Of a DNA stretch of 64,000 nt, positions 1-64,000 are shown one piece after another. Made by a program: the position numbers and the translations under genes. This DNA is from Citrobacter farmeri (GTDB taxonomy: Bacteria; Pseudomonadota; Gammaproteobacteria; Enterobacterales; Enterobacteriaceae), in assembly GCF_019048065.1 (NCBI RefSeq), contig NZ_CP077292.1, forward strand, positions 1 through 64,000, given 5' to 3'. Position 1 is the first letter of the stretch. Each line of letters starts with the position of its first letter. Below the pieces are notes generated by a model that saw nothing but the letters and a program-made list of their open reading frames with translations, was not told the DNA's origin and made no database searches.

Positions 1-453
1 AGGAAAACTCTGATTACAGGACTACTGGCGATAACATTTTCTGTTAATGCGCAGGACTGTTTTGAAATGGCAGGTAGAGATTATCGGATCGAGCCGAATC
101 TGTTACGGGCGATTTCGTTCCGTGAGTCATCCTGGCGTGATAATGCGCTCAACGTTGTATCACAGAGCGAATATGCTGTTGGCAAGATGCAAATACACTC
201 ACAAAATTTTTCACATCTGGCACAGTTCGGGATCACTCCCCGACAACTTTATACTGACAGTTGCCTTAACATTTACACTGGCGCTTACTACCTTGCCATT
301 GCCTTTAAACGCTGGGGATACTCATGGCGGGCTGTAGGGGCTTATAATGCAGGATTTCGTGAAACGGAAGCACAGGAGAAAAAACGCCAGAAATATGCAA
401 AAGAAATTCAGGATATTTATGTTGGCATCAAAAACAATGCGCCACAAAAGTGA
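1..453 (+). CDS. Lytic transglycosylase, gene 19/VirB1 type (5' end outside window)
   Basis: Periplasmic lytic transglycosylase expected to open peptidoglycan for assembly of the transfer machinery. The frame is open from base 1 and gives a hydrophobic segment (LITGLLAITFSVNAQDCFE) that looks like the end of a signal peptide, so the ATG at 67 is internal and the true start lies before the window. The slt-fold signature follows: ISFRESSW with the catalytic Glu, then VGKMQIH, then AVGAYNAGF. In F-like plasmids this gene (orf169/gene 19) lies beside oriT and is transcribed away from it. With traI at the other end, that places oriT just left of base 1. Family is certain; exact name less so. Confidence 0.9.
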   Translation, partial: RKTLITGLLAITFSVNAQDCFEMAGRDYRIEPNLLRAISFRESSWRDNALNVVSQSEYAVGKMQIHSQNFSHLAQFGITPRQLYTDSCLNIYTGAYYLAIAFKRWGYSWRAVGAYNAGFRETEAQEKKRQKYAKEIQDIYVGIKNNAPQK

Positions 454-463
454 TGAACCTGTT

Positions 464-900
464 TTAATCGATAGCCCGCCATATCAATCCACGTTCCGGA
501 TGTTGAATAAGACTGACATAATCCTTCAGGGCATCCTGACGGGCGACAAGATGTTTACAGACTTTCGCATATTCAGCCCCCATATCCGCCACCTGCCAGG
601 ACAACCAGTTCATTATCATTAATGTCGCAATAATTCCGGCAGCATCGACACTGACCTCTGATTCAAAATAATTCCCAGGAATTAACATGTTATAGTATTG
701 TTCCCCCTTCAGGGGAAATATACCCCGTTTGTGTGGTAGTGAAGTTAATTCTGTTCGGAGCCACGTTACCGCCGACAACCTGCGGAATAATCCAGTAGTT
801 CCAGAAGCCGCCCATCGTAATCTGAATGCTGACGTAACCAGCTGGCGATCATGTTGTCAGCTGACGATGTAAAAAAGAGCACAGGGATAAACAGGAGAAG
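464..900 (-). pseudogene. Decayed ArdB/KlcA-type antirestriction gene
   Basis: Pieces of an ArdB/KlcA-family protein, which blocks type I restriction without binding DNA, lie in more than one frame. The N-terminal part (SADNMIASWLRQHSDYDG, about 811-864) is followed by a frame change near the FWNYW segment. The C-terminal half (GNYFESEVSVDAAGIIATL to HPERGLIWRAID) is open in 464-778. The SADAAGI-type block and the HPE-x-AID ending are family hallmarks as I remember them. No single frame spans both halves, so the gene is probably inactive. It may leave ardA further right as the only intact antirestriction gene. Left boundary near 900 is approximate. Confidence 0.65.
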
Positions 901-1060
901 GACGGATGAGATATAAGAGGTCTGAATAAATAATAACAATGAGACAAATATGCACCGGAATAAAGCAGGTTGCACGTCAGAGCAACCTGCTTATTATGCG
1001 CCGCAAGCGCGCGGTCTTTAATACCACGAAAGGCAGGGTATTCCCTGCCCTTCAGGATGG

Positions 1061-1891
1061 TTATGCAGCATTATTCATGGCACGTATAAATTCACGCATG
1101 GCATTAATACGGCGCTGATCGTCCAGCCTCTTTTCAAAGTTGTTGATGTAGTACACCGGCGTATACCGCACCCTGTTTAACTGCATCGTCAGCGTATTGC
1201 CCGTGACCACCTCGGCAGGAATACCCAGCAGAGAAAGCTGAATAAACGCCATATCGGCTGCGATCGGGTCGATATCTATGCAACTGCCGAACATATGTTC
1301 AGACGGGTTATAACCTGCTGCCAGCAGATTCTCCGCATAAGCTACAATCATCCCCGCAGCACCACTTGCCGGATCGCTGACGGTCACAAACCCTTCCCTC
1401 CTGATCGTTTGTTCGACATCCGGCATGAGCATCTTCGCCATTAGCGACTGGAGGTGATAGGGCGTGAAATACTGCCCGTTGCGGTCGTCGCCCAGCTCAA
1501 GTTCCATGAAGATCGCGCCGAGAAAGTCGTGGAATTTCGACTCCAGTGTGCAGACCATCAGGCAGAAAAGCGTATGCAGGTTGCTGATATCGCTCGCGCT
1601 GTACTTCGCGCATATTTCACGGCTGCGATCAATGTTTTCCGGCGTTCTTATCCGCGCCATATCCAGTTCGCTGGCCGCCAGCGTGATAAAGTCGCTGAAC
1701 ACCTCCCAGCGGCGCAGGTTGCGGGCGGTATCCCTGAACACGCTGATAAACTGGCGGCGGGCCTGGTCTGTTGTCATCATCCGGTGCGGTATCGGCTGCG
1801 CATTCACGGCGGGCAATTCGGGGTTAGCTGGTGTTAAGTGTGCAGCCTCTTTCGACTGGTCAAAGAAGCTGGCAAAACTGATTTGAGACAT
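1061..1891 (-). CDS. HsdM-like N6 adenine methylase-domain protein lacking NPPF
   Basis: 276-aa protein of the leading region resembling the M subunit of type I restriction systems. QYFTPYHLQSLMAKM, then the SAM-binding motif I DPASGAAG, then GSCIDIDPIAADMAF are visible in the right order. Where motif IV (NPPF/NPPY) should follow, the sequence reads RVRYTPVYYINNFEKRL and no NPP is present, so catalysis is doubtful; it may act as a DNA-binding or antirestriction decoy (inference). ATG at 1891 is preceded by GGGAGAAAAATT. A short hairpin separates it from the previous gene. Related proteins occur in F-like leading regions. Confidence 0.8.
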   Translation of the reverse strand: MSQISFASFFDQSKEAAHLTPANPELPAVNAQPIPHRMMTTDQARRQFISVFRDTARNLRRWEVFSDFITLAASELDMARIRTPENIDRSREICAKYSASDISNLHTLFCLMVCTLESKFHDFLGAIFMELELGDDRNGQYFTPYHLQSLMAKMLMPDVEQTIRREGFVTVSDPASGAAGMIVAYAENLLAAGYNPSEHMFGSCIDIDPIAADMAFIQLSLLGIPAEVVTGNTLTMQLNRVRYTPVYYINNFEKRLDDQRRINAMREFIRAMNNAA

Positions 1892-1908
1892 AATTTTTCT
1901 CCCTGAAT

Positions 1909-1927
1909 GCCGCCCCTGCGAGGCGGC
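1909..1927. other. Intercistronic GC hairpin
   Basis: GCCGCC-7 nt-GGCGGC inverted repeat immediately before the ribosome-binding site of the methylase-like gene. It is one of a series of similar hairpins between leading-region genes and has no T-run on the minus strand, so it is not an obvious terminator for these genes. Confidence 0.6.
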
Positions 1928-1934
1928 TCCTCCG

Positions 1935-2198
1935 TCAGTTAAATGCCCGCTTCAGTTCCAGCGTGCGTAACACCTGTCCCCACTCGCTTACGCTCATGGC
2001 CGGAATACGTACAGAGCGCCCTTTCTTCCGGCAGTGCGCAATGTGACGGCCCAGCGCCCGCATTTCGGCGCTGATTTCGTCACGGTCGATATCACTGCGT
2101 TTAATGCGCACCTGTCTTCTTACAGGAGCGTTTTCCGCCTCAAGCATCTGGACATACAGGGCGGTCGGTGTAACAATCGAAACTTCACTGAATTGCAT
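1935..2198 (-). CDS. Small conserved leading-region protein (87 aa)
   Basis: Function not recognised. Start chosen at the ATG at 2198 (MQFSEVSIVTPTALYVQ), which has GGAAC upstream; the frame stays open further upstream but that part crosses two hairpins and looks non-coding. The protein is basic and soluble: RRQVRIKRSDIDRDEIS, then a C-terminal segment rich in Arg/Lys (HCRKKGRSVRIP). It lies between the methylase-like gene and the 114-aa gene in the same orientation and spacing as the other leading-region genes, so probably shares early expression during conjugation. Confidence 0.7.
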   Translation of the reverse strand: MQFSEVSIVTPTALYVQMLEAENAPVRRQVRIKRSDIDRDEISAEMRALGRHIAHCRKKGRSVRIPAMSVSEWGQVLRTLELKRAFN

Positions 2199-2220
2199 TG
2201 GTTTGTTCCTTTTGGTGAAG

Positions 2221-2279
2221 GCCGGATTAGTCGTTGCAAGCGGGTAAATCCGGCGGGAAATGGCAGACGAAAGTCTGCC
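2221..2279. other. Two nested intercistronic hairpins
   Basis: GCCGGATT (2221-2228) pairs with AATCCGGC (2247-2254), and GGCAGAC-GAAA-GTCTGCC spans 2262-2279. The second is followed by TTTTT on the plus strand, so it could terminate plus-strand transcription. On the minus strand it sits between two co-oriented genes. Confidence 0.5.
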
Positions 2280-2283
2280 TTTT

Positions 2284-2628
2284 TCATTTCTGGCGCTGCA
2301 TTCCCTCCTTAACGCGGGCCAGAACTTCCGCGTGGTCAAGGTTGCTGTAGTCACGCATCCGGTAATAACGGATACCGATCCGTGCATAAATTTCGGTCAC
2401 ATTGCCGCAGATCATTTCTGCCAGCATGAAGGTTTCACACTCGCCGTTCTCACTACTGCGCCAGTTCATCGGGTACATCAGCCCCAGCGCATCATGGAAA
2501 GCGTGTACGTCTATTTCAGCAGGGGCTTTCACCGCCGCCTGTTCACGGCTCAGCCAGTACGCACGCTCTGCCTCAGCGGTGGTCTGCATCTCCAGGACAG
2601 CAGAGGATTCGGTCAGGTGTAATTGCAT
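2284..2628 (-). CDS. Conserved leading-region protein (114 aa)
   Basis: Function not recognised. Acidic, soluble protein without signal peptide or membrane segment; a central stretch GLMYPMNWRSSENGECETFM and a C-terminal helical end (AEVLARVKEGMQRQK). Start ATG at 2628 follows AGGAGAGCACC, a strong ribosome-binding site. Part of the minus-strand array of small leading-region genes, which in F-like plasmids are thought to be expressed early in the recipient. Confidence 0.7.
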   Translation of the reverse strand: MQLHLTESSAVLEMQTTAEAERAYWLSREQAAVKAPAEIDVHAFHDALGLMYPMNWRSSENGECETFMLAEMICGNVTEIYARIGIRYYRMRDYSNLDHAEVLARVKEGMQRQK

Positions 2629-2684
2629 GGTGCTCTCCTTTTTTGGTTGATGGCGACATGCCCTGCCGCCGTGGGTTATGCTGA

Positions 2685-3089
2685 CTAACGGGCTTCCAGG
2701 CGCAACATGGCCTGAGCAAAATTAATGTTGTCGCGAAGGTCTTTACGCGCGATGTCCAACGCTTCACGCCCGATGACGCCGTATAAGCGGATGGCATGGT
2801 TTTTGGCCTGCAACCACGGCTGCACAACATGGAATGACACCAGCGGATATGAACGTTCCCAGCACAGCACACCTTCCTTGTGAATGTTGTCACTCATCAG
2901 GCTGAGAAGACGCAGGATTTCCTCAGCCTCATCTTTCTGGCTCAGTTGAAGATTCCACACGCCGCAAAGCTCGTTCAGGTATGACTTTTGCTCTGCGATA
3001 ACACAGGCCAGACGCGCTTTTGGGTCTGAACCCCATCTTTCGGAAGATTCTTTGGTGGCGGTTTTGACGTTGACGTTCTGTGTGTTCAT
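2685..3089 (-). CDS. Conserved leading-region protein (134 aa)
   Basis: Function not recognised. Soluble, mostly helical; N-terminal Asn/Thr/Lys-rich tail, then WGSDPKARLACVIAEQKSYL and several Trp residues. The ATG at 3089 follows AGGAAAAGCAGG. It is the first gene after the 3110-3560 regulatory repeat, so that repeat is its likely promoter region and this gene would head the distal leading operon running toward oriT (2685, 2284, 1935, 1061). Confidence 0.7.
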   Translation of the reverse strand: MNTQNVNVKTATKESSERWGSDPKARLACVIAEQKSYLNELCGVWNLQLSQKDEAEEILRLLSLMSDNIHKEGVLCWERSYPLVSFHVVQPWLQAKNHAIRLYGVIGREALDIARKDLRDNINFAQAMLRLEAR

Positions 3090-3109
3090 CCTGCTTTTCC
3101 TCTTGTCTG

Positions 3110-3560
3110 GTGGTTAATCCATCTCTCGGTGAGTTCCCTGGCGGCAAAGGGCAAAGGAGCAACGTCGCAAGGAGGAAGGAAAGGGGCGGAGACAAAAAGT
3201 TTTTGCATCCCTTCGCAAAAAGTTTTTGGCGGAGTTCATTTCACCCCTTGGATGACGACGCGACGGTGCTACGACCAGCCCTCAGCCCGGGAACGGACGC
3301 GAGATGGCTCACCAGAGGTATGAGAAGAGGATGAACACACCCGACACGGCGGAACGACGTGGCGTCACCTGAGTGCCGGCAGCTTTATCGCCGGCATGGT
3401 GAAAGCGGCGTGACCGGAACGGTCACTGCAAGCCGGTGTTGACGTTGCGACAGTGGGATGGAAGCCCGTCAGGGCGGAGACGGTTTACCGGCTCCGTTTA
3501 CGACAGCCCCGGTTCCCGTCAGGGAAGTCGCCCACAGTTCTTCATAAGAGATTCACAACC
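3110..3560. promoter_or_regulatory. Frpo-like leading-region promoter repeat, copy 1
   Basis: No gene is evident here. The core at about 3408-3533 (GGCGTGACCGGAACGGTC, then GTTGACGTTGCGACAG, then GACAGCCCCGGTTCCCGTC) recurs at 9715-9864 upstream of ssb. Inverted-repeat tracts such as AAAAAGTTTTTGCATCCC/CGCAAAAAGTTTTTGGCG (3195-3232) surround it. In F, duplicated leading-region sites (Frpo) fold as single-stranded DNA into promoters that allow transcription from the entering strand. Position, duplication and orientation fit; the folding is inferred. Confidence 0.55.
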
Positions 3561-3635
3561 GGGTATTACAAAGCGTGAGGTCACAAAAAAAGAGCAGCTA
3601 TACCGCATGCATAACCGCTCTTTTTACCGATTTTG

Positions 3636-3673
3636 CGCGTAAAGCCTCGCCCTTTAGGGCGGGGAGCAGTCAA
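3636..3673. repeat. IS200/IS605-end-like hairpin, copy 1
   Basis: CTCGCCC-TTTA-GGGCGGG hairpin with flanks GCGCGTAAAGC and AGCAGTCA. An almost exact reverse complement (38 bp, one mismatch) is at 37371-37408, and related hairpins occur elsewhere, one attached to a tnpB remnant. No transposase is adjacent here. Confidence 0.6.
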
Positions 3674-3743
3674 AATCAAATAAGCACGCGTCGGAATAAA
3701 GAGCTATACCGACGCGCTGCATTTTATTGTGGTTGCTGCATCT

Positions 3744-4022
3744 TCAAACTTGCTGAATTTTAAAGTTCACACCACATGCTCTGGCATAGCGAACCAGTGT
3801 ATCAATGCTCATCCGTGATGCGTTCTTTTCCATGCGTGAAATGGTAGGCGCTTTAATACCCATGCGCTCTGCAACCTGCGCAGACGTCAAGCCCGCTTCC
3901 TTTCGCCAGGAAGCTAATGTCTCCCGAAGCTGCTCTGAGGCTTCTTCAGCCTCATACGCTGCGCGGTATTCAGGATCATGCATCGCTTCAGCATGTACCT
4001 GGCTAAGTGATTTATATTTCAT
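3744..4022 (-). CDS. HigA-type antitoxin (XRE HTH)
   Basis: Antitoxin of a HigBA-like pair. It should bind and neutralise the toxin encoded immediately upstream and repress the shared promoter. A helix-turn-helix occupies about residues 40-75 (LTSAQVAERMGIKAPTISRM). Start taken at the ATG at 4022 (MKYKSLSQVH), 92 aa; five more in-frame residues upstream are possible but overlap the toxin more. The overlap with the toxin end (4012-4022) implies translational coupling. Toxin-first order is typical of HigBA. Confidence 0.88.
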   Translation of the reverse strand: MKYKSLSQVHAEAMHDPEYRAAYEAEEASEQLRETLASWRKEAGLTSAQVAERMGIKAPTISRMEKNASRMSIDTLVRYARACGVNFKIQQV

Positions 4023-4332
4023 TCTGCATCTCCTCAAGTCTGCGAAATGCCAGCTCTATCTCTGCCGGTGGAGTTTTGGGGGATTTTTTAATGAAAATCC
4101 TCAGCAAAAAAATGTGCTCACCGCTCTGATATACCCACAATCCTCGTGCGATATCGGTGCCCATTGTCCGGATTTCAAATAACCCGTTGCCCAGGGGGTT
4201 GGTATCAGGCTCACGAAGCTGACGTGGGTTGGCCTCCAGCTTTGCGAGTATGCGTGACATCTTGGCTCGAATTGCAGTAGGCAGAGCAACGAATTCTTTT
4301 TCAGCCTCATCGTGAAAAATGACTGTAAACAT
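4012..4332 (-). CDS. HigB/Gp49-like RelE-superfamily toxin
   Basis: 106-aa toxin expected to be a ribosome-dependent mRNA interferase of the phage-derived Gp49/HigB group. Visible blocks are FHDEAEKEFVALP, then GLFEIRTMGTDIARGLWVY, then HIFLLRIFIKKSPKTPPAEI with the basic residues usual for the family. ATG at 4332 follows GGGAGCAG. First gene of the TA operon, with operator-like repeats directly upstream. Confidence 0.9.
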   Translation of the reverse strand: MFTVIFHDEAEKEFVALPTAIRAKMSRILAKLEANPRQLREPDTNPLGNGLFEIRTMGTDIARGLWVYQSGEHIFLLRIFIKKSPKTPPAEIELAFRRLEEMQNEI

Positions 4333-4364
4333 TTAATCTGCTCCCTGATTCAGTTTCTTTATAT

Positions 4365-4396
4365 TAGCCTAAAAGCTAACTTAGCTCAAGAGCTAA
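4365..4396. promoter_or_regulatory. Operator of the HigBA-type TA pair
   Basis: Overlapping inverted repeats TTAGCCTAAAAGCTAA and AGCTAACTTAGCT (4374-4386, perfect 6-bp arms), followed by AGAGCTAAC, lie just upstream of the toxin gene. This is the expected place for autoregulation by the HTH antitoxin. Confidence 0.6.
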
Positions 4397-4486
4397 CACG
4401 GATGAATTATACATCCTGTCGGAGGACAAAAATTTCCCCTGCTGCCCGTATATCGTGAAGGAAATATATCGATCATTTATGTGATA

Positions 4487-4690
4487 TTACGGATTAACAG
4501 GCTTATCAGTCTTTACCTCAACACAGCGAACCAGGCTTGCCTGAGGAAAATTAAGATCAAATCCCCGGGGTTTAGTAATACTTTCGCTGAACTGCTTGCA
4601 AACATCCATATTAGGCATAGGGGTTACGTTCCAGCTGCTACCACCGTGTACAGATGAAGCGATAACGAGATAAACAAATACGTGAGTCAT
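4487..4690 (-). CDS. Small putative secreted protein (67 aa)
   Basis: Function not recognised. A short hydrophobic N-terminus (MTHVFVYLVIASSVHGG) may be a signal peptide, followed by a polar region with two Cys (VCKQF, RCVEV). The ATG at 4690 has GGAAAGACT upstream. A protein of similar size and layout (hydrophobic start, two Cys, basic end) is at 50166-50357, suggesting a small family on this plasmid. Confidence 0.55.
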   Translation of the reverse strand: MTHVFVYLVIASSVHGGSSWNVTPMPNMDVCKQFSESITKPRGFDLNFPQASLVRCVEVKTDKPVNP

Positions 4691-4766
4691 AGTCTTTCCT
4701 TACCAAAAGTGTTTTAACAGACGCAAATCCTTTGTCTGACCAAACGGCTCATAACCTTCAGCATGA

Positions 4767-5111
4767 CTACCCTCCTTTGGGAGGCATATTCATGGTTTTC
4801 CCCTGAAAATACGCCGGGCGAGCTTCCAGTTCACGCCTGATAAATTCATCAGCAAACAATGGCGCAATCCGGTTCACGCGACGTTCCAGATTCCGCCGAC
4901 GGGCAGCCGCTTTTCGTTCATCACTCCAGCGTCTTATCTGCCTTTCATCCAGAAAATCGACACACACCGCATACCCCGCGCCCGCCACCCAGCGGGCCAT
5001 CACCGATTCAGGAGCGGGCTTCCCGGCCTCCACCACTTCTGACACCAGTTCCTGCGGTCCGGGACATGGTGTCCGGGGCAGTCTCCAGCGCAACGAGTAA
5101 CGCCACTTCAT
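4767..5111 (-). CDS. Conserved protein coupled to psiA (114 aa)
   Basis: Function not recognised. Start chosen at the ATG at 5111 because it overlaps the psiA stop as ATGA (5108-5111), the same arrangement as psiB/psiA; a longer frame starts at 5150 inside psiA. The protein is very basic with an Arg-rich helix (SDERKAAARRRNLERRVNR) and an N-terminal Pro-rich segment, compatible with nucleic-acid binding. It ends the ssb-to-psiA operon. Confidence 0.7.
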   Translation of the reverse strand: MKWRYSLRWRLPRTPCPGPQELVSEVVEAGKPAPESVMARWVAGAGYAVCVDFLDERQIRRWSDERKAAARRRNLERRVNRIAPLFADEFIRRELEARPAYFQGKTMNMPPKGG

Positions 5112-5836
5112 GCATGGCTCCGGTGCATCAGCTTGTTGGGTACCATCCATCGCTCCAGTTGTCTGACCGGTTCCGGGCTTTCTTTAGCGAGCGCATCAGA
5201 CTCCACCATCACACTCCAGAATGGCTGATTCGCCATCATCCAGCGTTCCATCGATGCCAGTGACGGAAAACGCTCGCTCCAGCGCCAGAACATTTCCTCC
5301 AGGTCGTACTGGCGCAGTTCAGTACCCGACCAGCGTGCGCTCCACCTGCCGACCGTTTCCGGGGTATGAAAAGCCAGCTCAATTTCCGCCTGCCCCGCCA
5401 GCGCCTGATACGCAGTTTCGCGCTGGCACGCCTCTTTCCGGCGCTGGCGGGTGTATTTTTCGGCGCTCAGTTCATTTTGCCTGCGCCGACGCTCTGACGT
5501 CTGAAACTTCGTTTCCGGGAACAGTCGCCAGCCGTCCGACACCGACAGGGGTAACCAGCAACATGCGCCACGGCTTTCAATCAGCCTATCAATCGCTGCC
5601 AGCCAGTCCTGTTTATTTCCCCGCAGCGACTGAGCCGTCAGCCCCGGAGAGAACCAGTCGATATCCTTTACGGTGACACGCTTACTGCCGTTCAGGATAC
5701 GGAAAAAGGCGCGGGCATAGGGAAATTCAGCGACACAGATACCGCGCTCGTATTTTGCTTCCACCTCTGCGATGGCCTGCATTACCGCACGACGCTCATG
5801 ACTCAGAGGGACCAGTGACAGGTTTGCCGGGATCAT
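5108..5836 (-). CDS. psiA: PsiA, plasmid SOS-inhibition-associated protein
   Basis: 242-aa PsiA of the F leading region. Family-typical stretches are EFPYARAFFRILNGSKRVT near the N-terminus, QALAGQAEIELAFHTPETVG in the middle, and WMVPNKLMH near the end. PsiA is co-expressed with PsiB; its biochemical role is unclear. Start overlaps the psiB stop by four bases (5833-5836), showing translational coupling. Length matches the F homologue closely. Confidence 0.92.
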   Translation of the reverse strand: MIPANLSLVPLSHERRAVMQAIAEVEAKYERGICVAEFPYARAFFRILNGSKRVTVKDIDWFSPGLTAQSLRGNKQDWLAAIDRLIESRGACCWLPLSVSDGWRLFPETKFQTSERRRRQNELSAEKYTRQRRKEACQRETAYQALAGQAEIELAFHTPETVGRWSARWSGTELRQYDLEEMFWRWSERFPSLASMERWMMANQPFWSVMVESDALAKESPEPVRQLERWMVPNKLMHRSHA

Positions 5837-6267
5837 AATGTACCCTCCATCGCCAGAACGCTGATGATACTGGCCTGACTGTAACCATCGGCATCGAGGT
5901 GGGCGACAAGACTCAACGTGTGGCTGATAACCTCCGGCGACCAGGCTGGCAGCGTGCAGATGACAGAGAAAGGGCGACCACTGGCAGGAATAAACACCAC
6001 CATCCAGGACGGGCTGATATCACCGGGACTGCACACTGCCAGGCTGAAATTGCCGTGGGATGGCGTGAAACGGATCTGCACCGGGAAAAAACCGCCGAAC
6101 TCGCTGCGGTACTCGCCGTTCAGGTCCCAGTGAGCAGGACAGTCAAGGTCACGCATCACGGCATGGGTCAGTGCGCGGCGTAAATCTTCGCCACCTTCCC
6201 GCCAGTCCTCATATTCCTGGGGGATCATGGTTTTCAGCACATCAGGGGTAATAATGTTACGCATCAT
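5833..6267 (-). CDS. psiB: PsiB, inhibitor of RecA/SOS induction
   Basis: PsiB binds RecA and prevents SOS induction while single-stranded plasmid DNA enters the recipient. The 144-aa protein has the conserved core ALTHAVMRDLDCPAHWDLNG, EFGGFFPVQIRFTPSHGNF and CSPGDISPSW. Two adjacent ATGs (6267 and 6264) follow AGGAG; 6267 gives the usual length. A longer open frame upstream runs back through the yubM stop and is ignored. A divergent paralogue lies at 37677-38138. Confidence 0.93.
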   Translation of the reverse strand: MMRNIITPDVLKTMIPQEYEDWREGGEDLRRALTHAVMRDLDCPAHWDLNGEYRSEFGGFFPVQIRFTPSHGNFSLAVCSPGDISPSWMVVFIPASGRPFSVICTLPAWSPEVISHTLSLVAHLDADGYSQASIISVLAMEGTL

Positions 6268-6279
6268 GTTCTCCTTACT

Positions 6280-6299
6280 GCCGCCCCCGAAGGGGCGGC
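6280..6299. other. Intercistronic GC hairpin
   Basis: Perfect 8-bp stem GCCGCCCC-CGAA-GGGGCGGC between the YubM-like gene and psiB, just before the psiB ribosome-binding site. Same position and style as the other leading-region hairpins. Confidence 0.65.
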
Positions 6300-6307
6300 C
6301 TCCGTTA

Positions 6308-8341
6308 TCAGGCTGCATCAGGAATGTTGTTGTGAGCCACAGGCGGGACGTCAGTGGCGGTAGCATCAGAAGCGTTATTTTCTGCTTCAGCATCCGGCGT
6401 TTTTGCATCAGGGGCGCGCATCCAGACAGGCACCCACTGAGGACAGTGACGGGCCATCATGGTTTCAGCCAGGTCCGCTGCGTCAGATTTCTTCATTTTC
6501 AGCGCATCGCTGGCGGCCCCGGTCAAACCGTTCTCACTGAGGATTTGAACAATCTGTGGCTTTTTCAGGTAGTCGAAGAAATTGTTCTTCGTCGGCTGCC
6601 ACCATTCATGCAGATTGAAATCAACAGCACGTTCAACACCATCAAGATCACTGCGCGTCGTATGTCCCATCGTTCTGGTCTGCACACCATCGACAGAACA
6701 GGCCGTACAGAAGACCATCAGGGACATCAGCGTCTTTCCGTCAAGGGTAAAAAAGGTAGTGAAATCCTTTCTCCAGCCTTCCGGCAACAGCGCCTCCAGA
6801 CGGGCTTTTTCCTGCATAAGGGACTGCCATGCTTTTCCCTCTTCACCGGACGGGGCTTCACTGACCAGACGGTTGTGATGCACCTCCAGACGCATAACGA
6901 AGGGATCACAAGTCGTGTCGCAATAATCGAAAACGCAGGTACACAGACGCCAGACCATCAGAGCTACCGTTTTCTCTGGCTTCTGTACCAGCGCAGCCTG
7001 AAGGGCCAGCGTACGTTCAGAGGACATCTTCGTCAGCAGAGGCAGACTGATTTCGTCAACGGGTTCGGGCTGGCGCTCATATTCCGGAACCTGAGCAGGT
7101 TCGTCTTCCGTTTCAGACAGCTCACGCAGGATCACCCCGCGCTGGACACAGATGTCACCCTGAAACCATGACACCACCACGCCGGACTGTGCGCGCATTT
7201 CCGGCGTCCATGCCCGGAGTTGTGCCGCGCATTCGATGGCCTCCATCTCTGACTCCATCGCGTCTGTTTCATCGCTGGCGGTCTGAATCTCGTCATACTC
7301 GCCCTGCAATTCATCCATGCGCTGCTGTTCCTGCTCCGTGTAAACCGCGTCAGGCTCATCCTGAATACGATAGACCGCGCTGTCCTCACCGTGAGAACTG
7401 ACCGCGTCCAGGCGTCCGGTGGCCCATGCCCAGCCCTCGGCCTCTTTCAGGCACTCCGCAACCACCTGGAGTTTTTCCAGCAGGGCCGTATCCAGCGCCA
7501 GTTTGTCCACAAAACCACCCTGTTCGTCACTGAACAGGTCAGCGCGGATTTCATCGTCGGAGAATGCGTTTTCCCCTACAAATGCGTACTTGCTGTTGTT
7601 GAGGGTGGACACCTGGCTGTCGGTGACCAGATTACGGATCACACGCACTTCTGGTTTATTGTTCCAGCCCCGACGACACGCGGCCTCATACACCTGCACC
7701 TGACGGTCAGGGTTATCTTCCAGCGCCAGCGCCTGACAATGTTCGGTGGTTATTTTGTCCTCTGCCAGTGCCTGAAGAATAACCGGAGCCAGTCCTGCGA
7801 GCTTGAGCATGCGCTGGACGTGCTTCACACCGTAGCCCAGCAGGTCCCCGATTTGCGCTGGTGTTTTCCCTTCTTCTGCCAGAGAACGGAATCCGGCGAT
7901 CTGCTCGGCGGGGTGCATTGTCTTGTGTCTGCCGTTTTCAGTCAGAGAGATAGCCCTCGCCAGTTCGCGGGGAACCACTTTGCAGGAGATCCATTCGTGA
8001 TCGGGGTCTACCTTCCCTTCTTCAACCAGCAAACCGATGGCTTTGGTACGCCCACCGCCGCACACCACTTCCAGCCGACCATCATCACATTCCACGACCA
8101 CGATGTTATGGATTTGCCCGACCGCGAAAATACTGTCGGCATAACCCCTGATTTCTTCCGGCATGTGCGGGATAAGACGGCAGTTGAGATCCCCGATAAA
8201 CAGGCGGGACCATGCGGTATAACTGACAGGGGCGCTGGCCAGTACGGCAACCAGGACGTCTGACTGAGCATCTGCTTTACGCGTTGACGCTTTGGGGCTG
8301 GCTTTTTTAACCTTTTTTGCTTTAGACTCGGTTACTGACAT
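6308..8341 (-). CDS. ParB/RepB/Spo0J-domain protein, YubM-like
   Basis: 677-aa protein of the leading region. A ParB N-terminal nucleotide-binding domain covers about residues 48-150, with VVCGGGRTKAIGL and the ENGRHKTMHP box. A ParB-type HTH follows at about 155-190 (TPAQIGDLLGYGVKHVQRML). The remaining 450 residues are acidic and unlike classical ParB. It lacks a ParA partner nearby and is not part of the 15-kb par locus; a role during establishment is inferred. ATG at 8341 (MSVTESKAKKVKKAS) has GGAG upstream. Resembles the protein called YubM in F-like plasmids; I am moderately sure of that name. Confidence 0.85.
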   Translation of the reverse strand: MSVTESKAKKVKKASPKASTRKADAQSDVLVAVLASAPVSYTAWSRLFIGDLNCRLIPHMPEEIRGYADSIFAVGQIHNIVVVECDDGRLEVVCGGGRTKAIGLLVEEGKVDPDHEWISCKVVPRELARAISLTENGRHKTMHPAEQIAGFRSLAEEGKTPAQIGDLLGYGVKHVQRMLKLAGLAPVILQALAEDKITTEHCQALALEDNPDRQVQVYEAACRRGWNNKPEVRVIRNLVTDSQVSTLNNSKYAFVGENAFSDDEIRADLFSDEQGGFVDKLALDTALLEKLQVVAECLKEAEGWAWATGRLDAVSSHGEDSAVYRIQDEPDAVYTEQEQQRMDELQGEYDEIQTASDETDAMESEMEAIECAAQLRAWTPEMRAQSGVVVSWFQGDICVQRGVILRELSETEDEPAQVPEYERQPEPVDEISLPLLTKMSSERTLALQAALVQKPEKTVALMVWRLCTCVFDYCDTTCDPFVMRLEVHHNRLVSEAPSGEEGKAWQSLMQEKARLEALLPEGWRKDFTTFFTLDGKTLMSLMVFCTACSVDGVQTRTMGHTTRSDLDGVERAVDFNLHEWWQPTKNNFFDYLKKPQIVQILSENGLTGAASDALKMKKSDAADLAETMMARHCPQWVPVWMRAPDAKTPDAEAENNASDATATDVPPVAHNNIPDAA

Positions 8342-8376
8342 AGTTGATACTCCTCACAGATATTGATTACTGTCCG

Positions 8377-8405
8377 GCCCTGCGGAGTTGCTGCTCCGGC
8401 AGGGC
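8377..8405. other. Intercistronic GC hairpin
   Basis: GCCCTGCGGAG pairs with CTCCGGCAGGGC across TTGCTG. It lies between the DUF905 gene and the YubM-like gene; a T5 run follows on the plus strand only. Confidence 0.6.
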
Positions 8406-8411
8406 ACCTTT

Positions 8412-8654
8412 TTACTGCTGTTTACGGATGCCGTAGTCCCGGATATAACGGTTCATCAGGTACTCACCACCCGGCTCAAAATTCCATACCCGCCACACCA
8501 TTTCGCCGTTCTGACGAACCACCAGGCGAAAGTGCGTCCCCTGATCGTCTTCAATCGCGACATTCTGATACTGCGCTGCGACCGCTTCAGCCTGTTCGCG
8601 GGTGAATGTACCGTCAGGCAGTGACTGAAGGGGCGGTATAACGTTGCTGGTCAT
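8412..8654 (-). CDS. DUF905 family protein
   Basis: 80-aa protein of the DUF905 type common beside ssb in IncF leading regions; function unknown. Start placed at the ATG at 8654 ([18 protein letters not shown]), preceded by AGGAGAGAT; a longer open frame upstream overlaps ssb and is a shadow. Typical features are [13 protein letters not shown] and [19 protein letters not shown]. Co-oriented with ssb and separated from it by a GC hairpin. Confidence 0.78.
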
Positions 8655-8671
8655 GTATCTCTCCTTTTCCT

Positions 8672-8690
8672 GCCCCGCAGGTTGCGGGGC
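8672..8690. other. Intercistronic GC hairpin
   Basis: Perfect GCCCCGCA-GGT-TGCGGGGC stem between ssb and the DUF905 gene, just before the latter's ribosome-binding site. Confidence 0.65.
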
Positions 8691-8706
8691 GTTTTCATCA
8701 TGCTGG

Positions 8707-9264
8707 TCAAAACGGGGCATCATCATCCATCGGCGGATAATCGTCCGGTAACGGCTGCGGCGCCTGCTGAGACGGCGCGGTACTCTGACGGGGTTTTCTG
8801 CCGCCCTTCGCTTTCGGGGATTTTTCAGGGGAGCCAGCAGGTTGTGCCGGAGCGGCAGGACTCTGCGATTGTGCGGGTTGCTGCGGAGCAGTGTTCTGTG
8901 GCTGACCGCCGTCACGACGACCGCCCAGCATCTGCATAGTGCCGTTCTGTCCGACGACGATTTCAGTGACATAGCGCGTTACGCCGCTGTCGTCCTGCCA
9001 GCTGCGGGTACGTAACTGCCCTTCGACGTACACCTGAGCGCCCTTGCGCAGATACTCACTAGCCACTTCCGCGAGCTTGCCAAACAGCACCACGCGATGC
9101 CACTCGGTGTTTTCGCGCATCTCTCCGGTCTGTTTATCGCGCCAGGACTCCGAGGTGGCGAGGCTGAGATTAGCGACCGCGCCTCCATTGGGCATATAAC
9201 GGACTTCCGGGTCCTGGCCCAGATTACCCACGATGATGACTTTGTTGATGCCGCGTACTGTCAT
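8707..9264 (-). CDS. ssb: Plasmid single-stranded DNA-binding protein
   Basis: 185-aa SSB that coats single-stranded plasmid DNA in the recipient. The OB-fold occupies residues 1-110 ([49 protein letters not shown]), then a Gln/Pro-rich linker and the acidic tip MDDDAPF that recruits partners. Start at the ATG at 9264 (MTVRGINK) with GGAGATTCAAC upstream; the frame stays open for 14 more residues without support. The Frpo-like repeat at 9300-9870 lies directly upstream and is its likely promoter. Confidence 0.96.
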
Positions 9265-9299
9265 GTTGAATCTCCTTCCGTTTGTTTTGCTTTTAAAAA

Positions 9300-9870
9300 C
9301 CATCACCCGTTGAGTTGCCGGGGCCGCGGTTTTGACGTTTTGCGGGGACCTGCTGAACGCGCCCGCTGGTTGTTACCTTCACCCGTTTGAGAGCCGTTCG
9401 CCGCAAGGGCGTCAACGGCCACGGCCCGGTGCAGATGTCCGGGGTGAGCGGTCAATTTTTTACGGTCTAATGAAGCCTGCGGAATGGCCGGAAAAAATTT
9501 ATTGCGAAAGGCTTCGCCGTCCCTGGACAGCCAGGCGGGTTGTGGTTGTCTCAGCCCCGGCGAAAGGACTCAAAAGGGTGAAAAAACCAGACAAGGAATG
9601 AGCAGGAACCCGCCGCAACGACGGAAAGCGCGGGCGCGAAACGGCGTTGCGCCTTACAGCCCGGCGTCAGTTTGCCGGGGTGCAAAAAGCGCAGGCTACG
9701 GCGCGCCAGGGGCGGCGTGACCGGAACGGTCGCAGCAAGCCTGCCGTTGACGTTGCGACAGCCAGGGATGGAAACCCGCTGCCCCGAAGGGGCCGGGCAG
9801 AGACAGCGCAGCTGGCTCGGTGCGAAGCATGACAGCCCCGGTTCCCGTCAGGGAAGTCGCCCATAGTGAA
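9300..9870. promoter_or_regulatory. Frpo-like leading-region promoter repeat, copy 2
   Basis: About 600 bases without a convincing gene. The 9715-9864 part matches 3408-3533: GGCGTGACCGGAACGGTC, GTTGACGTTGCGACAG, GGGATGGAA, and GACAGCCCCGGTTCCCGTC followed by AGGGAAGTCGCCCA. It lies upstream of ssb-psiB-psiA, where F carries a duplicated single-strand promoter. GC-rich inverted segments (GCTGCCCCGAAGGGGCCGGG near 9778) add folding potential. Short open frames across it look like shadows. Confidence 0.55.
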
Positions 9871-9971
9871 AACGGGAACAGGCAGAAAACAGAAAACGGG
9901 AGGATAAGAATGGATTAGACGCGGCTTAAGAGATGGATGACGATTATTTGGCGTGATGCCTGCCGGGAGCA

Positions 9972-10289
9972 TCAGGAGCGAAAATGCTTTTCTTTTCTGT
10001 ACTGCACAACGCTGTACCAGGCTGAAGCCAGGAAAGCAAAAACGGTGATCAGCATTCTTAATTCCTCACCCGGCTCCTTCCCCTTCAGCATCAACGTTAT
10101 GATGATGCCGGCAACGATAATCCATGCAACGCCACTCCAGAGACGCAGTTTATCCGCCAGGACATTCATCAGGATAAAAGCAACGGCCAGGACTCCCCCC
10201 CACAGCGCCGGTACAGGCTGAAACGGAATAAACAACAGGTTAATACCGGTTAAAAGGGTAACGGCTGCAAACATCAGAGACATACGCAT
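9972..10289 (-). CDS. Small integral membrane protein (105 aa)
   Basis: Function not recognised. Four hydrophobic segments are visible (SLMFAAVTLLTGINLLFI, WGGVLAVAFILMNVLA, VAWIIVAGIIITLML, MLITVFAFLASAWYSVV), so it is an inner-membrane protein with a basic C-terminus (YRKEKHFRS). ATG at 10289 follows GGGAGGAAATTTT. It lies between ssb's regulatory repeat and the 84-aa gene; membrane proteins at this location could modify the new transconjugant's envelope (speculation). Confidence 0.7.
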   Translation of the reverse strand: MRMSLMFAAVTLLTGINLLFIPFQPVPALWGGVLAVAFILMNVLADKLRLWSGVAWIIVAGIIITLMLKGKEPGEELRMLITVFAFLASAWYSVVQYRKEKHFRS

Positions 10290-10323
10290 AAAATTTCCTC
10301 CCTGGACACACTGACTTTAAGAA

Positions 10324-10578
10324 TCACTTCTGCTGCTCATCTCCGGGTTTATTATATTCGGGCGCATTTGCGCGCGGCAGCTGCTGACTGTTCTGCCGAT
10401 GAACGTCAAGCCGTTCACGGAAATACTGGCGAAGATGTTCAGGCTGTTCCCGTTCAACAAGCTCAGGCACCACAGGCTTGTTCATCCTTTCCTGCCAGGC
10501 AACAGCAGCGGCCGCTTTATCGACCGATACTTTGTCCTGCTCGTCTTTTGAGAAAGAAGCGATATTCCACTTCGACAT
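10324..10578 (-). CDS. Conserved small soluble protein (84 aa)
   Basis: Function not recognised. Start placed at the ATG at 10578 ([14 protein letters not shown]); three more in-frame residues upstream include another ATG. Charged, Gln-rich protein with no membrane segment; the middle ([20 protein letters not shown]) is probably helical. It is in line with the neighbouring membrane-protein gene 34 bases downstream, so they are likely co-transcribed. Confidence 0.65.
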
Positions 10579-10770
10579 ATGCATCACCGGTCTGCTTTAC
10601 AGAAAGATATCCCGGATAATACGCGCATTCCCGGGCAACAGCGACTGACAACGGAGAAGAGAGTGCGCGGCGCCGGAGGCGCGGCGAAGTTTCTCTCCGG
10701 CAGGCGCAGCCTGCCCGGGTTTTCGCGCGGGCTGACAGGCGCCCTCCGGCCCGGACGCCTGCCATCATGC

Positions 10771-10962
10771 TTACTGGCCGTATCCGTCCTGTCGTATAAA
10801 CTGGCCGCAAAGGTAAACAGCGCTCTGACAGGTCATGTCGTAACATATTTCGTCGATCACCTGTTCTGTCCGGAGCGCCGACTGTCCATTCTCACGGCGG
10901 CGGGCATTGATTAGCGCTTTGTACTGTTGCAGGATCTCGCGGGTTTCCGGTGCAAGTTTCAT
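10771..10962 (-). CDS. Small conserved protein (63 aa)
   Basis: Function not recognised. Start chosen at the ATG at 10962 (MKLAPETREILQQYKALINA), preceded by GGGAGAAAACAG. Helical and charged with two Cys in ICYDMTCQSAVYLCG. It follows ardA in the same direction, with a GC hairpin between. The 190 bases downstream to 10578 are GC-rich with no gene. Confidence 0.6.
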   Translation of the reverse strand: MKLAPETREILQQYKALINARRRENGQSALRTEQVIDEICYDMTCQSAVYLCGQFIRQDGYGQ

Positions 10963-10977
10963 CTGTTTTCTCCCTGA

Positions 10978-10997
10978 CCGGCGGGTTTCCCCGCCGG
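10978..10997. other. Intercistronic GC hairpin
   Basis: Perfect CCGGCGGG-TTTC-CCCGCCGG stem between ardA and the 63-aa gene. Confidence 0.65.
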
Positions 10998-11004
10998 ACA
11001 TTAA

Positions 11005-11511
11005 TCAGTTGCTGAAGACATAGCCGTCATGGAACACATAGCCGCTGCTGAACAGGTCACGGGCATAAGCTTCAAAATCGAAATAGCTGCGCAACGGCTC
11101 CGGCACCTCATTTAACAGGCCGTTGTCCTCCACCATATCCTGCGCATAGTCTTCCTCGCTTTCCGCCTCCCCGCGGTACGCATCATCAAACGCGTCATAG
11201 TCACACTCGCCGGTATACTCCGCCCAGGCGATAAAAGCGGCTTCCCTGCCCTCTTCTTCGGCGCGTTTGTAAGCGGCGATAAAATCCCAGTCAATGGAGC
11301 ATTCGGAGACGAACTGCGACGGGATACCTTCCCAGTCCTGAAACATAAACTCGGCATCCCATTCATCGGCATGGAGCGCCTGACAGGCCTCGTAAAAATC
11401 TTCCCTGCCGTCAAACTCCGTCAGATCAAACCATTTGCCGAAAATGCTGCCGCAGTTGTATTTGTGATACGTACCCACGTAAACAGCCGGTGTGGTGGTC
11501 GTAGTGCTCAT
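11005..11511 (-). CDS. ardA: Antirestriction protein ArdA
   Basis: 168-aa ArdA, a DNA-mimic that inhibits type I restriction enzymes and protects incoming plasmid DNA. Highly acidic, with VYVGTYHKYNCGSIFGKW and LTEFDGREDFYEACQALH at the N-terminus and the DEWDAEFMFQDWEGIP block. Start taken at the ATG at 11511 (MSTTTTTPAVYVGTY) with GGAGGATT upstream; the frame remains open beyond it without support. A long repeat (11549-11875) lies directly upstream and is shared with the methylase gene at 14078. Confidence 0.94.
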   Translation of the reverse strand: MSTTTTTPAVYVGTYHKYNCGSIFGKWFDLTEFDGREDFYEACQALHADEWDAEFMFQDWEGIPSQFVSECSIDWDFIAAYKRAEEEGREAAFIAWAEYTGECDYDAFDDAYRGEAESEEDYAQDMVEDNGLLNEVPEPLRSYFDFEAYARDLFSSGYVFHDGYVFSN

Positions 11512-11548
11512 AAAAAATCCTCCATAGTCGATGTCGTCTGAGTTCCGG

Positions 11549-11875
11549 CTTACGCCGTGCCGACACGACAGCCGGGCGAAAAGCGGAGGATGCAAGGGCG
11601 TCACCGAAGCCGCAGCGCAGTAAAAAAGCAGGAGCAGACTGGACGGTTTGACGGCGAAAAATGAGCCGGAAAACGACGGGAAGACGGCGGATAATGCCTT
11701 TTAAATAAACTGCGACCGGGTGAAGGTGACGGCGTTTACGCTTCCCTTGCATCAGCCGCGGCCCGGCTACAGTAGAGGCACGGCGTTTGCCGCAGGCCGC
11801 ACGGGACGTTACTCACCGCGAAACCGGAACAGCGTGGAGGGAGAGCCATAAGAGCGGAGCTGGCGACATCCTTAT
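11549..11875. repeat. Leading-region repeat A upstream of ardA
   Basis: About 300 bases closely related to 14108-14390. Shared blocks include TACGCCGTGCCGA, ACGACAGCCGGGCGAAAAG, CTGGACGGTTTGACGGCGAA, GGAAAACGACGGGAAGAC, TAATGCCTTT, ACTGCGACCGGGTGA and CGGCCCGGCTACAGTAG. No gene is visible. Each copy sits immediately upstream of a minus-strand leading gene (ardA here), so promoter or single-strand-promoter function is inferred. Confidence 0.7.
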
Positions 11876-11917
11876 ACTTCAAGGTTGATTCAGGGGGCCG
11901 CCGCCCCCTGCTGTTCG

Positions 11918-12697
11918 CTACACTGGCCGGATTGCTGACAGGGCATTGCGGACAAGACTGATTTCTGCACGCGCTTCTGCCATGACCTCGTGTAACAGGG
12001 TTAAATCCATCCACCGGCGCGGAGGCTCGCCCGGAATACGCAGCACATCGCACATCTGGCCACATGCCAGGATTTGATCAACTTTGTCGCTGATAACGAA
12101 GAACTCAACGCTGCTGTAGCGTGCCCCTTTGTTCAGGATGGCATCGAGCACCACCGGCAAATTGTCATCATCGTCCAGCCAGCAAGGCATATCATTTTCC
12201 TTCACAACCAGACGGAAATTTCGGGTCTGGCGATAAAACAGCGTTTCCCCGCGCGTGGTCAGCGCCGCCTTTATCCGGCGCGCATCCTCCCATACATGCC
12301 GGGAGACATCCCGCACGGCGCGGGACAGGCAATCCGTTACAGCCTGAATCTCCGGCTCCGTCAGCCATTCCCCGGCCCAGGGGAACGCTATCTGTGTTCC
12401 GTCCTCCGGAAGCTGCGGCGCGTCGGCATAGCGGCTGCCGGATAAAATAATCTGCGCTGGCGTCCCGGCTATTTTTGTCATGGCACTTTGCAGCTCTGCG
12501 GGTACGTCACCGGTACAAAGCAAAGGCAGCAGATGAACAATATTTGCCGCATCCAGACGGACATAAATGCTTATCCAGCCCGGTTTATTGACCGGGTCAC
12601 GCTGATCAACATCGGTATGGTCAGGCCATCCATAATCAGCAATCAAATCGCGCGCACGGCGCATCACAAGGGCGTTTAACGTGGTAGTTTCCTGCAT
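11918..12697 (-). CDS. Conserved leading-region protein (259 aa)
   Basis: Function not recognised. Soluble 259-aa protein; recognisable stretches are [39 protein letters not shown] and [17 protein letters not shown], none tied by me to a known activity. No signal peptide or membrane segment. ATG at 12697 follows GGAACCCATT. It lies between repeat A and the DUF1380 gene, in the same orientation as all leading genes. Confidence 0.75.
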
Positions 12698-12723
12698 AAT
12701 GGGTTCCTCTGAACGGGGTCAGT

Positions 12724-12745
12724 ACACGCCGCCCGGGCGGCGTGT
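12724..12745. other. Intercistronic GC hairpin
   Basis: Perfect 11-bp inverted repeat ACACGCCGCCC/GGGCGGCGTGT between the DUF1380 and 259-aa genes. Confidence 0.65.
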
Positions 12746-12750
12746 TGATT

Positions 12751-13170
12751 TCATTTTTTCAGTAACGCGCGAACTTTCGCCGTATCAGCCAGACGGCGAG
12801 TGACGCTTTCCGGCACCGGACGCCCCTCATCACTCGCGGCCCATTCCCGGCGCCACAGCGCCTGTTCTGCGGTCACCAGCAGGGTTTCAAGCAGGTCTGC
12901 CGACACCATCACTCCCGGCGCGGCCTCTTTCACCTGTTCAATCAAATCCATCACCGCACTGGCAGACACGCCCGACTCAAGCCGTTGTTCCTCCGGTATG
13001 GCGTCCAGACGCACCAGTACCGCCCTTGTCTCCTGTTCCGAAACGGCATATTCCATTCCGTCGGCCAGCGCTTCGATATCCGCCGGGGACCAGATAATCA
13101 GGTTCAGCGGGGTTTCTGCGGGATACTGCTCACGCAACAACCGGCAGAGGGTTTCACAGGTTCCGTACAT
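12751..13170 (-). CDS. DUF1380 family protein
   Basis: 139-aa leading-region protein of the DUF1380 type; function unknown. N-terminal MYGTCETLCRLLREQYP and LIIWSPADIEALADGM are characteristic, followed by SEQETRAVLVRLDAIPEEQR. ATG at 13170 follows AAGGAGAAAAC. Nine bases separate it from the 73-aa gene, so they are one operon with the methylase gene upstream. Confidence 0.82.
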   Translation of the reverse strand: MYGTCETLCRLLREQYPAETPLNLIIWSPADIEALADGMEYAVSEQETRAVLVRLDAIPEEQRLESGVSASAVMDLIEQVKEAAPGVMVSADLLETLLVTAEQALWRREWAASDEGRPVPESVTRRLADTAKVRALLKK

Positions 13171-13179
13171 GTTTTCTCC

Positions 13180-13401
13180 TTAGTCCTTAAAGCAGGCATC
13201 CAGCTCAAGAATTTCGTTGTAAGCCGCCATAAACAGGGCATTGATGCGAAAAAGGGTCTGACGGGTCAGGCGTTCGGCCAGCACATCAGAATCAAAGCGA
13301 TAGCGATGCTCCATCCCGTTCAGCGTCGCCCGCAGGTCACACATGCTGTTGGCGACTTCCGCCACTTCTGTGCGGAGTTTTTCGTGTCCTGCATAGTTCA
13401 T
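13180..13401 (-). CDS. Conserved small protein (73 aa)
   Basis: Function not recognised. Helical, charged protein (EKLRTEVAEVANSMCDLRAT, then ETLFRI-like stretch RQTLFRINALFMAAYNEIL). Its ATG at 13401 overlaps the stop of the methylase gene, so translation is coupled to it. Same operon as the DUF1380 gene. Confidence 0.72.
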   Translation of the reverse strand: MNYAGHEKLRTEVAEVANSMCDLRATLNGMEHRYRFDSDVLAERLTRQTLFRINALFMAAYNEILELDACFKD

Positions 13402-14078
13402 TACGCGGCCTCCGGGAACTCGTCGTTAGCGGCCGGGTACTGCATGGCACGCCGAACGGCGGCCAGACGTTGCTGCCCGGCCCGGTGATACTGCTCCAGC
13501 AGTTCAATACCGATGTAACGACGGTCAGCCTGGAGGGCGGCCACGCAGGTAGAGCCACTGCCGGCAAAGGGGTCTAGCACAATCGCACCGGGATGTGTGA
13601 AGGACTCAATCAGCGGTTGCAGGCTGGTTACGGGTTTTTCTGTCGGGTGATGCCGGTTGCCTGAATATTTCCACGCAATCACGTCATTCAACGGGTTTTG
13701 CGGCAGGGGCGGACGGCCTTTTGCAAGGATGTAGGCGCATTCGTGGCGATAGCCCACATATGCGGCCTTCGATGTGTAGGTTTTAGGGAAAACCAGATGA
13801 CCAACAACGCTGAAGCCGGCCTGTTTCCACGCAGCCATAAAACGATCGACGCGGTTCCAGCCGTAGAAGCTCACCATCAGCGCGTCTTTTTTCAGCACGC
13901 GATACATCTCATGGCAGGCAGGTTGCAGCCATTCATCGGTTTTATCGCCGGCGATGGTACGCCCCTGACGGTCACGAAAACCAACGAGATATGGCGGGTC
14001 AGTCAGAATGAAATCGACAGCATTATCCGGAAAGCCGGACATGATATGGACGCAATTACCCTGGATAAATCGGGACAT
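13401..14078 (-). CDS. Orphan DNA adenine/cytosine-N4 methyltransferase
   Basis: 225-aa DNA methyltransferase with no cognate nuclease nearby. Catalytic motif IV DPPY is at residues 27-30 (VDFILTDPPYLVG), and the SAM-binding motif I follows near the C-terminus (IVLDPFAGSGSTCVAAL), the order of beta-class enzymes such as YhdJ. HHPTEKPVTSLQPLI between them is typical. It could modify incoming DNA against host restriction. ATG at 14078 follows AGGAGAACTACC. Repeat B (14108-14390) is its upstream region. Confidence 0.9.
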   Translation of the reverse strand: MSRFIQGNCVHIMSGFPDNAVDFILTDPPYLVGFRDRQGRTIAGDKTDEWLQPACHEMYRVLKKDALMVSFYGWNRVDRFMAAWKQAGFSVVGHLVFPKTYTSKAAYVGYRHECAYILAKGRPPLPQNPLNDVIAWKYSGNRHHPTEKPVTSLQPLIESFTHPGAIVLDPFAGSGSTCVAALQADRRYIGIELLEQYHRAGQQRLAAVRRAMQYPAANDEFPEAA

Positions 14079-14107
14079 GGTAGTTCTCCTTTCTCAAATG
14101 CGGCGCC

Positions 14108-14390
14108 AGTTACGCCGTGCCGATACGACAGCCGGGCGAAAAGTGGAGAATGCAGGGGCGGTGCCGCAAGCCGCAGCGCAGTGAAAAAGCAGACGCTGGC
14201 TGGACGGTTTGACGGCGAAAATTGAGACGGAAAACGACGGGAAGACAGCGGGTAATGCCTTTGAAATTAACTGCGACCGGGTGAGGACACCGGCAGAGCG
14301 AACCCTTGTATTCGCAGCGGCCCGGCTACAGTAGCGGCACGGCGTTCACAGCAGAGCGGTATGAATGAGGAGCGCAGCGACATCGTATTT
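14108..14390. repeat. Leading-region repeat B upstream of the methylase
   Basis: Second copy of the 11549-11875 repeat, with small insertions and deletions (for example AAGTGGAGAATGCAGGGGCG versus AAGCGGAGGATGCAAGGGCG). It lies upstream of the methylase operon as copy A lies upstream of ardA. No gene is evident within it or in the next 190 bases. Confidence 0.7.
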
Positions 14391-14580
14391 TCATCGTTGC
14401 TGTCCACAATTTCGGTGGGCAATCCTGTGTATAAAATGAGGGTATTCCGCGCAGGTCGCTACCAGCACGGATGACAGCGCGCCTGACAAAACGGTTATCT
14501 TTTAACCACACCACGCAGACTTCACTTTTCTTGGTATGGTATGTTGATGCTGACTGTAAACAACCGGAGCGAAAAAAAAG

Positions 14581-14781
14581 ATGGACAGAGAAATGCTGGC
14601 AGAGTGGCTGCGGGATATTGCCCAACATATAGAAGAGGAAAGTCCACTGATTCGTGATGTCAGTGTGGATGATGCTCTTTCAGATGAGGGGCTGGCCAGA
14701 AAGATCATCACCATCACGTTCAATGCACCAGGTCGCACCTCACAGCCTGAAGAGAACGTCAGCGATATTTCCCGGCACTGA
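14581..14781 (+). CDS. Small acidic protein (66 aa), first plus-strand gene after leading region
   Basis: Function not recognised. MDREMLAEWLRDIAQHIEEE is followed by an acidic middle and a basic-polar end. The ATG follows CCGGAGCG with eight A residues between, a reasonable ribosome-binding site. It lies between the leading region and the par palindromes. Coding status rests on the ribosome-binding site and amphipathic N-terminal helix only. Confidence 0.5.
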   Translation: MDREMLAEWLRDIAQHIEEESPLIRDVSVDDALSDEGLARKIITITFNAPGRTSQPEENVSDISRH

Positions 14782-14843
14782 ACACAGCGCGGATGATATA
14801 CCCCGTGCAGCCCTCAGCCAGCGAGGATCTGGCACACGAAATG

Positions 14844-14952
14844 GAATACTTAGGTAATTCAATGAAAATACTTGTGTATTACATTTGTAATGCTATAGTA
14901 ATTGCACACAGCGATACTCAGATGTCGCTAAAACGTAATACACCTGTATTTC
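14844..14952. promoter_or_regulatory. Palindromic operator cluster upstream of parA
   Basis: Successive imperfect palindromes: GAATACTTAGGTAATTC (14844-14860), AATACTTGTGTATT (14867-14880), ATTACATTTGTAAT (14879-14892) and GTAATACACCTGTATTTC (14935-14952). A promoter TTGTGT/TATAGT (14872 and 14894, 16-bp spacer) overlaps them. They are the first members of a palindrome series reaching 19.0 kb, probably bound by the small ParB-like protein. Confidence 0.65.
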
Positions 14953-14970
14953 ATTGAGAGAGGAGTTCTC

Positions 14971-15822
14971 ATGTCTGAAATTCCAGTGCAATCTCAGCTG
15001 ACACCGCTGGTTAACACAGTGGCCCGCATCATTGCCATCATGAATAACAAGGGTGGCGCAGGTAAAACCTCCACGATCACCAACCTCGCCATGAGTCTCG
15101 CACATGCCGGGCGTCGGGTATTGCTTATCGACGGAGACCAGCAGGCCAACTCGACAGAGGTGATGGCTAACGGGAAAAAATACTACGCGCAGTATGGCCA
15201 CACCATCTGCGATTTATATAACAACCCGCGCTTCAGTATTTTTGATGCAATTATCCCGGCCGTCAGTGGTGAAGAGGTGATCGATAACCTTTACATCATT
15301 CCATCAGATCCGTCGTTTGAACGCGTCATGGAAAACTGCCTGACCCGGCACCATCGGGAAAAAATACTGTCCCGCCATCTGCAGCCGGTGATGGATAAAT
15401 TCGACTATATCCTCATCGACTGCTCTCCGGGTCTGAACCTGTCCACCACGAACGCGGCGTATACCGCAGACCATGTGCTCATACCCGTCGATGGCGGCAG
15501 CTTTGCGCTGACCGGGCTGGATGTCGTACTGGACTATCTCGATGAGATCCGTGAAACCCGCTTTACCCGGTTCAGTGTATTCCGCAATGAGTACAATGGT
15601 GCCAAGAAGAAGATGAACACCTATCTTCATGACCAGTTGGCCAGCAACGAGCGAACCCGTGATAACTACCTGGAAACCCGTATCCGGGCTGATGAGAACA
15701 TCTCCCAGGCGCAGGTTGCCTGCGTCCCGCTCTGGTATTACAACAAAGGGTCCCTCGCCCTGAACGATTACCGTGCGCTGATGCGTGAACTTGAAACTCT
15801 CTTATCAAACGAGGCTGCATAA
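14971..15822 (+). CDS. parA: ParA-family partition ATPase
   Basis: 283-aa ParA-type ATPase for plasmid segregation. Deviant Walker A NNKGGAGKTS at about residues 25-34, Walker A' LLIDGDQQANST, and Walker B YILIDCSPGLNLSTT near residue 145. It has only about 15 residues before the ATPase domain, so it lacks the N-terminal HTH of P1/SopA-type ParA and is of the small (type Ib) kind, whose partner is usually a short RHH protein. AGAGGAG precedes the ATG. Stop and next start are directly adjacent (15822/15823). Confidence 0.93.
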   Translation: MSEIPVQSQLTPLVNTVARIIAIMNNKGGAGKTSTITNLAMSLAHAGRRVLLIDGDQQANSTEVMANGKKYYAQYGHTICDLYNNPRFSIFDAIIPAVSGEEVIDNLYIIPSDPSFERVMENCLTRHHREKILSRHLQPVMDKFDYILIDCSPGLNLSTTNAAYTADHVLIPVDGGSFALTGLDVVLDYLDEIRETRFTRFSVFRNEYNGAKKKMNTYLHDQLASNERTRDNYLETRIRADENISQAQVACVPLWYYNKGSLALNDYRALMRELETLLSNEAA

Positions 15823-16116
15823 ATGGCTAAAGGCCCTCTCGCACGTCCCGCAATGGTCAAACCTGAAACCGCACAGGGAGAGGCGAAAACCCGCCTTTCT
15901 AACGTCAAGGTCAACCGTAACAGAACGACCAGCGAAAACCCCAAAACCATCCGTATGACACCGGCGGAAAAAGTGATGTGCAGCGAACTGGTTGATGAAA
16001 TTCAGGATCTCACCACTAAAACCATCACCGACTCAACCGTGCTGCGTGCAGCGCTGTATCTGGCCCGGGAAGCAGGACCGGAAAAAATGCTGGAAATGAT
16101 TAAGGAACATCTGTAA
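15823..16116 (+). CDS. Small ParB/ParG-like partner of ParA
   Basis: 97-aa protein starting at the base after the parA stop. Its N-terminal 45 residues are basic and unstructured (SNVKVNRNRTTSENPKTIRM), followed by a compact segment (TPAEKVMCSELVDEIQDLTT, TDSTVLRAALYLARE) that would fit a ribbon-helix-helix fold. That layout matches small centromere-binding partners such as ParG, with a flexible arginine-bearing tail stimulating the ATPase. Function is inferred from position and layout. Palindromes before parA and after this gene are its likely sites. Confidence 0.75.
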   Translation: MAKGPLARPAMVKPETAQGEAKTRLSNVKVNRNRTTSENPKTIRMTPAEKVMCSELVDEIQDLTTKTITDSTVLRAALYLAREAGPEKMLEMIKEHL

Positions 16117-16123
16117 TACGCGA

Positions 16124-16151
16124 GAATTACATAAGTATTACCTCTGAATTA
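16124..16151. promoter_or_regulatory. Palindrome after parAB
   Basis: GAATTACATAAGTATTAC (16124-16141) followed by a half site CTGAATTAC. Same family as the parA operators, directly upstream of the 62-aa gene. Confidence 0.6.
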
Positions 16152-16170
16152 CAAAAAGGAGTGCCGCACA

Positions 16171-16359
16171 ATGACCGCCGTTACCGTGACCACTGAGTTA
16201 ACCGACAGCCAGGCAATGGCGCTGGCACAATTTGTTAAGCGCTTAACCTGGTCAGAAATGCGGGCCTGTGCCATCGACGATGATGAAACCTGGGTGATGA
16301 AAGATGCCATCCAGGCACTGCAGAAATCACTCGCTGACGCCGGCTTCAGTCCCCGCTGA
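16171..16359 (+). CDS. Small protein downstream of parAB (62 aa)
   Basis: Function not recognised. Acidic, soluble: LTDSQAMALAQFVKRLTWSE, then DDDETWVMKDAIQALQKSLA. The ATG follows AAAAGGAGTGCCGCACA. It is bracketed by two palindromes (16124 and 16368), like each other gene in this segment, so it may be an accessory of the partition module or a separately regulated unit. Confidence 0.65.
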   Translation: MTAVTVTTELTDSQAMALAQFVKRLTWSEMRACAIDDDETWVMKDAIQALQKSLADAGFSPR

Positions 16360-16367
16360 AACCCACA

Positions 16368-16400
16368 GTGTAGTTCTTATGTATTACATAAGAACTACAC
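16368..16400. repeat. 33-bp perfect palindrome
   Basis: Arms GTGTAGTTCTTATGTA and TACATAAGAACTACAC flank one T. It is centred on the same TTATGTATTACATAAG core as other sites in the series. A hairpin this long might also stop transcription, but there is no T-run. Confidence 0.75.
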
Positions 16401-17015
16401 TTCTGCCGAAAGCTGCCCGCCCTGTCCTGGCTACATCCAGCCTCCATCACTGATGGAATACATTTAAATTACATATGTATTCCCTTTGTATTTCAAATTA
16501 ACGCATTTCTGTCATTCCGCATGCCTGATGTAACCAAACAGGCAGAGTGTTTCACCGCCATGCCTCTGGCAACTTTTCGCTTCCGGGCCGCGACCTGCCC
16601 GGCTTCACGGCAGAGCAGGGCGTTTTTTCTCCGACACTCCCTGCTCCAGACCAAAAATAGCCAGGTATCAGAACACGTATATTTCGATTTTTGTTACCTC
16701 GAAGAAACAACCCCGGCGAATTATTCCCGTGGCATAAGGGCTGCGGAGGTGTCAGAATAAGTATGAAAGTCGTGATTACGCTACGCGAATAATTTATAAC
16801 TGGCAGGGGTATTACCCGACAGAATTTGCACAGCGAACCTGTGTAATACAAATGAATTACATTGCGACTGATACGTGACCCCCCCCGGGATACCGATGTT
16901 GCTGTTCCTGCCGGGCCGTGGTTTTGTTTTTGTTTTTGTTTTTATTCAGCAACCGGAGTGCAGAATGAAGGTTAACATCAGCTAGGAAAACCTGTTCGGC
17001 GACAAAATCAGAGAG
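16401..17015. other. Gene-poor stretch with two palindromes and a TTTTTG repeat
   Basis: No convincing gene. GGAATACAT...ATGTATTCC spans 16455-16483 and GTGTAATACAAATGAATTAC starts at 16841; both belong to the palindrome series. Between 16920 and 16945 there are three tandem TTTTTG units. A 79-codon open frame at 16521 has no ribosome-binding site or sensible protein. An ATG at 16965 opens the frame of the next gene but meets TAG after six codons. Confidence 0.55.
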
Positions 17016-17498
17016 ATGCGGGAGCGGGATAAAGCGTTTTTACCCAAACCGGAATGGTTCTCCAGGATCGAGACAGACCTGGACACCTTTATGCAGACCT
17101 GTATGACGAAGTATCCCTTTACGTCCTTTGAGGCGATCCCCCGGGATGAGTCGGGCCTCACGTTTCCGGCTTTTGAGGACCTGCAGTTTTATCTGCCCCG
17201 GTCGCTTCGTCATCAGCCAGTGAGGATAGTTGAGGTCGACGGACTAGCCTTTCTCAGCGTTCTCGGTGACGGTGCATTCTGCATCGACCCGCGCCGGTGG
17301 CACAGGATCAAAACCTACATCGCGAAAGGTACTGTCAAATACCCGCAGGTTTCAGTCAGGGACTCTGGCGTATCGGATGGTCGCCATCGCACGTTGTTGC
17401 TGATGCAACTGTACAACCGCAGAACAATCCCGGTCGTCGTCCCTGAAAGCCATTATGAGACGTTTATGGCTGAGGCGAAAAACATGGGTGCGATTTAA
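17016..17498 (+). CDS. ParB/Srx-like or fertility-inhibition-like protein, N-terminus interrupted
   Basis: 160-aa soluble protein. A VSDGRHRTLLLMQLY stretch near residue 120 resembles the GRHR box of ParB/sulfiredoxin-fold proteins, and the overall layout recalls the plasmid fertility-inhibition (FiwA) family; neither assignment is firm. The same frame continues upstream through ENLFGDKIREM to an ATG at 16965, but a TAG at 16983-16985 breaks it. So either translation begins at 17016 or the gene has an amber mutation near its start. Flanked by palindromes on both sides. Confidence 0.6.
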   Translation: MRERDKAFLPKPEWFSRIETDLDTFMQTCMTKYPFTSFEAIPRDESGLTFPAFEDLQFYLPRSLRHQPVRIVEVDGLAFLSVLGDGAFCIDPRRWHRIKTYIAKGTVKYPQVSVRDSGVSDGRHRTLLLMQLYNRRTIPVVVPESHYETFMAEAKNMGAI

Positions 17499-17513
17499 CT
17501 GACCTGAGAGGGT

Positions 17514-17565
17514 GTTTATGTATTGCATTAGAATTACATAAGTAATTCTAATGCAATACATAAAC
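17514..17565. repeat. 52-bp inverted repeat with 24-bp perfect arms
   Basis: Arms GTTTATGTATTGCATTAGAA + TTAC and the exact reverse complement flank a 4-base ATAA loop. It contains the common core GAATTACATAAGTAATTC and is the longest member of the palindrome series. It sits between the 160-aa gene and the recombinase remnant. Confidence 0.85.
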
Positions 17566-17583
17566 GAGAAGGGGGAGGGAAGA

Positions 17584-18287
17584 ATGCTGATGATAGCGGG
17601 CGACAGCCCTGTCCCTGCGACGAACTATGAAACAGTCATCGCGCTGCGTGGTATGGCGCTGCTGCAGCCATATCTCCCTAAATATCTGCTGGCGCCCGAA
17701 GTTGCTGCATTATCTGCCGGATGAGCGCCAGCGTATGCTGTTTGCCACACTGTGGAACACCGGAGCCCGCATTACTGAATGCTCTGACCATCACACCGGA
17801 GGATTTGCAACTTGATGGTCCACGCCCCTGCATCCGGTTACGCACACTGAAACAACGCCAGCGGGGAAGGGGACGACCGTCAGCGGATGAAAAGATAGCC
17901 CGCATAGTGCCGCTGCTCGATGCCGCATATGTCGATCAGCTTCGCCGCTATCTGGCCACGTTCAGAACCGGCCGACGACGCCCCTTGTTTGCAGTCAGCA
18001 GGAAAACAGCCTGGCTGTGGATGCAACAGGCGATCGACAGAGCCCGGGAGGAGGGAATTGAATTTGCGCTCCCGGCCATCAATCCAAAGACGCTGCGGCA
18101 CAGTTTTGCCATGCATCTGTTTTTCAACCACGTACCGCCGAAAGTCGTCCAGGCCTATATGGGGCATGAACGCTATGAAAGCACGGAGGTGTATCTGAAG
18201 GTTTTTGCGCTGGACGTGGCGCCACAGCTGGGTGTCACATTTTCACTGGATCACCGTGATTACAACCATCTTCTGACACGAAGATAG
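17584..18287 (+). pseudogene. ResD-like tyrosine recombinase, two frameshifts
   Basis: Homologue of the plasmid multimer-resolving tyrosine recombinases (ResD/Rsd). Three frames carry consecutive parts: the start and PKYLLAPEVAAL (from 17584), then HYLPDERQRMLFATLWNTGA (to about 17785), then LTITPEDLQLDGPRPCIRL onward. The second break looks like an extra T in ATTACTGAATGCTCTGACC (about 17770). Catalytic residues persist (TLRHSFAMH, MGHERYES, VYLKVF) but no frame joins them. The intact homologue is at 29761-30501, and the two are clearly related. Confidence 0.85.
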
Positions 18288-18314
18288 AATACTTATGTAT
18301 TACATAAGTCATTC
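18287..18314. promoter_or_regulatory. Palindrome downstream of the recombinase remnant
   Basis: GAATACTTATGTATTACATA followed by AGTCATTC; inner arms ACTTATGTA/TACATAAGT are perfect around one T. Member of the 14.8-19.0 kb series. Confidence 0.6.
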
Positions 18315-18375
18315 ACTTATTATTCTGCCGCCAAAAAAAGGGTGGTGACCATTGCGTGCTGGCTAGTCAAAAATC

Positions 18376-18442
18376 GCACTACACTTGTAATTACGTTTGT
18401 AGTGCATGTATAATAACTGTACACGATATAATCGGGGTACTA
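18376..18442. promoter_or_regulatory. relBE promoter with two operator palindromes
   Basis: GCACTACACTTGTAA/TTACGTTTGTAGTGC (18376-18405) covers a TTGTAA -35; the -10 TATAAT is at 18409-18414, spacer 18. A second inverted repeat GTACACGAT-ATA-ATCGGGGTAC follows at 18420-18441 and is the likelier RelB operator. The promoter is thus overlapped by both the plasmid-wide palindrome and a local TA operator. Confidence 0.65.
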
Positions 18443-18445
18443 GCA

Positions 18446-18700
18446 ATGAGCACAATTCAGATCCGCGTTGATGACGAGCTGAAAAAAGAGGCCTATCAGG
18501 CTTTTGAAAAACTGAATCTGTCACCTTCAGACGCACTTCGTCTGTTCCTGCGGTATGTCGCTGAGAACGAAAAACTCCCCTTTGCTGAAGTCTCAGTGAT
18601 GGTAAGCGATGATGATGAAGACGCTGATATTCTGGCAGTCGTTCGGGAAAGACTGAAAAATCCGGCCAGACGGATCAGGGTTAACGTTGATGACCTTTAA
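18446..18700 (+). CDS. relB: RelB/DinJ-type antitoxin
   Basis: 84-aa antitoxin with the RHH start MSTIQIRVDDELKKEAYQAF and NLSPSDALRLFLRYV typical of RelB/DinJ, then an acidic, flexible C-terminus (SDDDEDADILAVVRER) that should wrap the toxin. The ATG at 18446 lies just after the operator; the open frame upstream is within the promoter. Its end overlaps the relE start by 11 bases. Confidence 0.92.
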   Translation: MSTIQIRVDDELKKEAYQAFEKLNLSPSDALRLFLRYVAENEKLPFAEVSVMVSDDDEDADILAVVRERLKNPARRIRVNVDDL

Positions 18701-18980
18701 TGTTGAATTTGACGAAAGGGCGTTTAAAGAATGGAATAAGCTCGAAAAGACGATCCGCGAGCAATTCAAAAAGAAGCTAAAAAAGCTTCAGCAAAACCCT
18801 TATGTGGAATCAGCCCGACTGCATGGTGATCTGGCTGGTTGCTTTAAAATAAAGCTGAGAGCATCTGGTTTTCGTTTGATTTACAAGGTTATCGATGACG
18901 AGATTGTTATATGGGTGGTCGCTGTAGGTAAACGGGAAGACGAAAAAGCCTATGAAACGGCCCGTAAGCGGCTTTTATAA
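18690..18980 (+). CDS. relE: RelE-family mRNA interferase toxin
   Basis: 96-aa toxin that cleaves mRNA on the ribosome. MTFNVEFDERAFKEWNKLEK, LKKLQQNPYVESARLHGDLA and CFKIKLRASGFRLIYKV are typical of RelE, ending VWVVAVGKREDEKAYETA-like. ATG at 18690 overlaps relB (ATGACCTTTAA), implying coupled translation. Resembles the RelBE pairs of IncF plasmids such as P307. Confidence 0.92.
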   Translation: MTFNVEFDERAFKEWNKLEKTIREQFKKKLKKLQQNPYVESARLHGDLAGCFKIKLRASGFRLIYKVIDDEIVIWVVAVGKREDEKAYETARKRLL

Positions 18981-18982
18981 AA

Positions 18983-19009
18983 GAATACAAGTGTATTGCA
19001 TTTGTATTC
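18983..19009. promoter_or_regulatory. Last palindrome of the par-region series
   Basis: GAATACAAGTGTATTGCATT continuing TGTATTC; arms GAATACAA and TTGTATTC. It lies after relE and before the small membrane-protein genes; no further members were found beyond it. Confidence 0.6.
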
Positions 19010-19042
19010 AACATATCAGAAAAAATTTTCCAGGAAACTACA

Positions 19043-19306
19043 ATGAACATGGATCACGAAAAACAAATTCAGCAAATGATTAAATTCGCTGATGATAGAG
19101 AAAAAATGCAGACTAAGAAAAGCCGTAGTGATAATTTATCTTGGTTACTTAAAACAGTATTTGCACTGTTAGTTGTATTTTCCGTGCTGTTTACATGTTA
19201 TAAAATAATGAATGGTTTATACGCAACACCATCAAACTGGGTATTAGTTTTTACTTTTTTTGTTGTTATTGCTATCTCATTTTGTTTAAAATTTACCAAA
19301 TCATAG
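19043..19306 (+). CDS. Small membrane protein (87 aa)
   Basis: Function not recognised. Charged cytoplasmic N-terminus (MNMDHEKQIQQMIKFADDRE) followed by two transmembrane helices (WLLKTVFALLVVFSVLFT and NWVLVFTFFVVIAISFCL). The ATG follows CCAGGAAACTACA. First of four small plus-strand genes, three encoding membrane proteins, between relBE and the IS66 remnant. Base composition is more AT-rich than the par genes. Confidence 0.7.
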   Translation: MNMDHEKQIQQMIKFADDREKMQTKKSRSDNLSWLLKTVFALLVVFSVLFTCYKIMNGLYATPSNWVLVFTFFVVIAISFCLKFTKS

Positions 19307-19338
19307 TCAGTTCTTATGTCTTCCGTTTCATTCATGCG

Positions 19339-19362
19339 CAACCTGGACGTCCAGGTTGTTTT
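19339..19362 (+). terminator. Rho-independent terminator
   Basis: CAACCTGGAC/GTCCAGGTTG perfect palindrome followed by TTTT, 30 bases after the 87-aa membrane-protein gene. Confidence 0.65.
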
Positions 19363-19386
19363 GAGCACAACATAAGGGATAGAACT

Positions 19387-19584
19387 ATGAACAAGAAACC
19401 TCGTTATGCTGTCATGCCAGAAGGGAATAAAACCATCTATCGTGGGAATAGTCGCTTTGTTGCATGGACGTTCTGGCTGATTAACTGTCACCGTAAGGCT
19501 ATCGCTTATGATTGCGGAATTTGGGTTGTGGAACCAGCCTACTGGATTCGCGTAGCTAAATATCCTTCCGGGATAGACGGGTAA
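19387..19584 (+). CDS. Small hypothetical protein (65 aa)
   Basis: Function not recognised. Basic, aromatic-rich protein (RYAVMPEGNKTIYRGNSRFV, then WTFWLINCHRKAIAYDCGIW) without a clear membrane helix. ATG at 19387 follows AAGGGATAGAACT. Between a terminator and the 56-aa membrane-protein gene. Coding is supported by the ribosome-binding site and conserved-looking Trp/Cys content only. Confidence 0.55.
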   Translation: MNKKPRYAVMPEGNKTIYRGNSRFVAWTFWLINCHRKAIAYDCGIWVVEPAYWIRVAKYPSGIDG

Positions 19585-19664
19585 TTCCGTCCATTTCTGC
19601 TGGCTGTGCGGGATCTGCTCTAGTATACTTAGCGTACTCAGTCTGATGCCCTAATGAGGTTGTC

Positions 19665-19835
19665 ATGTTTGATTTCTCAGGACAAATTCAGGATATTTTC
19701 AGTTTTTGTGCAAATGAACCATTAGTATCGTTCATTATTATTGGTTCAATGTATGTTGCTGGTTTAATGATGATTGGCATTATGTTCACCCGAACTGAAA
19801 AATCAGCAAGTACGCCAGACTCTAAAAAAACGTAA
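19665..19835 (+). CDS. Small membrane protein (56 aa)
   Basis: Function not recognised; shorter than most ORF cut-offs. MFDFSGQIQDIFSFCANEPL leads into one long hydrophobic helix (VSFIIIGSMYVAGLMMIGIM) and a polar tail (TRTEKSASTPDSKKT). The ATG is preceded by ATGAGGTTGTC. A short inverted repeat AGTATACTTAGCGTACT (19622-19638) lies upstream and may mark its promoter. Size and topology are like small type I toxins or membrane regulators, but there is no antisense evidence. Confidence 0.6.
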   Translation: MFDFSGQIQDIFSFCANEPLVSFIIIGSMYVAGLMMIGIMFTRTEKSASTPDSKKT

Positions 19836-19871
19836 TAGCTATAAAGCGACAATTACAGGAAAGATTTGTTA

Positions 19872-20063
19872 ATGAGAAAAAATGATTTTATAAGGATAGG
19901 CATTGCTTTCATCATTACCTCCGCTTTAATCGTTTTTATTAATTTAGCCTCAAATTTTGAAGTGGATAATCAACTTGATGGAATGTCCTTTACATTGCCA
20001 ATGATTTTTGGACTTCTGGGTTTGATCATGACTATCTACGGAGTTTTTACTAAGAGGAATTAG
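19872..20063 (+). CDS. Small membrane protein (63 aa)
   Basis: Function not recognised. Two transmembrane helices (IRIGIAFIITSALIVFINLA and LPMIFGLLGLIMTIYGVF) joined by a short polar loop, with a basic end (TKRN). Start at ATG 19872 with AGGAAAG upstream. Separated by 36 bases from the 56-aa gene, so probably co-transcribed with it. Confidence 0.6.
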   Translation: MRKNDFIRIGIAFIITSALIVFINLASNFEVDNQLDGMSFTLPMIFGLLGLIMTIYGVFTKRN

Positions 20064-20212
20064 GACTACCCTAAGCCCACTCTAATACCTTCCAGTAATT
20101 GAAGATCTCCAGGATTTGTTGACCAGTAACGAAAACCGTGAGTCTGTTCAGAACTTGCTTCTGGGCAGGCGAGGGGTTGGACAAGCCCGGCGGGCGCGTC
20201 AGCCTGTCACAT

Positions 20213-20290
20213 TCAGGTATGGTTCAGCGCTTCCTGTTCGGCCAGGCGCTGTTTCAGCAGAAGGATGTCGTCAGAAGAGGTGTCGTTCAT
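20213..20290 (-). pseudogene. IS66 tnpC fragment
   Basis: N-terminus of the IS66 DDE transposase: MNDTSSDDILLLKQRLAEQE then ALNHT and a stop. The rest of the roughly 500-residue protein is missing, so the element cannot transpose on its own. Confidence 0.75.
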
Positions 20291-20339
20291 AAGCCCGTAT
20301 TTTACCAGACTTATTCTGCGACAACCAGGATAAAGAGAG

Positions 20340-20687
20340 CTACAACATGGTCAGGGACGTCAGTAACCGCTTTGGTTGTCGCCAGTCGATACCTTCCATC
20401 AGCATCGCCAGTTGCGCCGGCGTCAGGAACACTTTGCCATTGCGGGCTGATGGCCAGGCGAAACGACCACGCTCCAGTCGCTTTGTCAGCAGGCACAGCC
20501 CGTCACCGGTGGACCACAGCAGTTTGACCTGACTGCCGCCACGTCCCCGGAAGATGAAGACGTGGCCGGACATCGGATCATCTTTCAGCGCCGTCTGCAC
20601 TTTTGCGGCGAGACCATTGAAGCCATTGCGCATGTCGGTGATCCCGGCAACCAGCCATATTTTTGTGCCGGCGGGAAGATTTATCAT
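20340..20687 (-). CDS. IS66 accessory protein TnpB
   Basis: 115-aa TnpB of IS66 elements, an accessory protein needed for transposition. MINLPAGTKIWLVAGITDMR, GHVFIFRGRGGSQVKLLWST and KRLERGRFAWPSA are the conserved blocks; length is normal. Start overlaps the tnpA stop by four bases (20684-20687). Intact, but useless in cis without tnpC. Confidence 0.92.
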   Translation of the reverse strand: MINLPAGTKIWLVAGITDMRNGFNGLAAKVQTALKDDPMSGHVFIFRGRGGSQVKLLWSTGDGLCLLTKRLERGRFAWPSARNGKVFLTPAQLAMLMEGIDWRQPKRLLTSLTML

Positions 20688-21067
20688 AAAGGCCCCCGCA
20701 TCAACTCGCGCAGGACAGTACTCATGAGCTCAACTGAGGGAGAGATCAGCGTTATTTCCCCGCCACGACATGTTATATGGCAGGCAGTCTGAGGCGAACA
20801 GGATGGTGGTTCGAACGTTGAGGAGGAAGGCTCTGCCCGAAGCTGCACAGGTATCAGGGCAGGAAGCGACGATGCATTTTTTCGGGGCCGGCAGACCCGC
20901 CCTTCACGCTGCCAGAGCCTTATCCATTTAAAGAGCAGGTTGTCATTGACGTCATGTTTCCGGGCCAGTGCGGCAATGCTGCCTTCCTGTTCAAGGGCCA
21001 GCCTGACCAGTTCCATTTTAAATTCAGGGGAATAGTGTTTCCGGGGAAGTCGTTCTTTGGCGCGCAT
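20684..21067 (-). CDS. IS66 accessory protein TnpA
   Basis: 127-aa TnpA of IS66 elements with an N-terminal HTH of the IS3/IS911 OrfA type (HYSPEFKMELVRLALEQEGS, IAALARKHDVNDNLLFKWIR). Function in transposition is accessory. ATG at 21067; ribosome-binding site within the terminal region. Intact reading frame. Confidence 0.9.
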   Translation of the reverse strand: MRAKERLPRKHYSPEFKMELVRLALEQEGSIAALARKHDVNDNLLFKWIRLWQREGRVCRPRKNASSLPALIPVQLRAEPSSSTFEPPSCSPQTACHITCRGGEITLISPSVELMSTVLRELMRGPL

Positions 21068-21105
21068 GAGGTGTCCACCTGCAAAATAAGTGGGTGCTTA
21101 AGTTA

Positions 21106-21408
21106 CAGGATCCTGAATTCGGGACCAGACGGTACTCAGACGACGCTTACCTGCCTACTCTTGTTGACTCGAAATCACCGTCAGCAGGGAACTGGCGTTG
21201 CACGAGTGGCCTCTGTAGTCAATGCGAGTTCACCGCAACGTTACGATCCAGCCGGTTGCTGACCACCTCCACAGGAAATGGTGTATAAGTGGAGAAAAAT
21301 CCGGGTTCAGAGGGGCTGAACCCGAATTGTCTCTTACTGAAAGGATCGTTCAAGTCTTCTTAAACGATAGGCATCAGGGAATGTTCCCCGGTCTTGTTGT
21401 CCGGTGCA
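21106..21408. other. Gap between IS66 remnant and autotransporter
   Basis: About 300 bases with no gene that I can support. The part near 21300 contains GGGTTCAGAGGGGCTGAACCC, a hairpin that may terminate transcription from either side. Confidence 0.4.
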
Positions 21409-24400
21409 TCAGAATGATGCTTTGATGCCCAGCATGGCTGATGTATCACTGTACCCCTTGTCACCCGCCTGCTGTGTCACATTGCCCCACACGGTAAGAT
21501 GCGGTGTTATCTGACCTTCCACGCCCAGTTTCACTTCTCCGGCGTTTTTCGTCCCGCTCAGGCTGTTGCTGGTATTATCCATCCTCACCCGTGTATCGCT
21601 GGTGTTGTGCAGCCAGTTTGCCTCCACGAACGGCTGGAAAGTCCGGCCTTTATTATCATCCAGGGCATTGTGGCCGCTGATGTACGCCTTCATTCCCAGT
21701 CGGGTCTGCAGGTTTCCGCTGCTGTTATCCGCCACCCGGGTGCCGTTCTTCTCGCGATGGTCGTCAGCCTGCACATTCATCCACACCGCCTGCGCCTGCG
21801 GCTGCAGCCAGTAGCTGTTACGGCCGCTTTCACCCAGCTTCAGGCTGTAACCGGCTTCCACCGATGCGGTCACGCCGCGGGATTTATAGTTCTCCGTGGC
21901 CTGGCCCTGACCTGACACCGTGTTGTCAAACCAGTTATACAGCACCCAGCTGTCAACATAGATGCCTGTTTTATCTGCCTCATTTGCATACCAGGTTCCA
22001 TACAGTCCGGCGCTGTAGCCATCGACCTGTCCGCGCGAGGTATAACCTGTCAGCCCCGACTCGCTGCGACTCCTGCTGTTGGCATAACCCCCCATCAAGC
22101 CAATGTGCCAGCGATCCAGACCGTCTGTGCTCCATTGGGCCAGATTGCCACCCAGTTGCAGCACATAGCGGTTGCTTTGCGTACCGATCTGACCACTGCC
22201 GTCTTTAAAACGGGTGTGCCCTCCGGCATTACGCATCCACATACTGGTGACTTTTTTCTCTCCGGTCAGCACGTCAGTATACTGCGTCTCACCGAGGCGA
22301 TCATGCAGACGGGTCATAAACAACGTGTTTGCAGCCTGACTGTTAGCAAGATAACTACCCGCTTCCGGGCGCAGTTGTGCTTTACCGCCTGGTGTCCAGG
22401 ATTCTTCCGGTTCCACGGTTTCTGTCATGCTGGTCAGGTACCAGTTGCGCTGCGCTGCGCCCTCACCACGCACCAGAGAATAATCGTACGCTCCGGCGAC
22501 GATACGTCCGTCCTGAATGAAATCACCATCTGAGCGCCCTCCCACATTGATCAACTCAATCCCTTCCAGGGTCTGTGCACCGGTTCCCCCTGCATTGTTT
22601 ACGCTGACACGGGTGGTGCCCGTGGTATTCCCTGCCACGGTCATATGATCCGTGGCGGAAGCATCGTCATTCAGCACTGTATTAAAGAGCAGATGTCCCT
22701 CATTGCCCACATAATCACCGTTCACCACCAGTTGATTCCCTGCCTGAGCAGTACCGGAAACCCGGGCAAGACGGACCAGCCCGCTGTTCGTCAGGCTGCC
22801 GTTAATCGTCAGCCTGTCTGTTTCTGCTGCGGCAAAGGTACTCATCAGCGTCCGTTGCGTGGCGGCTTCCAGCGGGGATGCCCCCACCTGCAGGATCCCC
22901 TGGTTACCGACACTACCCAAGACAGTACCGTTACCCGCCAGGGCGCCCTCTGCATAGACGTTGACCTGTGAGGACGCCAGCGTGGCGGAATTATCTCCGG
23001 CGCCAAACGTCAGGCCGCCCTGGCGGATGTCGGTGGTTCCGCTGTACAGTGTGCTGTTTACACCCAGTGCCACCGTACCGGTGCCCTCTTTGAGGAGATC
23101 ACCGGTACCCGTAATGCGGTTACCAAGTTGCCAGTCCTCACCGGTGGTGAGAGTCAGCAGCCCTTCGTTTTCGACGGCGGCATCCCCCAGATGCCCCGCA
23201 GTGGATGCCATCAGGTTACTCTCGGCATCGACCATGAAAATCCCGCTGAAATCGCTGTTATTACCGGCAAGTTTTACCAGACTGGCATGCAGCGCCAGCG
23301 TGCCGGTATTACTCAGGCTGTTAACCATCACGCCCTCCGCATCCGCTACGTTGACCAGCCCTGCCAGATCCAGTGAGCCGGTCCCCAGCCCCTGAACCGC
23401 ATTCAGGTTTACCGTGGCGCCCTCTGCGACGGTGACGGCTGCGCTCAGCGAATCGTTGGCCCCGTCCACCTCCAGTGTTCCAGCGTTCAGGGCAAGCGCG
23501 CCGCTTCCCGTCAGGTCTCCGTTGATCTGTCCACCCTGACTGATATCCAGACTGCCGTCGTCAAGATCGATCCGCGCGTCTTCCGCGATGTCCACCCGCT
23601 CCACCGTCTGGCTGTGTCCGTTCATCTCAAGACCGGTACCCTGCGCCATCTGCAGCAGGGCCGTATTTCCCAGTACATTATCGTTCCGCATCAGCAGTGT
23701 TCCGCTGCGGATATCAGTGATACCTGTGTAATCATTCTCCAGATTAGACAATGACAATGTGTTCATTGCGCCGGTGTCGATGGCCAGGTCCCCGGCACCA
23801 GTCAGCCGGGCGCTCAGATCTGCAGCATTGCCGGTACGGCTCTCGCTGTTCAGCACCAGTGCCTCACCGTCCTGATTCAGAAGCTCCACCTGCGTCAGGC
23901 CATAGTTTATATAAAGCCCGTCATTGTTGTTCCCTCCGGTCAGTCGGTAATCCCAGGTGCCCTGCGCCACGATGTTACCGTTCTGACTGATACGGGTTAT
24001 AACACCTCCGTTGCTGATTTCATTACCGTTACCATCGTTCAGCTTCAGGTTGCCACCACTACCGGTGACGCTACCTTCGCTGGAAATCAGTTGTACAAGG
24101 ATGTTGCCGTCATCCTGTGACAGCAGGGGAATGGTGCCCTCAGGTACCGGCGAGTAGTCTATAGCGGTATAGGCGAAGTTAGTCTGAACGGTACCGCTGC
24201 CGGAAAGATCCAGTTCTTCGGTTGTGTGAACCTTGCTCCAGGTGGTGGTCTGACCCGGAGTCATACTGCCCATATGTATCTTACCGCCGTCAAAAGCGAG
24301 CCCGCCAATGGTCTGTTGTCCGTATTCAACAGTCACCTCACTGCCGCTGCCGAGTTTAAGCAGCGTGTTTTTCAGGGCATTCGTATTAGTACCAGCCAGA

Positions 24401-25761
24401 TAAAACAGGGTGTCCTTCAGGGCCAGCACGCCACTGAAGTAATCCGTCAGCGAAGAGGAGGCAAAATCAAACCGGTTACCGGCGGTGTCGACTGATAGTG
24501 TACCATGGCCATTCAGGCGATTGATAAACCGCCAGTCCTGTGCGGTATCAATCGCCAGCGTGCCGCCGGACAGGGTGACATCGTTTGTGCCGATATTGTT
24601 CTGTGCAGAAATCACCAGAGTGGCAGGGGTATCAATGCTAATGTTGCCTTGCAAGCCCGAGTTATCACCGGTCAGTGCAGATATGCCGTTCCGGGCGTTC
24701 ACCGTACCTGAACCGCTGATATCGGCATCCAGCGTAAAGTCAGTACTGGTGTGATTCAGCGTGAGCACACCAGTACCGGCTCCGAATTTAATCTCAGGTG
24801 CGTCAATTGCACCGGCAGTGACTGCAGTGTCACCGTCCCGTGCACCGACGGCCAGTTCGCCGACGGCGCCGGTATTGCTGGCAACAATTATTCTTTGCGC
24901 CTGTAAAGCACCGGAATCAGACGCAACTAAAGTTCCTTTACCCGCCAGACCTGCAGTGATGAACTGACCTGCGGACACAACAGAGCCCTCCCCCGTGACT
25001 TTTAAAATGCTGTCAAAAGGGAGTGTTGAACTCTGGTTTCCCACGGTAATATCGTTCTCTGCACGGGTTAAACCACCACCAGATGTCGTCAGAAAACCTT
25101 CCCCATATGTACCCACTATGATGCGGTGTCCGGAACGTAATTCACTTCCTGTGCCATCAACAAGTACAGTTCCTCTTGCCGGCTCGTTGTTGGATGTATC
25201 ATTGCGAGCGCCGAGCCAGATGCCTTCTTTTTCACTGGTGCTTAATAATTTCCCGCCATTCGTTATAGATACATACCCCTGTCCACTGTATGCTCCAATC
25301 TGCAGCGAGGCGGTATTATAACTTCCAGACTGCGAGAAAATGACTGTGCTACCCTCTCCGGAAATATTCAGGAAACCGGTACCACTCTTTGTCGTTGCTC
25401 CCGTTGCGCCATTTCCAGAACCACCTATATCAAAAGGATTAGAGTAGGATGCTGTTGTATTGACAAGAAGAGTACCACCATTTATCACATCTACAACCCC
25501 GGTAGAGCCACCTCGCCCGACACTTAAAAGACCAGTTGAAAATTCACCGCCACTAGTTATTATTAACCGGCCATCAGTTATATATCCTACACTGGTTGAT
25601 GAAGTATCGGTCCATTGCGTCTCAACTATCATTTCCTGGTTGTTATCAATTGGTATTGCAAAGGCTACACCACTGAATAAAGCTGCCAGAACGGAAATTG
25701 CAACCGGACTCAATGATGTACCGACAGATAATTTATCTCTATCTTGAATTTGATTTTTCAT
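21409..25761 (-). CDS. AIDA/Ag43-like autotransporter adhesin (1450 aa)
   Basis: Type Va autotransporter, expected to be exported by Sec and displayed on the outer membrane. Signal region MKNQIQDRDKLSVGTSLSPV plus AISVLAALFSGVAFA; a long beta-helical passenger (about residues 40-1150) made of short repeats such as GTGFLNISGEGSTV, GSGALALNAGTLEVDG, GLLTLTTGEDWQLGNRITG, and LLKEGTGTVALG. A C-terminal beta-barrel (last about 270 residues) ends SAMLGIKASF with the required terminal Phe. No protease triad or RGD is evident, so adhesion or autoaggregation is more likely than proteolysis. The ToxR/FidL-like pair at 34-35 kb could regulate it, by analogy with MarT and misL of Salmonella (inference). 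Confidence 0.9.
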   Translation of the reverse strand: MKNQIQDRDKLSVGTSLSPVAISVLAALFSGVAFAIPIDNNQEMIVETQWTDTSSTSVGYITDGRLIITSGGEFSTGLLSVGRGGSTGVVDVINGGTLLVNTTASYSNPFDIGGSGNGATGATTKSGTGFLNISGEGSTVIFSQSGSYNTASLQIGAYSGQGYVSITNGGKLLSTSEKEGIWLGARNDTSNNEPARGTVLVDGTGSELRSGHRIIVGTYGEGFLTTSGGGLTRAENDITVGNQSSTLPFDSILKVTGEGSVVSAGQFITAGLAGKGTLVASDSGALQAQRIIVASNTGAVGELAVGARDGDTAVTAGAIDAPEIKFGAGTGVLTLNHTSTDFTLDADISGSGTVNARNGISALTGDNSGLQGNISIDTPATLVISAQNNIGTNDVTLSGGTLAIDTAQDWRFINRLNGHGTLSVDTAGNRFDFASSSLTDYFSGVLALKDTLFYLAGTNTNALKNTLLKLGSGSEVTVEYGQQTIGGLAFDGGKIHMGSMTPGQTTTWSKVHTTEELDLSGSGTVQTNFAYTAIDYSPVPEGTIPLLSQDDGNILVQLISSEGSVTGSGGNLKLNDGNGNEISNGGVITRISQNGNIVAQGTWDYRLTGGNNNDGLYINYGLTQVELLNQDGEALVLNSESRTGNAADLSARLTGAGDLAIDTGAMNTLSLSNLENDYTGITDIRSGTLLMRNDNVLGNTALLQMAQGTGLEMNGHSQTVERVDIAEDARIDLDDGSLDISQGGQINGDLTGSGALALNAGTLEVDGANDSLSAAVTVAEGATVNLNAVQGLGTGSLDLAGLVNVADAEGVMVNSLSNTGTLALHASLVKLAGNNSDFSGIFMVDAESNLMASTAGHLGDAAVENEGLLTLTTGEDWQLGNRITGTGDLLKEGTGTVALGVNSTLYSGTTDIRQGGLTFGAGDNSATLASSQVNVYAEGALAGNGTVLGSVGNQGILQVGASPLEAATQRTLMSTFAAAETDRLTINGSLTNSGLVRLARVSGTAQAGNQLVVNGDYVGNEGHLLFNTVLNDDASATDHMTVAGNTTGTTRVSVNNAGGTGAQTLEGIELINVGGRSDGDFIQDGRIVAGAYDYSLVRGEGAAQRNWYLTSMTETVEPEESWTPGGKAQLRPEAGSYLANSQAANTLFMTRLHDRLGETQYTDVLTGEKKVTSMWMRNAGGHTRFKDGSGQIGTQSNRYVLQLGGNLAQWSTDGLDRWHIGLMGGYANSRSRSESGLTGYTSRGQVDGYSAGLYGTWYANEADKTGIYVDSWVLYNWFDNTVSGQGQATENYKSRGVTASVEAGYSLKLGESGRNSYWLQPQAQAVWMNVQADDHREKNGTRVADNSSGNLQTRLGMKAYISGHNALDDNKGRTFQPFVEANWLHNTSDTRVRMDNTSNSLSGTKNAGEVKLGVEGQITPHLTVWGNVTQQAGDKGYSDTSAMLGIKASF

Positions 25762-26820
25762 TAATTTCCCATATCATACTTTCATGTTTAATAAAAAATA
25801 ATGTGCTTTACCAAAGAGATGCAATATAATTTCAGGATTTCCCAGAACAGGGTACTTCTATACTTTGTGCCATGCTCACTTTTACATCATATTACTATCA
25901 TAAGAAGTGTCTGACACAAACAAAACTACAGTCCAGCGGGGAGCTTTACAAGGACTGGCAATATAATTGCCATGCCCCCTCCCTTTGAAATACAATAATA
26001 AATATCTCACCCCTGATGGCGTCGCCCTCGGTAAATATAAAAACATTTAACGTGAAGTTACCATTGTTAATAAGTGGTTAGAGCATCAAAATACATACTG
26101 ATATTTAAGTTTAGACCTTTTCGCATGTAGAACCCCCTAGAAAATAATTTAACGCCATGTATCACTACTTGACTTGGCAGATGGTATAACTCTTTCTCTG
26201 CACATAACTGCGCTGAGTGATTAATATACATTATTCGTTTTTTTTTCAAAAAATCACATTAGCTATGCTTTTAAAATTATTTTCTATAATTCTCTTAAAT
26301 CAAACAAAATTAGAACATAAATGACAATTCCATACAAATAAGCGTAATTAATCTCTTCATACCTTTCTTTTTTGTAAAAAAAAACAAACCACTATGTTAA
26401 TTTTAAGAAAATTATACTTTACGATTAATTACAAAGTATTTCCGAAAGGTCTAATGATAAATCATATGTCATGATAATTATTCTCATCTTATCAGAATTA
26501 CCAGTCTCGTTTAATGCGGTAACGGTGAACATATACAGAACAAGGGATTCTGAGTGAAAAGAGGCAACATTATCCTGTCTTCTGTCGGACAGAGCGGGAG
26601 GAGGTATTAGACGTCAACTAGTTTTGCCGGTGGTTATCAGATGAGTGATCATCTCACGCTTACAGGCTGGCAGGAAGTAACACAACATATGGTGTTCCGC
26701 TTCTCCAGAAAAGCAGCGGATAGAGCCGCTACATCTCGTGTTTTCGTGGTGTACAGCACCGGGGCGCTTCTGAAAGATCCGGAACTGAGGGTTATCGGCT
26801 CTTTTACTGAAGCTGATTTT
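25762..26820. other. AT-rich gap upstream of the autotransporter
   Basis: About 1 kb, very AT-rich. It should contain the autotransporter promoter. TGATAATTATTCTCATC at 26471 resembles a Fur box (13 of 19 consensus positions by eye). An open frame at 26641-26898 (MSDHLTLTGWQEVTQH, FVVYSTGALLKDPELRVIGS) is preceded by in-frame codons back to 26611. It has protein-like composition for about 60 residues before running antisense into the GNAT gene, and is probably a truncated gene of unknown family. Confidence 0.45.
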
Positions 26821-27351
26821 TTATTCATCTCTTACTTCGAACAATTCTTCAATCGATTTTGTCGGGTAGAAAAGCGAATTACAATTTTCTTCCTTTAACT
26901 GTATAAAACCCAGTTGAAGGTAGAATTTTTTGGCGTTGTCGTTCAGCGCTTCCACGAACATTCCGTGTATACCCACAGCTTGCGAGGCCTGATACACGAT
27001 TTTCATAGCATGGGTAACAAGTGTTTCTCCATATCCCTGATGATGAATGCTTTTATCAAGTGCCAGACGACCCAAAGTCACGCTCGGCACGTTTTTGTAG
27101 AGCACTCGCCTTTGTTGTGTCTTACTGGGAAGCAGCGTTTTCTCAAAGCAACTGCCAGACAACGTGTAGTACCCCATAACACGTGGTTTATCCTCTCTCG
27201 TCACGAGCAGATAGCCGCGTAAAATCTTACTGTTGTGCTGGCGCTTCAGATGAGCAGTGAGAAAAGTATTCAGATACTCTTCTCCACAATCGAAGTTGCT
27301 TAATTCATATTCAACTTCCTCAGAAAAAATCTCAATCCTTAAACCGTCCAT
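26821..27351 (-). CDS. GNAT acetyltransferase toxin (AtaT/TacT/KacT type)
   Basis: 176-aa Gcn5-like acetyltransferase of the TA group that acetylates aminoacyl-tRNA and stops translation. Typical features are LSNFDCGEEYLNTFLTAHLK, VMGYYTLSGSCFE, PSVTLGRLALDKSIHHQGYG (acetyl-CoA P-loop QGYGE) and VEALNDNAKKFYLQLGF with the active-site Tyr region. It follows its antitoxin by three bases. Identity to a named toxin is not claimed. Confidence 0.9.
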   Translation of the reverse strand: MDGLRIEIFSEEVEYELSNFDCGEEYLNTFLTAHLKRQHNSKILRGYLLVTREDKPRVMGYYTLSGSCFEKTLLPSKTQQRRVLYKNVPSVTLGRLALDKSIHHQGYGETLVTHAMKIVYQASQAVGIHGMFVEALNDNAKKFYLQLGFIQLKEENCNSLFYPTKSIEELFEVRDE

Positions 27352-27354
27352 TTG

Positions 27355-27624
27355 TTACTCCAGTTCCTGGAGACGTTTAGCGGCTCGTTTCAGTCGGTCA
27401 TTCGGTGCCGGCGGATTAGTGATTGCTTCCATAACCAGGTTCCAGGACTCCTCATTGAGGAGCAGGCGACGGTGCTGGTCAATAACTTCTGCAGCGCGTT
27501 CTGAAGCAGTACTGACCATGAACTGTGAAATTGACTGGTTAGTCATTGCTGCAGCCTCTTCGATCATGTGTTTGTCGTCTTCATTTAATCTCAGATCTAT
27601 GCGCTGCTTCTTCAGTGCTGACAT
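27355..27624 (-). CDS. DUF1778 RHH antitoxin of the GNAT toxin
   Basis: 89-aa antitoxin with an N-terminal ribbon-helix-helix (KKQRIDLRLNEDDKHMIEEA, QSISQFMVSTASERA), then a C-terminal toxin-neutralising part ending KRAAKRLQELE. DUF1778-GNAT is a well-known TA pairing. ATG at 27624 follows GGGAGAAAAACC. Antitoxin-first order with a tight junction to the toxin. Confidence 0.92.
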   Translation of the reverse strand: MSALKKQRIDLRLNEDDKHMIEEAAAMTNQSISQFMVSTASERAAEVIDQHRRLLLNEESWNLVMEAITNPPAPNDRLKRAAKRLQELE

Positions 27625-27732
27625 GGTTTTTCTCCCTGACCACTCTTACTTCTGAAAGGGCGGACAGTTTTGTTGGGGCCGGGCCTTAAGGCGATATCAT
27701 TTATCCAGGTCTGTAGTAATATTCCGATAATA

Positions 27733-27753
27733 TGTACGGAAGTATGCCGTACA
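27733..27753. promoter_or_regulatory. Possible operator of the GNAT/DUF1778 pair
   Basis: TGTACGG-7 nt-CCGTACA inverted repeat 110 bases upstream of the antitoxin, next to TATTCCGATAATATG. Likely bound by the RHH antitoxin; distance is longer than usual. Confidence 0.4.
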
Positions 27754-27859
27754 AGCATAATAGGATTATGGTATGCAGGTTTCAACCACAAGTTGTTACT
27801 AAACCCGAGTACAGCACGTAAAGGTATAGTGAGAAGACCCACGACGTTAATCTGAGCAG

Positions 27860-28107
27860 GCTCAGACTATCCTGATCATAACTACGTAACCGCCATATTA
27901 TAGCTTCTGCGAGAAATTCAGGTACGACATACTTTACATTGAGGGCTGAACACATCAGTGCTCGCCGCAGTCCGGTGACCGGGCTTTAGCCCGCGAACCG
28001 GCGAGGAAGCGCAAGAGAACAGAAGTTGACGGGAGCAGTTACGCGCAGCTGCAAGGATAAAAGACGATCATTGTAGAATAGTCTGAATTACCTTTCTGTT
28101 CAGCAGG
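27860..28107. other. RepFIB upstream flank
   Basis: No gene seen. Includes a GC-rich segment (GTCCGGTGACCGGGCTTTAG...CCGGCGAGGAAGCGC near 27970-28013) with inverted-repeat character. Confidence 0.35.
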
Positions 28108-28330
28108 TTATCCACATATACAGTTCTTCGATCCAGTAATTAGATCCTTAAAGCGATCCCTGGAAGATCAAAAGAAGATCCCGACACCTCTGAAGGCCGC
28201 GTCAGGACTGAGCCAGGAGTATGATCAGATAAGCTGTAGCAGGTTAATCATAAGCTGTAACTGGTATACAATAAGCTGTATTATGCTGAGGATATGCTGT
28301 AATGAGCCAGTGATATAAACTACAGTGAGT
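28108..28330. other. RepFIB origin: DnaA box and upstream iterons
   Basis: A perfect DnaA box TTATCCACA lies at 28108-28116. RepFIB iterons with core ATAAGCTGTA follow at about 28229, 28250 and 28271, and a variant GATATGCTGTAA at about 28291, spaced 21-22 bp. RepA binding here should control both initiation and repA expression. Confidence 0.85.
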
Positions 28331-28495
28331 ATATCCTCTGAAAGTTCATCAAGGTTGTGTATAAACTGAAGCCAGTTGCCTGACGCTTTACAGGCCATAA
28401 CATGATAACAGTGGCTGTTTTTATTCTTAAACTATCCACCGATTGGAGGCGCTCTGGACAAGGACAATCTGGACATAAAAAAACTGTTTGAAGAG

Positions 28496-29473
28496 GTGGA
28501 TAAATCCTCCGGCGAAATAGTTAACCTTACGCCTAACGGCAGCAACACGGTACAGCCTGTGGCGCTGATGCGGCTTGGTGTTTTTGTTCCCACACTCAAG
28601 TCACTAAAAAACAGTAAAAAAAATACGCTTTCCCGTACAGATGCGACGGAAGAGCTGACGCGCCTTTCTCTTGCCAGAGCTGAAGGCTTTGATAAGGTCG
28701 AGATCACCGGCCCACGGCTTGATATGGATAACGATTTCAAGACCTGGGTCGGGATCGTTCATTCCTTTGCCCGACATAAGGTTATCGGGGATAAAGTGGA
28801 ACTTCCGTTCGTCGAGTTCGCTAAACTGTGTGGTATCCCTTCAAGCCAGTCGTCCCGCAAACTTCGGGAGCGTATCAGCCCCTCGCTCAAACGTATCGCG
28901 GGTACCGTGATCTCGTTTTCCCGCACGACTGAAAAACACACCAAAGAATACATCACGCATCTGGTGCAGTCGGCCTACTATGATACGGAGAAGGATGTCG
29001 TCCAGTTACAGGCCGATCCGCGCCTGTTTGAACTCTATCAGTTTGACCGGAAAGTGTTGCTGCAGCTCAAGGCCATCAATGCTCTGAAGCGCCGTGAGTC
29101 CGCCCAGGCACTTTATACCTTTATAGAGAGTCTGCCGCGGGATCCTGCGCCCATATCGCTGGCACGTCTGCGGGCCCGCCTGAACCTGAAATCCCCTGTA
29201 TTCTCGCAGAACCAGACGGTGAGGCGTGCCATGGAGCAACTCCGGGAGATTGGCTATCTGAATTACACTGAAATCCAGCGGGGACGCACCAAACTCTTCT
29301 GTATTCACTACCGGCGGCCCAAGTTAAAACCACCTCATGATGAGAGTGCGGAGAACCCTCAACTACCCGCTGCACCGGGTGATGTCAGTCCGGAGATGAC
29401 TGAGAAACTGGCGCTGCTTGAAAAACTTGGCATCACACTTGATGACCTGGAAAAGCTCTTCAAATCCCGCTGA
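28496..29473 (+). CDS. repA: RepFIB replication initiator RepA
   Basis: 325-aa RepFIB initiator with tandem winged-helix domains; residues such as [40 protein letters not shown] and [15 protein letters not shown] are almost those of P307/F RepFIB. The GTG at 28496 gives the usual annotated length. However, a CTG at 28454, in frame and four bases after GGAGG, would add [15 protein letters not shown] recall that a CTG start was reported for RepFIB RepA, and this sequence fits that. Iterons on both sides identify the replicon. Confidence 0.96.
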
Positions 29474-29756
29474 ACATAAGCTGTAGTGAGTTAACCGTCA
29501 TTGTTTACTTACTACAGCTTATATTACTGCTTCTGGCGAGTGTTCTGCTCACTACAAATTATATAAGCCGTGATGAGTACTGTCCGTTCCGGAGACGCCT
29601 TTTTCCTGATCAACAAACCCCCGCTGTTATATTTCTGTTGCTGCCGGAACGCTGCAAACTCGTCGTACCAGAATCCCACAAATCATAATCTGCTCACTAC
29701 AGCTTATTTCATGGTGGAGTCACTCACTACAGCTTATATTAACTGTAGTGAGTGAC
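29474..29756. repeat. RepFIB downstream iterons
   Basis: Iteron cores in both orientations follow repA: ATAAGCTGTAGTGAG (29476), CTACAGCTTATATT (about 29512), CTCACTACAAATTATA (about 29547), CTCACTACAGCTTATTT (about 29693), CTCACTACAGCTTATATT (about 29723), and ACTGTAGTGAGTG at the end. This matches the incompatibility/copy-control array expected downstream of RepFIB repA. Confidence 0.85.
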
Positions 29757-29760
29757 GTTG

Positions 29761-30501
29761 TCACTTAAGAGGGGGAAGTGTACGGAGGACTTGCGCGGCA
29801 TCATACCCGTCACCGGTGAACGGTACAGCCAGCGTGGCCGCCATATCCAGGGCAAATACCCGCGTATACACTTCCATTGAACGCGGATCCTTGTGACCGG
29901 CCAGCGCCTGAATGACCTTCTTCGGCTGCCGGTGATAAAGCATGTGCATGATATAGCTGTGCCGGAACGTGTGCGGTGTCACCGGAATTGAAAAGTGCAC
30001 TCCGTCAGCTTCGGCCCGTTTCACTGCCTGCTTCAGCCAGTTTCGCATGGTTTCATCTGTGACGGCCCACAGTGGTTCACGCCGGCGGGGACGGGTGGTG
30101 ACCATCCAGCTTTCCATCTGCCTGACATAGCTTATATCTGTCAGCGGGACCAGACGGACTTCATCTTTTGGTGGGCGCCCGCGTCGTGCGCGGACTTTTT
30201 CAGACAGCACCCGCACAAAGGGTCGCAGGCCATCGAGATCAAATGACTCCGGGGTCAGCATCCGGGCTTCTCCGATACGGATGCCGGTGTTCCACATGGT
30301 GGCGAACAGCATGTGATGCCGCTGGTCGGGCATATAGAAGAGGAGGGCGCTCACTTCAGGCGCCAGCAGGTAGGCCGGGGTGGCCCCGGTGGACGTGGCC
30401 ATGCGACGCAGTGCCACGGCGGTCGCAAAATCAACGCCCGGGGCGATCGGCAATAACGAAACGCGTTCTGGTGAATTCTGCAGGGGAATGATGTTGTTCA
30501 T
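29761..30501 (-). CDS. RepFIB-linked tyrosine recombinase (ResD/Rsd type)
   Basis: 246-aa tyrosine recombinase that sits beside RepFIB and resolves plasmid multimers. Catalytic residues are visible: Arg in [10 protein letters not shown], His/Arg in [12 protein letters not shown], His in LAGHKDPRS, and Tyr in [11 protein letters not shown]. Length is normal for the family. It converges on repA, separated by the iterons. A broken homologue (17584-18287) leaves this as the only intact resolution enzyme in the window. Confidence 0.92.
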
Positions 30502-30864
30502 CGGTTATTTTTCACGTAGCGCACGCACTGGTTATGGATACAGCTATTCTGGCCTGAAACAGCAGATCCAGCCACGACAATAAATCGCAGCACGCGGATC
30601 CTTTTATTTGCTTATCCCACATTATTGCGGGTAAAACCAAATACGTAAAGGATCCTTTTATAGCTTATAACCACACTGAAGCCAGTTATGACGCGGGCTG
30701 AGGGCTGGTTTACCGTTTTTGGGAGAAATGGGGTAATGCCAGGACAAACGGGATCCGGGAAAAAAGTGATGAAACGGGAAAGAGAAAGTTGCGCTACGTG
30801 AAATCTGACCTGGTACACCCCTGTAACCCTGTCAGATTTCGCGCAGCGCGATCCGGGGCTGTTA
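30502..30864. other. Gap with parDE-unit repeat, copy 1
   Basis: No gene. GGATCCTTTTAT occurs twice (about 30597 and 30652). From about 30717 to 30840 the sequence matches 31489-31620: GGGAGAAATGGGGTAATGCC then AGGACAAACGGGATC, GCGCTACGTGAAATCTGA, and a CCCTGTAA block. The element follows parE and marks the end of the duplicated unit. TTGCGCTACGTGAAATCTGA and AGATTTCGCGCAGCGCGAT are inverted, giving a possible terminator hairpin. Confidence 0.6.
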
Positions 30865-31158
30865 TTACCAGTTCAGATGACAACCAGTATCCTGATGCTG
30901 GCTGAGTATACGGATAATAATTATATCGGTGTCAGTTTGCAGAAAATAAATAATATGTTGCTCGAAAGTCAGGGCATTGATATGTTCACCCAGTTCAGGA
31001 CGAGGAGTTACTGTGTTGTTTTCACCCAGAATGCGGAAAATATCAGAGATGTGATTAATATATTTATCAGCCTGATCTTCACCGAAAAAGTGATAACCAT
31101 AGAACCAGATATCTTCCAGATATTGGCTGGCACTGGGTGTGATTTTAACAGTTTTCAC
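30865..31158 (-). CDS. parE: ParE-family toxin
   Basis: 97-aa ParE/RelE-superfamily toxin, typically a gyrase poison. Start taken at the GTG at 31158 (KTVKITPSASQYLEDIWFYG), inside the end of parD, which gives the normal length; longer frames are possible upstream. HFFGEDQADKYINHISDIFR, PELGEHINALTFEQHIIYFL and DIIIIRILSQHQD are family-typical. A 14-base overlap with parD gives coupled translation. Confidence 0.88.
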   Translation of the reverse strand: MKTVKITPSASQYLEDIWFYGYHFFGEDQADKYINHISDIFRILGENNTVTPRPELGEHINALTFEQHIIYFLQTDTDIIIIRILSQHQDTGCHLNW

Positions 31159-31411
31159 CGGCAGCCCTCGTACCTGCTTTAACTTTTTTGAGGAACGCAT
31201 CTTTTTCCCATTCCACGGATTCACCGCTGCTCAGACCTTCCGCCAGCAAATCACGCAGTGCCTGAAGGCGCGACTCGGCCTGCTTTTCCCGAAGGAGACG
31301 AAGAGATTCTCGGATGACTTCACTCTGAGTCCTGTAATCTCCTGACTTTATTAAAGATTCTATGAATTCACGAAGTTCATCACCGAGATCGACGGTCATT
31401 GTTCTGGCCAT
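31145..31411 (-). CDS. parD: ParD-family antitoxin
   Basis: 88-aa RHH antitoxin: MARTMTVDLGDELREFIESL, SGDYRTQSEVIRESLRLLRE, then KQAESRLQALRDLLAEG and a flexible C-terminus. It binds ParE and the operon promoter. ATG at 31411. A degenerate second copy with an expanded helix is directly upstream (31837-32235). Confidence 0.9.
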   Translation of the reverse strand: MARTMTVDLGDELREFIESLIKSGDYRTQSEVIRESLRLLREKQAESRLQALRDLLAEGLSSGESVEWEKDAFLKKVKAGTRAAGENC

Positions 31412-31488
31412 ATCCAGACTCCAGTGTTGTAAGTATAAATCTTACATTCAGTTTATAAGACAACCTGAATACCGTCCAGTATTGTGAT

Positions 31489-31620
31489 TTGGGAGAATTG
31501 AGGTAATGCCAGGACGAACAGGATCGAACCAAAAGGGAGGGTAGCAGAGAAGGATAGGGTGCGCTACGTGAATTCTGAACTGTTGCATCCCTGTAATCAG
31601 GATAGTTTTCACGTAGCGCA
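31489..31620. repeat. parDE-unit repeat, copy 2
   Basis: Matches 30717-30840 with scattered differences: GGGAGAATTGAGGTAATGCC, AGGACGAACAGGATCGA, GTGCGCTACGTGAATTCTGA, CATCCCTGTAAT. Here it lies between the intact parD and the remnant of the second parE, as expected from a tandem duplication of [repeat-parE-parD]. TGCGCTACGTGAA/TTCACGTAGCGCA forms a hairpin followed by ATCTTTTTATTTTTT, a good plus-strand terminator. Confidence 0.75.
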
Positions 31621-31639
31621 ATCTTTTTATTTTTTAAGG

Positions 31640-32235
31640 TAACGATCAATATCCGGGTTATCGTTATAATATATATAAATTGAATTAGTGTTGTGATCAG
31701 TCCTGCAGGATGTAAATCTATAGTGCAAGAATGTATTGTTCCGGTTACGAATAAGGAACTCTAATATTATTGATCTGAAAAAATTATAGCAGATTAATAT
31801 ATTTCTCAGTCTGCTCTTCACCAGACTAGTGGCTTCTTATCCGTAATACCAAATGTTCTCCAGGTCCTGGCTGGCTTCAGGTGTCAGTTTAACTGTTTCA
31901 CCGGCAGCCCTTATCACTGCTTTAATCTTTTTTTCAGGAATACGTCTTTTCTTTAATCCACGGGGCTCGTCACTACTCAGTAAAACACGAAGAGTCTGGA
32001 GGCGAGACTCTGCCTGTTTTTCGCGCAGAAGGCGAGATAATGCCTGTTTCTCTCGCAGAAGTCCAGATACTGCCTTTTTTTTACGCAAAAGGTGAGATAC
32101 AGTCTGTTTTTCACGCAGGAGGCGAAGTGACTCCCGGATTACTTCACTCTGAGTGCTATAATTATCTGATTTTATCAGGGATTCTATAAATCCCCAGAGT
32201 TCATCATCGAGATATACTGTCATAGTTCTGATCAT
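31640..32235 (-). pseudogene. Decayed second parDE copy with tandem-repeat expansion
   Basis: The antitoxin start MIRTMTVYLDDELWGFIESL closely follows ParD of the intact pair. Its helix is expanded to four 10-residue units (RLLREKQTVS, HLLRKKKAVS, GLLREKQALS, RLLREKQAES; 30-bp DNA units over about 32001-32120) where the intact copy has one. The frame then enters a parE-like segment (ETVKLTPEASQDLENIWYYG) and stops. Only scraps of the toxin remain below (31640-31836). An in-frame 132-aa product from 31837 is possible, but it carries no toxin activity. Confidence 0.8.
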
Positions 32236-32325
32236 TTTCTGGTTCCTGATATATAAGTAATAATTTTATCTTGATATTGTTAAACAGTGTAAAAAAACTG
32301 TCTGATGCTTTTATTTAAAAAATCC

Positions 32326-32577
32326 TTATTCAATATTTTCCTCCCCGGCCAACTCTTCCCAGGGGGCGATGATAAATTCATTTTTCATCCATGGTGTCAG
32401 ATTATGTGAAAAATCAACCATTTCATTAGTGATGAAATTAATTATATAATATACACCTAGTTTTTTTGCAATATTACTTCCATCCTTAAAGGTTTTAACC
32501 TGCTGTCCCTTTTCCTGAAGAGCAAGGTTCAGTCGATTTAATGCAGTAGTTTTAGAAATTTTTTTAATCTTGTACAT
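32326..32577 (-). CDS. Small protein (83 aa), paralogue of 47321-47563
   Basis: Function not recognised. Basic N-terminus (MYKIKKISKTTALNRLNLAL) then TNEMVDFSHNLTPWMKNEFI and an acidic end. It aligns along its length with the 80-aa protein at 47321-47563 (STGAAMKRLNNRLTEYGQKV; LSFADSLTQWLKEEWLL), so both belong to one family, placed at either edge of the regulator/fimbria island. ATG at 32577 with a weak upstream AGGTAAG. A small regulatory protein is a guess. Confidence 0.6.
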   Translation of the reverse strand: MYKIKKISKTTALNRLNLALQEKGQQVKTFKDGSNIAKKLGVYYIINFITNEMVDFSHNLTPWMKNEFIIAPWEELAGEENIE

Positions 32578-32609
32578 TTATCTTACCTAAAGATATTATT
32601 GATAGTAAT

Positions 32610-32789
32610 TCAACTTTTGTGTTTTTCTGAGTACGTTTTATAGTGTTTAACTCTTAACAGAAAAGCTAATTTCATTTCATTTGGCATATTCCCGCTAAAT
32701 GCCATAATGGAAACACCTTTGTGCTCAAGTTCCATTGATATATATGATTTTGCGAGGAAATCCACAGGGCATTCTTTTTGATATATCAT
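32610..32789 (-). CDS. GlgS/ScoR-like small regulator (59 aa)
   Basis: Resembles GlgS (ScoR), a small enterobacterial protein that lowers flagellar and type 1 fimbrial expression. Matching features are CPVDFLAKSYISMELEHKGV against the GlgS block with FLARSF and PVDILA, then AFSGNMPNEMKLAFLLRVKH against the TGNMDEEHRTWF region. Start chosen at ATG 32789 with GGTGG upstream; six more residues are possible. Its place in a cluster with ToxR-, FidL- and GGDEF-like genes near a fimbrial operon supports a regulatory role. Homology judged by eye. Confidence 0.6.
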   Translation of the reverse strand: MIYQKECPVDFLAKSYISMELEHKGVSIMAFSGNMPNEMKLAFLLRVKHYKTYSEKHKS

Positions 32790-33031
32790 ATTTATCCACC
32801 ATTTCATTCATAATTTTAAAATATAAACTGACTTCATATCCGGAATTATATGATTTCGTAATGCTTCTATATATGTTCATTGAAAAAATGAGTCAAAATA
32901 AAACATCGATATCATGACATAGTATGATTGTCTATTTTTTACCAAATAATTATCAAGGCTATCTTCATCTTTACTCTTATCATGTACATGTCTTGTCGTT
33001 TCATTTTTACATCCATTTTATCAGCGGATGA

Positions 33032-33541
33032 TTAAAAGTGATATTTATCTAATTTAACCCCTGGTTTAAAATTAGAAAAGACAATATCCTTATAGCATAA
33101 TACTTTTTTCGCATTGCATTTAATGGCACAGGTTAAAGCACTTGTTGCCTGACTGAATAATATTGGAGCATTAACAGATTTTGAAACTGTTGATGTAATA
33201 CCCATATATATATAATTACTATTATTATAGTGTAAGTTGTTTTTTACTTTTTTATTAGTCCGATCAAAAAAGTTCACAATAGTTTCTTTTAACTGAAACG
33301 AATCTTTTTTAGAAATTACCATTGCATACTTGTCTTTATTTACTCTATACCATTTTTCTTCATGGTGTTCAATCAATAACAAAGATAATGCTTTGATGTA
33401 TTCCATAAATTCAACTGTTCGAGTGGAATTATTAAGTAAAGCCGACTTAACTAAAACCAGACTTACAGGTGTATTTTTATCAGAAGCATCAATTTTTATC
33501 TGTAAATATTTAAGAAAGGTATCCTTATCAGTGATGAACAT
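33032..33541 (-). CDS. Degenerate GGDEF-domain-like protein (169 aa)
   Basis: Fold pattern of a GGDEF domain is visible but the signature is not. The position of R-GGDEF reads YRVNKDKYAMVISKKD, and the end ITSTVSKSVNAPILFSQATS followed by ALTCAIKCNAKKVLCY copies the I(G/T)...A-x-ALY-AK-x-GRN pattern. So it is unlikely to make c-di-GMP and could be a binding or regulatory protein. Start taken at ATG 33541 (MFITDKDTFLKYLQ) with AGGATTAAGAAA upstream. AT-rich. Family assignment is tentative. Confidence 0.5.
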   Translation of the reverse strand: MFITDKDTFLKYLQIKIDASDKNTPVSLVLVKSALLNNSTRTVEFMEYIKALSLLLIEHHEEKWYRVNKDKYAMVISKKDSFQLKETIVNFFDRTNKKVKNNLHYNNSNYIYMGITSTVSKSVNAPILFSQATSALTCAIKCNAKKVLCYKDIVFSNFKPGVKLDKYHF

Positions 33542-33757
33542 TTTCTTAATCCTGTATATATATCGTTTGAACGTATATTGTGCTCTTGTTTTCAAGTGAG
33601 ACTATTATTCACTCCAATCAGATGACTTGAAACATTTATCTGAAAAATAGAAAAACAAAGAATAATATTCTTTATAATAATTTGTTTTGTTTTGTTTATG
33701 CTGGGTAATAAAGGTAAAAGCAGAGATGACAGCAGTAAGGAGAAAACACCTAACGCT

Positions 33758-33780
33758 CAGAGGCCTGATTATGGCCTCTG
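33758..33780 (-). terminator. Hairpin after the FidL-like gene
   Basis: CAGAGGCC-TGATTAT-GGCCTCTG, a perfect 8-bp stem 17 bases after the FidL-like stop. It probably ends the ToxR/FidL-like operon; the T-run is weak. Confidence 0.5.
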
Positions 33781-33796
33781 CAAGAGTTAAGGTAAG

Positions 33797-34291
33797 TTAA
33801 TTTTTTGTAACTGTGCAGCTAAATATAGGAGAGAAAACATTTCCAATAATTAACACATTGTTGCTAATTTTGTTGATTTTGATATTTATATCCGTTGTTT
33901 CTCCTCCGAATAAAAAATTACTGACAACATTATCTTTATCATTATCGTTTGTACTTTTCACTATAGAGTTTAGTGTAAGAATATACCTTCCTTTTTTCGT
34001 ATCTAATGCCCTGTAGCTGTAATCATACTCTCTGTTTATTGTGTATGCTCCCTGATTATTCCGTATGATACCATGTACAATTGTGTGTATCTTTTTATCG
34101 GAAAAGAAATTAACTGAGATACTTGTTGTTATGTTTATATTTTCTCCATTTATGTTTTTCTGATAAGTATTGTTACCTTTACAGCTGAAGTCTAAGTTCC
34201 TTTCCATGGATAACATGAATAAAACAATTGCCGAGACTATTAAAATAGACTGTAAAATAATGTAACTATAAAACAATATTTTCCTTTTCAT
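33797..34291 (-). CDS. FidL-like membrane protein
   Basis: 164-aa protein with one N-terminal transmembrane helix (ILFYSYIILQSILIVSAIVL) and a periplasmic domain containing two Cys (DFSCKGNN, FSCTVTKN). Size, topology and position immediately after a ToxR-like gene match FidL/YqeJ, the partner of MarT/YqeI-type regulators. It is expected to modulate the regulator at the inner membrane. Start overlaps the regulator's stop by four bases (34288-34291). Confidence 0.72.
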   Translation of the reverse strand: MKRKILFYSYIILQSILIVSAIVLFMLSMERNLDFSCKGNNTYQKNINGENINITTSISVNFFSDKKIHTIVHGIIRNNQGAYTINREYDYSYRALDTKKGRYILTLNSIVKSTNDNDKDNVVSNFLFGGETTDINIKINKISNNVLIIGNVFSPIFSCTVTKN

Positions 34292-35055
34292 TTTAAATCA
34301 CCAGATATACTGTTGTAGAAGCTATGGCAGCCTGGAATATTTGTTATGTCTCCAATACACTTAAGGATAAACTTTTGGTAACCGGAGTTTATGATGTTAC
34401 TTCGGAAAAAATAATAGATTACATTTTGTTGGCACTGTTCATCTGTATATGGCTGGAAATGTTTTAAAAGAGATTTTAGTTCCGAAGAAGATAACACATC
34501 ATCATTATTAATTATATTAAACTGGCAATTCCCTTTTTCGAAGGTATTGCTTATCTCAGTTACAGGTATTGATTCTTTAGTGATTTTAGTTTTATTATAA
34601 TTTAACAAGTAGTAGCAAATATATGATGAAATAGCGAATGTAAAAAACATTACAATCATTTTTGATTTATTAATGTGTTTAGGTATATCTGACGTGATGG
34701 TATCACTGCAGTATTTTTCAATATCTTTTGTTATTGTCAAATTTTTCGTTATCATAAATCCTGTTCTCGGAATTGTTATGATGACATCTTCATCTATACC
34801 AAGTGATTTGATGTTTTTCCTGAGTGAAGATATATATTGATTAAGATTGTTGTGTGTTGTATGTGAGCCGTTGATGTCAAAAACGTTGATAAAAATTTCA
34901 GTCCTTGAAACAACATCTCCTTGATGCTTCAAAAGCAGGCTTAATAAATTACATGATGTAAATGATAAAGTAATACAATCATCAGTTTCTATATTTTTTA
35001 GTTTTCTTTGATCTTCATTAAACTCAATAATATTATTAATTAAAATTATTTCCAT
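34288..35055 (-). CDS. ToxR-like transmembrane transcriptional regulator (MarT/YqeI type)
   Basis: 255-aa one-piece membrane regulator. Residues about 10-110 form an OmpR-type winged helix (CNLLSLLLKHQGDVVSRTEI, HTTHNNLNQYISSLRKNIKS, VIITIPRTGFMI). One transmembrane helix is near 135-155 (MIVMFFTFAISSYICYYLL), and a periplasmic domain of about 100 residues contains four Cys. ToxR, CadC and MarT share this plan. With the FidL-like gene it forms a pair resembling MarT-FidL of SPI-3, where MarT activates the autotransporter gene misL. Targets here are unknown; the fimbrial operon and the autotransporter are candidates. Confidence 0.82.
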   Translation of the reverse strand: MEIILINNIIEFNEDQRKLKNIETDDCITLSFTSCNLLSLLLKHQGDVVSRTEIFINVFDINGSHTTHNNLNQYISSLRKNIKSLGIDEDVIITIPRTGFMITKNLTITKDIEKYCSDTITSDIPKHINKSKMIVMFFTFAISSYICYYLLNYNKTKITKESIPVTEISNTFEKGNCQFNIINNDDVLSSSELKSLLKHFQPYTDEQCQQNVIYYFFRSNIINSGYQKFILKCIGDITNIPGCHSFYNSISGDLK

Positions 35056-35384
35056 GATTAGTTCTCATTTAGTACTATCGGATAATTATAGCATGAATAT
35101 AATTATCCGATATATTGTTTATCATAGTTTAGTAAGCATGTTATAGATTGTAACTTATTTGTTTTCATTGTGTTTCAATAAGGTTTTTACAAGGTTACCT
35201 TTGATAATAAGTTGTCCTTAAAAACTCTTATTCTACTAGTATAGTAAGTTCTGAAAAAATAATGCCGATTTTAATTTCTTGTAATTAAAGTGATATCAAC
35301 ACTTTTATTAAAATAGAGAACATGGATGGTGTTATGTATATAACTTTAATTGTTGTTCGGTTTTGTTGAATAAATCGAACTTTT
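35056..35384. other. Upstream region of the ToxR-like gene
   Basis: AT-rich, no gene. CGGATAATTATAGCATGAAT then ATAATTATCCGATAT (35079-35112) contains an inverted repeat CGGATAATTATA/ATAATTATCCG that could be an autoregulatory site. Confidence 0.4.
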
Positions 35385-36265
35385 GCCAAACGGCAGGATC
35401 AGATCACGCATCATCCTGATAATACAGGCAGTACCGTGGCAAAGCAGAAATTCAAAATCACCAACTGGAAGACCTACAGCAAAGCCCTCATCACGAGGCA
35501 GACCTCTGCGTTATTCAGACCTTGCCATCACGACCGTTCTGGTTGTTAAGCGCGTTTTCAGGGTGACCCTGCGGGCCGCACGGGGCTTTATTGATTTTCC
35601 ATTTTTGCCCTGATGGGCATTCATTTGCGCTGCCCGGATTACACCAGTGTCAGCAAACAAGCGAAGTCGGTTGATGTCAGCTTTAAAACACCCAGCCGGG
35701 GCGAAATAGCGTATCTTGTAATTGATTCCACAGGCCTGAAAGTCTTCGGTGAAGGTGAGTGGAAAGTGAAAAAGCACGGCAAGGAACGACATCGCATCTG
35801 GCGAAAATTGTATCTGGCCGTTGATGCCAAAACACATGAAATTATCTGCGCAGACCTGTCGCTGAACAACGTGACAGATGCAGAAACCTTCCCGGGTCTT
35901 ATCCGACAGACACACCGGAAAATAAAGTCTGCGGCGGCAGACGGAGCTTACGATACATGGTTATGCCACGACGAACTGCGTCGCAAGAAAATCGGTGCAC
36001 TTATCCCTCCCCGGAAAGGCGCGGGTTACTGACCAGGTGAATAGTTAGCCGGAAAACCGCGCCTTATATCCCCGCTCTGAAGGACGGGGTTTTACGGCGC
36101 ACATGATAATCGTCGCTCAATAGCCAAAACGGTAATGTACAGGGTAAAGCAGTTGTTCGGCGGTTCACTGACGCTACGGGACTACGACGTCCAGGTTGCA
36201 GAGGCTTTGGTCATGGTACGTGCGCTGAACCAAATGACGAAGGCGGGTATGCCTTATTCAACAAA
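35385..36265 (+). pseudogene. IS903-group (IS5 family) transposase remnant
   Basis: Transposase fragments in several frames: an N-terminal part (KFKITNWKTYSKALIT, then RPLRYSDLAITTVLVVKRVF), the central DDE part (PDYTSVSKQAKSVDVSFKTP, IDSTGLKVFGEGEWKVKKHG, KSAAADGAYDTWLCHDELRR) open from 35613 to 36032, and the C-terminal part (MYRVKQLFGGSLTLRDYDVQ) after an interruption. An IS605-end-like hairpin sits in the interruption (36066-36100). The element cannot be active. Confidence 0.85.
36066..36100. repeat. IS200/IS605-end-like hairpin, copy 2
   Basis: TATCCCCGCTCTGAAGGACG followed by GGGTTTTACGGCGC; the hairpin interrupts the IS903-group remnant between its DDE and C-terminal parts. Confidence 0.55.
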
Positions 36266-36423
36266 GCCTGTCAGAAGCCACCTTCTACAACTGCTAACCT
36301 GAACACCGTGCCCCAGAATCTTCTGATATTAAACTACTGATTCATAAATACTTCCCTGCCATTTCTCGCATTTACAGATTACAAGAAAAGGAGAATAATT
36401 CTTCTCAGAATAACTGTGAATAT

Positions 36424-36463
36424 TGCATATGCTACTTAAGTTAGTGTATATATGGCATATGCC
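36424..36463. promoter_or_regulatory. Paired palindromes upstream of the DUF134 gene
   Basis: TTGCATATGCTA (36423) and GGCATATGCC (36454-36463), 30 bp apart, flank TATA-rich DNA just before the ribosome-binding site. The HTH-bearing DUF134 protein is the natural candidate to bind them. Confidence 0.5.
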
Positions 36464-36477
36464 AATAAGGAGCGTTT

Positions 36478-36798
36478 ATGCCAAGACCCAAAATTCCTCG
36501 TAACATATGTGGTCGTCCCTCAGATACTTGTTTTAAGCCAAATGCGCGACCAATGAGTCAGCTTGAACAAGTTCATTTAAAAGAAGATGAATTTGAAGCG
36601 TTACGACTGGTCGATTTTATGAGGATGCAGCAGCAGGAAGCTGCTGCTGTAATGGGGGTTTCAAGGCAAACTCTGGCCAATATCCTGAAAACAGCCCGTT
36701 TTAAAGTTGTGGACTGTCTCACTCAGGGAAAAGCTTTAATAATTAACACTGAAAGTAAAGGAGTTATACGAGATGATCACAGCAATTCCGATGAATGA
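36478..36798 (+). CDS. DUF134-family HTH protein
   Basis: 106-aa protein of the DUF134 type: MPRPKIPRNICGRPSDTCFK with Cys, KEDEFEALRLVDFMRMQQQE, AAAVMGVSRQTLANILKTAR (sigma-70-like HTH). Usually found with a NifX/NifB-like partner as here; the overlap is 26 bases. Probably a metal- or redox-responsive regulator (inference). AAGGAGCGTTT precedes the ATG. Confidence 0.88.
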   Translation: MPRPKIPRNICGRPSDTCFKPNARPMSQLEQVHLKEDEFEALRLVDFMRMQQQEAAAVMGVSRQTLANILKTARFKVVDCLTQGKALIINTESKGVIRDDHSNSDE

Positions 36799-37225
36799 CA
36801 ACCGGGTAGCAAATCATTTTAGCAAAGCAAGTTATCTTGTAATTATGGATGAGCGCGGTGTAGAACTCAACAGGATGGTAAATCCAGCTCTGGGCGCAGA
36901 TTGTTCAGGTAAACGAAATCTGATTGACCTTCTGGTTCAACAACGTGTTAGTCGCGTTATAGTTCGTAACATTGGAGAACAGATGCTTGGAAAATTGTTA
37001 AGGCATCAGATCGCTGTTTACCAGACTAATTGTGGGCGCCGTTTGTTAACAGAAATGAGTGATCCGAGCACAAGTGATCTGATTGAACTAAATAAACCAG
37101 AACAGGGGCGTCAGTCCTTTAATCATGAAGCCAAAGGAAAGAAATGCTGCAATTCTGAAGGAAACACTACAAAAAATTGTTGCTCGCAGACTCATCATGG
37201 AAACGGACGTTGTTGTCATTCATAA
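36773..37225 (+). CDS. NifX/NifB-like (dinitrogenase Fe-Mo cofactor) domain protein with Cys/His tail
   Basis: 150-aa protein. Residues 1-100 form a NifX-type domain (ITAIPMNDNRVANHFSKASY, VSRVIVRNIGEQMLGKLLRH, IAVYQTNCGRRLL). The tail from about residue 120 is rich in Cys and His (KKCCNSEGN, KNCCSQTHHG, GRCCHS), suggesting metal binding. Such proteins outside nif clusters have no settled role. Start ATG 36773 has AAAGGAG nine bases upstream. Pairs with the DUF134 gene as one operon. Confidence 0.82.
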   Translation: MITAIPMNDNRVANHFSKASYLVIMDERGVELNRMVNPALGADCSGKRNLIDLLVQQRVSRVIVRNIGEQMLGKLLRHQIAVYQTNCGRRLLTEMSDPSTSDLIELNKPEQGRQSFNHEAKGKKCCNSEGNTTKNCCSQTHHGNGRCCHS

Positions 37226-37370
37226 TGGGAGCTGAAAGCCCGTGTTATGTGATGACTGCTATTGTTCATCTCGATGATGCCTGCCCTGAGGGCCAGTTCT
37301 CCCAGCCGGTCACTGGATGATCAGGTTCGTTATCTATCTGTACGTAGAAACCCGGGTATATCACAACAAT

Positions 37371-37408
37371 TGACTGCTCCCTGCCCTAAAGGGCGAGGCT
37401 TTACGCGC
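37371..37408. repeat. IS200/IS605-end-like hairpin, copy 3
   Basis: Reverse complement of the 3636-3673 copy over 38 bp with one mismatch (TGACTGCTCCCTGCCCTAAA then GGGCGAGGCTTTACGCGC). Confidence 0.65.
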
Positions 37409-37618
37409 ATCAACGGGTAAAGGTAATCGCCCTGTGCTATCATTGCCGACTTTAGTGTGTAGAATAGCCAATCAAATCATCCAGACTTATCCTTCAATAT
37501 CCTACCCTGCTCACAAAAACTGGTGATATAAAAGCTGGTACAAAAATATCAATCGTCAATTTTATCTTACTTTTCATTAAGATAAAATTACTTTGCGGAT
37601 AATGGTTTCTCAACTTAG

Positions 37619-37662
37619 CGAAAAACGCCGTAAACCCTCGCCCAATGCGGGCGGGGATATAA
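37619..37662. repeat. IS200/IS605-end-like hairpin, copy 4
   Basis: GCGAAAAACGCCGTAAACCC then TCGCCCAATGCGGGCGGGGA. It matches 56926-56969, next to a TnpA remnant, with one mismatch. Confidence 0.65.
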
Positions 37663-37676
37663 GTCGTCTGACTCCA

Positions 37677-38138
37677 TCAGGAATTGTTCCCCTGCCTGCT
37701 GTTTCCTGCAACAGCCGTGATATCAGAGAGTTCTGTACATAATCCTGCAAGTGTATAGTTTTTTTTATCCAGGATATCAGCACACTGAATTAATTTATTG
37801 ATAAGTAAGATATCTATATGCTCCATTCTGCGCAAACATTTCATCCGTTGTCCGGTGGCTGACTGCAGCAGCAACATCCAGCGATCACTGATTTCCCCCG
37901 GGCTGGTCAGAACAAATATGTACCGGCCATGTGGGGGCATATATCTCAGACATACTGGCCATATTCCACCATACTCACAATAGTTCTCCGAAGACAGTAA
38001 CCAACCTTCCGGCAACAACAACTCATTCATCACCGATTGTGTAAGAACCTGACGTGAAGACCAGCCATCCTGACGAAACTTTTCAAAATCATCAGCTTTC
38101 ATAGCAACCAGCGTCGCCAATGTCAGTCCTGCAGTCAT
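37677..38138 (-). CDS. Orphan PsiB-like protein (153 aa)
   Basis: Clearly related to PsiB yet divergent: VLTQSVMNELLLPEGWLLSS, CEYGGIWPVCLRYMPPHGRY, and VLTSPGEISDRWMLLL align with the PsiB blocks THAVMRDLD...EFGGFFPVQIRFTPSHG and CSPGDISPSWMVV. It lies 31 kb from psiB, alone and AT-rich. GGAGGTTATTT precedes the ATG, so it is probably translated. Whether it binds RecA is unknown; it could be an additional SOS-blocking protein expressed under different conditions. Confidence 0.82.
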   Translation of the reverse strand: MTAGLTLATLVAMKADDFEKFRQDGWSSRQVLTQSVMNELLLPEGWLLSSENYCEYGGIWPVCLRYMPPHGRYIFVLTSPGEISDRWMLLLQSATGQRMKCLRRMEHIDILLINKLIQCADILDKKNYTLAGLCTELSDITAVAGNSRQGNNS

Positions 38139-39215
38139 AAATAACCTCCATTTTCTGAACTGAATTCCGTGAGGTAAGTAGTTGCCTGTTGCACATTTAT
38201 TGTTTCCACTTCAGGAGGGAGTTTTCCTTCCTGGTTGTTTACACAGTAGTAAGATCCTTATCTGATGTGACCGCGACAGTTTCATGACTTACTTTTCCGT
38301 ATAAATATTGTTGCTGAGACATACGATGGGTTTATGAAAGATGGTGAAATCATTCGGGCCTTCTCGCAAAATACATCAATAAACGACCTCACACCATGAG
38401 ATAAAAATCAAGATTACTGTTTAAGATACATACACAATACCAGGCATTAACATATCCTGGATTCCTGGTCAATAAATCCGCGTTATGTTTTTATCAGGAT
38501 ACTGATTTGTAGCTTACATTCCAGTGGAAAACCATAAAAAAGCAAAAACATTATTTTCTTAAAGGTGTGGAGGACACTTTTATTAAGTACTTTTGGACTT
38601 TATGGGTAATTAATAATGATGTTCGTCACAATTTTATAAAATATTTTTGTTCGTTTTGTGTTTTGTTTATGAATATTTTGTGAAGTTATTGGGGAATATT
38701 CTTATTTTTTGGCGAGTTATTTTTGAATCCTCCCACGAAACACATAAGTGTATTTTTATAAAAAGAAGCGAATTAATGTTTGTCATTCTCTTGTCGCGAT
38801 GACACCTTATTATTTCATTAGTTTTTCTAACTATTTTATCAGGCATGTTTAGATGGATAATTTTACATGATATTTTATAACAGAGTTTTAATCCCTGTGG
38901 TAGGGTAAGTTTTTGTAATTTTTCTGAAATTTGGTTATTTTTTTTAGATTTTTCTTTACGTTAGCAGAAGAACGAAAATTCTTAATGAATGTTTTTTTTG
39001 ATTAACCCTATGAATATATTAACCTTCCTTGCATAGGCAGAAACGATCGATGCAAAACACCTGATAGATAAAAGTTATCATTTTCTCTGTTTTTGGAAGT
39101 TTAAAACGATTGATAATCGTTTTTTGGAATGTTTAAATGCCCTGAACTTAAATGGAACTTAACTATATTTATCCCGGAAATGACTTGCCGGGGCAAAACG
39201 GGAGATGCGCCTACC
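38139..39215. other. 1-kb AT-rich regulatory gap before the fimbrial regulator
   Basis: No gene found. Very AT-rich, with many poly-T and poly-A tracts (for example 38930-39000), a typical target for H-NS. It contains the promoter region of the LuxR-type gene. Confidence 0.5.
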
Positions 39216-39782
39216 ATGAATTACCATTTTATCTCTGATGACAGTTTCTTTCTTCTTGGTGTTCAGAAGTTAATTAATAGTCATGGTGGATCATTTTTTT
39301 TTCACAACTTAAGCAATAAAGAACAGACATTATTTATTCCACATCCAGGAGATGTGGTGGTCATTGCTATCAATAATGTACACTTACGTAGCCGTCTGTT
39401 ACGTAGCCGTCTGCTACGTAGGCGGTCGCTGGCACGGAGCAGGTTGATAATTATGCTTGATATACCGCTCACCCCTGTACATTTGGAGCATTTTCCATGG
39501 TTATTACCCAAAAATATCAGTACAGAGGCTTTTTCTGCCGTGATACAGAAAGCAGAACGGTCAAGTGTTTTTCGAGCTGAAGTCCCACGAGAAACGCTAT
39601 CTCTCTTTGAGAATCTCTGTAGTGGGAAATCTGTAACCAACCTGTCAGAAAGTGATAATAAACCGCTGAAATATATCTATAGAGTAAAAAGGAATGTTTT
39701 CATAAAATACGGGCTATTGAAAAGCAATTCCGCTGGGATATTATTATGTAGAGATATGTTGAGTATTAAGACCCCCGTCTGA
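39216..39782 (+). CDS. LuxR-type fimbrial regulator with internal 15-bp repeats
   Basis: 188-aa regulator. Start placed at ATG 39216 (MNYHFISDDSFFLLGVQKLI) after GGGAGATGC; the frame is open upstream. The N-terminus resembles a receiver-like domain, and the C-terminus holds a LuxR HTH (ETLSLFENLCSGKSVTNLSE, YIYRVKRNVFIKYGLL), as in FimW-type regulators. Between them, three 15-bp units (39384-39428) encode RSRLL-type repeats (LRSRLLRSRLLRRRSLARSR). It precedes the DcrB-like and fimbrial genes in the same direction, so is likely their regulator. Confidence 0.72.
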   Translation: MNYHFISDDSFFLLGVQKLINSHGGSFFFHNLSNKEQTLFIPHPGDVVVIAINNVHLRSRLLRSRLLRRRSLARSRLIIMLDIPLTPVHLEHFPWLLPKNISTEAFSAVIQKAERSSVFRAEVPRETLSLFENLCSGKSVTNLSESDNKPLKYIYRVKRNVFIKYGLLKSNSAGILLCRDMLSIKTPV

Positions 39783-39879
39783 TTTTTAACCTTGCTCACA
39801 GGTATTCACTGTTAGTTCCATGATTTTTCAGGAACGAATTTTATCTACGCGAAATTTATATCTCAAAAAGGAGTTAAAA

Positions 39880-40419
39880 ATGAAAATTCGCCTAATAGCC
39901 ACTTCCCTGCTTATCAGTTCAAGCTTGCTGTTGTCTGCCTGTGACGATAAAAATAGTGCCGACATGTCGTTGAATAGAACGAAAGTTCTCGATGGAAAAG
40001 CTTCAATAGTGATGCCGGATGGATTTATTAAAATGCCGCAGAACATGCTGGAAACAAAATATCCTGCATCCCAGCGACCACAGGAGGCATGGTACATAGA
40101 AAGTGAGGGGGGCAAGGTTTCTATTGCCTTCAGTGCTACCACTAATTCTGTCTCTGAGTCTCAGGTTGATAAAGTTGCAGGAGCAATGAAACAACAGCTC
40201 AAAACATTTTCTCCGTCAGTATCTGAAGTTACTGTAAATGGTAAAAAAATGAGCCGTATCGAGATGGTTACCCCTGCTGCCGACGGGAAAATTTACAACC
40301 TGATGCAACTTTCTTCCTATAACGGAAAACTGCTGATATCTACTTTTAATGCTACTGAAGACCTGAAGGAAAAATATGTACAGGCCGGAAATGATGCGTT
40401 GTCGTCTTTAAGCTACTGA
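39880..40419 (+). CDS. DcrB-like lipoprotein, upstream copy
   Basis: 179-aa periplasmic lipoprotein with lipobox LLLSAC after a signal peptide (MKIRLIATSLLISSSLLLSA). Body resembles DcrB: VLDGKASIVMPDGFIKMP, WYIESEGGKVSIAFSA, then QLSSYNGKLLISTFNA. Start at ATG 39880 after AAAAAGGAGTT. A paralogue (46168-46755) lies on the other side of the fimbrial operon. DcrB affects envelope protein maturation and phage C1 uptake in E. coli; here a role in fimbrial export is inferred from position. Confidence 0.8.
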   Translation: MKIRLIATSLLISSSLLLSACDDKNSADMSLNRTKVLDGKASIVMPDGFIKMPQNMLETKYPASQRPQEAWYIESEGGKVSIAFSATTNSVSESQVDKVAGAMKQQLKTFSPSVSEVTVNGKKMSRIEMVTPAADGKIYNLMQLSSYNGKLLISTFNATEDLKEKYVQAGNDALSSLSY

Positions 40420-40719
40420 AAGAGATTTGTTTTTTTCAGAGATGACAGAAGGGTAAAACTGACATCAGTCTATTTTCACTGGTTTAAAAAAAAGAGCCGA
40501 ACTGCAGGTGATGATAACCGCAGAACGAACATTGAACGCTCTTACTTTCTTTAATTCATTCATCAGGAAACGGATGCTTTTAGGTGTGATTACTTGTGTC
40601 CTTGAGGGGATTGCCAAGAATATCTTCCTCTGGAAGACATCCGGTTGCTGAATGAAGCTGATTACCTGTAGGTGAAATAGCTGGCAGGTAAATGTTTATT
40701 AATAAAATGGAGTTTTAAC
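40420..40719. other. Gap between the DcrB-like gene and the major subunit gene
   Basis: 300 bases, no gene seen; should hold the fimbrial promoter. GCCGAACTGCAGGTGATGATAACCGCAGAAC is repetitive and has inverted-repeat character. Confidence 0.4.
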
Positions 40720-41334
40720 ATGAAAATGAATCGTCTTTTGGTGTCTGTACTGATGTCTTCTACGATATTGTCCACAGGAGCACTGGCATCTAACGGTACC
40801 ATCAACTTTACCGGTACCGTTGTGGCCAGCGCCTGCGACACGGATGTTACCGTCAGCTATACAGGGGGAAGCTACACATCTACTGCCGGCGTGGTTACTG
40901 CTCAGATCGATCTGCCTGATACAACTCCGGCCTCTCTGTCTACTGTTGGTAGCTATGCTGGTCATACCCCATTTAGTATCAAACTGACAAACTGCCTGGC
41001 TGGAACCACTTCTCCGAATAACGTGTATACCCGTTTTGTATCAGGCCAGACCGCTCCTGGTGACTCAAACGTGCTGGCAAATACTGCCAGCTCTGGCGCA
41101 GCAACGAACGTTGGAATTGCCATCCTGAGACCAGATAACCAGACTCAGATTAATATTAACGCCGATCGTCTTTCCTCACCTGGTGCGGTTGACGCGGGCG
41201 CGGCTTTGCCTGTTTCCACTGGTTCTGCAGATTCGGTAACACTGAACTATGTGGCGGCTTATAAGGCGCTGGGTGCATCGGTTGGGACTGGTGACGTAGC
41301 TGCCAGGACTCAGTTTGAGATTGTGTACTACTGA
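40720..41334 (+). CDS. Major fimbrial subunit
   Basis: 204-aa pilin. Signal peptide MKMNRLLVSVLMSSTILSTG ending at ALA, then the N-terminal donor strand region GTINFTGTVVASACDTDVTV with the first conserved Cys; LTNCLAG has the second; C-terminus TQFEIVYY gives the alternating hydrophobic strand with penultimate Tyr recognised by chaperones. AT content is lower than in neighbours. TGGAGTTTTAAC precedes the ATG. A terminator hairpin after it would allow higher expression than the usher. Confidence 0.88.
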   Translation: MKMNRLLVSVLMSSTILSTGALASNGTINFTGTVVASACDTDVTVSYTGGSYTSTAGVVTAQIDLPDTTPASLSTVGSYAGHTPFSIKLTNCLAGTTSPNNVYTRFVSGQTAPGDSNVLANTASSGAATNVGIAILRPDNQTQININADRLSSPGAVDAGAALPVSTGSADSVTLNYVAAYKALGASVGTGDVAARTQFEIVYY

Positions 41335-41340
41335 AACCCC

Positions 41341-41366
41341 ATCAGTCCCGCTTTAGCGGGACTGAT
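41341..41366 (+). terminator. Attenuator/terminator after the major subunit
   Basis: ATCAGTCCCGC-TTTA-GCGGGACTGAT followed by TTTC, an 11-bp perfect stem, seven bases after the subunit stop. It should lower transcription into the usher gene. Confidence 0.85.
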
Positions 41367-41435
41367 TTTCCTGTTCCTCTTGTGGGATGTTCAGAGAATT
41401 ATTTCATCCGCTTTAAGGAAAAACGGAGTCAGTCC

Positions 41436-44021
41436 ATGGATAACATTCAACACTTTTTTCGCCTGTCACAACATGGGCTGCTACGCGTCTGCGTGGTATA
41501 TATCTTCCTGTCTGCAGGGGCCATGGCGGACTCCGGGTTTGAAGAAGGGTTCCTGATACGGGACAAAAACGGTGCTTCACCAGATGTGTTCATTTATCAG
41601 AATGCTGTCACCCCGGGGCTGAAAATAGTCGATATCCGGGTCAATGACCAGTTGGCAGAACGCGCAGAAGTACACTTTGTCAGCAACAACCAGCAGAATG
41701 CTGTTCCCTGCCTGTCACGGGAAATGTTGCGGAAACTGGGTATTCGGGTGGATTTATACAATGGCTGGGTCACTCCAGATGATGAAAACGGGCAGATCCC
41801 TGACACCTTACAACCGGCACTGTGTGAGGATATCACTCAGCGTATCCCCGCTGCTCAACTCAGCTATGACGACGCACATCAGATACTACAGATGACAGTC
41901 CCTCAGGAAGCTGTGGACAGCCAGCGCTTCACCATGATTTCTCCGCTGGAGTGGGATCACGGCGTGCCGAGCCTGCGCACGGCATATAGAGGTTATTTTT
42001 ATAACTCACGAACTAAAGGGCGTTCCAATAGCGGAAAGGAGGAAGACTCCACATCACGCAGTTCTTATATCAACCTGAATAGCACAGGAACTCTCGGGGC
42101 ATGGCGTCTGTACAGCATCGATTCGTTTTACCGTAATCCCGGAAAAGGCTGGGATTCTAATCACGATCGCATGTACCTTTCCCGGGATGTTGCTTCCTGG
42201 CGCAGCAACTTGCAGGCTGGGGAGATATACACAAAAACCTCCGGCTCCATGACTGGTACAGTACCTATTAGCGGAGTATCGTTGACTACCAGCGAACATA
42301 TGTCACTGGACAACCAGTTTCGCTACGCACCTGTGATCCGTGGGGTAGCTCGAACCAACGCCCGACTGGTGGTGCGTCAGCGCAATAATATTATCTACAG
42401 TACCACCCTCACCCCAGGCCCCTTTGCCATTGATGATCTGTACAGTGCTCAGGTTGGGGCAGATCTGGAAGTTACAGTTGAGGAGTCAGACGGTCAGCAG
42501 CAGGTGTTCCGGGTACCGTACACTACTCTGCCCAATATGATACGTCCCGGAGCCCTACGCTACAGCGCGGCGACGGGGAAATACCGCAACCAGGGTTCAG
42601 ATGTAAAAGAACCCTGGCTGGTGAACGGTAGTATGGAATACGGTTTTGAGCAGTTCACACTCAGTGGCACTTCACTGATAACAAATGATTACCAGACCGT
42701 GTCTGCCGGACTTGCGTGGAATATCGGTATGATTGGGGCTTTCTCCACTGAAGTTGCTCATGCCCGCTACCAGGATTCCTGGGACAGGAACGGCACCCGG
42801 GATGGATCGGCTGTGCGCTTTCTGTATGCCCGATATTTCGACCTTACCGATACCTCACTACAGATACTCGGTTATCAGTACCGGTCAGAAGAATTCCTGG
42901 GGTTTCAGGAATTTCTGTCACGCCAGAATCGCAGCAGTATCAACGGCTACGACTGGGGAGACGCTGAATGGGAGAGACGTAAACGCAGTCGGGTAGAAAT
43001 GAACCTGAGCCAGAACCTCAGTGGTCACGGTAGCCTTTATGCCTCCGTGAGTCAGGATCGTTTTTACGGAACCGGCGATAAAAGTACCTCAATAAGTGCC
43101 GGAGCGGGAACCACTATTGGTCCTGCCAGCGTGTCTATTTCCTGGACCCATACTAAAGACGGTCATACCAACGATAACCAACTGGGTCTGTCGCTGAGTT
43201 TACCACTGAGTAGCAGTGCTCAAGGGCGAAGTAACGGCTTCCTGAACTATAACCTTACCCGTGACAGGGATAATAACTACAATCAATCAATGGGTTATTC
43301 CGGAAGTACAGCAGACAGCACTGTGAACTATTCAGCCAACATACAACGTAGCGTACAGGGAAAATATAGTCAGTCAGGATCACTGGGTTACAACGGCAGC
43401 CTGGCGAACATCAGTGGTAACGTCAGCCGTAGTAGCAGTTATTCCCAGTATTCGGCAGGGATGAATGGTGGACTGACCCTGTACGGTGGGGGTGTAATTC
43501 TTTCACCACGACTGGGAACAACGGTGGGTATAGTGAAAACTCCTGGTGCGTCTGGTGTCGGAGTGTCCGGATCGGCGAATGCCAGAACAGACTACTTCGG
43601 TCATGCGATGGTAACCAACCTGACGCCGTACCGTTACAACCAGGTGTCACTGGATACATCGAAAACCGATGGTGTGGAGCTTAAAGAGTCGTCACGTCGT
43701 GTAGTGCCAAGCGAAGGTGCAGCAGTGCTGCTGGAGTTTGCCACCAGAGTAGGGCGGCGTGCGATGGTGGAAATTCGCAGCCCTAAAGCAATACCGTTGG
43801 GAGCTATGGTGTATGCGAACGGGGAAAAGGAAGAGGCCGGGATTGTCGGCAACAAGGGGCTAACATACCTTAGCGGACTGGATGCCCGGACTGAGCAGTC
43901 CCTGAAAGTGGTATGGGGGGAGAGCTCTGCTGAGCAGTGCACATTCAACCTGCCGAAGGCAACGGACGCGCAGCGTAAGCCGGAAAATTGGTACCAGAAA
44001 ATTGTGGTGGACTGCCAGTGA
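41436..44021 (+). CDS. Fimbrial outer-membrane usher
   Basis: 861-aa FimD/PapC-family usher that secretes and assembles the fibre. Signal peptide (LRVCVVYIFLSAGAMADSG), N-terminal chaperone-binding domain with paired Cys (VPCLSREMLRKLGI, LCEDITQRI), a 24-strand barrel region with plug (VRQRNNIIYSTTLTPGPFAI), and C-terminal domains (YANGEKEEAGIVGNKGLTYL) ending KIVVDCQ. Start chosen at ATG 41436 (MDNIQHFFRLS) with ACGGAGTC upstream; the frame is open for 18 codons before. Length normal. Confidence 0.95.
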   Translation: MDNIQHFFRLSQHGLLRVCVVYIFLSAGAMADSGFEEGFLIRDKNGASPDVFIYQNAVTPGLKIVDIRVNDQLAERAEVHFVSNNQQNAVPCLSREMLRKLGIRVDLYNGWVTPDDENGQIPDTLQPALCEDITQRIPAAQLSYDDAHQILQMTVPQEAVDSQRFTMISPLEWDHGVPSLRTAYRGYFYNSRTKGRSNSGKEEDSTSRSSYINLNSTGTLGAWRLYSIDSFYRNPGKGWDSNHDRMYLSRDVASWRSNLQAGEIYTKTSGSMTGTVPISGVSLTTSEHMSLDNQFRYAPVIRGVARTNARLVVRQRNNIIYSTTLTPGPFAIDDLYSAQVGADLEVTVEESDGQQQVFRVPYTTLPNMIRPGALRYSAATGKYRNQGSDVKEPWLVNGSMEYGFEQFTLSGTSLITNDYQTVSAGLAWNIGMIGAFSTEVAHARYQDSWDRNGTRDGSAVRFLYARYFDLTDTSLQILGYQYRSEEFLGFQEFLSRQNRSSINGYDWGDAEWERRKRSRVEMNLSQNLSGHGSLYASVSQDRFYGTGDKSTSISAGAGTTIGPASVSISWTHTKDGHTNDNQLGLSLSLPLSSSAQGRSNGFLNYNLTRDRDNNYNQSMGYSGSTADSTVNYSANIQRSVQGKYSQSGSLGYNGSLANISGNVSRSSSYSQYSAGMNGGLTLYGGGVILSPRLGTTVGIVKTPGASGVGVSGSANARTDYFGHAMVTNLTPYRYNQVSLDTSKTDGVELKESSRRVVPSEGAAVLLEFATRVGRRAMVEIRSPKAIPLGAMVYANGEKEEAGIVGNKGLTYLSGLDARTEQSLKVVWGESSAEQCTFNLPKATDAQRKPENWYQKIVVDCQ

Positions 44022-44059
44022 GGCGGTTTGCAGATGTCACAACAAAGGAGAAGGATTTA

Positions 44060-44791
44060 ATGATAAGGATGAAAACAATGATGGGCTGCTTGCTAATAGC
44101 AGGGCTGTTGGCGGCGAACCTGACACAAGCGTCGGTACGTCCGTTGCTGACGCGGGTAGTGGCATATGCCGAAGACCGTGAGACAGCGGTGGAAGTGCTA
44201 AACAGTAGTGGCGAAGCCTATATGGTACAGTCGTGGCTGGAAGATTTACATGGCCGGGACAGCGATCTTCCGTTGGTGTTGACGCCGCCGGTAATGAAAC
44301 TGGCGGGTAAATCTCAAGGTAAGCTTCGTCTGGTGGTGATGAAGGGAGCGATACCACAGGACCGGGAGTCAGCATACTGGCTTTCGGTGCAGGAAATACC
44401 GCCGAAGGCGAAGAACCCGGCCGATAACCGACTTCTGGTCGCAATACGTAGCAGGATAAAAGTGTTTGTACGACCTGAAGGTCTGAGTTCTGCGGGGGCT
44501 CGTGAGGCGGCAAAACAATTGACCTGGTCAGTGGAACAGGACGGAGGGAAGCGCTGGCTGAAGGCGACTAATCCAACACCCTACCACATCAGTTTTGGTG
44601 AACTGTCAGTCGGAAACGGTGCTGGTAAAGGAGTCAGACTGGAGGACAAGAACCATATGACGCCACCAAAGGGAAGCATGCGCTATCTTTTGCCAGCTGC
44701 GGTGAAGGAGGGGCGTCTGACGGTAACCTGGAGCGCAATGCTGGACTGGGGCGGTGAGGGTGAAACTATTAAGGCGGAGATCATCCCATGA
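44060..44791 (+). CDS. Periplasmic fimbrial chaperone
   Basis: 243-aa PapD-family chaperone: signal peptide (GCLLIAGLLAANLTQA), then SVRPLLTRVVAYAEDRETAV with the strand-G1 partner later (AYWLSVQEIPPK motif; NRLLVAIRSRIKVFVRP). ATG 44060 follows AAGGAGAAGGATTTA. The adhesin start overlaps its stop by four bases. Gene order subunit-usher-chaperone-adhesin differs from the chaperone-first order of many systems. Confidence 0.93.
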   Translation: MIRMKTMMGCLLIAGLLAANLTQASVRPLLTRVVAYAEDRETAVEVLNSSGEAYMVQSWLEDLHGRDSDLPLVLTPPVMKLAGKSQGKLRLVVMKGAIPQDRESAYWLSVQEIPPKAKNPADNRLLVAIRSRIKVFVRPEGLSSAGAREAAKQLTWSVEQDGGKRWLKATNPTPYHISFGELSVGNGAGKGVRLEDKNHMTPPKGSMRYLLPAAVKEGRLTVTWSAMLDWGGEGETIKAEIIP

Positions 44792-46098
44792 AAGTAAGTG
44801 CGAGAAAAATAAAATTTCGCCAGGCATTTCTATTAATAGCTGGAATGCAGATTGTATTTGTTCCGTATTCAGCTTGTGCGGGTATTGTTGAGGCTTCCGA
44901 CCTCCTTTGGTACAAAGGATCAGCAACAGGTGAAATTGCCGGAAAATGTATGCTGATTGAAAATGATTCATTTCCTTTAACTATACCCACCGCGATAGTT
45001 GTGGACAATAATGTTCCTGATGGCACAGTTATTTATTCATGGGATTATGGACAATTTATTGATCTTAATATCAACTGTAGAGGAGACGGAGATTCAGCTA
45101 CTGGTGGGTACTATTTGAATGTAATAATACCTTCACAACGATTCATGCTTACATTCCCTGATGAAATAGGTGTCAGAATAAATGGCGTATCGTCAGGATT
45201 TAAAATAAAAATGTATGCAAAATATGACTGGGAGGGTCAGGAGATCTGTCAGGGGGGCATATGTCAAAATAACCCCTACTCTGGTTATTTCACTTCTGTA
45301 AACTCAGAAATAATTAGTAAAGGAACTGAGTATAATGGTTCGCATCTAAGGAGTCTTAGTGCTTTTAATCGCCCCAATATGCAGATATTTCCCTCACAGA
45401 ATGCCTCTACTGGAAAATACCATATTTGGAATGGAAGCATTTCTGTTTCTACCAGAGCAGAGTTGATAAAAAATGGGCCTGTATCTTATGGAAATATTAC
45501 ATCCACTATTGGAAGTGGCGCTCAAAATAACGCTATAACTTTTGAAGGGACAAACACATCAATATTCCAGAGACTAAATGTCAGTACTCTTTCCGGAAAC
45601 GCAATCACATTGGTAGCACCATCATGCCGTTTAAAAAACAATATTTATAATATATCTATGGGGCGCTGGTCCGCAGATATGATTAATTATAATAACGGAG
45701 GGTCAGTGACCAGTTCTGGTGTACCAGTAGAATTGACACTGGAATGTTCAGGAAACGTATCAAATGTTACTGCTAAATTTAACGACACTGGCAGCAATCC
45801 GTCTTCCGCTCAGGAAAAAAATATCACACTGTATAATGACGCGGGAAATAAAGTTGAGGGTCTGGAAATAGAAATGCGATATAATAACAACCGCATAAAT
45901 ATAGATGGCACTACGTTAAATATCGGAAGTCACGGTGCGTCAGCAAACTATCCTTCTTCTTCGCAGTTAGAGTATAATTCTGAAAGCATTGTAAATTTTT
46001 CAGCCCATTATCGTCAGACTGGTCAGATCACAAGTGGGGGGAACAGTTTTACTGGAAATGTCAGAGGTGCTGTCAATGTCACAATTGAGTATAACTAA
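44788..46098 (+). CDS. Two-domain fimbrial tip adhesin
   Basis: 436-aa secreted protein. Signal region FLLIAGMQIVFVPYSACA, an N-terminal lectin-like domain (about 30-270) with several Cys (NCRGDGD, EICQGGICQNN), and a C-terminal pilin domain (VAPSCRLKNNIYNISMGRW to VRGAVNVTIEYN) with the terminal donor-recognition strand. This two-domain plan identifies a tip adhesin; receptor unknown. The ATG overlaps the chaperone stop (ATGA). It is strongly AT-rich compared with usher and chaperone, which suggests exchange of the adhesin. Confidence 0.85.
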   Translation: MKVSARKIKFRQAFLLIAGMQIVFVPYSACAGIVEASDLLWYKGSATGEIAGKCMLIENDSFPLTIPTAIVVDNNVPDGTVIYSWDYGQFIDLNINCRGDGDSATGGYYLNVIIPSQRFMLTFPDEIGVRINGVSSGFKIKMYAKYDWEGQEICQGGICQNNPYSGYFTSVNSEIISKGTEYNGSHLRSLSAFNRPNMQIFPSQNASTGKYHIWNGSISVSTRAELIKNGPVSYGNITSTIGSGAQNNAITFEGTNTSIFQRLNVSTLSGNAITLVAPSCRLKNNIYNISMGRWSADMINYNNGGSVTSSGVPVELTLECSGNVSNVTAKFNDTGSNPSSAQEKNITLYNDAGNKVEGLEIEMRYNNNRINIDGTTLNIGSHGASANYPSSSQLEYNSESIVNFSAHYRQTGQITSGGNSFTGNVRGAVNVTIEYN

Positions 46099-46167
46099 TA
46101 CAAACCCCCTATCTGTAAGATCTGAAGATTAGTCATTCTTCAATGTAGACTATATTATTAGAGAATC

Positions 46168-46755
46168 ATGAAAATGAAAAAAAAATTACTTTTGCTTTTA
46201 ACACTGGCAATATTACCTTGTTCAAGTAACTTTGCTCAAATGAAAGCCAACTCTATATCAGAGAAAGGGAAGGAAAATTCAATTCAGCATAAGACAGTAA
46301 AAGTTATTGATGGTAAAGCTTCCATAGTGTTGCCGGTATTTTTTGAGAAAATGACTGAGCAGCAAATAAATGATAAATACGCCTCAGCCAATCCAAAACC
46401 AAAAGAAATCTGGTACCTCGATACGGGTAAAAGCATCATTACACTATCTTTTACAATGCCTTTTCCCGACAAGAAGCTTATTGATGAACATGTACCAAAG
46501 CTGGCAGAAATGATGAAACGTCAGATGGCTGACCTGAAGCCAGTCCTCACGACTAAAAAGGTGAATGGCCTTACAGTCAGTCGTCTGGAAACCGTGGCGA
46601 AAGATGCCTCGGGAAATGGTACAACAGTGTACTCGATATTACAGTTATCATCATTTAACGATAGATTACTGATGACTACATTCAATGTTTCTGCCCAGCT
46701 AAAGGATAAATACTATTCAACTGGAGAAGTAGCTTTGGATTCACTCACATACTGA
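46168..46755 (+). CDS. DcrB-like secreted protein, downstream copy
   Basis: 195-aa paralogue of the lipoprotein at 39880-40419: VKVIDGKASIVLPVFFEKMT, KPKEIWYLDTGKSIITLSFT, ILQLSSFNDRLLMTTFNVSA, and a matching end (ALDSLTY against ALSSLSY). The signal peptide (KKKLLLLLTLAILPCSSNFA) has a Cys at LPCSS but no clear lipobox, so it may be soluble or a lipoprotein with a variant site. Starts 70 bases after the adhesin in the same direction and is probably part of the fimbrial operon. Confidence 0.78.
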   Translation: MKMKKKLLLLLTLAILPCSSNFAQMKANSISEKGKENSIQHKTVKVIDGKASIVLPVFFEKMTEQQINDKYASANPKPKEIWYLDTGKSIITLSFTMPFPDKKLIDEHVPKLAEMMKRQMADLKPVLTTKKVNGLTVSRLETVAKDASGNGTTVYSILQLSSFNDRLLMTTFNVSAQLKDKYYSTGEVALDSLTY

Positions 46756-46772
46756 ATTTCACCCTGTTTTTT

Positions 46773-46808
46773 GACATACCCCGCTCTTTAAGAGTGGGGA
46801 TTATTACA
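46773..46808. repeat. IS200/IS605-end-like hairpin, copy 5
   Basis: GACATACCCCGCTCTTTAAG followed by AGTGGGGATTATTACA, just after the second DcrB-like gene. May also act as a terminator. Confidence 0.55.
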
Positions 46809-47320
46809 ACCAGACAGTGGTACCCTGCAATAATAATGCTCTCCCATTACCATAACTACCTGTTTGTTGCTGACTTCAAAAGGATTAGGCATCGTTCTTC
46901 TTCATATCGCGACTCTCCACATGAAAAATATTGGTGGCCTCACTTTCATTGTTCCTACATTTACTGACGAAATCAAAAAAAATCTAAATTCATTACTTTT
47001 CCAAACCTTTAGTCTATTACAGACAGTCGTCTTACTATAGATCCTGTCGCTTCCCGGCGCGAGAAGAGTGTTGAGCTAAAGTTATGCTGTTCAGTTAAAA
47101 AAGCAAAACTGTTTTGTTTAAATTGTGTTTATGTTCGTGTGGTTATTATATGTTACCTACAACTATCGTGCATATTTTTATTCTTTAATACAGCAGATTT
47201 TTTAAGGTGGTTTTATTAGTTATATGTGACATTACCATAAATATGATAGCAACTAACTGATAATCTTATTATTTTGTAAGTGAGTATTTTTCTATGACTC
47301 AAAATTAAATGGTTTATACT
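46809..47320. other. AT-rich gap after the fimbrial island
   Basis: About 500 bases with no gene that I can support. Confidence 0.4.
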
Positions 47321-47563
47321 ATGAATAAAGTTATATATTTATCAACTGGCGCAGCAATGAAAAGGCTAAACAATAGATTGACTGAGTATGGTCAAAAAGT
47401 TCACAAAAACAGGAAAGGGAAAGAAAGAGATTATTTAGGGACATTTTGTATCAAAGATATATATACAGGAGAAATATTATCTTTCGCTGACTCACTTACC
47501 CAATGGTTGAAAGAGGAGTGGTTATTGAATCCCAATGAGTATGTTTGCCAGGATAAAAAGTAA
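47321..47563 (+). CDS. Small protein (80 aa), paralogue of 32326-32577
   Basis: Function not recognised. MNKVIYLSTGAAMKRLNNRL, then a Lys/Arg-rich middle (VHKNRKGKERDYLGTF) and LSFADSLTQWLKEEWLL. It shares the layout and many positions with the 83-aa protein at 32326-32577. Start at ATG 47321; the ATG at 47309 is also in frame; neither has a strong ribosome-binding site. The two copies lie on opposite strands at the two ends of the regulator/fimbria segment. Confidence 0.55.
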   Translation: MNKVIYLSTGAAMKRLNNRLTEYGQKVHKNRKGKERDYLGTFCIKDIYTGEILSFADSLTQWLKEEWLLNPNEYVCQDKK

Positions 47564-47879
47564 CTATGTTTTCATTTTAAATATTCATTCAGACGCAAAG
47601 ACATGAAAAAGCGTTGAATTAAATAAGTTTTTTTATAAAAAATATTCTTTGCACTATTTTTTGTAAAAAATACGTAAATGCTATGTTTTTTTTGGGTATA
47701 ACATGGTTTTTTCATGGTCGGCATATCTCACAGTAACGAGAAATCGAACCTGAGACACTTGGTTTGGTGGAAAAATAACAAAATCAGACAAATCACCTAA
47801 TATCCATACTGTTATAAAGTGTAATTTAGTGTAATATTATCTTTGCAAAAACAGCACTCACAAACATAAGGATATAAAA
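47564..47879. other. AT-rich gap
   Basis: About 315 bases with no gene seen; should hold the promoter of the small lipoprotein gene. Confidence 0.4.
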
Positions 47880-48053
47880 ATGTCTCAACTTTTTAAAATC
47901 ATTATTCTCGGTTTTGCTCTTACCACTCTGACTGCATGTACTGGTAGCATCGAAAACAAAAAAAACAATTGTAGTTACGATTATCTGCTTCATCCAGCAA
48001 TATCTATCTCTAAAGTTATCGGCGGTTGCGGCCCGGAGGCTGACGTCAAGTAA
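47880..48053 (+). CDS. YhfL-like small lipoprotein (57 aa)
   Basis: Short lipoprotein with signal peptide and lipobox (FALTTLTAC, Cys about residue 20), then CSYDYLLHPAISISKVIGGC. This closely resembles E. coli YhfL, a small lipoprotein of unknown function normally on the chromosome. AAGGATATAAAA precedes the ATG. Its stop lies nine bases from the IS605-type element end, which suggests the insertion took place just after the gene. Confidence 0.8.
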   Translation: MSQLFKIIILGFALTTLTACTGSIENKKNNCSYDYLLHPAISISKVIGGCGPEADVK

Positions 48054-48570
48054 TCTCCTTCATTTGACATCCTCCCCGCCCTAAAGGACGGGGATTCCTG
48101 CAGCGTTCAGACCGAGCCTGGTTCGCCCCGGAGGGTTCCTGCTTCAACGGGCGGCCTGACTGCACCATCCCTCCACAGACAAGCACGGTATGTCTTGCCG
48201 CAAAAATGTTACGGGCACCATTGATATCCGCGTTCTCAGTATATCCACACTCAAGGCTCTCGAATCTACTTTGTGACAGGCGGTTTTCTTTCGCTGTATG
48301 ACCACAACAGGCGCAACGCTGGCTGGTATATGCCGGGTGAATTGCCAGAATCTGACCACCGCACCAGAGCTGTTTGTACTCAAGCTGACGCCGCATTTCA
48401 TGCCAGCCTTGATCCAGTATCGGGCGGTTCAAGCCTGATTTGGCTTTGACGTTTCTTCCGTGTTTCTCTGTTGTGCCTTTTGCTGTTTTCGACATGTTAC
48501 TGACCTTCAAATCTTCAATGATGATCATCGCGTGATTTTTGCTGATTTCACTGGTGACTTTGGTTAACTT
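48046..48570 (-). pseudogene. IS200/IS605-family TnpB remnant (C-terminal part)
   Basis: C-terminal part of TnpB, the RNA-guided nuclease of IS200/IS605 elements. A RuvC-like segment (MIIIEDLKVSNMSKTAKGT) is followed by the zinc ribbon (SQRCACCGHTAKENRL, LECGYTENADINGARNI). The frame continues upstream to about 48570 (LTKVTSEISKNHA) and then ends, so the N-terminal 200-plus residues are gone. The frame reads through the right-end hairpin (copy 6, CCCCGTCCTTTAGGGCGGGG on the minus strand). Confidence 0.85.
48063..48095. repeat. IS200/IS605 right-end hairpin, copy 6
   Basis: TGACATCCTCCCCGCCCTAA followed by AGGACGGGGATTC, attached to the tnpB remnant. This copy identifies the other dispersed hairpins as likely ends of the same kind of element. 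Confidence 0.75.
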
Positions 48571-48758
48571 TAAACCTGTATTTACAGGAGGAGTGTCCGA
48601 TAACTTCAGGTGATTTTATTTCTCGGCGTGAACCCCATTATTCCGAAAGTCAGAAAAATGCTTCGCACTAAAAAAGATTTCAACCCTTCTTAATAACTGC
48701 TGTACCATTGTTATTCCAGAATAACGACCAGCATTTTATTTCTTCTGCTGAGTTTTCA

Positions 48759-49395
48759 TTACCGGCTCATTTTCCGGACTGTTCCTTCCTCTGCCGGAGA
48801 TTCCATCTGAACCATATAAATCATTGTGACTCCGGGCGGGATGACCGGTGGAAATTCTTTATCGCCATATGCCCTTTCCGGTGGTATCACAATGGTCAAC
48901 GCCCGTGCTGGCGCAACAGGCCAATGGCTTCCCGGAAAACCGCCGGATATTCCGACAGCTTCATCGTTATCACAGCTCCGGTCAGCTCCATATCTTTCAC
49001 CGTGGTGCCATCAGTCAGACTTCCCCTGACCGAAATATCCGCCACCGGATCGCCTGACAGCAGAGGTTCATCCCCTGCATACTCAATCAGATACCACAGC
49101 CCCGAGGGGGGCTGCTTCACACCGGGTTGTTTCCTGAAGCTGGTCAGCCAATTGGCGGCGGTCTGCTTTTCTTTTACAGCCGTGTTTTTGATGGCTTTCA
49201 GCACCAGACTGTCCCGTTCGGCATACGTTTCCTCCAGGGCCATTTCTGTCATACGGCGAGCGGGTTTTCCACCACGCATAAAACCCGGCCCGGGTAACGA
49301 CACATCGTCATGACACCCCATACAGTGCGGTGTTCATCGATAAAACGGTACTTCAGTCGGGCCCTGAGCTTCAGGATCTCGCTTTTCGTTTCCAT
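48759..49395 (-). pseudogene. FKBP-type peptidyl-prolyl isomerase, frameshifted
   Basis: Fragments of a membrane-anchored FKBP protein in different frames. An N-terminal cytoplasmic/TM segment (KSEILKLRARLKYRFIDEHR) is followed, in another frame, by the middle (EKQTAANWLTSFRKQPGVKQ, SGLWYLIEYAGDEPLLSGDP). The C-terminus (LTIVIPPERAYGDKEFPPVI, PPGVTMIYMVQM) is in a third frame, after a TGA at about 48896. At least two frameshifts, so inactive. Confidence 0.75.
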
Positions 49396-49420
49396 CATAG
49401 TGTATCTATCATCTATACTG

Positions 49421-49439
49421 ATACTCATACCATGAGTAT
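49421..49439. promoter_or_regulatory. ccd operator palindrome
   Basis: ATACTCAT-ACC-ATGAGTAT, perfect 8-bp arms, directly before ccdA. Expected binding site of the CcdA-CcdB complex. Confidence 0.7.
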
Positions 49440-49456
49440 GTGAAATGGAGTACATA

Positions 49457-49675
49457 ATGAAGCAGCGTATTACTGTCACCATCGACAGCGACAACTATCA
49501 ACTACTCAAATCGGCAGACGTGAATATCTCCGGGCTGGTGAATACAGCCATGCAGAAAGAGGCCCGACGTCTGCGTGCTGAACGCTGGCAAGCTGAAAAT
49601 CAGGAAGGGATGGCTGAAGTCGCCCGGTTTATTGAAATGAACGGCTCCTTTGCAGACGAAAACAGGGACTGGTGA
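49457..49675 (+). CDS. ccdA: CcdA antitoxin
   Basis: 72-aa antitoxin of the F-type Ccd system, nearly the F sequence: [20 protein letters not shown] (RHH), then [20 protein letters not shown] and the toxin-binding end [15 protein letters not shown]. Start at ATG 49457 following ATGGAGTACATA. Stop and the ccdB start are one base apart. Confidence 0.97.
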
Positions 49676-49676
49676 G

Positions 49677-49982
49677 ATGCAGTTCAGGGTTTACACCTAT
49701 AAAAGAGAAAGCCGCTACAGCCTATTCGTGGACGTGCAGAGTAACATCATCGACACACCCGGCCGCCGGATGATGATCCCTCTGGTCAGTGCCCGTCTGC
49801 TGTCTGACAAAATCACACGGGAACTGTACCCGGTGGTGCATATCGGCGATGACAGTTATCGTCTGGTGACTACCGATATGGCCAGTGTGCCAGCTTCGGT
49901 GATCGGAGAAGAAGTGAGCGACCTCAGTCACCGGGAGAATGACATCAAGAATGCTATTAACCTGATGTTCTGGGGGATATGA
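49677..49982 (+). CDS. ccdB: CcdB gyrase poison
   Basis: 101-aa toxin that traps DNA gyrase. [40 protein letters not shown] and the C-terminal [15 protein letters not shown] including the Trp-Gly-Ile that contacts GyrA are intact. In F a resolvase gene follows; here only a short tail (GLTEDDLAQIRH) remains after it. Confidence 0.97.
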
Positions 49983-50165
49983 CAGGTCTGACCGAAGACG
50001 ACCTGGCGCAGATCCGCCACTAATCACTCTTTCTTGGCACTCTGCTTCAGTGCAGTCGCCAGTCAGCGGGTAATAAAAAGGTTTTCGTGCGCCGGAGACG
50101 GGACCCGTCCGTCCTGGCGGGCCAGTTTTTAATACCGTAGCACAGAGTGTAGCAGAAACGCCCCC

Positions 50166-50357
50166 TCACTCACCCTTCGGCACACATACGCCGCGCAGGG
50201 TCAGTTCCCCGGCGTTAACCCGCTTCATGGCCGTCAGCGCCTCCTTACAGGCCCGTTCGGTGGTAAATTCCTGCGAGTGTACGGCCAACACCGGCTGTTT
50301 CACCCCGTTTGATGAAACAGCAAACGGCGATGACAACCAGAAAATCAGTATCCACAT
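50166..50357 (-). CDS. Small putative secreted protein (63 aa)
   Basis: Function not recognised. Hydrophobic start (MWILIFWLSSPFAVSSNG) like a signal peptide, then TTERACKEALTAMKRVNAGE and RGVCVPKGE with two Cys. Similar plan to the 67-aa protein at 4487-4690. ATG at 50357 follows AAGGACGGAAAGT. Confidence 0.55.
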   Translation of the reverse strand: MWILIFWLSSPFAVSSNGVKQPVLAVHSQEFTTERACKEALTAMKRVNAGELTLRGVCVPKGE

Positions 50358-50593
50358 ACTTTCCGTCCTTTCCGTTCTTTCCGTTCTGCGTTTTATTCCA
50401 CTTACCGGATTTCTTTTTCATTGATTCCAGACTCTGAAAAATGGCGATCGTATGGTACCACAGCCAGAAAACAGCCAGTAATGGTGGTTAACGGAATTGC
50501 CGTTCCAGACAGCGTTCCTGGCATTTCCTTTCACCGAATTCCTGCCGTTCTCTTTCATCGTAAAGGTGCCAGCGGCCATTGTAGTACGGCATA

Positions 50594-51126
50594 TCAGTCC
50601 TCCCCGGCGTCCTGCCGGCGGTTCTCTTCCCCGCTCTTCAGTGGCCAGCGGATGCGGTGCATCTGCAGTTCGTCCGCCCTGCCTTGCTCCGGCGTGTGGC
50701 TTTCATTGATCTGCATGCGGATCATTATGCCCGCATCGTGGCAGGCCTGGAGCCACTGCGCCACCTGCAGGGGATCGCCGGCTAGACGGGTGACGTGACC
50801 AGTCCCGCGCCACAGTTGCAGACAGGTGGTGCCGTCAAGGCGGACCACGTAATCGCCCTGGCACGCCAGGTGCCAGGTGCCGTCCAGCTGCACCTGGCTG
50901 TCGCCGGCCGGAGTGTCAGCGTTATTCACAGCCCTGACCGGGAACAGGGGAAGCACCCGGACTTCCGTTGCCCGCCGTTCCGCGAGGATGCGTGCCTGTT
51001 CAGCGGCCAGGAGCGGGGCAGCCAGTTTACGCCACTGTTATTCCCACCCTGTTCATTCATATTGGCCCCGGTTCCGCCCATAGACTCACCGGCTGTGGGT
51101 CCATATCCACCAAGTTCTTTAGACAT
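50594..51126 (-). pseudogene. SOS-box-linked gene with colicin-like start, frameshifted
   Basis: N-terminal frame from ATG 51126 encodes a Gly/Asn/Met-rich stretch ([34 protein letters not shown]), reminiscent of the glycine-rich disordered starts of colicins. The protein then continues in another frame after VNW ([20 protein letters not shown]) and ends QLDGTWHLACQGDYVVRLDG...RRQDAGED. A one-base frameshift near 51024 separates them. A LexA box lies about 57 bases upstream. Total about 175 residues, much shorter than a colicin. Bacteriocin remnant is a hypothesis only. Confidence 0.5.
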
Positions 51127-51182
51127 AAAACATTCCTCTTTGACTGTTTAAACAATAGGTTAAAGATAACCACACATGAAAA

Positions 51183-51202
51183 TACTGTATATACATACAG
51201 CA
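51183..51202. promoter_or_regulatory. LexA (SOS) box
   Basis: TACTGTATATACATACAGCA matches the SOS consensus TACTGTATATATATACAGTA at 18 of 20 positions. It lies upstream of the minus-strand gene at 51126 and overlaps a possible promoter for it. Confidence 0.8.
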
Positions 51203-51732
51203 AAAACTACACCGCCCCGTATCACATGTCAATATTGTGGATTTACGTTTTGTGAAAACGATCAAAAGGCCCGCAGGATCAGCAGGCAGACCTCATATAC
51301 CTGAAACTGGATGGCCTGAAGCAGAAAAAGGGACTGCGCCCACAGGCAGAAAGCATGCAAACAATGGTCTGGCCTCTCCTGAAGAACGCAGACTGCAGCC
51401 AGAAACCATTTCGACGATTTGTCCTGATGGCAACCAGAGCAGGCAGTAAAAGCCCGATAATGGATACTGTTACGACCGCTATCTGTCTGAACCAGCGCCT
51501 CAGCAAAACAGTTTGCGTCCGGTGAAAGGCTGTGTGGTTTGTTCACTTTAATATCTTCCGCTGTGGTATTTTTCGGATCTGACAGCGAAATGAGAAATCG
51601 GCATGCAAAGTCAAAACAAGAATAGTGATGCAAAATATAGTAATTGCATCACAGAGTGGTTGTAAAAATTCCTACATCCATTATGCTTTAAAAAGCAGTT
51701 GTGTGATTCGTAATTACAGACGGACATCAAAT
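51203..51732. other. Possible decayed gene
   Basis: An open plus-strand frame of about 85 codons (about 51271-51525: QDQQADLIYLKLDGLKQKKG, then QAESMQTMVWPLLKNADCSQ and SKTVCVR) has protein-like composition but no good start. It may be a truncated gene of unknown family. The rest is AT-rich upstream DNA of the RHH protein. Confidence 0.35.
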
Positions 51733-52314
51733 ATGACATATCAAGAGCAAGAACCTGATGTTAACAAAACAGCCACACTTACCATTCGTAACATCCCTCT
51801 TGATGTGGATAAAATGATTACGAAGCAGGCAAGCATTGCTGGAAAATCAAAAAGTGATTTCCTCAAAGAGTTTTTGACGCAGGAGTTTCAGGATCTGATA
51901 AAGAACTTCTGCCGGACAAGTCCGCTTGTCAGCCTGATGGATGAGGAACTTGGTAAGCAGTTCGGCGTAAAAGTCGCCGAACACTGGTTTGAAAACGATA
52001 TGATCACCGGTATTAACCTTAAGTATAAGGCGCTACTGAAACTGGTCACCCATGATGATTTGCAGCAGATCATGATGAGGAACATGCCGTATCTTCAGCT
52101 GCGTGCCAGCCAGGTGCTGCACAGGCAGTTTGCTTATATTCCCCGTGGCTTATCCCTGACCTTTTCGCTTTTTAATGAAATTGCCAGTCGTGATGCGAAA
52201 ATGATTGCTCGGGTATTCAATGAAATTTTTTATCTGGCCGGTGCTGAGAAGTTTTACAGTGACATTAATGCCATTCGCGCGGAGATGAAATTAGCCCCCG
52301 TGGACAGACTCTGA
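51733..52314 (+). CDS. RHH-domain protein (193 aa)
   Basis: Function not recognised. Residues 15-60 look like a ribbon-helix-helix DNA-binding domain (KTATLTIRNIPLDVDKMITK, SKSDFLKEFLTQEFQ), and the rest is helical (LYLAGAEKF-like: NEIFYLAGAEKFYSDINAIR). Start at ATG 51733 (MTYQEQEPDVNKT); the frame is open upstream without a better site. A terminator follows, so it is transcribed separately from the Abi gene. Confidence 0.65.
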   Translation: MTYQEQEPDVNKTATLTIRNIPLDVDKMITKQASIAGKSKSDFLKEFLTQEFQDLIKNFCRTSPLVSLMDEELGKQFGVKVAEHWFENDMITGINLKYKALLKLVTHDDLQQIMMRNMPYLQLRASQVLHRQFAYIPRGLSLTFSLFNEIASRDAKMIARVFNEIFYLAGAEKFYSDINAIRAEMKLAPVDRL

Positions 52315-52320
52315 AACGAG

Positions 52321-52346
52321 AAAAGCCACCCCGAAGGATGGCTTTT
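52321..52346 (+). terminator. Rho-independent terminator
   Basis: AAAAGCCACCC-CGAA-GGATGGCTTTT hairpin ending in T4, right after the RHH gene. Confidence 0.8.
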
Positions 52347-52466
52347 CCGAACTACTATTGTCGCGTGAGACCTCTTAAAGAGGCGACTCCGCCTTGATGG
52401 GGCTATTACGCCACAAACTGATGATATCGTCAATAGCACCTTATTAATTGTGACAGGAAAGAAATC

Positions 52467-53498
52467 ATGGGACCGGAAAAATTTATTTCTGTCGAACGGC
52501 TGGATATTTATAAAAAACACCTGAAAGTAGAACCTCATCAGGTCATGTCTGCATATCACTGGAATAAAGCGCTCGCCGGAGCCATGCTTCCTGCTCTGCA
52601 GTGTCTTGAAGTCACCCTGCGAAACGCACTGGATCAGGCTATCCGCTCAGTCCCCCCACCTGGTGCAACAGGACTCTGGCTGACGGACCATAACTGGATT
52701 TTCAGCCTGCCTCGTTACATGGGGAAGAAAGCCTTTCCGAAGCTCTCTGTAAGATTCAAAATGGCCAGAAAACCTGGACAGCCCCGGGATCCACAAGGGA
52801 TTTTACTGGACCAGTACGGTAACCGGGTTGTAGCCCGTAAAGTGCGGGAAGAAAACCTTGTTGAACAGGCGAGAGACGCCATTGTCAATGAAGGTAAAAT
52901 CATCACCCCGGCCCGCGTGATTGCCGCAATGAGCTTTGGTTTCTGGACGACCTTACTGAGTACGAAATATGAAGATAACAGCAGTAAGTCGCTGCTGTGG
53001 CCCAATCTTAATACAGTGGTGTTTCCGCATCTTCCCGTCGGTCATGGTATGCAAGACGTCCGTCACGCCTTTAACCGGATCCGTTCCCTGCGCAACCGTT
53101 TATCACACCATGAAGCACTCTGGAAATTTCATTACGATGATCCGGCTACAGGGTTGCCTGATTATGGCAACCCTGTTTATGGTGCTCACGCCAGCAGCAG
53201 TCTGCTAAGAAAACATTACGATGACATCCTGGACATGATTGGCTGGATGAGTCCTGACCGTAAAACCACTTTCCTGAGTCATTCCGCAAACCTGCGATTT
53301 TATGCCCTGTGCTCGGTGGACGGGCTGAACAGTTATATTTCGCCGGAAAAAATCAAGTCGCAGATAAAGGTTACACGTGGCGGTAAAGGCATCAGCAGAT
53401 TAATTAAAGTCCTCGAGAAAAATGAGTTCATCCGGATAGTGAAGAAAGGTCAGACAGTACTCACCATTGGTACTGACAATTCTGTCCTGATTAACTGA
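52467..53498 (+). CDS. Abi-family abortive-infection protein with HEPN motif
   Basis: 343-aa protein of the Abi type. N-terminal helices (YHWNKALAGAMLPALQCLEV, TLRNALDQAIRS) and a HEPN-like RNase motif RNRLSHHE (in FNRIRSLRNRLSHHEALW) near residue 205, as in Abi_2/AbiD/F proteins that kill infected cells. It has a C-terminal extension (ISPEKIKSQIKVTRGGKGIS) with a possible wHTH. ATG after CAGGAAAGAAATC. No partner gene overlaps it; phage defence is the likely role. Confidence 0.78.
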   Translation: MGPEKFISVERLDIYKKHLKVEPHQVMSAYHWNKALAGAMLPALQCLEVTLRNALDQAIRSVPPPGATGLWLTDHNWIFSLPRYMGKKAFPKLSVRFKMARKPGQPRDPQGILLDQYGNRVVARKVREENLVEQARDAIVNEGKIITPARVIAAMSFGFWTTLLSTKYEDNSSKSLLWPNLNTVVFPHLPVGHGMQDVRHAFNRIRSLRNRLSHHEALWKFHYDDPATGLPDYGNPVYGAHASSSLLRKHYDDILDMIGWMSPDRKTTFLSHSANLRFYALCSVDGLNSYISPEKIKSQIKVTRGGKGISRLIKVLEKNEFIRIVKKGQTVLTIGTDNSVLIN

Positions 53499-53538
53499 CA
53501 TCCTCCCCGCGCCGAAGGTCGGGGCTTTACGGCGCATT
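53497..53538. repeat. IS200/IS605-end-like hairpin, copy 7
   Basis: TGACATCCTCCCCGCGCCGA followed by AGGTCGGGGCTTTACGGCGC. Begins at the Abi gene stop; its outer part matches copy 6. Confidence 0.6.
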
Positions 53539-54111
53539 GGGTAATCACGGAATTTTGTTGGTCACGCCGGAAGCATTATCCGGCCTGGAGAAACAGGACA
53601 TCAGGTTCCGGGGAGTACTGAATCAGCCAGCCACAGGATGCGAACAGCTCGCCCACATTTCCCGCAATTCTGGCAGGAACGGGGGGCAGTCTGTTTCCCG
53701 TCATCAGAGAACGTCATTTCAAGTGCGGACTTAGGGATGTACACGGCGCAGATACCTGGAAATCATCACTGTAGTGTGACGATAAGCAGCGAAAATGAAC
53801 AGGACAATGCGCGTAAGCGCATGTAAGGCGGCACTCTGTAGTTCCATGCGACACTGGAGTACAACCGCCGAAGCCCGGCGTAGCCGGTTACTGGTTTGAC
53901 AGGTTCTGCCTATCCAACCCCCCATCCTGAAAAGCCATAACCCGCATCTAAACGGCTCAGGAGTTTCTGTGCGCTATCGGAGTGGTCACGACAAGGCGAA
54001 GCCGCAGTCGGGGCGTATCTCCGCGTTAGCGGGCCGTAAGGGCCGCTTACGGGCGTGTTACTTAAATACCCCAGCCAAAATTACTCACAGCCACTCAAAA
54101 GTTTAGTTACA
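53539..54111. other. Gap, no gene supported
   Basis: Mostly GC-balanced sequence with short open frames in several directions, none with a start signal. TACTTAAATACCCCAGCC and GGGCCGTAAGGGCCGCTTAC near 54030-54075 resemble flanks of IncFII replicons in my memory, which is weak evidence. Confidence 0.35.
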
Positions 54112-54370
54112 TCATCCAGTATTAAAAGCGATGTTGTTCCGGCCCTTCGGGCCGGGGCGGCCTCGCTTTTCAGTGCCGGGAGGGGCTGGGTGCCGGATTT
54201 TTGCTCGGGTTTCTTTGGTTAAAACTCTGGATGTTGTAACTATGTGCATGGTTGAGGCCCGGCGCAGAGCGACGGGAGGTGCTTCTGGTGTTTCCGGACC
54301 GGCGCGGACGTGTGTCCGCTGCAAGGGCGGTCATTCTCTTAAGCCTGTCCACAGGGCAGGCGATGAATAG
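54112..54370. other. RepA4-like region downstream of the IncFII origin
   Basis: A minus-strand frame (GPETPEAPPVALRRASTMHI, TKETRAKIRHPAPPGTEKRG, GPKGRNNIAFNTG) recalls the repA4/tir segment that lies past the origin in R1/R100. Whether it is translated is unknown. GGCCCTTCGGGCCGGGGC and CCTGTCCACAGGGCAGG are hairpin-forming. Confidence 0.35.
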
Positions 54371-54699
54371 GTTATATCTTTATAAGAGAGAAAGATTATG
54401 TATTTAAAAGAAGTACAGAGCAGGTTTTTAAAGGAAACCACGCACTTTGAAATCAGGTCGCCTGGCGCTTTGTCAGTATATCGGTTGTAACTTTATGGAA
54501 AGGTCCCTTGCAGTTATTTGTGGGTAAGTAAATTCAGCGACCGGAAATGGCTCCGCCGGGAACATTTCAGGCCGTTCAGTCAACCGGATGAGATAAATCC
54601 TGGCGTTGAGAGCGCCCGCTCCGCGCAGAAAACAGACAGTGGCAGGCTACAGATGTGCAGAATCCTCCGGCGTCAGCCGGATTTTTATAATCAGGTGGG
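54371..54699. other. Putative IncFII origin (oriR) region
   Basis: The 330 bases immediately after repA1 hold no gene. AT-rich stretch at 54370-54420, then TTGTGGGTAAGTAAATTC and GCCGGGAACATTTCAGGCC. In R1/R100 the cis-acting CIS element and oriR occupy this position. No perfect DnaA box seen. Confidence 0.45.
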
Positions 54700-55563
54700 T
54701 TATATGGGGACTGTGGCCAGTCGCGTGTAATTGTTGCCCCGCGACATCAGCATGCGCTCTTTCACGCGCCGCTGCAGCTCCCGTTTCATGGCATCCAGAC
54801 CGCCGGTAAAACGTCCGGACGCGTATTCCCACGTCAGCTGCTGTTTCACCAGTGTCTCTATGTCCTTACGGGTTCTGTCCGCATCACGCCGGGCACGGGC
54901 GCGTTTCAGACCATGCTGTTTACGTTCGGACTGGTAGCTGCGGAAGCGTTCGCGCACAAAGCGCCATGCTTTCGCTATCAGTTCGTCCATCTCCAGCGGC
55001 TTCAGGTTCTGCTTCTGACGCAGCTTATTTTCCCATTCGACGCGGCTGCGGCGGGCGGCCACCACCGCTACGTCAGAGACGTCAAGCGCGGAGAACAGTG
55101 CCGGCGTGAAAGTGATGTCGGTCGGGATATTACAGCCAATCTGCGGGTCATATTCCGTCTGGTAGGTAATCAGCCCCAGCTCCGACATAAACTTCAGCGC
55201 CCGGGTGGCACGGGTGATGGACAGATTGCCGTTTTTCGACTCTGTGGCTAGCCCGCATTCAATAGCCAGGTTGGTTATAGAACGCTGGACACGATTGGCC
55301 AGCGGGTCGTAGTGGAAGCACAGTCCCTGAAGCAGCGCATCGATGGCACGACGGCGCAACAATGGCGGCATCCGATGACGCTTACCGAGCGAGCGTACGA
55401 ACGCCACATGGACGGAAAAGTCAAAACGGGACGTAAAGCCTTCGGCTTTCGCCATCAGCTTACGACAGAACGGCAGGGTCTTTTTCCCCTCACGCGGCGT
55501 GAAGGCCGGGTTCGGGTTTTTGACCTGACGATAATGGGTGAACAGATTCCGGGCGTCAGCCAC
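54700..55563 (-). CDS. repA1: IncFII-type initiator RepA1
   Basis: 287-aa IncFII/RepFIC-type initiator: [77 protein letters not shown] and [18 protein letters not shown]. Start chosen as the GTG at 55563, three bases after AGGAAGAA and inside the stop region of the tap leader, the coupled arrangement known for this replicon; an in-frame ATG at 55581 lacks a ribosome-binding site. Translation should be controlled by CopA RNA. Confidence 0.94.
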
Positions 55564-55633
55564 TTCTTCCTGCACATACAATGCACGGAAGGAGTAAATG
55601 GCGCAGAAACAAGTATTGAACTTTTCTGAGCAT
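55556..55633 (-). CDS. tap: Tap (RepA6) leader peptide
   Basis: 25-codon leader [20 protein letters not shown] followed by AGRSG, stop TGA at 55556-55558. Its translation is required to open the repA1 start; the stop overlaps the repA1 GTG by eight bases, giving coupling. Sequence resembles the R1 tap start MLRKLQ. Confidence 0.85.
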
Positions 55634-55647
55634 AAAACTATACTCCC

Positions 55648-55738
55648 TGCATAGCCTGATTGATGGCTATACAGTTTTAGTGGACCCCGGTAATCTTCTA
55701 CGTCGCCAAACAGAAGAGATTATCGGGGTTTTTGCTTT
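55648..55738 (+). ncRNA. copA: CopA/RNAI antisense regulator
   Basis: Antisense to the repA1/tap leader. Two stem-loops: TAGCC-TGATTGA-TGGCTA (about 55655-55672) and the large CCCCGGTAATCTTCT...AGAAGAGATTATCGGGG hairpin with loop CGCCAA (55685-55733), ending TTTTTG. Loop and terminator match CopA of IncFII plasmids. The 5' end is approximate. Confidence 0.8.
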
Positions 55739-55863
55739 TCTGGTCCCGGGTAAACACCTCAGCAGAACCAGTTCCCTGCCACCTTGCGGTGTGGCCAGCC
55801 AAAATTCTTTAAACGATCAGTAATCTAGCATCGAAAAATGAAACACTCAAGAAAGTAAGCCCA

Positions 55864-56121
55864 TTAGCCTAATTTTCTTTTCTGCGCTTCACGCTCGATA
55901 AGGGTAGTCAATACTTCAGCTTGAGTTAGCCCATCCTGCTCACACATACTCAAAAGGTATCCTTTAAGTTGTGGGTCAAGAAAAACTTTAACCTCTTTGA
56001 GCAATGCTCTCTTACGAGCGACTGACTGCCTTTGCTTTTCTGCATCAGTAAGAGGATTACCTTTTCTATACTGACGCTTTTCTTTCGATGAGGAAGTTAC
56101 TGCATTTCCGGGCTGCGACAT
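55864..56121 (-). CDS. copB: CopB/RepA2 transcriptional repressor
   Basis: 85-aa repressor of the repA1 promoter: SQPGNAVTSSSKEKRQYRKG, NPLTDAEKQRQSVARKRALL, KEVKVFLDPQLKGYLLSMCE, DGLTQAEVLTTLIEREAQKR. Close to R1 CopB. Start at ATG 56121 with GAGGCAGAG upstream; seven more in-frame residues are possible. Confidence 0.93.
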   Translation of the reverse strand: MSQPGNAVTSSSKEKRQYRKGNPLTDAEKQRQSVARKRALLKEVKVFLDPQLKGYLLSMCEQDGLTQAEVLTTLIEREAQKRKLG

Positions 56122-56251
56122 CTCTGCCTCCTCAAGGATCAAATAAGGATCTTTGCAGAGAATACTACAGATTCAGGAAATCAGCGACTTACTTTATAAA
56201 CGTAACCCGCGTTGGCGCACGGTTTACGTCTGAGGATCATGAATTACGGCG

Positions 56252-56815
56252 TCAGTACATCTGTTTCCAGTCCGTTCCCTGCACCCAGCGGGATGTCCAG
56301 TGGTTCAGGTACTTCTGTGCGGTAACCGGGTCGTCCCACACCACAAGCACGTTCTCCGAATTCGAACGGTCTGCTGCACGGCTGAAGTTGAAAGATCCCA
56401 CTTCGGTGTGACGACCGTCACTGACGATCACTTTGTCGTGCAGAATTTTGTAAGCACTGACGGTACGAAGCGGAATGCCAGCACCAGCCAGCAGATTCAT
56501 TGCCGCCCTGCTGGCGTTGTTGTTTTTTCCGGTATTGGCTTTCCAGTCCAGCACCACTCTCACATCAACACCACGACGTTTTGCGCTAACAAGGGCTCTG
56601 ACCACCTCAGGAGAGGTGAAGGAATAGCCCATAAGGCGGATTTCCTGCTGCGCTGTATCAATTGTCTTAAGAACCAGTCGCAGAGCCGTACCCTCCGGAG
56701 AAAAACCTGTCTCAATGGTGGCGGCGTAAGTGATGGGAACTGGTGAACACATTGCCAGGCCGAGCAGACCGGGCAGAAGCCATCGACGCATATGTATTTT
56801 GTGAATAATTTGCAT
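56252..56815 (-). CDS. nuc: Nuc-type phospholipase D superfamily endonuclease
   Basis: 187-aa exported nuclease of the PLD superfamily like Nuc of pKM101. Signal peptide (MRRWLLPGLLGLAMCSPVPI then TYAA), single HKD motif ILHDKVIVSDGRHTEVGSFN, so it should dimerise to form one active site. Start at ATG 56815 with AAGGAAATACC upstream; a second start eight residues in is possible. Commonly located between copB and the tra end in IncFII plasmids. Confidence 0.88.
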   Translation of the reverse strand: MQIIHKIHMRRWLLPGLLGLAMCSPVPITYAATIETGFSPEGTALRLVLKTIDTAQQEIRLMGYSFTSPEVVRALVSAKRRGVDVRVVLDWKANTGKNNNASRAAMNLLAGAGIPLRTVSAYKILHDKVIVSDGRHTEVGSFNFSRAADRSNSENVLVVWDDPVTAQKYLNHWTSRWVQGTDWKQMY

Positions 56816-56925
56816 GGTATTTCCTTCACTGGATTTACTCAGAAACGCCGGGATCGGGGGAAATTTGCTTTTCCCCGATTGCCGGGGTTGGACAACGACG
56901 CAGGGCGGAGGCGTCAGGCTGTTTA

Positions 56926-56974
56926 GCGAAAAACGCCGTAAACCCTCGCCCAATGCGGGCGGGAATATAAGGCG
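56926..56974. repeat. IS200/IS605-end-like hairpin, copy 8
   Basis: GCGAAAAACGCCGTAAACCC then TCGCCCAATGCGGGCGGGAA; matches 37619-37662. Lies 24 bases from the end of the TnpA remnant. Confidence 0.65.
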
Positions 56975-56997
56975 AAAAGCCCGCAGGGCTTTAAAGA

Positions 56998-57183
56998 TCA
57001 GTCAGGCGTTGACTGACTCTGAATATAGGCTCTGAGCGTTTCAATCGTTGCCCCTCCGGTGCTACAGACAAAGTACGATCTCGACCACAAAATCCCCGTT
57101 TTACTTTGCATCCGTAAATGTGCGTTTTGCTGGCGCAGCAGGCGCGACGATACTGATTTCAGATTGTTAACCATCACGCTCAC
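56998..57183 (-). pseudogene. IS200/IS605 TnpA (Y1 transposase) C-terminal remnant
   Basis: 61 residues matching the end of Y1 transposases: VNNLKSVSSRLLRQQNAHLR, ILWSRSYFVCSTGGATIETL, RAYIQSQ, where the SYF..S.GGA block carries the region just before the catalytic Tyr helix; the YIQSQ segment is the C-terminal end. The N-terminal half with the HUH motif is missing. It overlaps the truncated end of the next gene, showing a deletion or insertion junction near 57178. Confidence 0.8.
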
Positions 57184-57409
57184 CGCCAGTTTTGGCGGGC
57201 AGGCTATTTGTCTTTATCACCTCCGCCAGAATCTGTCGCAAAAGCACGTTAGTCGTGACCTGCTCCGGCACCGCGGGAGGCTCAGCCAGAATCTGTTCAG
57301 GTAGTTTTGAATGGATAAGTACAGGCCCTTTTGACGAAGCAAACGTCGGCCCGCTTAATAACAGGCAACCGGAGATAACCGCATATAAAGCGATTTGCTT
57401 ATTTTTCAA
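57167..57409 (-). CDS. Truncated exported protein between traX and the IS200 remnant
   Basis: 80-codon frame starting at TTG 57409, with AAGGA six bases upstream. Signal peptide KNKQIALYAVISGCLLLSGP then TFASS; the rest (LIHSKLPEQILAEPPAVPEQ, LRQILAEVIKTNSLPAKTGG) is not recognised. The last residues come from the IS-derived junction, so the original C-terminus is lost. It occupies the place where finO normally follows traX, but is not FinO. Confidence 0.55.
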   Translation of the reverse strand: MKNKQIALYAVISGCLLLSGPTFASSKGPVLIHSKLPEQILAEPPAVPEQVTTNVLLRQILAEVIKTNSLPAKTGGERDG

Positions 57410-57450
57410 GTGAATTCCTTTTGTTTGATTGAAGCAACAGTAAAGACAGG

Positions 57451-58182
57451 TCAGAGAACACTGACCAAAAAACCAATACACAGCAGATGGAGGGCATACG
57501 CTGGTGCAAACCACCGTCCGACCTGCAGGCGTCGTCCGAGAGCCGGTACCAGCCCGTGCACGCAAAACAGCACAGTCAACGTCAGCAGTACGCCGGAGAG
57601 CGTCATCACATCACCATGCCGGGCATTAAGCAGGGTGACCAGCAACAACCAGACAGCAAACAGGGCTGGCCGCAGTGAGTCCCGGACCTGCCAGATAAGC
57701 AGCGCACTGGCGAGCATCAGCAAACCGGGTATACCGTAACTGGCAGAGTTAAGCGGCAGATACCCCACCAGGGCTGTGAAAGCCGCAACGCCATTAAGCA
57801 CGGTCGCTGCCTGCAGGAAGCGGGTCACCTGCATGACAACGGCGAAGGCAAACAGGATATTCAGTTGCCACCACATGAGTCCGGCTTCCCTGAAGGCCAG
57901 CCAGTAACCCGGCTGGGCCAGGAGTGCCGTCAGCCACAGGCGGTTGAGGCTGTACTGACGCAGTGTTTTGCCTGCCAAGTTACAGCCGCTGACCAGCGCA
58001 AACAGGGGGAATGCACAACGCCCGGCCATGTTCAGTAAGGGCATATCCAGCTGAAAAGCAGTGGCGATGTGGTCCCCCATCATTGCCATAAATGCGGCCA
58101 TCCGGATGACATCGCGCTGCAGCGCGGAAAAATTCAGGAGCGGCCTGAAAGGTTGCAGGGCAACAGATTTCCCCGGATTCAT
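57451..58182 (-). CDS. traX: TraX, F-pilin acetyltransferase
   Basis: 243-aa polytopic inner-membrane protein that N-acetylates F pilin. Many transmembrane helices and family blocks are visible: RDVIRMAAFMAMMGDHIATA, GRCAFPLFALVSGCNLAG, RLWLTALLAQPGYWLAFRE. Start at ATG 58182 (MNPGKSVALQPFRP), overlapping the DUF2726 gene stop by four bases; nine more residues are in frame upstream. Last gene of the tra operon here. Confidence 0.93.
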   Translation of the reverse strand: MNPGKSVALQPFRPLLNFSALQRDVIRMAAFMAMMGDHIATAFQLDMPLLNMAGRCAFPLFALVSGCNLAGKTLRQYSLNRLWLTALLAQPGYWLAFREAGLMWWQLNILFAFAVVMQVTRFLQAATVLNGVAAFTALVGYLPLNSASYGIPGLLMLASALLIWQVRDSLRPALFAVWLLLVTLLNARHGDVMTLSGVLLTLTVLFCVHGLVPALGRRLQVGRWFAPAYALHLLCIGFLVSVL

Positions 58183-58745
58183 GCTGTAGCCTCCGGTCGT
58201 TGTGCGCAAAGGTGTGCCCTGACGCGCTCCGCCAGCTGTTGCTCATCATCGCCGCGCAGCAACGGGATACCCGCCTGTTTCAGTACCTCTTCCAGCAGCA
58301 GGTCACGCCGCTGACGTTTCGGCGCCTGATGGGAACGGTCGTCCAGCTCCACTGCCGCAATGATTCGCCCGGCGCGGTCCGTGATAACCACATCGCAGTG
58401 CCACTGCGATACCAGACGAAACAGCTGCCACCATTCCCGGCTGCCAGATTTATGGTCGGGAGCCACTCTGACGATATCAGCCACCCGAACCTGCGGGCAC
58501 AGCCGCCACTGGCGGGTATCGGTCCCCCTGTCGAGCCGGCGCAGAAAACGCTGTTCCCGTTCCGTCATCAGCTGACCGGCACTGACGAATGACGGTCGGC
58601 GACACAGCAACTGTTCAGTTCTGCCCGGCCGAATCCCTTTTTCACGCAGCCTCTGCAAAAGTGGATGTCTGCTCTCACCGGCCTTTTTCAGCAACAGAAT
58701 AAATCCGCATAACAGCGCAACAATAATCAGAAGACCGGTCATCAT
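58179..58745 (-). CDS. DUF2726 protein between traI and traX
   Basis: 188-aa protein with an N-terminal membrane helix (LLIIVALLCGFILLL) and a cytosolic DUF2726 domain (HCDVVITDRAGRIIAAVELD, RRDLLLEEVLKQAGIPLLR) whose D...E-x-D pattern resembles a PD-(D/E)XK nuclease-like fold. Function unknown. It overlaps its neighbours by four bases on each side, so is part of the tra transcript. Confidence 0.85.
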   Translation of the reverse strand: MMTGLLIIVALLCGFILLLKKAGESRHPLLQRLREKGIRPGRTEQLLCRRPSFVSAGQLMTEREQRFLRRLDRGTDTRQWRLCPQVRVADIVRVAPDHKSGSREWWQLFRLVSQWHCDVVITDRAGRIIAAVELDDRSHQAPKRQRRDLLLEEVLKQAGIPLLRGDDEQQLAERVRAHLCAQRPEATA

Positions 58746-58987
58746 GAGCGATACCCCGCAGCATGAACCACTTGCAGCATAACCCGGAGTAGTGCCATAA
58801 CCATCTGCGGGTACAACAGCAGACTCACCATCGTCAGGAGAACCCCCGTCAACACGCCAGCGATAAACATCACGCCAGTATGGCTGCCGCGCTTACCCGC
58901 GACCTGATATCCACGCCGGAACAGACGCGGCTGATACAGGTAATCTTTTTTGTCCCTGTTCCTCTCATTTAACGGCCGCAGTTGCAT
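58742..58987 (-). CDS. Small tra-linked membrane protein (81 aa)
   Basis: Function not recognised. Basic cytoplasmic N-terminus (NERNRDKKDYLYQPRLFRRG) and one or two transmembrane helices (VMFIAGVLTGVLLTMVSLLL). Its ATG at 58987 overlaps the last base of traI, and its stop overlaps the DUF2726 gene; translationally coupled tra-operon member. Confidence 0.75.
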   Translation of the reverse strand: MQLRPLNERNRDKKDYLYQPRLFRRGYQVAGKRGSHTGVMFIAGVLTGVLLTMVSLLLYPQMVMALLRVMLQVVHAAGYRS

Positions 58988-61900
58988 CAGTCGCCTCCCA
59001 GCGTTTTTTCCAGCTCAATATCTTTTTCCGGTACATTCACCACCCACTCACGCTCCGTACGCAGCATCTGTTCGCGCACCTGCTGGCGGATGCCCCGACC
59101 GTCCGCCACCGCTTCCTGAATAGCCTCATCCAGCTCACGTTCTCCCCGTGCTGCAGCGTCACGCAGGCGTCGTTCTTCATCGGCAGACAACAGGGGTTCT
59201 GGTCTGGTCCTCTCCTCACCCGGCACTGCCGACAGCAGTTCCTGCCGGGCCTGCTCCGCCAGCTCCCGTGCCGCTTTTTCCTGTGCATCTGCCAGTTTCT
59301 GCTGCTCATCTGGAGGCAGCGTAATGGGGTCTTCCGCTTTCGCCGCCGATTCAGCCTCCGCCACACTGCGCACTGTTCGTGCCACCTCGTCAGGCTCCGT
59401 GATTCGTCCTCCGGTCAGGCGGGCTGCATTGAGCAACCGTTCTTCACCGTGCAGACGTATCACCACCCCGCTCTCCGGGTTCTCCTGTGCCAGGCGCAGC
59501 GCCGTCTGTGCATCATCAGCAATGAGTGTCTGCCCGTTACGGCTGGCCTGCAGGCCGGCGAATTGCGCATCCTCCCCACCACGCAGCCGGGACTCATCAC
59601 TGAGCACCACGCGCATCCCGTCATCCTCAATGCGGATTTCGGTCAGGAGTGCCCCGGCTTCTTTTCCGTGACGGGTCCACGCCGGCAGGGCTACATAAGG
59701 TGTCGGGTATTTCCTGCCAGCAGCAATGAAGCGCGCCATTGTTTCGCCCTCCAGGCCGTTTTCCGCCAGAACCCTGCGTCCCAGCGCGGTTTTATCCAGT
59801 CGTGAGGAGGTGGCCAGCAATCGGTTGCCGGTGTCGGATTCGTGGTCACTTTTCTGGTGCAGCAGGTCGTGGGCGGTCTGTCCGGCATTTGAGTGCCGGG
59901 CATCGGCACTCCAGCCAGCCAGATCGTCGGTATAAACCTGCACATGCTCCTTTGCGCGTGACAGCGTCACATAAGTGGATTCCAGAGACGCCATTCTTTT
60001 CCTGCCACCTTCGGTACCGGTCAGGGCAATGGCAAAGCGCTCACTGGCCCCCTGTACGCCATACACCGTCAGGGCATAGGCGAGGTCAATATGACAGTCC
60101 TCCGTCATGGCCTGCGGGTCGACAATTTTCTCCTGATCTCCCTGGCGGAAGCGGATGGCCCCGTCGTCAGTGAACCCGGCCACCTCCCACAGGCTGTTGG
60201 CCACATAGCCGCGGTCGGTGTCCGAGCGGGTAAAGCGCACCCTGTCCCCCTGACTGATCGTCAGATCGCGGAGTGTGAAGAGGGAAATATCCTGTGCAGT
60301 GTTCTGCTGAGGAGAGATCAGCACCGACTCCCCGTCAGCATTACGCAGCGTGACCACGGCGTCCTGCGTATCCACCTCCGCCACAGTCCAGTAGCGCTCG
60401 TTCATCATGGCCACGGCGCCGGTATACTCCGCAAAGGTTTCAGCCGCACGCAGGGCGTTGTCAGGCACCCGGAGCGGCTCCAGGACGGTGAACGTGCGTT
60501 CTTCAGCACCTGTATCGCCTTTCTCATGCCGGGCGGCATGAATGGCATTATTGATGGCGTGACGGTCAGCGTTAAGTTCTGCCACAACCAGCGTCTGCTG
60601 CTGCGCCTCCGGGGTGCGCCCCATCCAGTCATCCCGGATGGCTTCAATGATGTCAGTCCGGACCAGTGACAATTGCTCCGGTGTCAGTGTCTGCTCGCCG
60701 GCGGCGGGAGAGTCCTGCTCCTGGTCCTTTTTCGGCGCACGGATTTCCATGACGGAATTCCCGGGCACCCAGGCTCCTTCCTGACGGGGGACCTGTTGCG
60801 GGCTGACGTCATCCACCTGACGCAGTGATGTATCAACCTGACCTGCGATGATGCTTTCAATCGCCGGGCGCAGCGCCGGAGTCTGGCGGACAATCTCCTG
60901 CATCACCACCGTATCGATGGCACTGCGCTGCTGCACCAGGCGGAACGGCAGACCGGTTGAGATGGCCTGCAGTTGCGCGGTGTCCCCGCTGGAGACCATC
61001 CGTCCGCCGCCTGCGGCAACCAGCTGATAGAGCTCTGCCATATCACGGTTGCCCACCATCGAGCTCTCATCGGTCAGGAACAGGACATTGCGGAAGTCCG
61101 GTGTTTCCCCGGCCTGTATGGCCAGCCGGGTTTCACTCAGAAAACTGGCCAGTGTTCGTGCCTCCACCCCGGCCTCACGCATCTCATGCACGGCCCGGTG
61201 CGTGGGTCCCAGGCCGATGACCTGCGGCCGCACGGATTCGGACAGGGTGTTCAGGGCACCCATCACCGCCCGGAACTGGGTGGTTTTCCCCACCCCGGCA
61301 TAGCCCTGAATGGCCATAAAACGGTCGGTGTTCTCCAGTACCGTCCGTGTGGCCTCCCGCTGGCCTGCCGTCAGACCGGCCAGCACTGAGGCAGGCGTCA
61401 GCGCCATCAGGGGCTGTACAGCATCCTTACCCTCAGCAATATGGCGGATGATGGTCTTTTCCATCTCATACGCCACACGCGGAACAAGCACCCTGTTTCC
61501 CACCCCGGAAACCGAATCCAGCTGAATCAGCTCCCCGCTGTTCACCTGCCGGGCGATTTCAGTCCGGACATCAGTCAGCGGCTGGCCGGATTTTACCGCT
61601 TCTGACAGCAGGGCAATTTCACTGAGGTGTACCTGTCCCTGCTGCGCGCGCGGGATGGCCAGACTGACGGCCTGCTCTGCATCCGACATCAGACGCTCAC
61701 GGCTGGCCTGTATGGCGGTATCCAGATTTGCCTCGCCGGTCGACTGACGGACCTGGTCACTGGCCAGTCGCACGGCGGACACACTCTCCACTTTGCGCGC
61801 AGCCTGCTCAGGCGCAAGCGGCGTATAAATCCGGATGTCGCTGCCACTCTGCGCCAGCGCATTCAGGGTCTGTTTATTCAGGCCTCGTGGACCGACTGCG

Positions 61901-64000
61901 GCCAGTACCGTGCGCGACGCGCTGGTACCCGCCCCGGTCCCTTCCACATAGTCATGAGCCAGCTTCACGGCCCGTTCAGTGGGCAGGCGCAACTCCCGGT
62001 CGCCGCTGCGTAGCCGTACCACGCCATTTTCCAGCCCCGCCACGGTGAACTGCTCTTTCGCTTTGATGGCTCCCTTCAGCTCTCGCCCCAGCGCCCTGAC
62101 GCGGTCCCCTTCAGAAATATCCAGTGTCCGGCTGCGGTACAGGCTCCAGCTGCCGTCAACCTGCGTGACCTTCAGGGTCAGGCGACTGCCGTCTTCTCCC
62201 TGCAGCACCAGGCTGTTAGTGGCCTCAGCCACCCGGTCAATGGTGTGCCGTGTCATCGTTTTCTTCTCAGCGTCCCACCGCTCCATCACCATCCCGGCCC
62301 GGTAGTTATTGCGCTGATGGCGGGTTTTGCTGTCCAGCCACACTGGCTCCAGAACCTGCAGCGTCACCTGCTCCCTGGCCAGCTCACCCGCATCACGCCG
62401 TATATCCCTGATAACCTCCGTCAGCTGCTGCTGTTCCCGGGCACCGGTCACCTGGGCCACGACATCCCGCCCTTCAGCAGACAGGCGCACGTACTCCTGC
62501 GCCAGCTGGCCATAACGGCTCCGTTTGTCCGCCTCGCTGACCAGCCGCACCTCCGGCAGCTGCGTGCTGTAAAACCGGTACTGCGGGATACCGGCTTCTT
62601 TCAGCACAGACAGGGCATTGCCCGTCCCCTGCCGGTTCTCCGTATCCATGAATATCAGCTGCGCCCCGGCGCTGAGTGCCTTTTCCTGCAGCAGGACGGT
62701 TTCTTTCAGCGACAGTCGTTCTGCCCGGTCAACGATAACCGTGCCCTGTACCGGCAATACGGTGTCAGCGTTCATCTGTGAGCGCAGCATTACCTGGCCT
62801 GCCAGATGCGGGCTTTCTGACAGAAACTGGCCACTGCGACCGTCTGCTGCAATCACCATCACCTCACGCCCCTGTGAGCGGGCCATCATGGCCACGTCTT
62901 CCGTGCGCTCACGCAGGGTTTGTGCTCCTCCACGACCACTGAGAATGGCTACCGGGCTTTTATCCTGTGTCAGGACAGAGACAGCATCCCCGGCAGGTAT
63001 ATCGCGTTCCTGTGCCCGCTCAGGGAAGACCAGCACGGTTTGCTCCTGAATGACCGTGCGCGCCAGCTGATGAACGCTGAGTTCGTTCAGCAGATGAATA
63101 TCGGAAGTAAAAATGCCCTTCTCGCGATCCAGGGGGATAAGGCGCTGCCCTTCAATCGCGGCATCGATGCCGGCACGGGCCTGCTCAAACAAGCCTGATG
63201 CTGACGGCAGACGACTGACCGTGCCGGCCAGCATTTCAGACCAGGTGAACTGGACCTTCTTCTCCGACAACGCAGAAATCGTGTCACTGACGGCTTTCTG
63301 CACGTCTGATTCTGAAATCTGAGCGGAAGACGCACTATCGGGCTGGCCTGTAGCCCGAATATCCTCAATGCCACCACCAACAGGGCCAGGTGGTTCTGCC
63401 CGTGTCTGCGCCTGGCTGATGTAGTTATCGATATCGAATTTTTCATCGGTCAGCCGCCGGCGCCATTCAGCTTTCAGCAGATCCGGGTCGGCCCAAGCTT
63501 TTGCCTGGCGGGTATCGAGTGCGGCAACGTCGCGGGATTTTGCTGACGCATCAGGCCCGGCGGCTTCCCGAATGGCCTGACTGCGCGAGGAAAAGATGTC
63601 CACCGGCACATCCTTCAGCTCCCACAGTCCATGTTTTCCCGCCGCCACAGTTTCGAATCCCATAGACTCAATGTCTTCACGTAAGGCAGAACGGTACAGG
63701 TTTCCCAGCGCTATCTTGGTGGCGTACAGATTCTCAGAAAAGCCAGTTTTCATCCGGGTATCGCTGGCCAGCGACCGCCATTTTTCATCGGCGAATGTCG
63801 CATTAAAGACCAGGGCGTGGGTGTGCACCTGCGGGTCCAGGTCCCGGGAGGTGTCATGGTTATACAACGCAGCCACCATACTGCCAGTCAGCACCGTTTC
63901 CGTTTTTCCCTCCTGCGTAATACGGGCGCTGATCAGTTGCTCCACTTCCTGCATCGCCACCGCCACCGCCCGGTTATGCGCCTCAATAAAACGACGGTCT
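58987..64000 (-). CDS. traI: TraI relaxase/helicase (N-terminus outside window)
   Basis: About 1670 visible residues of TraI, which nicks oriT and unwinds the transferred strand. The frame is open to the window edge (RRFIEAHNRAVAVAMQEVEQ), so the GTG at 63966 is internal; about 90 residues with the catalytic tyrosines are missing. Visible parts: three-His metal motif HDTSRDLDPQVHTH near residue 50; a vestigial helicase domain; the active RecD-like helicase with Walker A QGYAGVGKTTQFRAV (about 900) and FLTDESSMVGN; motif-VI-like VTLSRAKEHVQVY; C-terminal Ala/Glu-rich coiled region. Length comparable to F TraI (1756). Confidence 0.97.
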   Translation of the reverse strand, partial: DRRFIEAHNRAVAVAMQEVEQLISARITQEGKTETVLTGSMVAALYNHDTSRDLDPQVHTHALVFNATFADEKWRSLASDTRMKTGFSENLYATKIALGNLYRSALREDIESMGFETVAAGKHGLWELKDVPVDIFSSRSQAIREAAGPDASAKSRDVAALDTRQAKAWADPDLLKAEWRRRLTDEKFDIDNYISQAQTRAEPPGPVGGGIEDIRATGQPDSASSAQISESDVQKAVSDTISALSEKKVQFTWSEMLAGTVSRLPSASGLFEQARAGIDAAIEGQRLIPLDREKGIFTSDIHLLNELSVHQLARTVIQEQTVLVFPERAQERDIPAGDAVSVLTQDKSPVAILSGRGGAQTLRERTEDVAMMARSQGREVMVIAADGRSGQFLSESPHLAGQVMLRSQMNADTVLPVQGTVIVDRAERLSLKETVLLQEKALSAGAQLIFMDTENRQGTGNALSVLKEAGIPQYRFYSTQLPEVRLVSEADKRSRYGQLAQEYVRLSAEGRDVVAQVTGAREQQQLTEVIRDIRRDAGELAREQVTLQVLEPVWLDSKTRHQRNNYRAGMVMERWDAEKKTMTRHTIDRVAEATNSLVLQGEDGSRLTLKVTQVDGSWSLYRSRTLDISEGDRVRALGRELKGAIKAKEQFTVAGLENGVVRLRSGDRELRLPTERAVKLAHDYVEGTGAGTSASRTVLAAVGPRGLNKQTLNALAQSGSDIRIYTPLAPEQAARKVESVSAVRLASDQVRQSTGEANLDTAIQASRERLMSDAEQAVSLAIPRAQQGQVHLSEIALLSEAVKSGQPLTDVRTEIARQVNSGELIQLDSVSGVGNRVLVPRVAYEMEKTIIRHIAEGKDAVQPLMALTPASVLAGLTAGQREATRTVLENTDRFMAIQGYAGVGKTTQFRAVMGALNTLSESVRPQVIGLGPTHRAVHEMREAGVEARTLASFLSETRLAIQAGETPDFRNVLFLTDESSMVGNRDMAELYQLVAAGGGRMVSSGDTAQLQAISTGLPFRLVQQRSAIDTVVMQEIVRQTPALRPAIESIIAGQVDTSLRQVDDVSPQQVPRQEGAWVPGNSVMEIRAPKKDQEQDSPAAGEQTLTPEQLSLVRTDIIEAIRDDWMGRTPEAQQQTLVVAELNADRHAINNAIHAARHEKGDTGAEERTFTVLEPLRVPDNALRAAETFAEYTGAVAMMNERYWTVAEVDTQDAVVTLRNADGESVLISPQQNTAQDISLFTLRDLTISQGDRVRFTRSDTDRGYVANSLWEVAGFTDDGAIRFRQGDQEKIVDPQAMTEDCHIDLAYALTVYGVQGASERFAIALTGTEGGRKRMASLESTYVTLSRAKEHVQVYTDDLAGWSADARHSNAGQTAHDLLHQKSDHESDTGNRLLATSSRLDKTALGRRVLAENGLEGETMARFIAAGRKYPTPYVALPAWTRHGKEAGALLTEIRIEDDGMRVVLSDESRLRGGEDAQFAGLQASRNGQTLIADDAQTALRLAQENPESGVVIRLHGEERLLNAARLTGGRITEPDEVARTVRSVAEAESAAKAEDPITLPPDEQQKLADAQEKAARELAEQARQELLSAVPGEERTRPEPLLSADEERRLRDAAARGERELDEAIQEAVADGRGIRQQVREQMLRTEREWVVNVPEKDIELEKTLGGD

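Follow-up and report, generated by a model that had tools for sequence, protein, structure and literature searches.

Several bacterial regulatory systems combine a membrane-tethered winged-helix transcription factor with a partner protein encoded by an adjacent gene. In Vibrio, VtrA/VtrC and ToxR/ToxS comprise such a regulator and a lipocalin-like partner, and MarT/FidL of Salmonella SPI-3, YqeI/YqeJ of E. coli, and GrvA/FidL have the FidL_like Pfam family in common. According to an excerpt of PMC9214523, the regulator gene precedes that of the partner in MarT/FidL-type systems, the autotransporter MisL is activated by MarT/FidL, and the signals and targets of FidL-type systems beyond the bile-sensing ones are less clear. 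An excerpt of PMC10269533 names YqeI in connection with flagellum synthesis and adhesion. The PsaE/PsaF pair of Yersinia, as presented in part of PMC9820224, is required for transcription of the psa fimbrial genes; it is chromosomal, psaE and psaF lie inside a five-gene psa locus together with the psaABC fimbriae, and that part of the source mentions no GlgS-like gene.

The window analysed here, 64,000 nucleotides of Citrobacter farmeri contig NZ_CP077292.1, belongs to an 88,902-bp contig that we take to be a plasmid. It contains a plasmid-borne pair of the same general type, followed by genes for a GlgS homologue and orphan proteins, a setting that distinguishes it from MarT/FidL, YqeI/YqeJ, and GrvA/FidL. 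The cluster (32326–35055) consists of five genes, all on the minus strand, with a GC content of 29.0% (range 27–33%) compared to 49.6% window-wide. In 1000 single-base shuffles of this region, the longest stop-free frame averaged 79 codons and never exceeded 163, while the ToxR-like frame runs to 255 codons and the open frame that encloses 33032–33541 to 189; none of the five genes has a broken frame. The prediction of a run of AT-rich minus-strand genes was thus borne out. Gaps of 255 and 224 nt point to three transcription units (the ToxR-like and FidL-like genes; 33032–33541; the GlgS-like gene with orf83) rather than one operon. Promoter-like matches were at chance level (21 found versus 21.0 expected), and no match to Rfam was detected. 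As originally predicted, the cluster sits between an autotransporter gene (21409–25761) and a fimbrial operon, but at distances of 6.5 kb and 5.7 kb, respectively, with replication, recombinase, toxin–antitoxin, IS-remnant, and psiB genes in between; that the autotransporter gene is not adjacent is a difference from MarT/FidL-type systems. The nearby toxin–antitoxin genes (ParDE, GNAT/TacA1) were considered as parts of the cluster and rejected as ordinary plasmid stability genes.

The first gene (34288–35055, minus strand) encodes a ToxR-like membrane transcription regulator, in agreement with the predicted MarT/YqeI-type activator at the level of the ToxR-like family. Its N-terminal OmpR-type winged helix matches Pfam Trans_reg_C (PF00486) with 47.9 bits against a cut-off of 26.2, and a hydropathy window reveals a single hydrophobic segment at residues 133–151. 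The C-terminal part beyond this segment, presumably periplasmic, carries four conserved cysteines, Cys177, Cys208, Cys233, and Cys243, which align with cysteines in 59, 59, 60, and 60 of 60 relatives, respectively. A single membrane helix followed by a Cys-bearing C-terminal domain, in this predicted location, is the arrangement of co-component regulators. A protein 66% identical is present in Citrobacter amalonaticus. A perfect 15-bp inverted repeat with a 7-nt loop (35076–35112) is located 20 bases upstream of the start codon; this length was reached in none of 1000 dinucleotide shuffles of the 300 upstream bases, the maximum being 11. The repeat has an RNA fold z-score of −3.42 and was flagged as terminator-like on the plus strand, and its arms have one further match in the window, with 2 mismatches, a number at chance level. 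It is a candidate operator or leader hairpin.

The next gene (33797–34291, minus strand) shares 4 nt with the ToxR-like gene, consistent with the adjacent or overlapping downstream partner of co-component systems, and encodes the FidL/YqeJ/ToxS/VtrC-type protein foreseen in the original prediction. It scores 27.7 bits with Pfam FidL_like (cut-off 27), and its AlphaFold model (pLDDT 89) consists of one membrane helix and a lipocalin-like barrel, the fold of co-component partners, with ToxS and VtrC as the most similar solved structures. Cys37 and Cys159 are invariant in 20 of 20 aligned sequences, an alignment from which near or full duplicates (L007 and L023) and loci whose matched gene lacks an adjacent partner (L006 and L009) were left out; in the model the two residues fall on the first and the last strand and could form a disulfide bond. 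The alignment profile found no match among PDB sequences, and tblastn against plasmids found none either, which reflects limited sensitivity, since FidL-like genes were later found beside plasmid ToxR-like genes. Because the modelled partner combines a membrane helix with a lipocalin-like barrel best matching ToxS and VtrC, the pair is assigned on structural prediction to the "co-component" sensor–regulators exemplified by MarT/FidL, YqeI/YqeJ, and PsaE/PsaF, although its sequence identity to VtrA/VtrC and ToxR/ToxS is only 6–13%. One could suppose that the AT-rich genes are unrelated and form a silenced island in decay, given its low GC content, the IS remnants around it, and its orphan genes. 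We consider this very unlikely, since all five frames are intact, the gene overlap, the cysteines, and the fold are retained at 15–23% identity, and the protein database records the ToxR-like protein from 10 contigs.

Further downstream, a gene at 32610–32807 (minus strand; 65 aa, or 59 aa from 32789) encodes a divergent homologue of GlgS (ScoR). All family scores are below curated cut-offs: 25 bits and E 1.9e-5 in Pfam (cut-off 32.2 bits), and 32.1 bits and E 8.5e-8 for the NCBIfam equivalog (cut-off 105 bits); the match to PDB 1rrz has an E-value of 0.0023, and PF08971 is listed in the protein database for the 59-aa form. The protein shares 34% identity with chromosomal GlgS and 30% with a second GlgS paralogue. 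It differs from GlgS/ScoR in these scores and in being plasmid-borne, but retains the core motif of the family, with 16 alignment columns invariant across six GlgS sequences, itself among them. The predicted GlgS/ScoR-like protein is therefore real as a divergent homologue. It has no tblastn match on plasmids. The adjacent small protein orf83 (32326–32577, minus strand) matches no Pfam or NCBIfam family above cut-off; its paralogue (47309–47563, plus strand; E 2.3e-10 within the window and 1.2e-7 in the genome search) follows the fimbrial operon.

The remaining gene (33032–33541, minus strand) encodes a 169-aa protein read earlier as a GGDEF-fold protein lacking the GGDEF motif. The GG(D/E)EF signature is indeed absent from the translation, and a profile search gave no GGDEF signal. 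An AlphaFold single-sequence model contains a low-confidence order of elements compatible with the GGDEF fold, but at a pLDDT of 35.8 it is uninterpretable, and the degenerate GGDEF reading is not supported. The protein is an orphan, and tblastn gave no match to it on plasmids.

The chaperone–usher fimbrial operon (40720–46098, plus strand; Pfam Fimbrial, Usher, and PapD) comprises genes for a fimbrial subunit (40720–41334), an usher (41382–44021), a chaperone (43988–44791), and a fimbrial protein (44788–46098). We propose it as the target of the pair, which would resemble PsaE/PsaF in being a ToxR-type regulator with a partner near a chaperone–usher fimbria. Upstream, orf217 (39129–39782, plus strand), a tentative LuxR-type regulator without a Pfam match, aligns over residues 152–195 with the LuxR-like proteins that accompany related loci (hhalign probability 80, E 1.4e-5, against a set seeded partly by eye), and its homologue lies beside another fimbrial operon (L232). 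It could be the operon's own regulator, which counts against control by the pair, as do the distance of 5.7 kb and the location of pair and operon on opposite strands. The operon is flanked by putative lipoprotein 1 (39820–40419, plus strand), tentatively DcrB-like (PF08786, E 0.0014, below cut-off), and by a related protein (46168–46755, plus strand; E 2.6e-30 to lipoprotein 1) that matches no Pfam family above cut-off. The host chromosome contains two more ToxR/FidL-like pairs; at one of these loci the pair is accompanied by relatives of both flanking proteins, including a homologue of lipoprotein 1 (E 5.7e-64), a point in favour of the pair's proposed role. In 20 stretches around relatives of lipoprotein 1, covering 23 of the 38 places found, a ToxR-like gene was detected once, a FidL-like gene never, and an usher seven times; lipoprotein 1 is thus a companion of fimbriae rather than of the pair.

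The neighbourhoods of 60 related ToxR-like genes, 10 of them in stretches shorter than 20,000 bases, were compared with 40 control stretches of 20 kb taken at round coordinates in 15 genomes. A FidL-like gene was present in 57 of the 60; in L006 and L009 it is the partner of a different ToxR-like gene, and L126 has it about 1 kb farther on. Fimbrial ushers were found in 18 of the 60 loci and 1 of the 40 controls, and EAL domains in 18 and 3, while GGDEF domains were not enriched (5 of 60 versus 4 of 40) and autotransporter domains occurred in 3 and 1, respectively. As the loci overlap taxonomically, the counts were repeated with one representative for each of 28 clusters, giving 7 with an usher and 9 with an EAL domain (Fisher p of 0.007 and 0.011); some of the seeds for the usher, chaperone, HD, ToxR-like, FidL-like, lipoprotein, and regulator profiles came from the same set (L098, L099, L101, and L102). 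Several EAL genes near such pairs look degenerate by eye. Together with the precedent of fimbrial control by PsaE/PsaF, the enrichment fits the predicted role in regulating surface structures, although 42 of the 60 searched stretches lack an usher.

Similar pairs occur on other plasmids. Twelve places were opened among 643 records (five from the best list and seven from a 40-row spread, hence not a random sample): fimbrial genes were found near the ToxR-like gene in 8, a FidL-like gene directly downstream in 11, and an EAL, HD, or GGDEF gene in 4. These four, on plasmids of Pantoea (NZ_OY970452 and NZ_CP134760), Enterobacter kobei (NZ_CP104725), and Rahnella (NZ_CP089921), carry the fimbrial, ToxR-like, and FidL-like genes as well. 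The core of fimbriae with a ToxR/FidL-like pair, sometimes with LuxR and EAL, HD, or GGDEF genes, is thus not new for plasmids, contrary to the original prediction; the novelty holds for the added GlgS homologue, orphan 33032–33541, and orf83, which have no match in the 12 places and were found alongside such a pair only here.

The same survey bears on the possibility that the pair travels as a passenger and naturally acts on other targets, a lost neighbour or chromosomal genes such as those of flagella, and that its nearness to the fimbrial operon is accidental. Among 40 evenly sampled plasmid rows, 29 belong to the same match class as two opened fosA3 resistance units without fimbriae, which weighs against fimbrial control; the fosA3-linked pairs indicate that such pairs can travel as passengers. 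The IS remnants and unrelated genes, including psiB, between pair and operon, the two chromosomal pairs, and the usual absence of a pair near the lipoprotein relatives point the same way. However, the fimbrial genes in most of the other plasmid places opened, ushers in 9 of 28 locus clusters, and orf83 paralogues at the cluster as well as on the fimbrial side speak for a connection, and we regard the passenger explanation as rather unlikely, though it is the strongest of the alternatives.

We therefore lean, with slightly better than even confidence, towards a plasmid-borne co-component pair that controls the neighbouring fimbrial operon and its own cluster, with the GlgS homologue acting on the host; signal-dependent control of plasmid fimbriae is the likeliest role of the pair. 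The FidL-like protein would be an inner-membrane-anchored periplasmic lipocalin-like sensor, by analogy for a lipid or bile-like molecule, that may form a heterodimer with the ToxR-like protein through the latter's periplasmic part and so stabilise or activate it. The cytoplasmic winged helix would then bind promoters from the membrane, most likely those of the two proposed targets. The GlgS homologue would probably modulate host flagella and other fimbriae, and orf83 and the orphan may be accessory.

A more elaborate scheme, the self-contained adhesion–motility switch of the original prediction, would have the pair turn fimbriae on, the GlgS homologue lower host flagella and type 1 fimbriae, and 33032–33541 act as a degenerate cyclic-di-GMP-type adaptor. 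The GlgS homology, the enrichment of EAL genes near such pairs, and a study cited in PMC7537768, which reports more flagella and type 1 fimbriae once glgS is deleted, are in its favour. We nevertheless find it quite improbable, since 33032–33541 gives no GGDEF signal, GGDEF genes are not enriched near pairs, the genes look like three transcription units, a GlgS-like gene was found in none of the 60 pair loci, and six stretches around GlgS paralogues (six paralogue matches; G009 was left out of the stretches opened) contain no usher, ToxR-like, or FidL-like match. The idea that GlgS generally lies beside adhesins was rejected on the same six stretches. In one of them, G002 (L100, 7853–11800), a 1315-aa frame appears autotransporter-like by eye, and the autotransporter profile did not match it.

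A bolder and doubtful reading is a recurrent, exchangeable cassette in which a lifestyle gene, cyclic-di-GMP-type or other, joins a co-component pair and chaperone–usher fimbriae, so that plasmids would supply an adhesin along with the sensor governing its production; the lifestyle slot would be filled here by the GlgS paralogue and an orphan reaching host flagella and fimbriae, making a true adhesion–motility switch. If fimbrial control by the pair is correct, conjugative plasmids would deliver adhesins along with envelope sensors devoted to them, and through a plasmid copy of GlgS the motility of the host could be adjusted. The recurrence of such pairs on plasmids of Pantoea, Rahnella, Serratia, and Enterobacter offers ready comparisons for what FidL-type sensors detect and regulate.

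The window covers positions 1 to 64,000 of a contig of 88,902 bp, which is taken to be a plasmid; the other contig of the same genome is 4.88 Mb long. When 25 kb surrounding the replication gene served as the query, plasmids of Citrobacter, Klebsiella, Enterobacter and other genera matched 19% of its length at 88.8% identity. The region 32326–35055 carries five intact minus-strand genes with a GC content of 27–33%, against 49.6% in the window: a ToxR-like gene (tox, 34288–35055), a FidL-like gene (33797–34291), an orphan gene (33032–33541), a GlgS homologue (32610–32807), and orf83 (32326–32577). A remnant of an IS5/IS903-like element (35353–36302), in which about 140 bases are some 84% identical to transposase genes of the IS903B type, adjoins tox, and a DUF134 gene and a Nitro_FeMo-Co domain gene lie next to each other on the plasmid at 36478–37225. 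A frame for a ParD-like antitoxin (31837–32235), which contains several LLREK-type repeats, is distinct from the ParDE-like pair at 30865–31411, while the GNAT acetyltransferase and TacA1-like antitoxin genes close to the replication gene (26821–27624) are probably a toxin-antitoxin pair.

Neighbourhoods of related ToxR-like genes were compared at 60 loci (23 and 37 from two rounds), with 40 stretches of 20 kb as controls. A FidL-like gene was found at 57 of the 60 loci, counting two (L006 and L009) where the partner belongs to a different ToxR-like gene and one (L126) where it lies about 1 kb farther on, and in none of the controls. Fimbrial ushers (18/60 versus 1/40), EAL domains (18/60 versus 3/40), and HD-domain genes (19/60 versus 0/40) were also present, as were autotransporter domains (3/60 versus 1/40). 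Grouping at 60% identity gave 28 clusters, with ushers in nine and EAL domains in nine; with one representative per cluster, the counts were seven and nine (Fisher p = 0.007 and 0.011, respectively). Since most loci lack an usher, this linkage is frequent without being general. Several neighbouring EAL proteins seemingly lack the usual active-site letters, as judged by eye. One stretch with an usher and a ToxR/FidL-like pair (L149) encodes an EAL-like domain fused, by eye, to a LuxR-like C-terminal part (10879–12279). GGDEF domains occurred at 5 of 60 loci versus 4 of 40 controls and are thus not enriched; the original prediction of a degenerate GGDEF protein in the cluster was not supported.

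ToxR-like matches were found in 643 plasmid records, and 12 places were opened. In 11 of them (the exception is L268) the next gene downstream is FidL-like, annotated fimbrial genes are present in eight (L260–L265, L267, and L271), and an EAL, HD or GGDEF gene in four (L260, L262, L265, and L271). In two E. coli plasmids (L269 and L270) the pair adjoins fosA3 and IS26 copies without fimbriae; both represent the most abundant match class, comprising 29 of 40 spread rows, which suggests that many resistance plasmids carry a pair of this kind. The fimbria-linked arrangement is therefore recurrent, yet probably not the commonest by record count. Pantoea agglomerans plasmid pAR24_C (L271), typed as conjugative, combines a fimbrial operon, both pair genes, and an annotated diguanylate cyclase gene (707–9891). 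In another P. agglomerans plasmid (L266, 6950–8824), the pair is directly followed by a gene annotated as DcrB-related, with no fimbriae in the stretch. The earlier suggestion that no described plasmid module has this combination thus holds only in part: pairs with fimbriae recur on other plasmids, so the core is not unique, while GlgS-like, orphan-like and orf83-like genes had no match in any of the 12 places.

The fimbrial operon (40720–46098, plus strand) is bordered by two mutually related plus-strand proteins (39820–40419 and 46168–46755), one tentatively a DcrB-like putative lipoprotein. At about 971 kb on the chromosome of the same genome, another ToxR/FidL-like pair lies between two lipoprotein relatives (E-values 5.7e-64 and 4.1e-26). 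The last part of upstream orf217 (39129–39782, plus strand) resembles LuxR-like proteins near related ToxR-like genes of Enterobacter and others; this likeness is only tentative, since orf217 has no Pfam match and the comparison set was partly seeded by eye. The 20 stretches around lipoprotein relatives count against a link between pair and operon: an usher occurred in seven, a ToxR-like gene in one, and a FidL-like gene in none. In one of these stretches, L232, relatives of orf217, usher, chaperone, and lipoprotein are present and the pair is absent; the fimbrial half and the pair therefore occur separately.

In literature on FidL, the VtrA co-component, YqeI/YqeJ, and MarT/FidL/MisL, judged by titles and abstract openings with few subscription journals covered, no description of a plasmid cassette of fimbriae and a co-component pair was found. 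The neighbours of the EAL gene STM0343 are the stb fimbrial genes and two pairs of co-component genes. Its deletion is described as lowering motility in PMC4219756, and the pairs STM0341/STM0342 and STM0344/STM0345 are named in PMC9214523, whose main text lacks the words "fimbri", "plasmid" and "EAL". Deletion of glgS is said to increase flagella and type 1 fimbriae (as cited in PMC7537768), and the GlgS homologue plausibly influences motility or other fimbriae. L042 (1438–1689) and six further genomes carry members of a second family of GlgS paralogues, which were 60–68% identical to the query in 6 of the 295 genomes covered by the search.

A perfect 15-bp inverted repeat (35076–35112; RNA fold z = −3.42), ending 20 bases upstream of the tox start codon, was matched in none of 1000 shuffles; it may serve as an operator or form a hairpin in the leader. 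For psaE, PMC9820224 describes a leader that senses temperature. No perfect repeat of at least 9 bp turned up in the 250 bases upstream of an uncounted number of relatives.

Altogether, the core of the cluster is genuine and intact, a variant of a sensor-regulator type already known; it is placed near fimbriae, as is often the case among relatives, and accompanied by unusual extra genes. The cluster might also act as the adhesion–motility switch proposed earlier. With MarT/FidL, PsaE/PsaF, and VtrA/VtrC as analogues, the barrel of the FidL-like protein would most likely sense an envelope signal and control the membrane-bound ToxR-like regulator, which would in turn most likely switch on nearby surface-structure genes.
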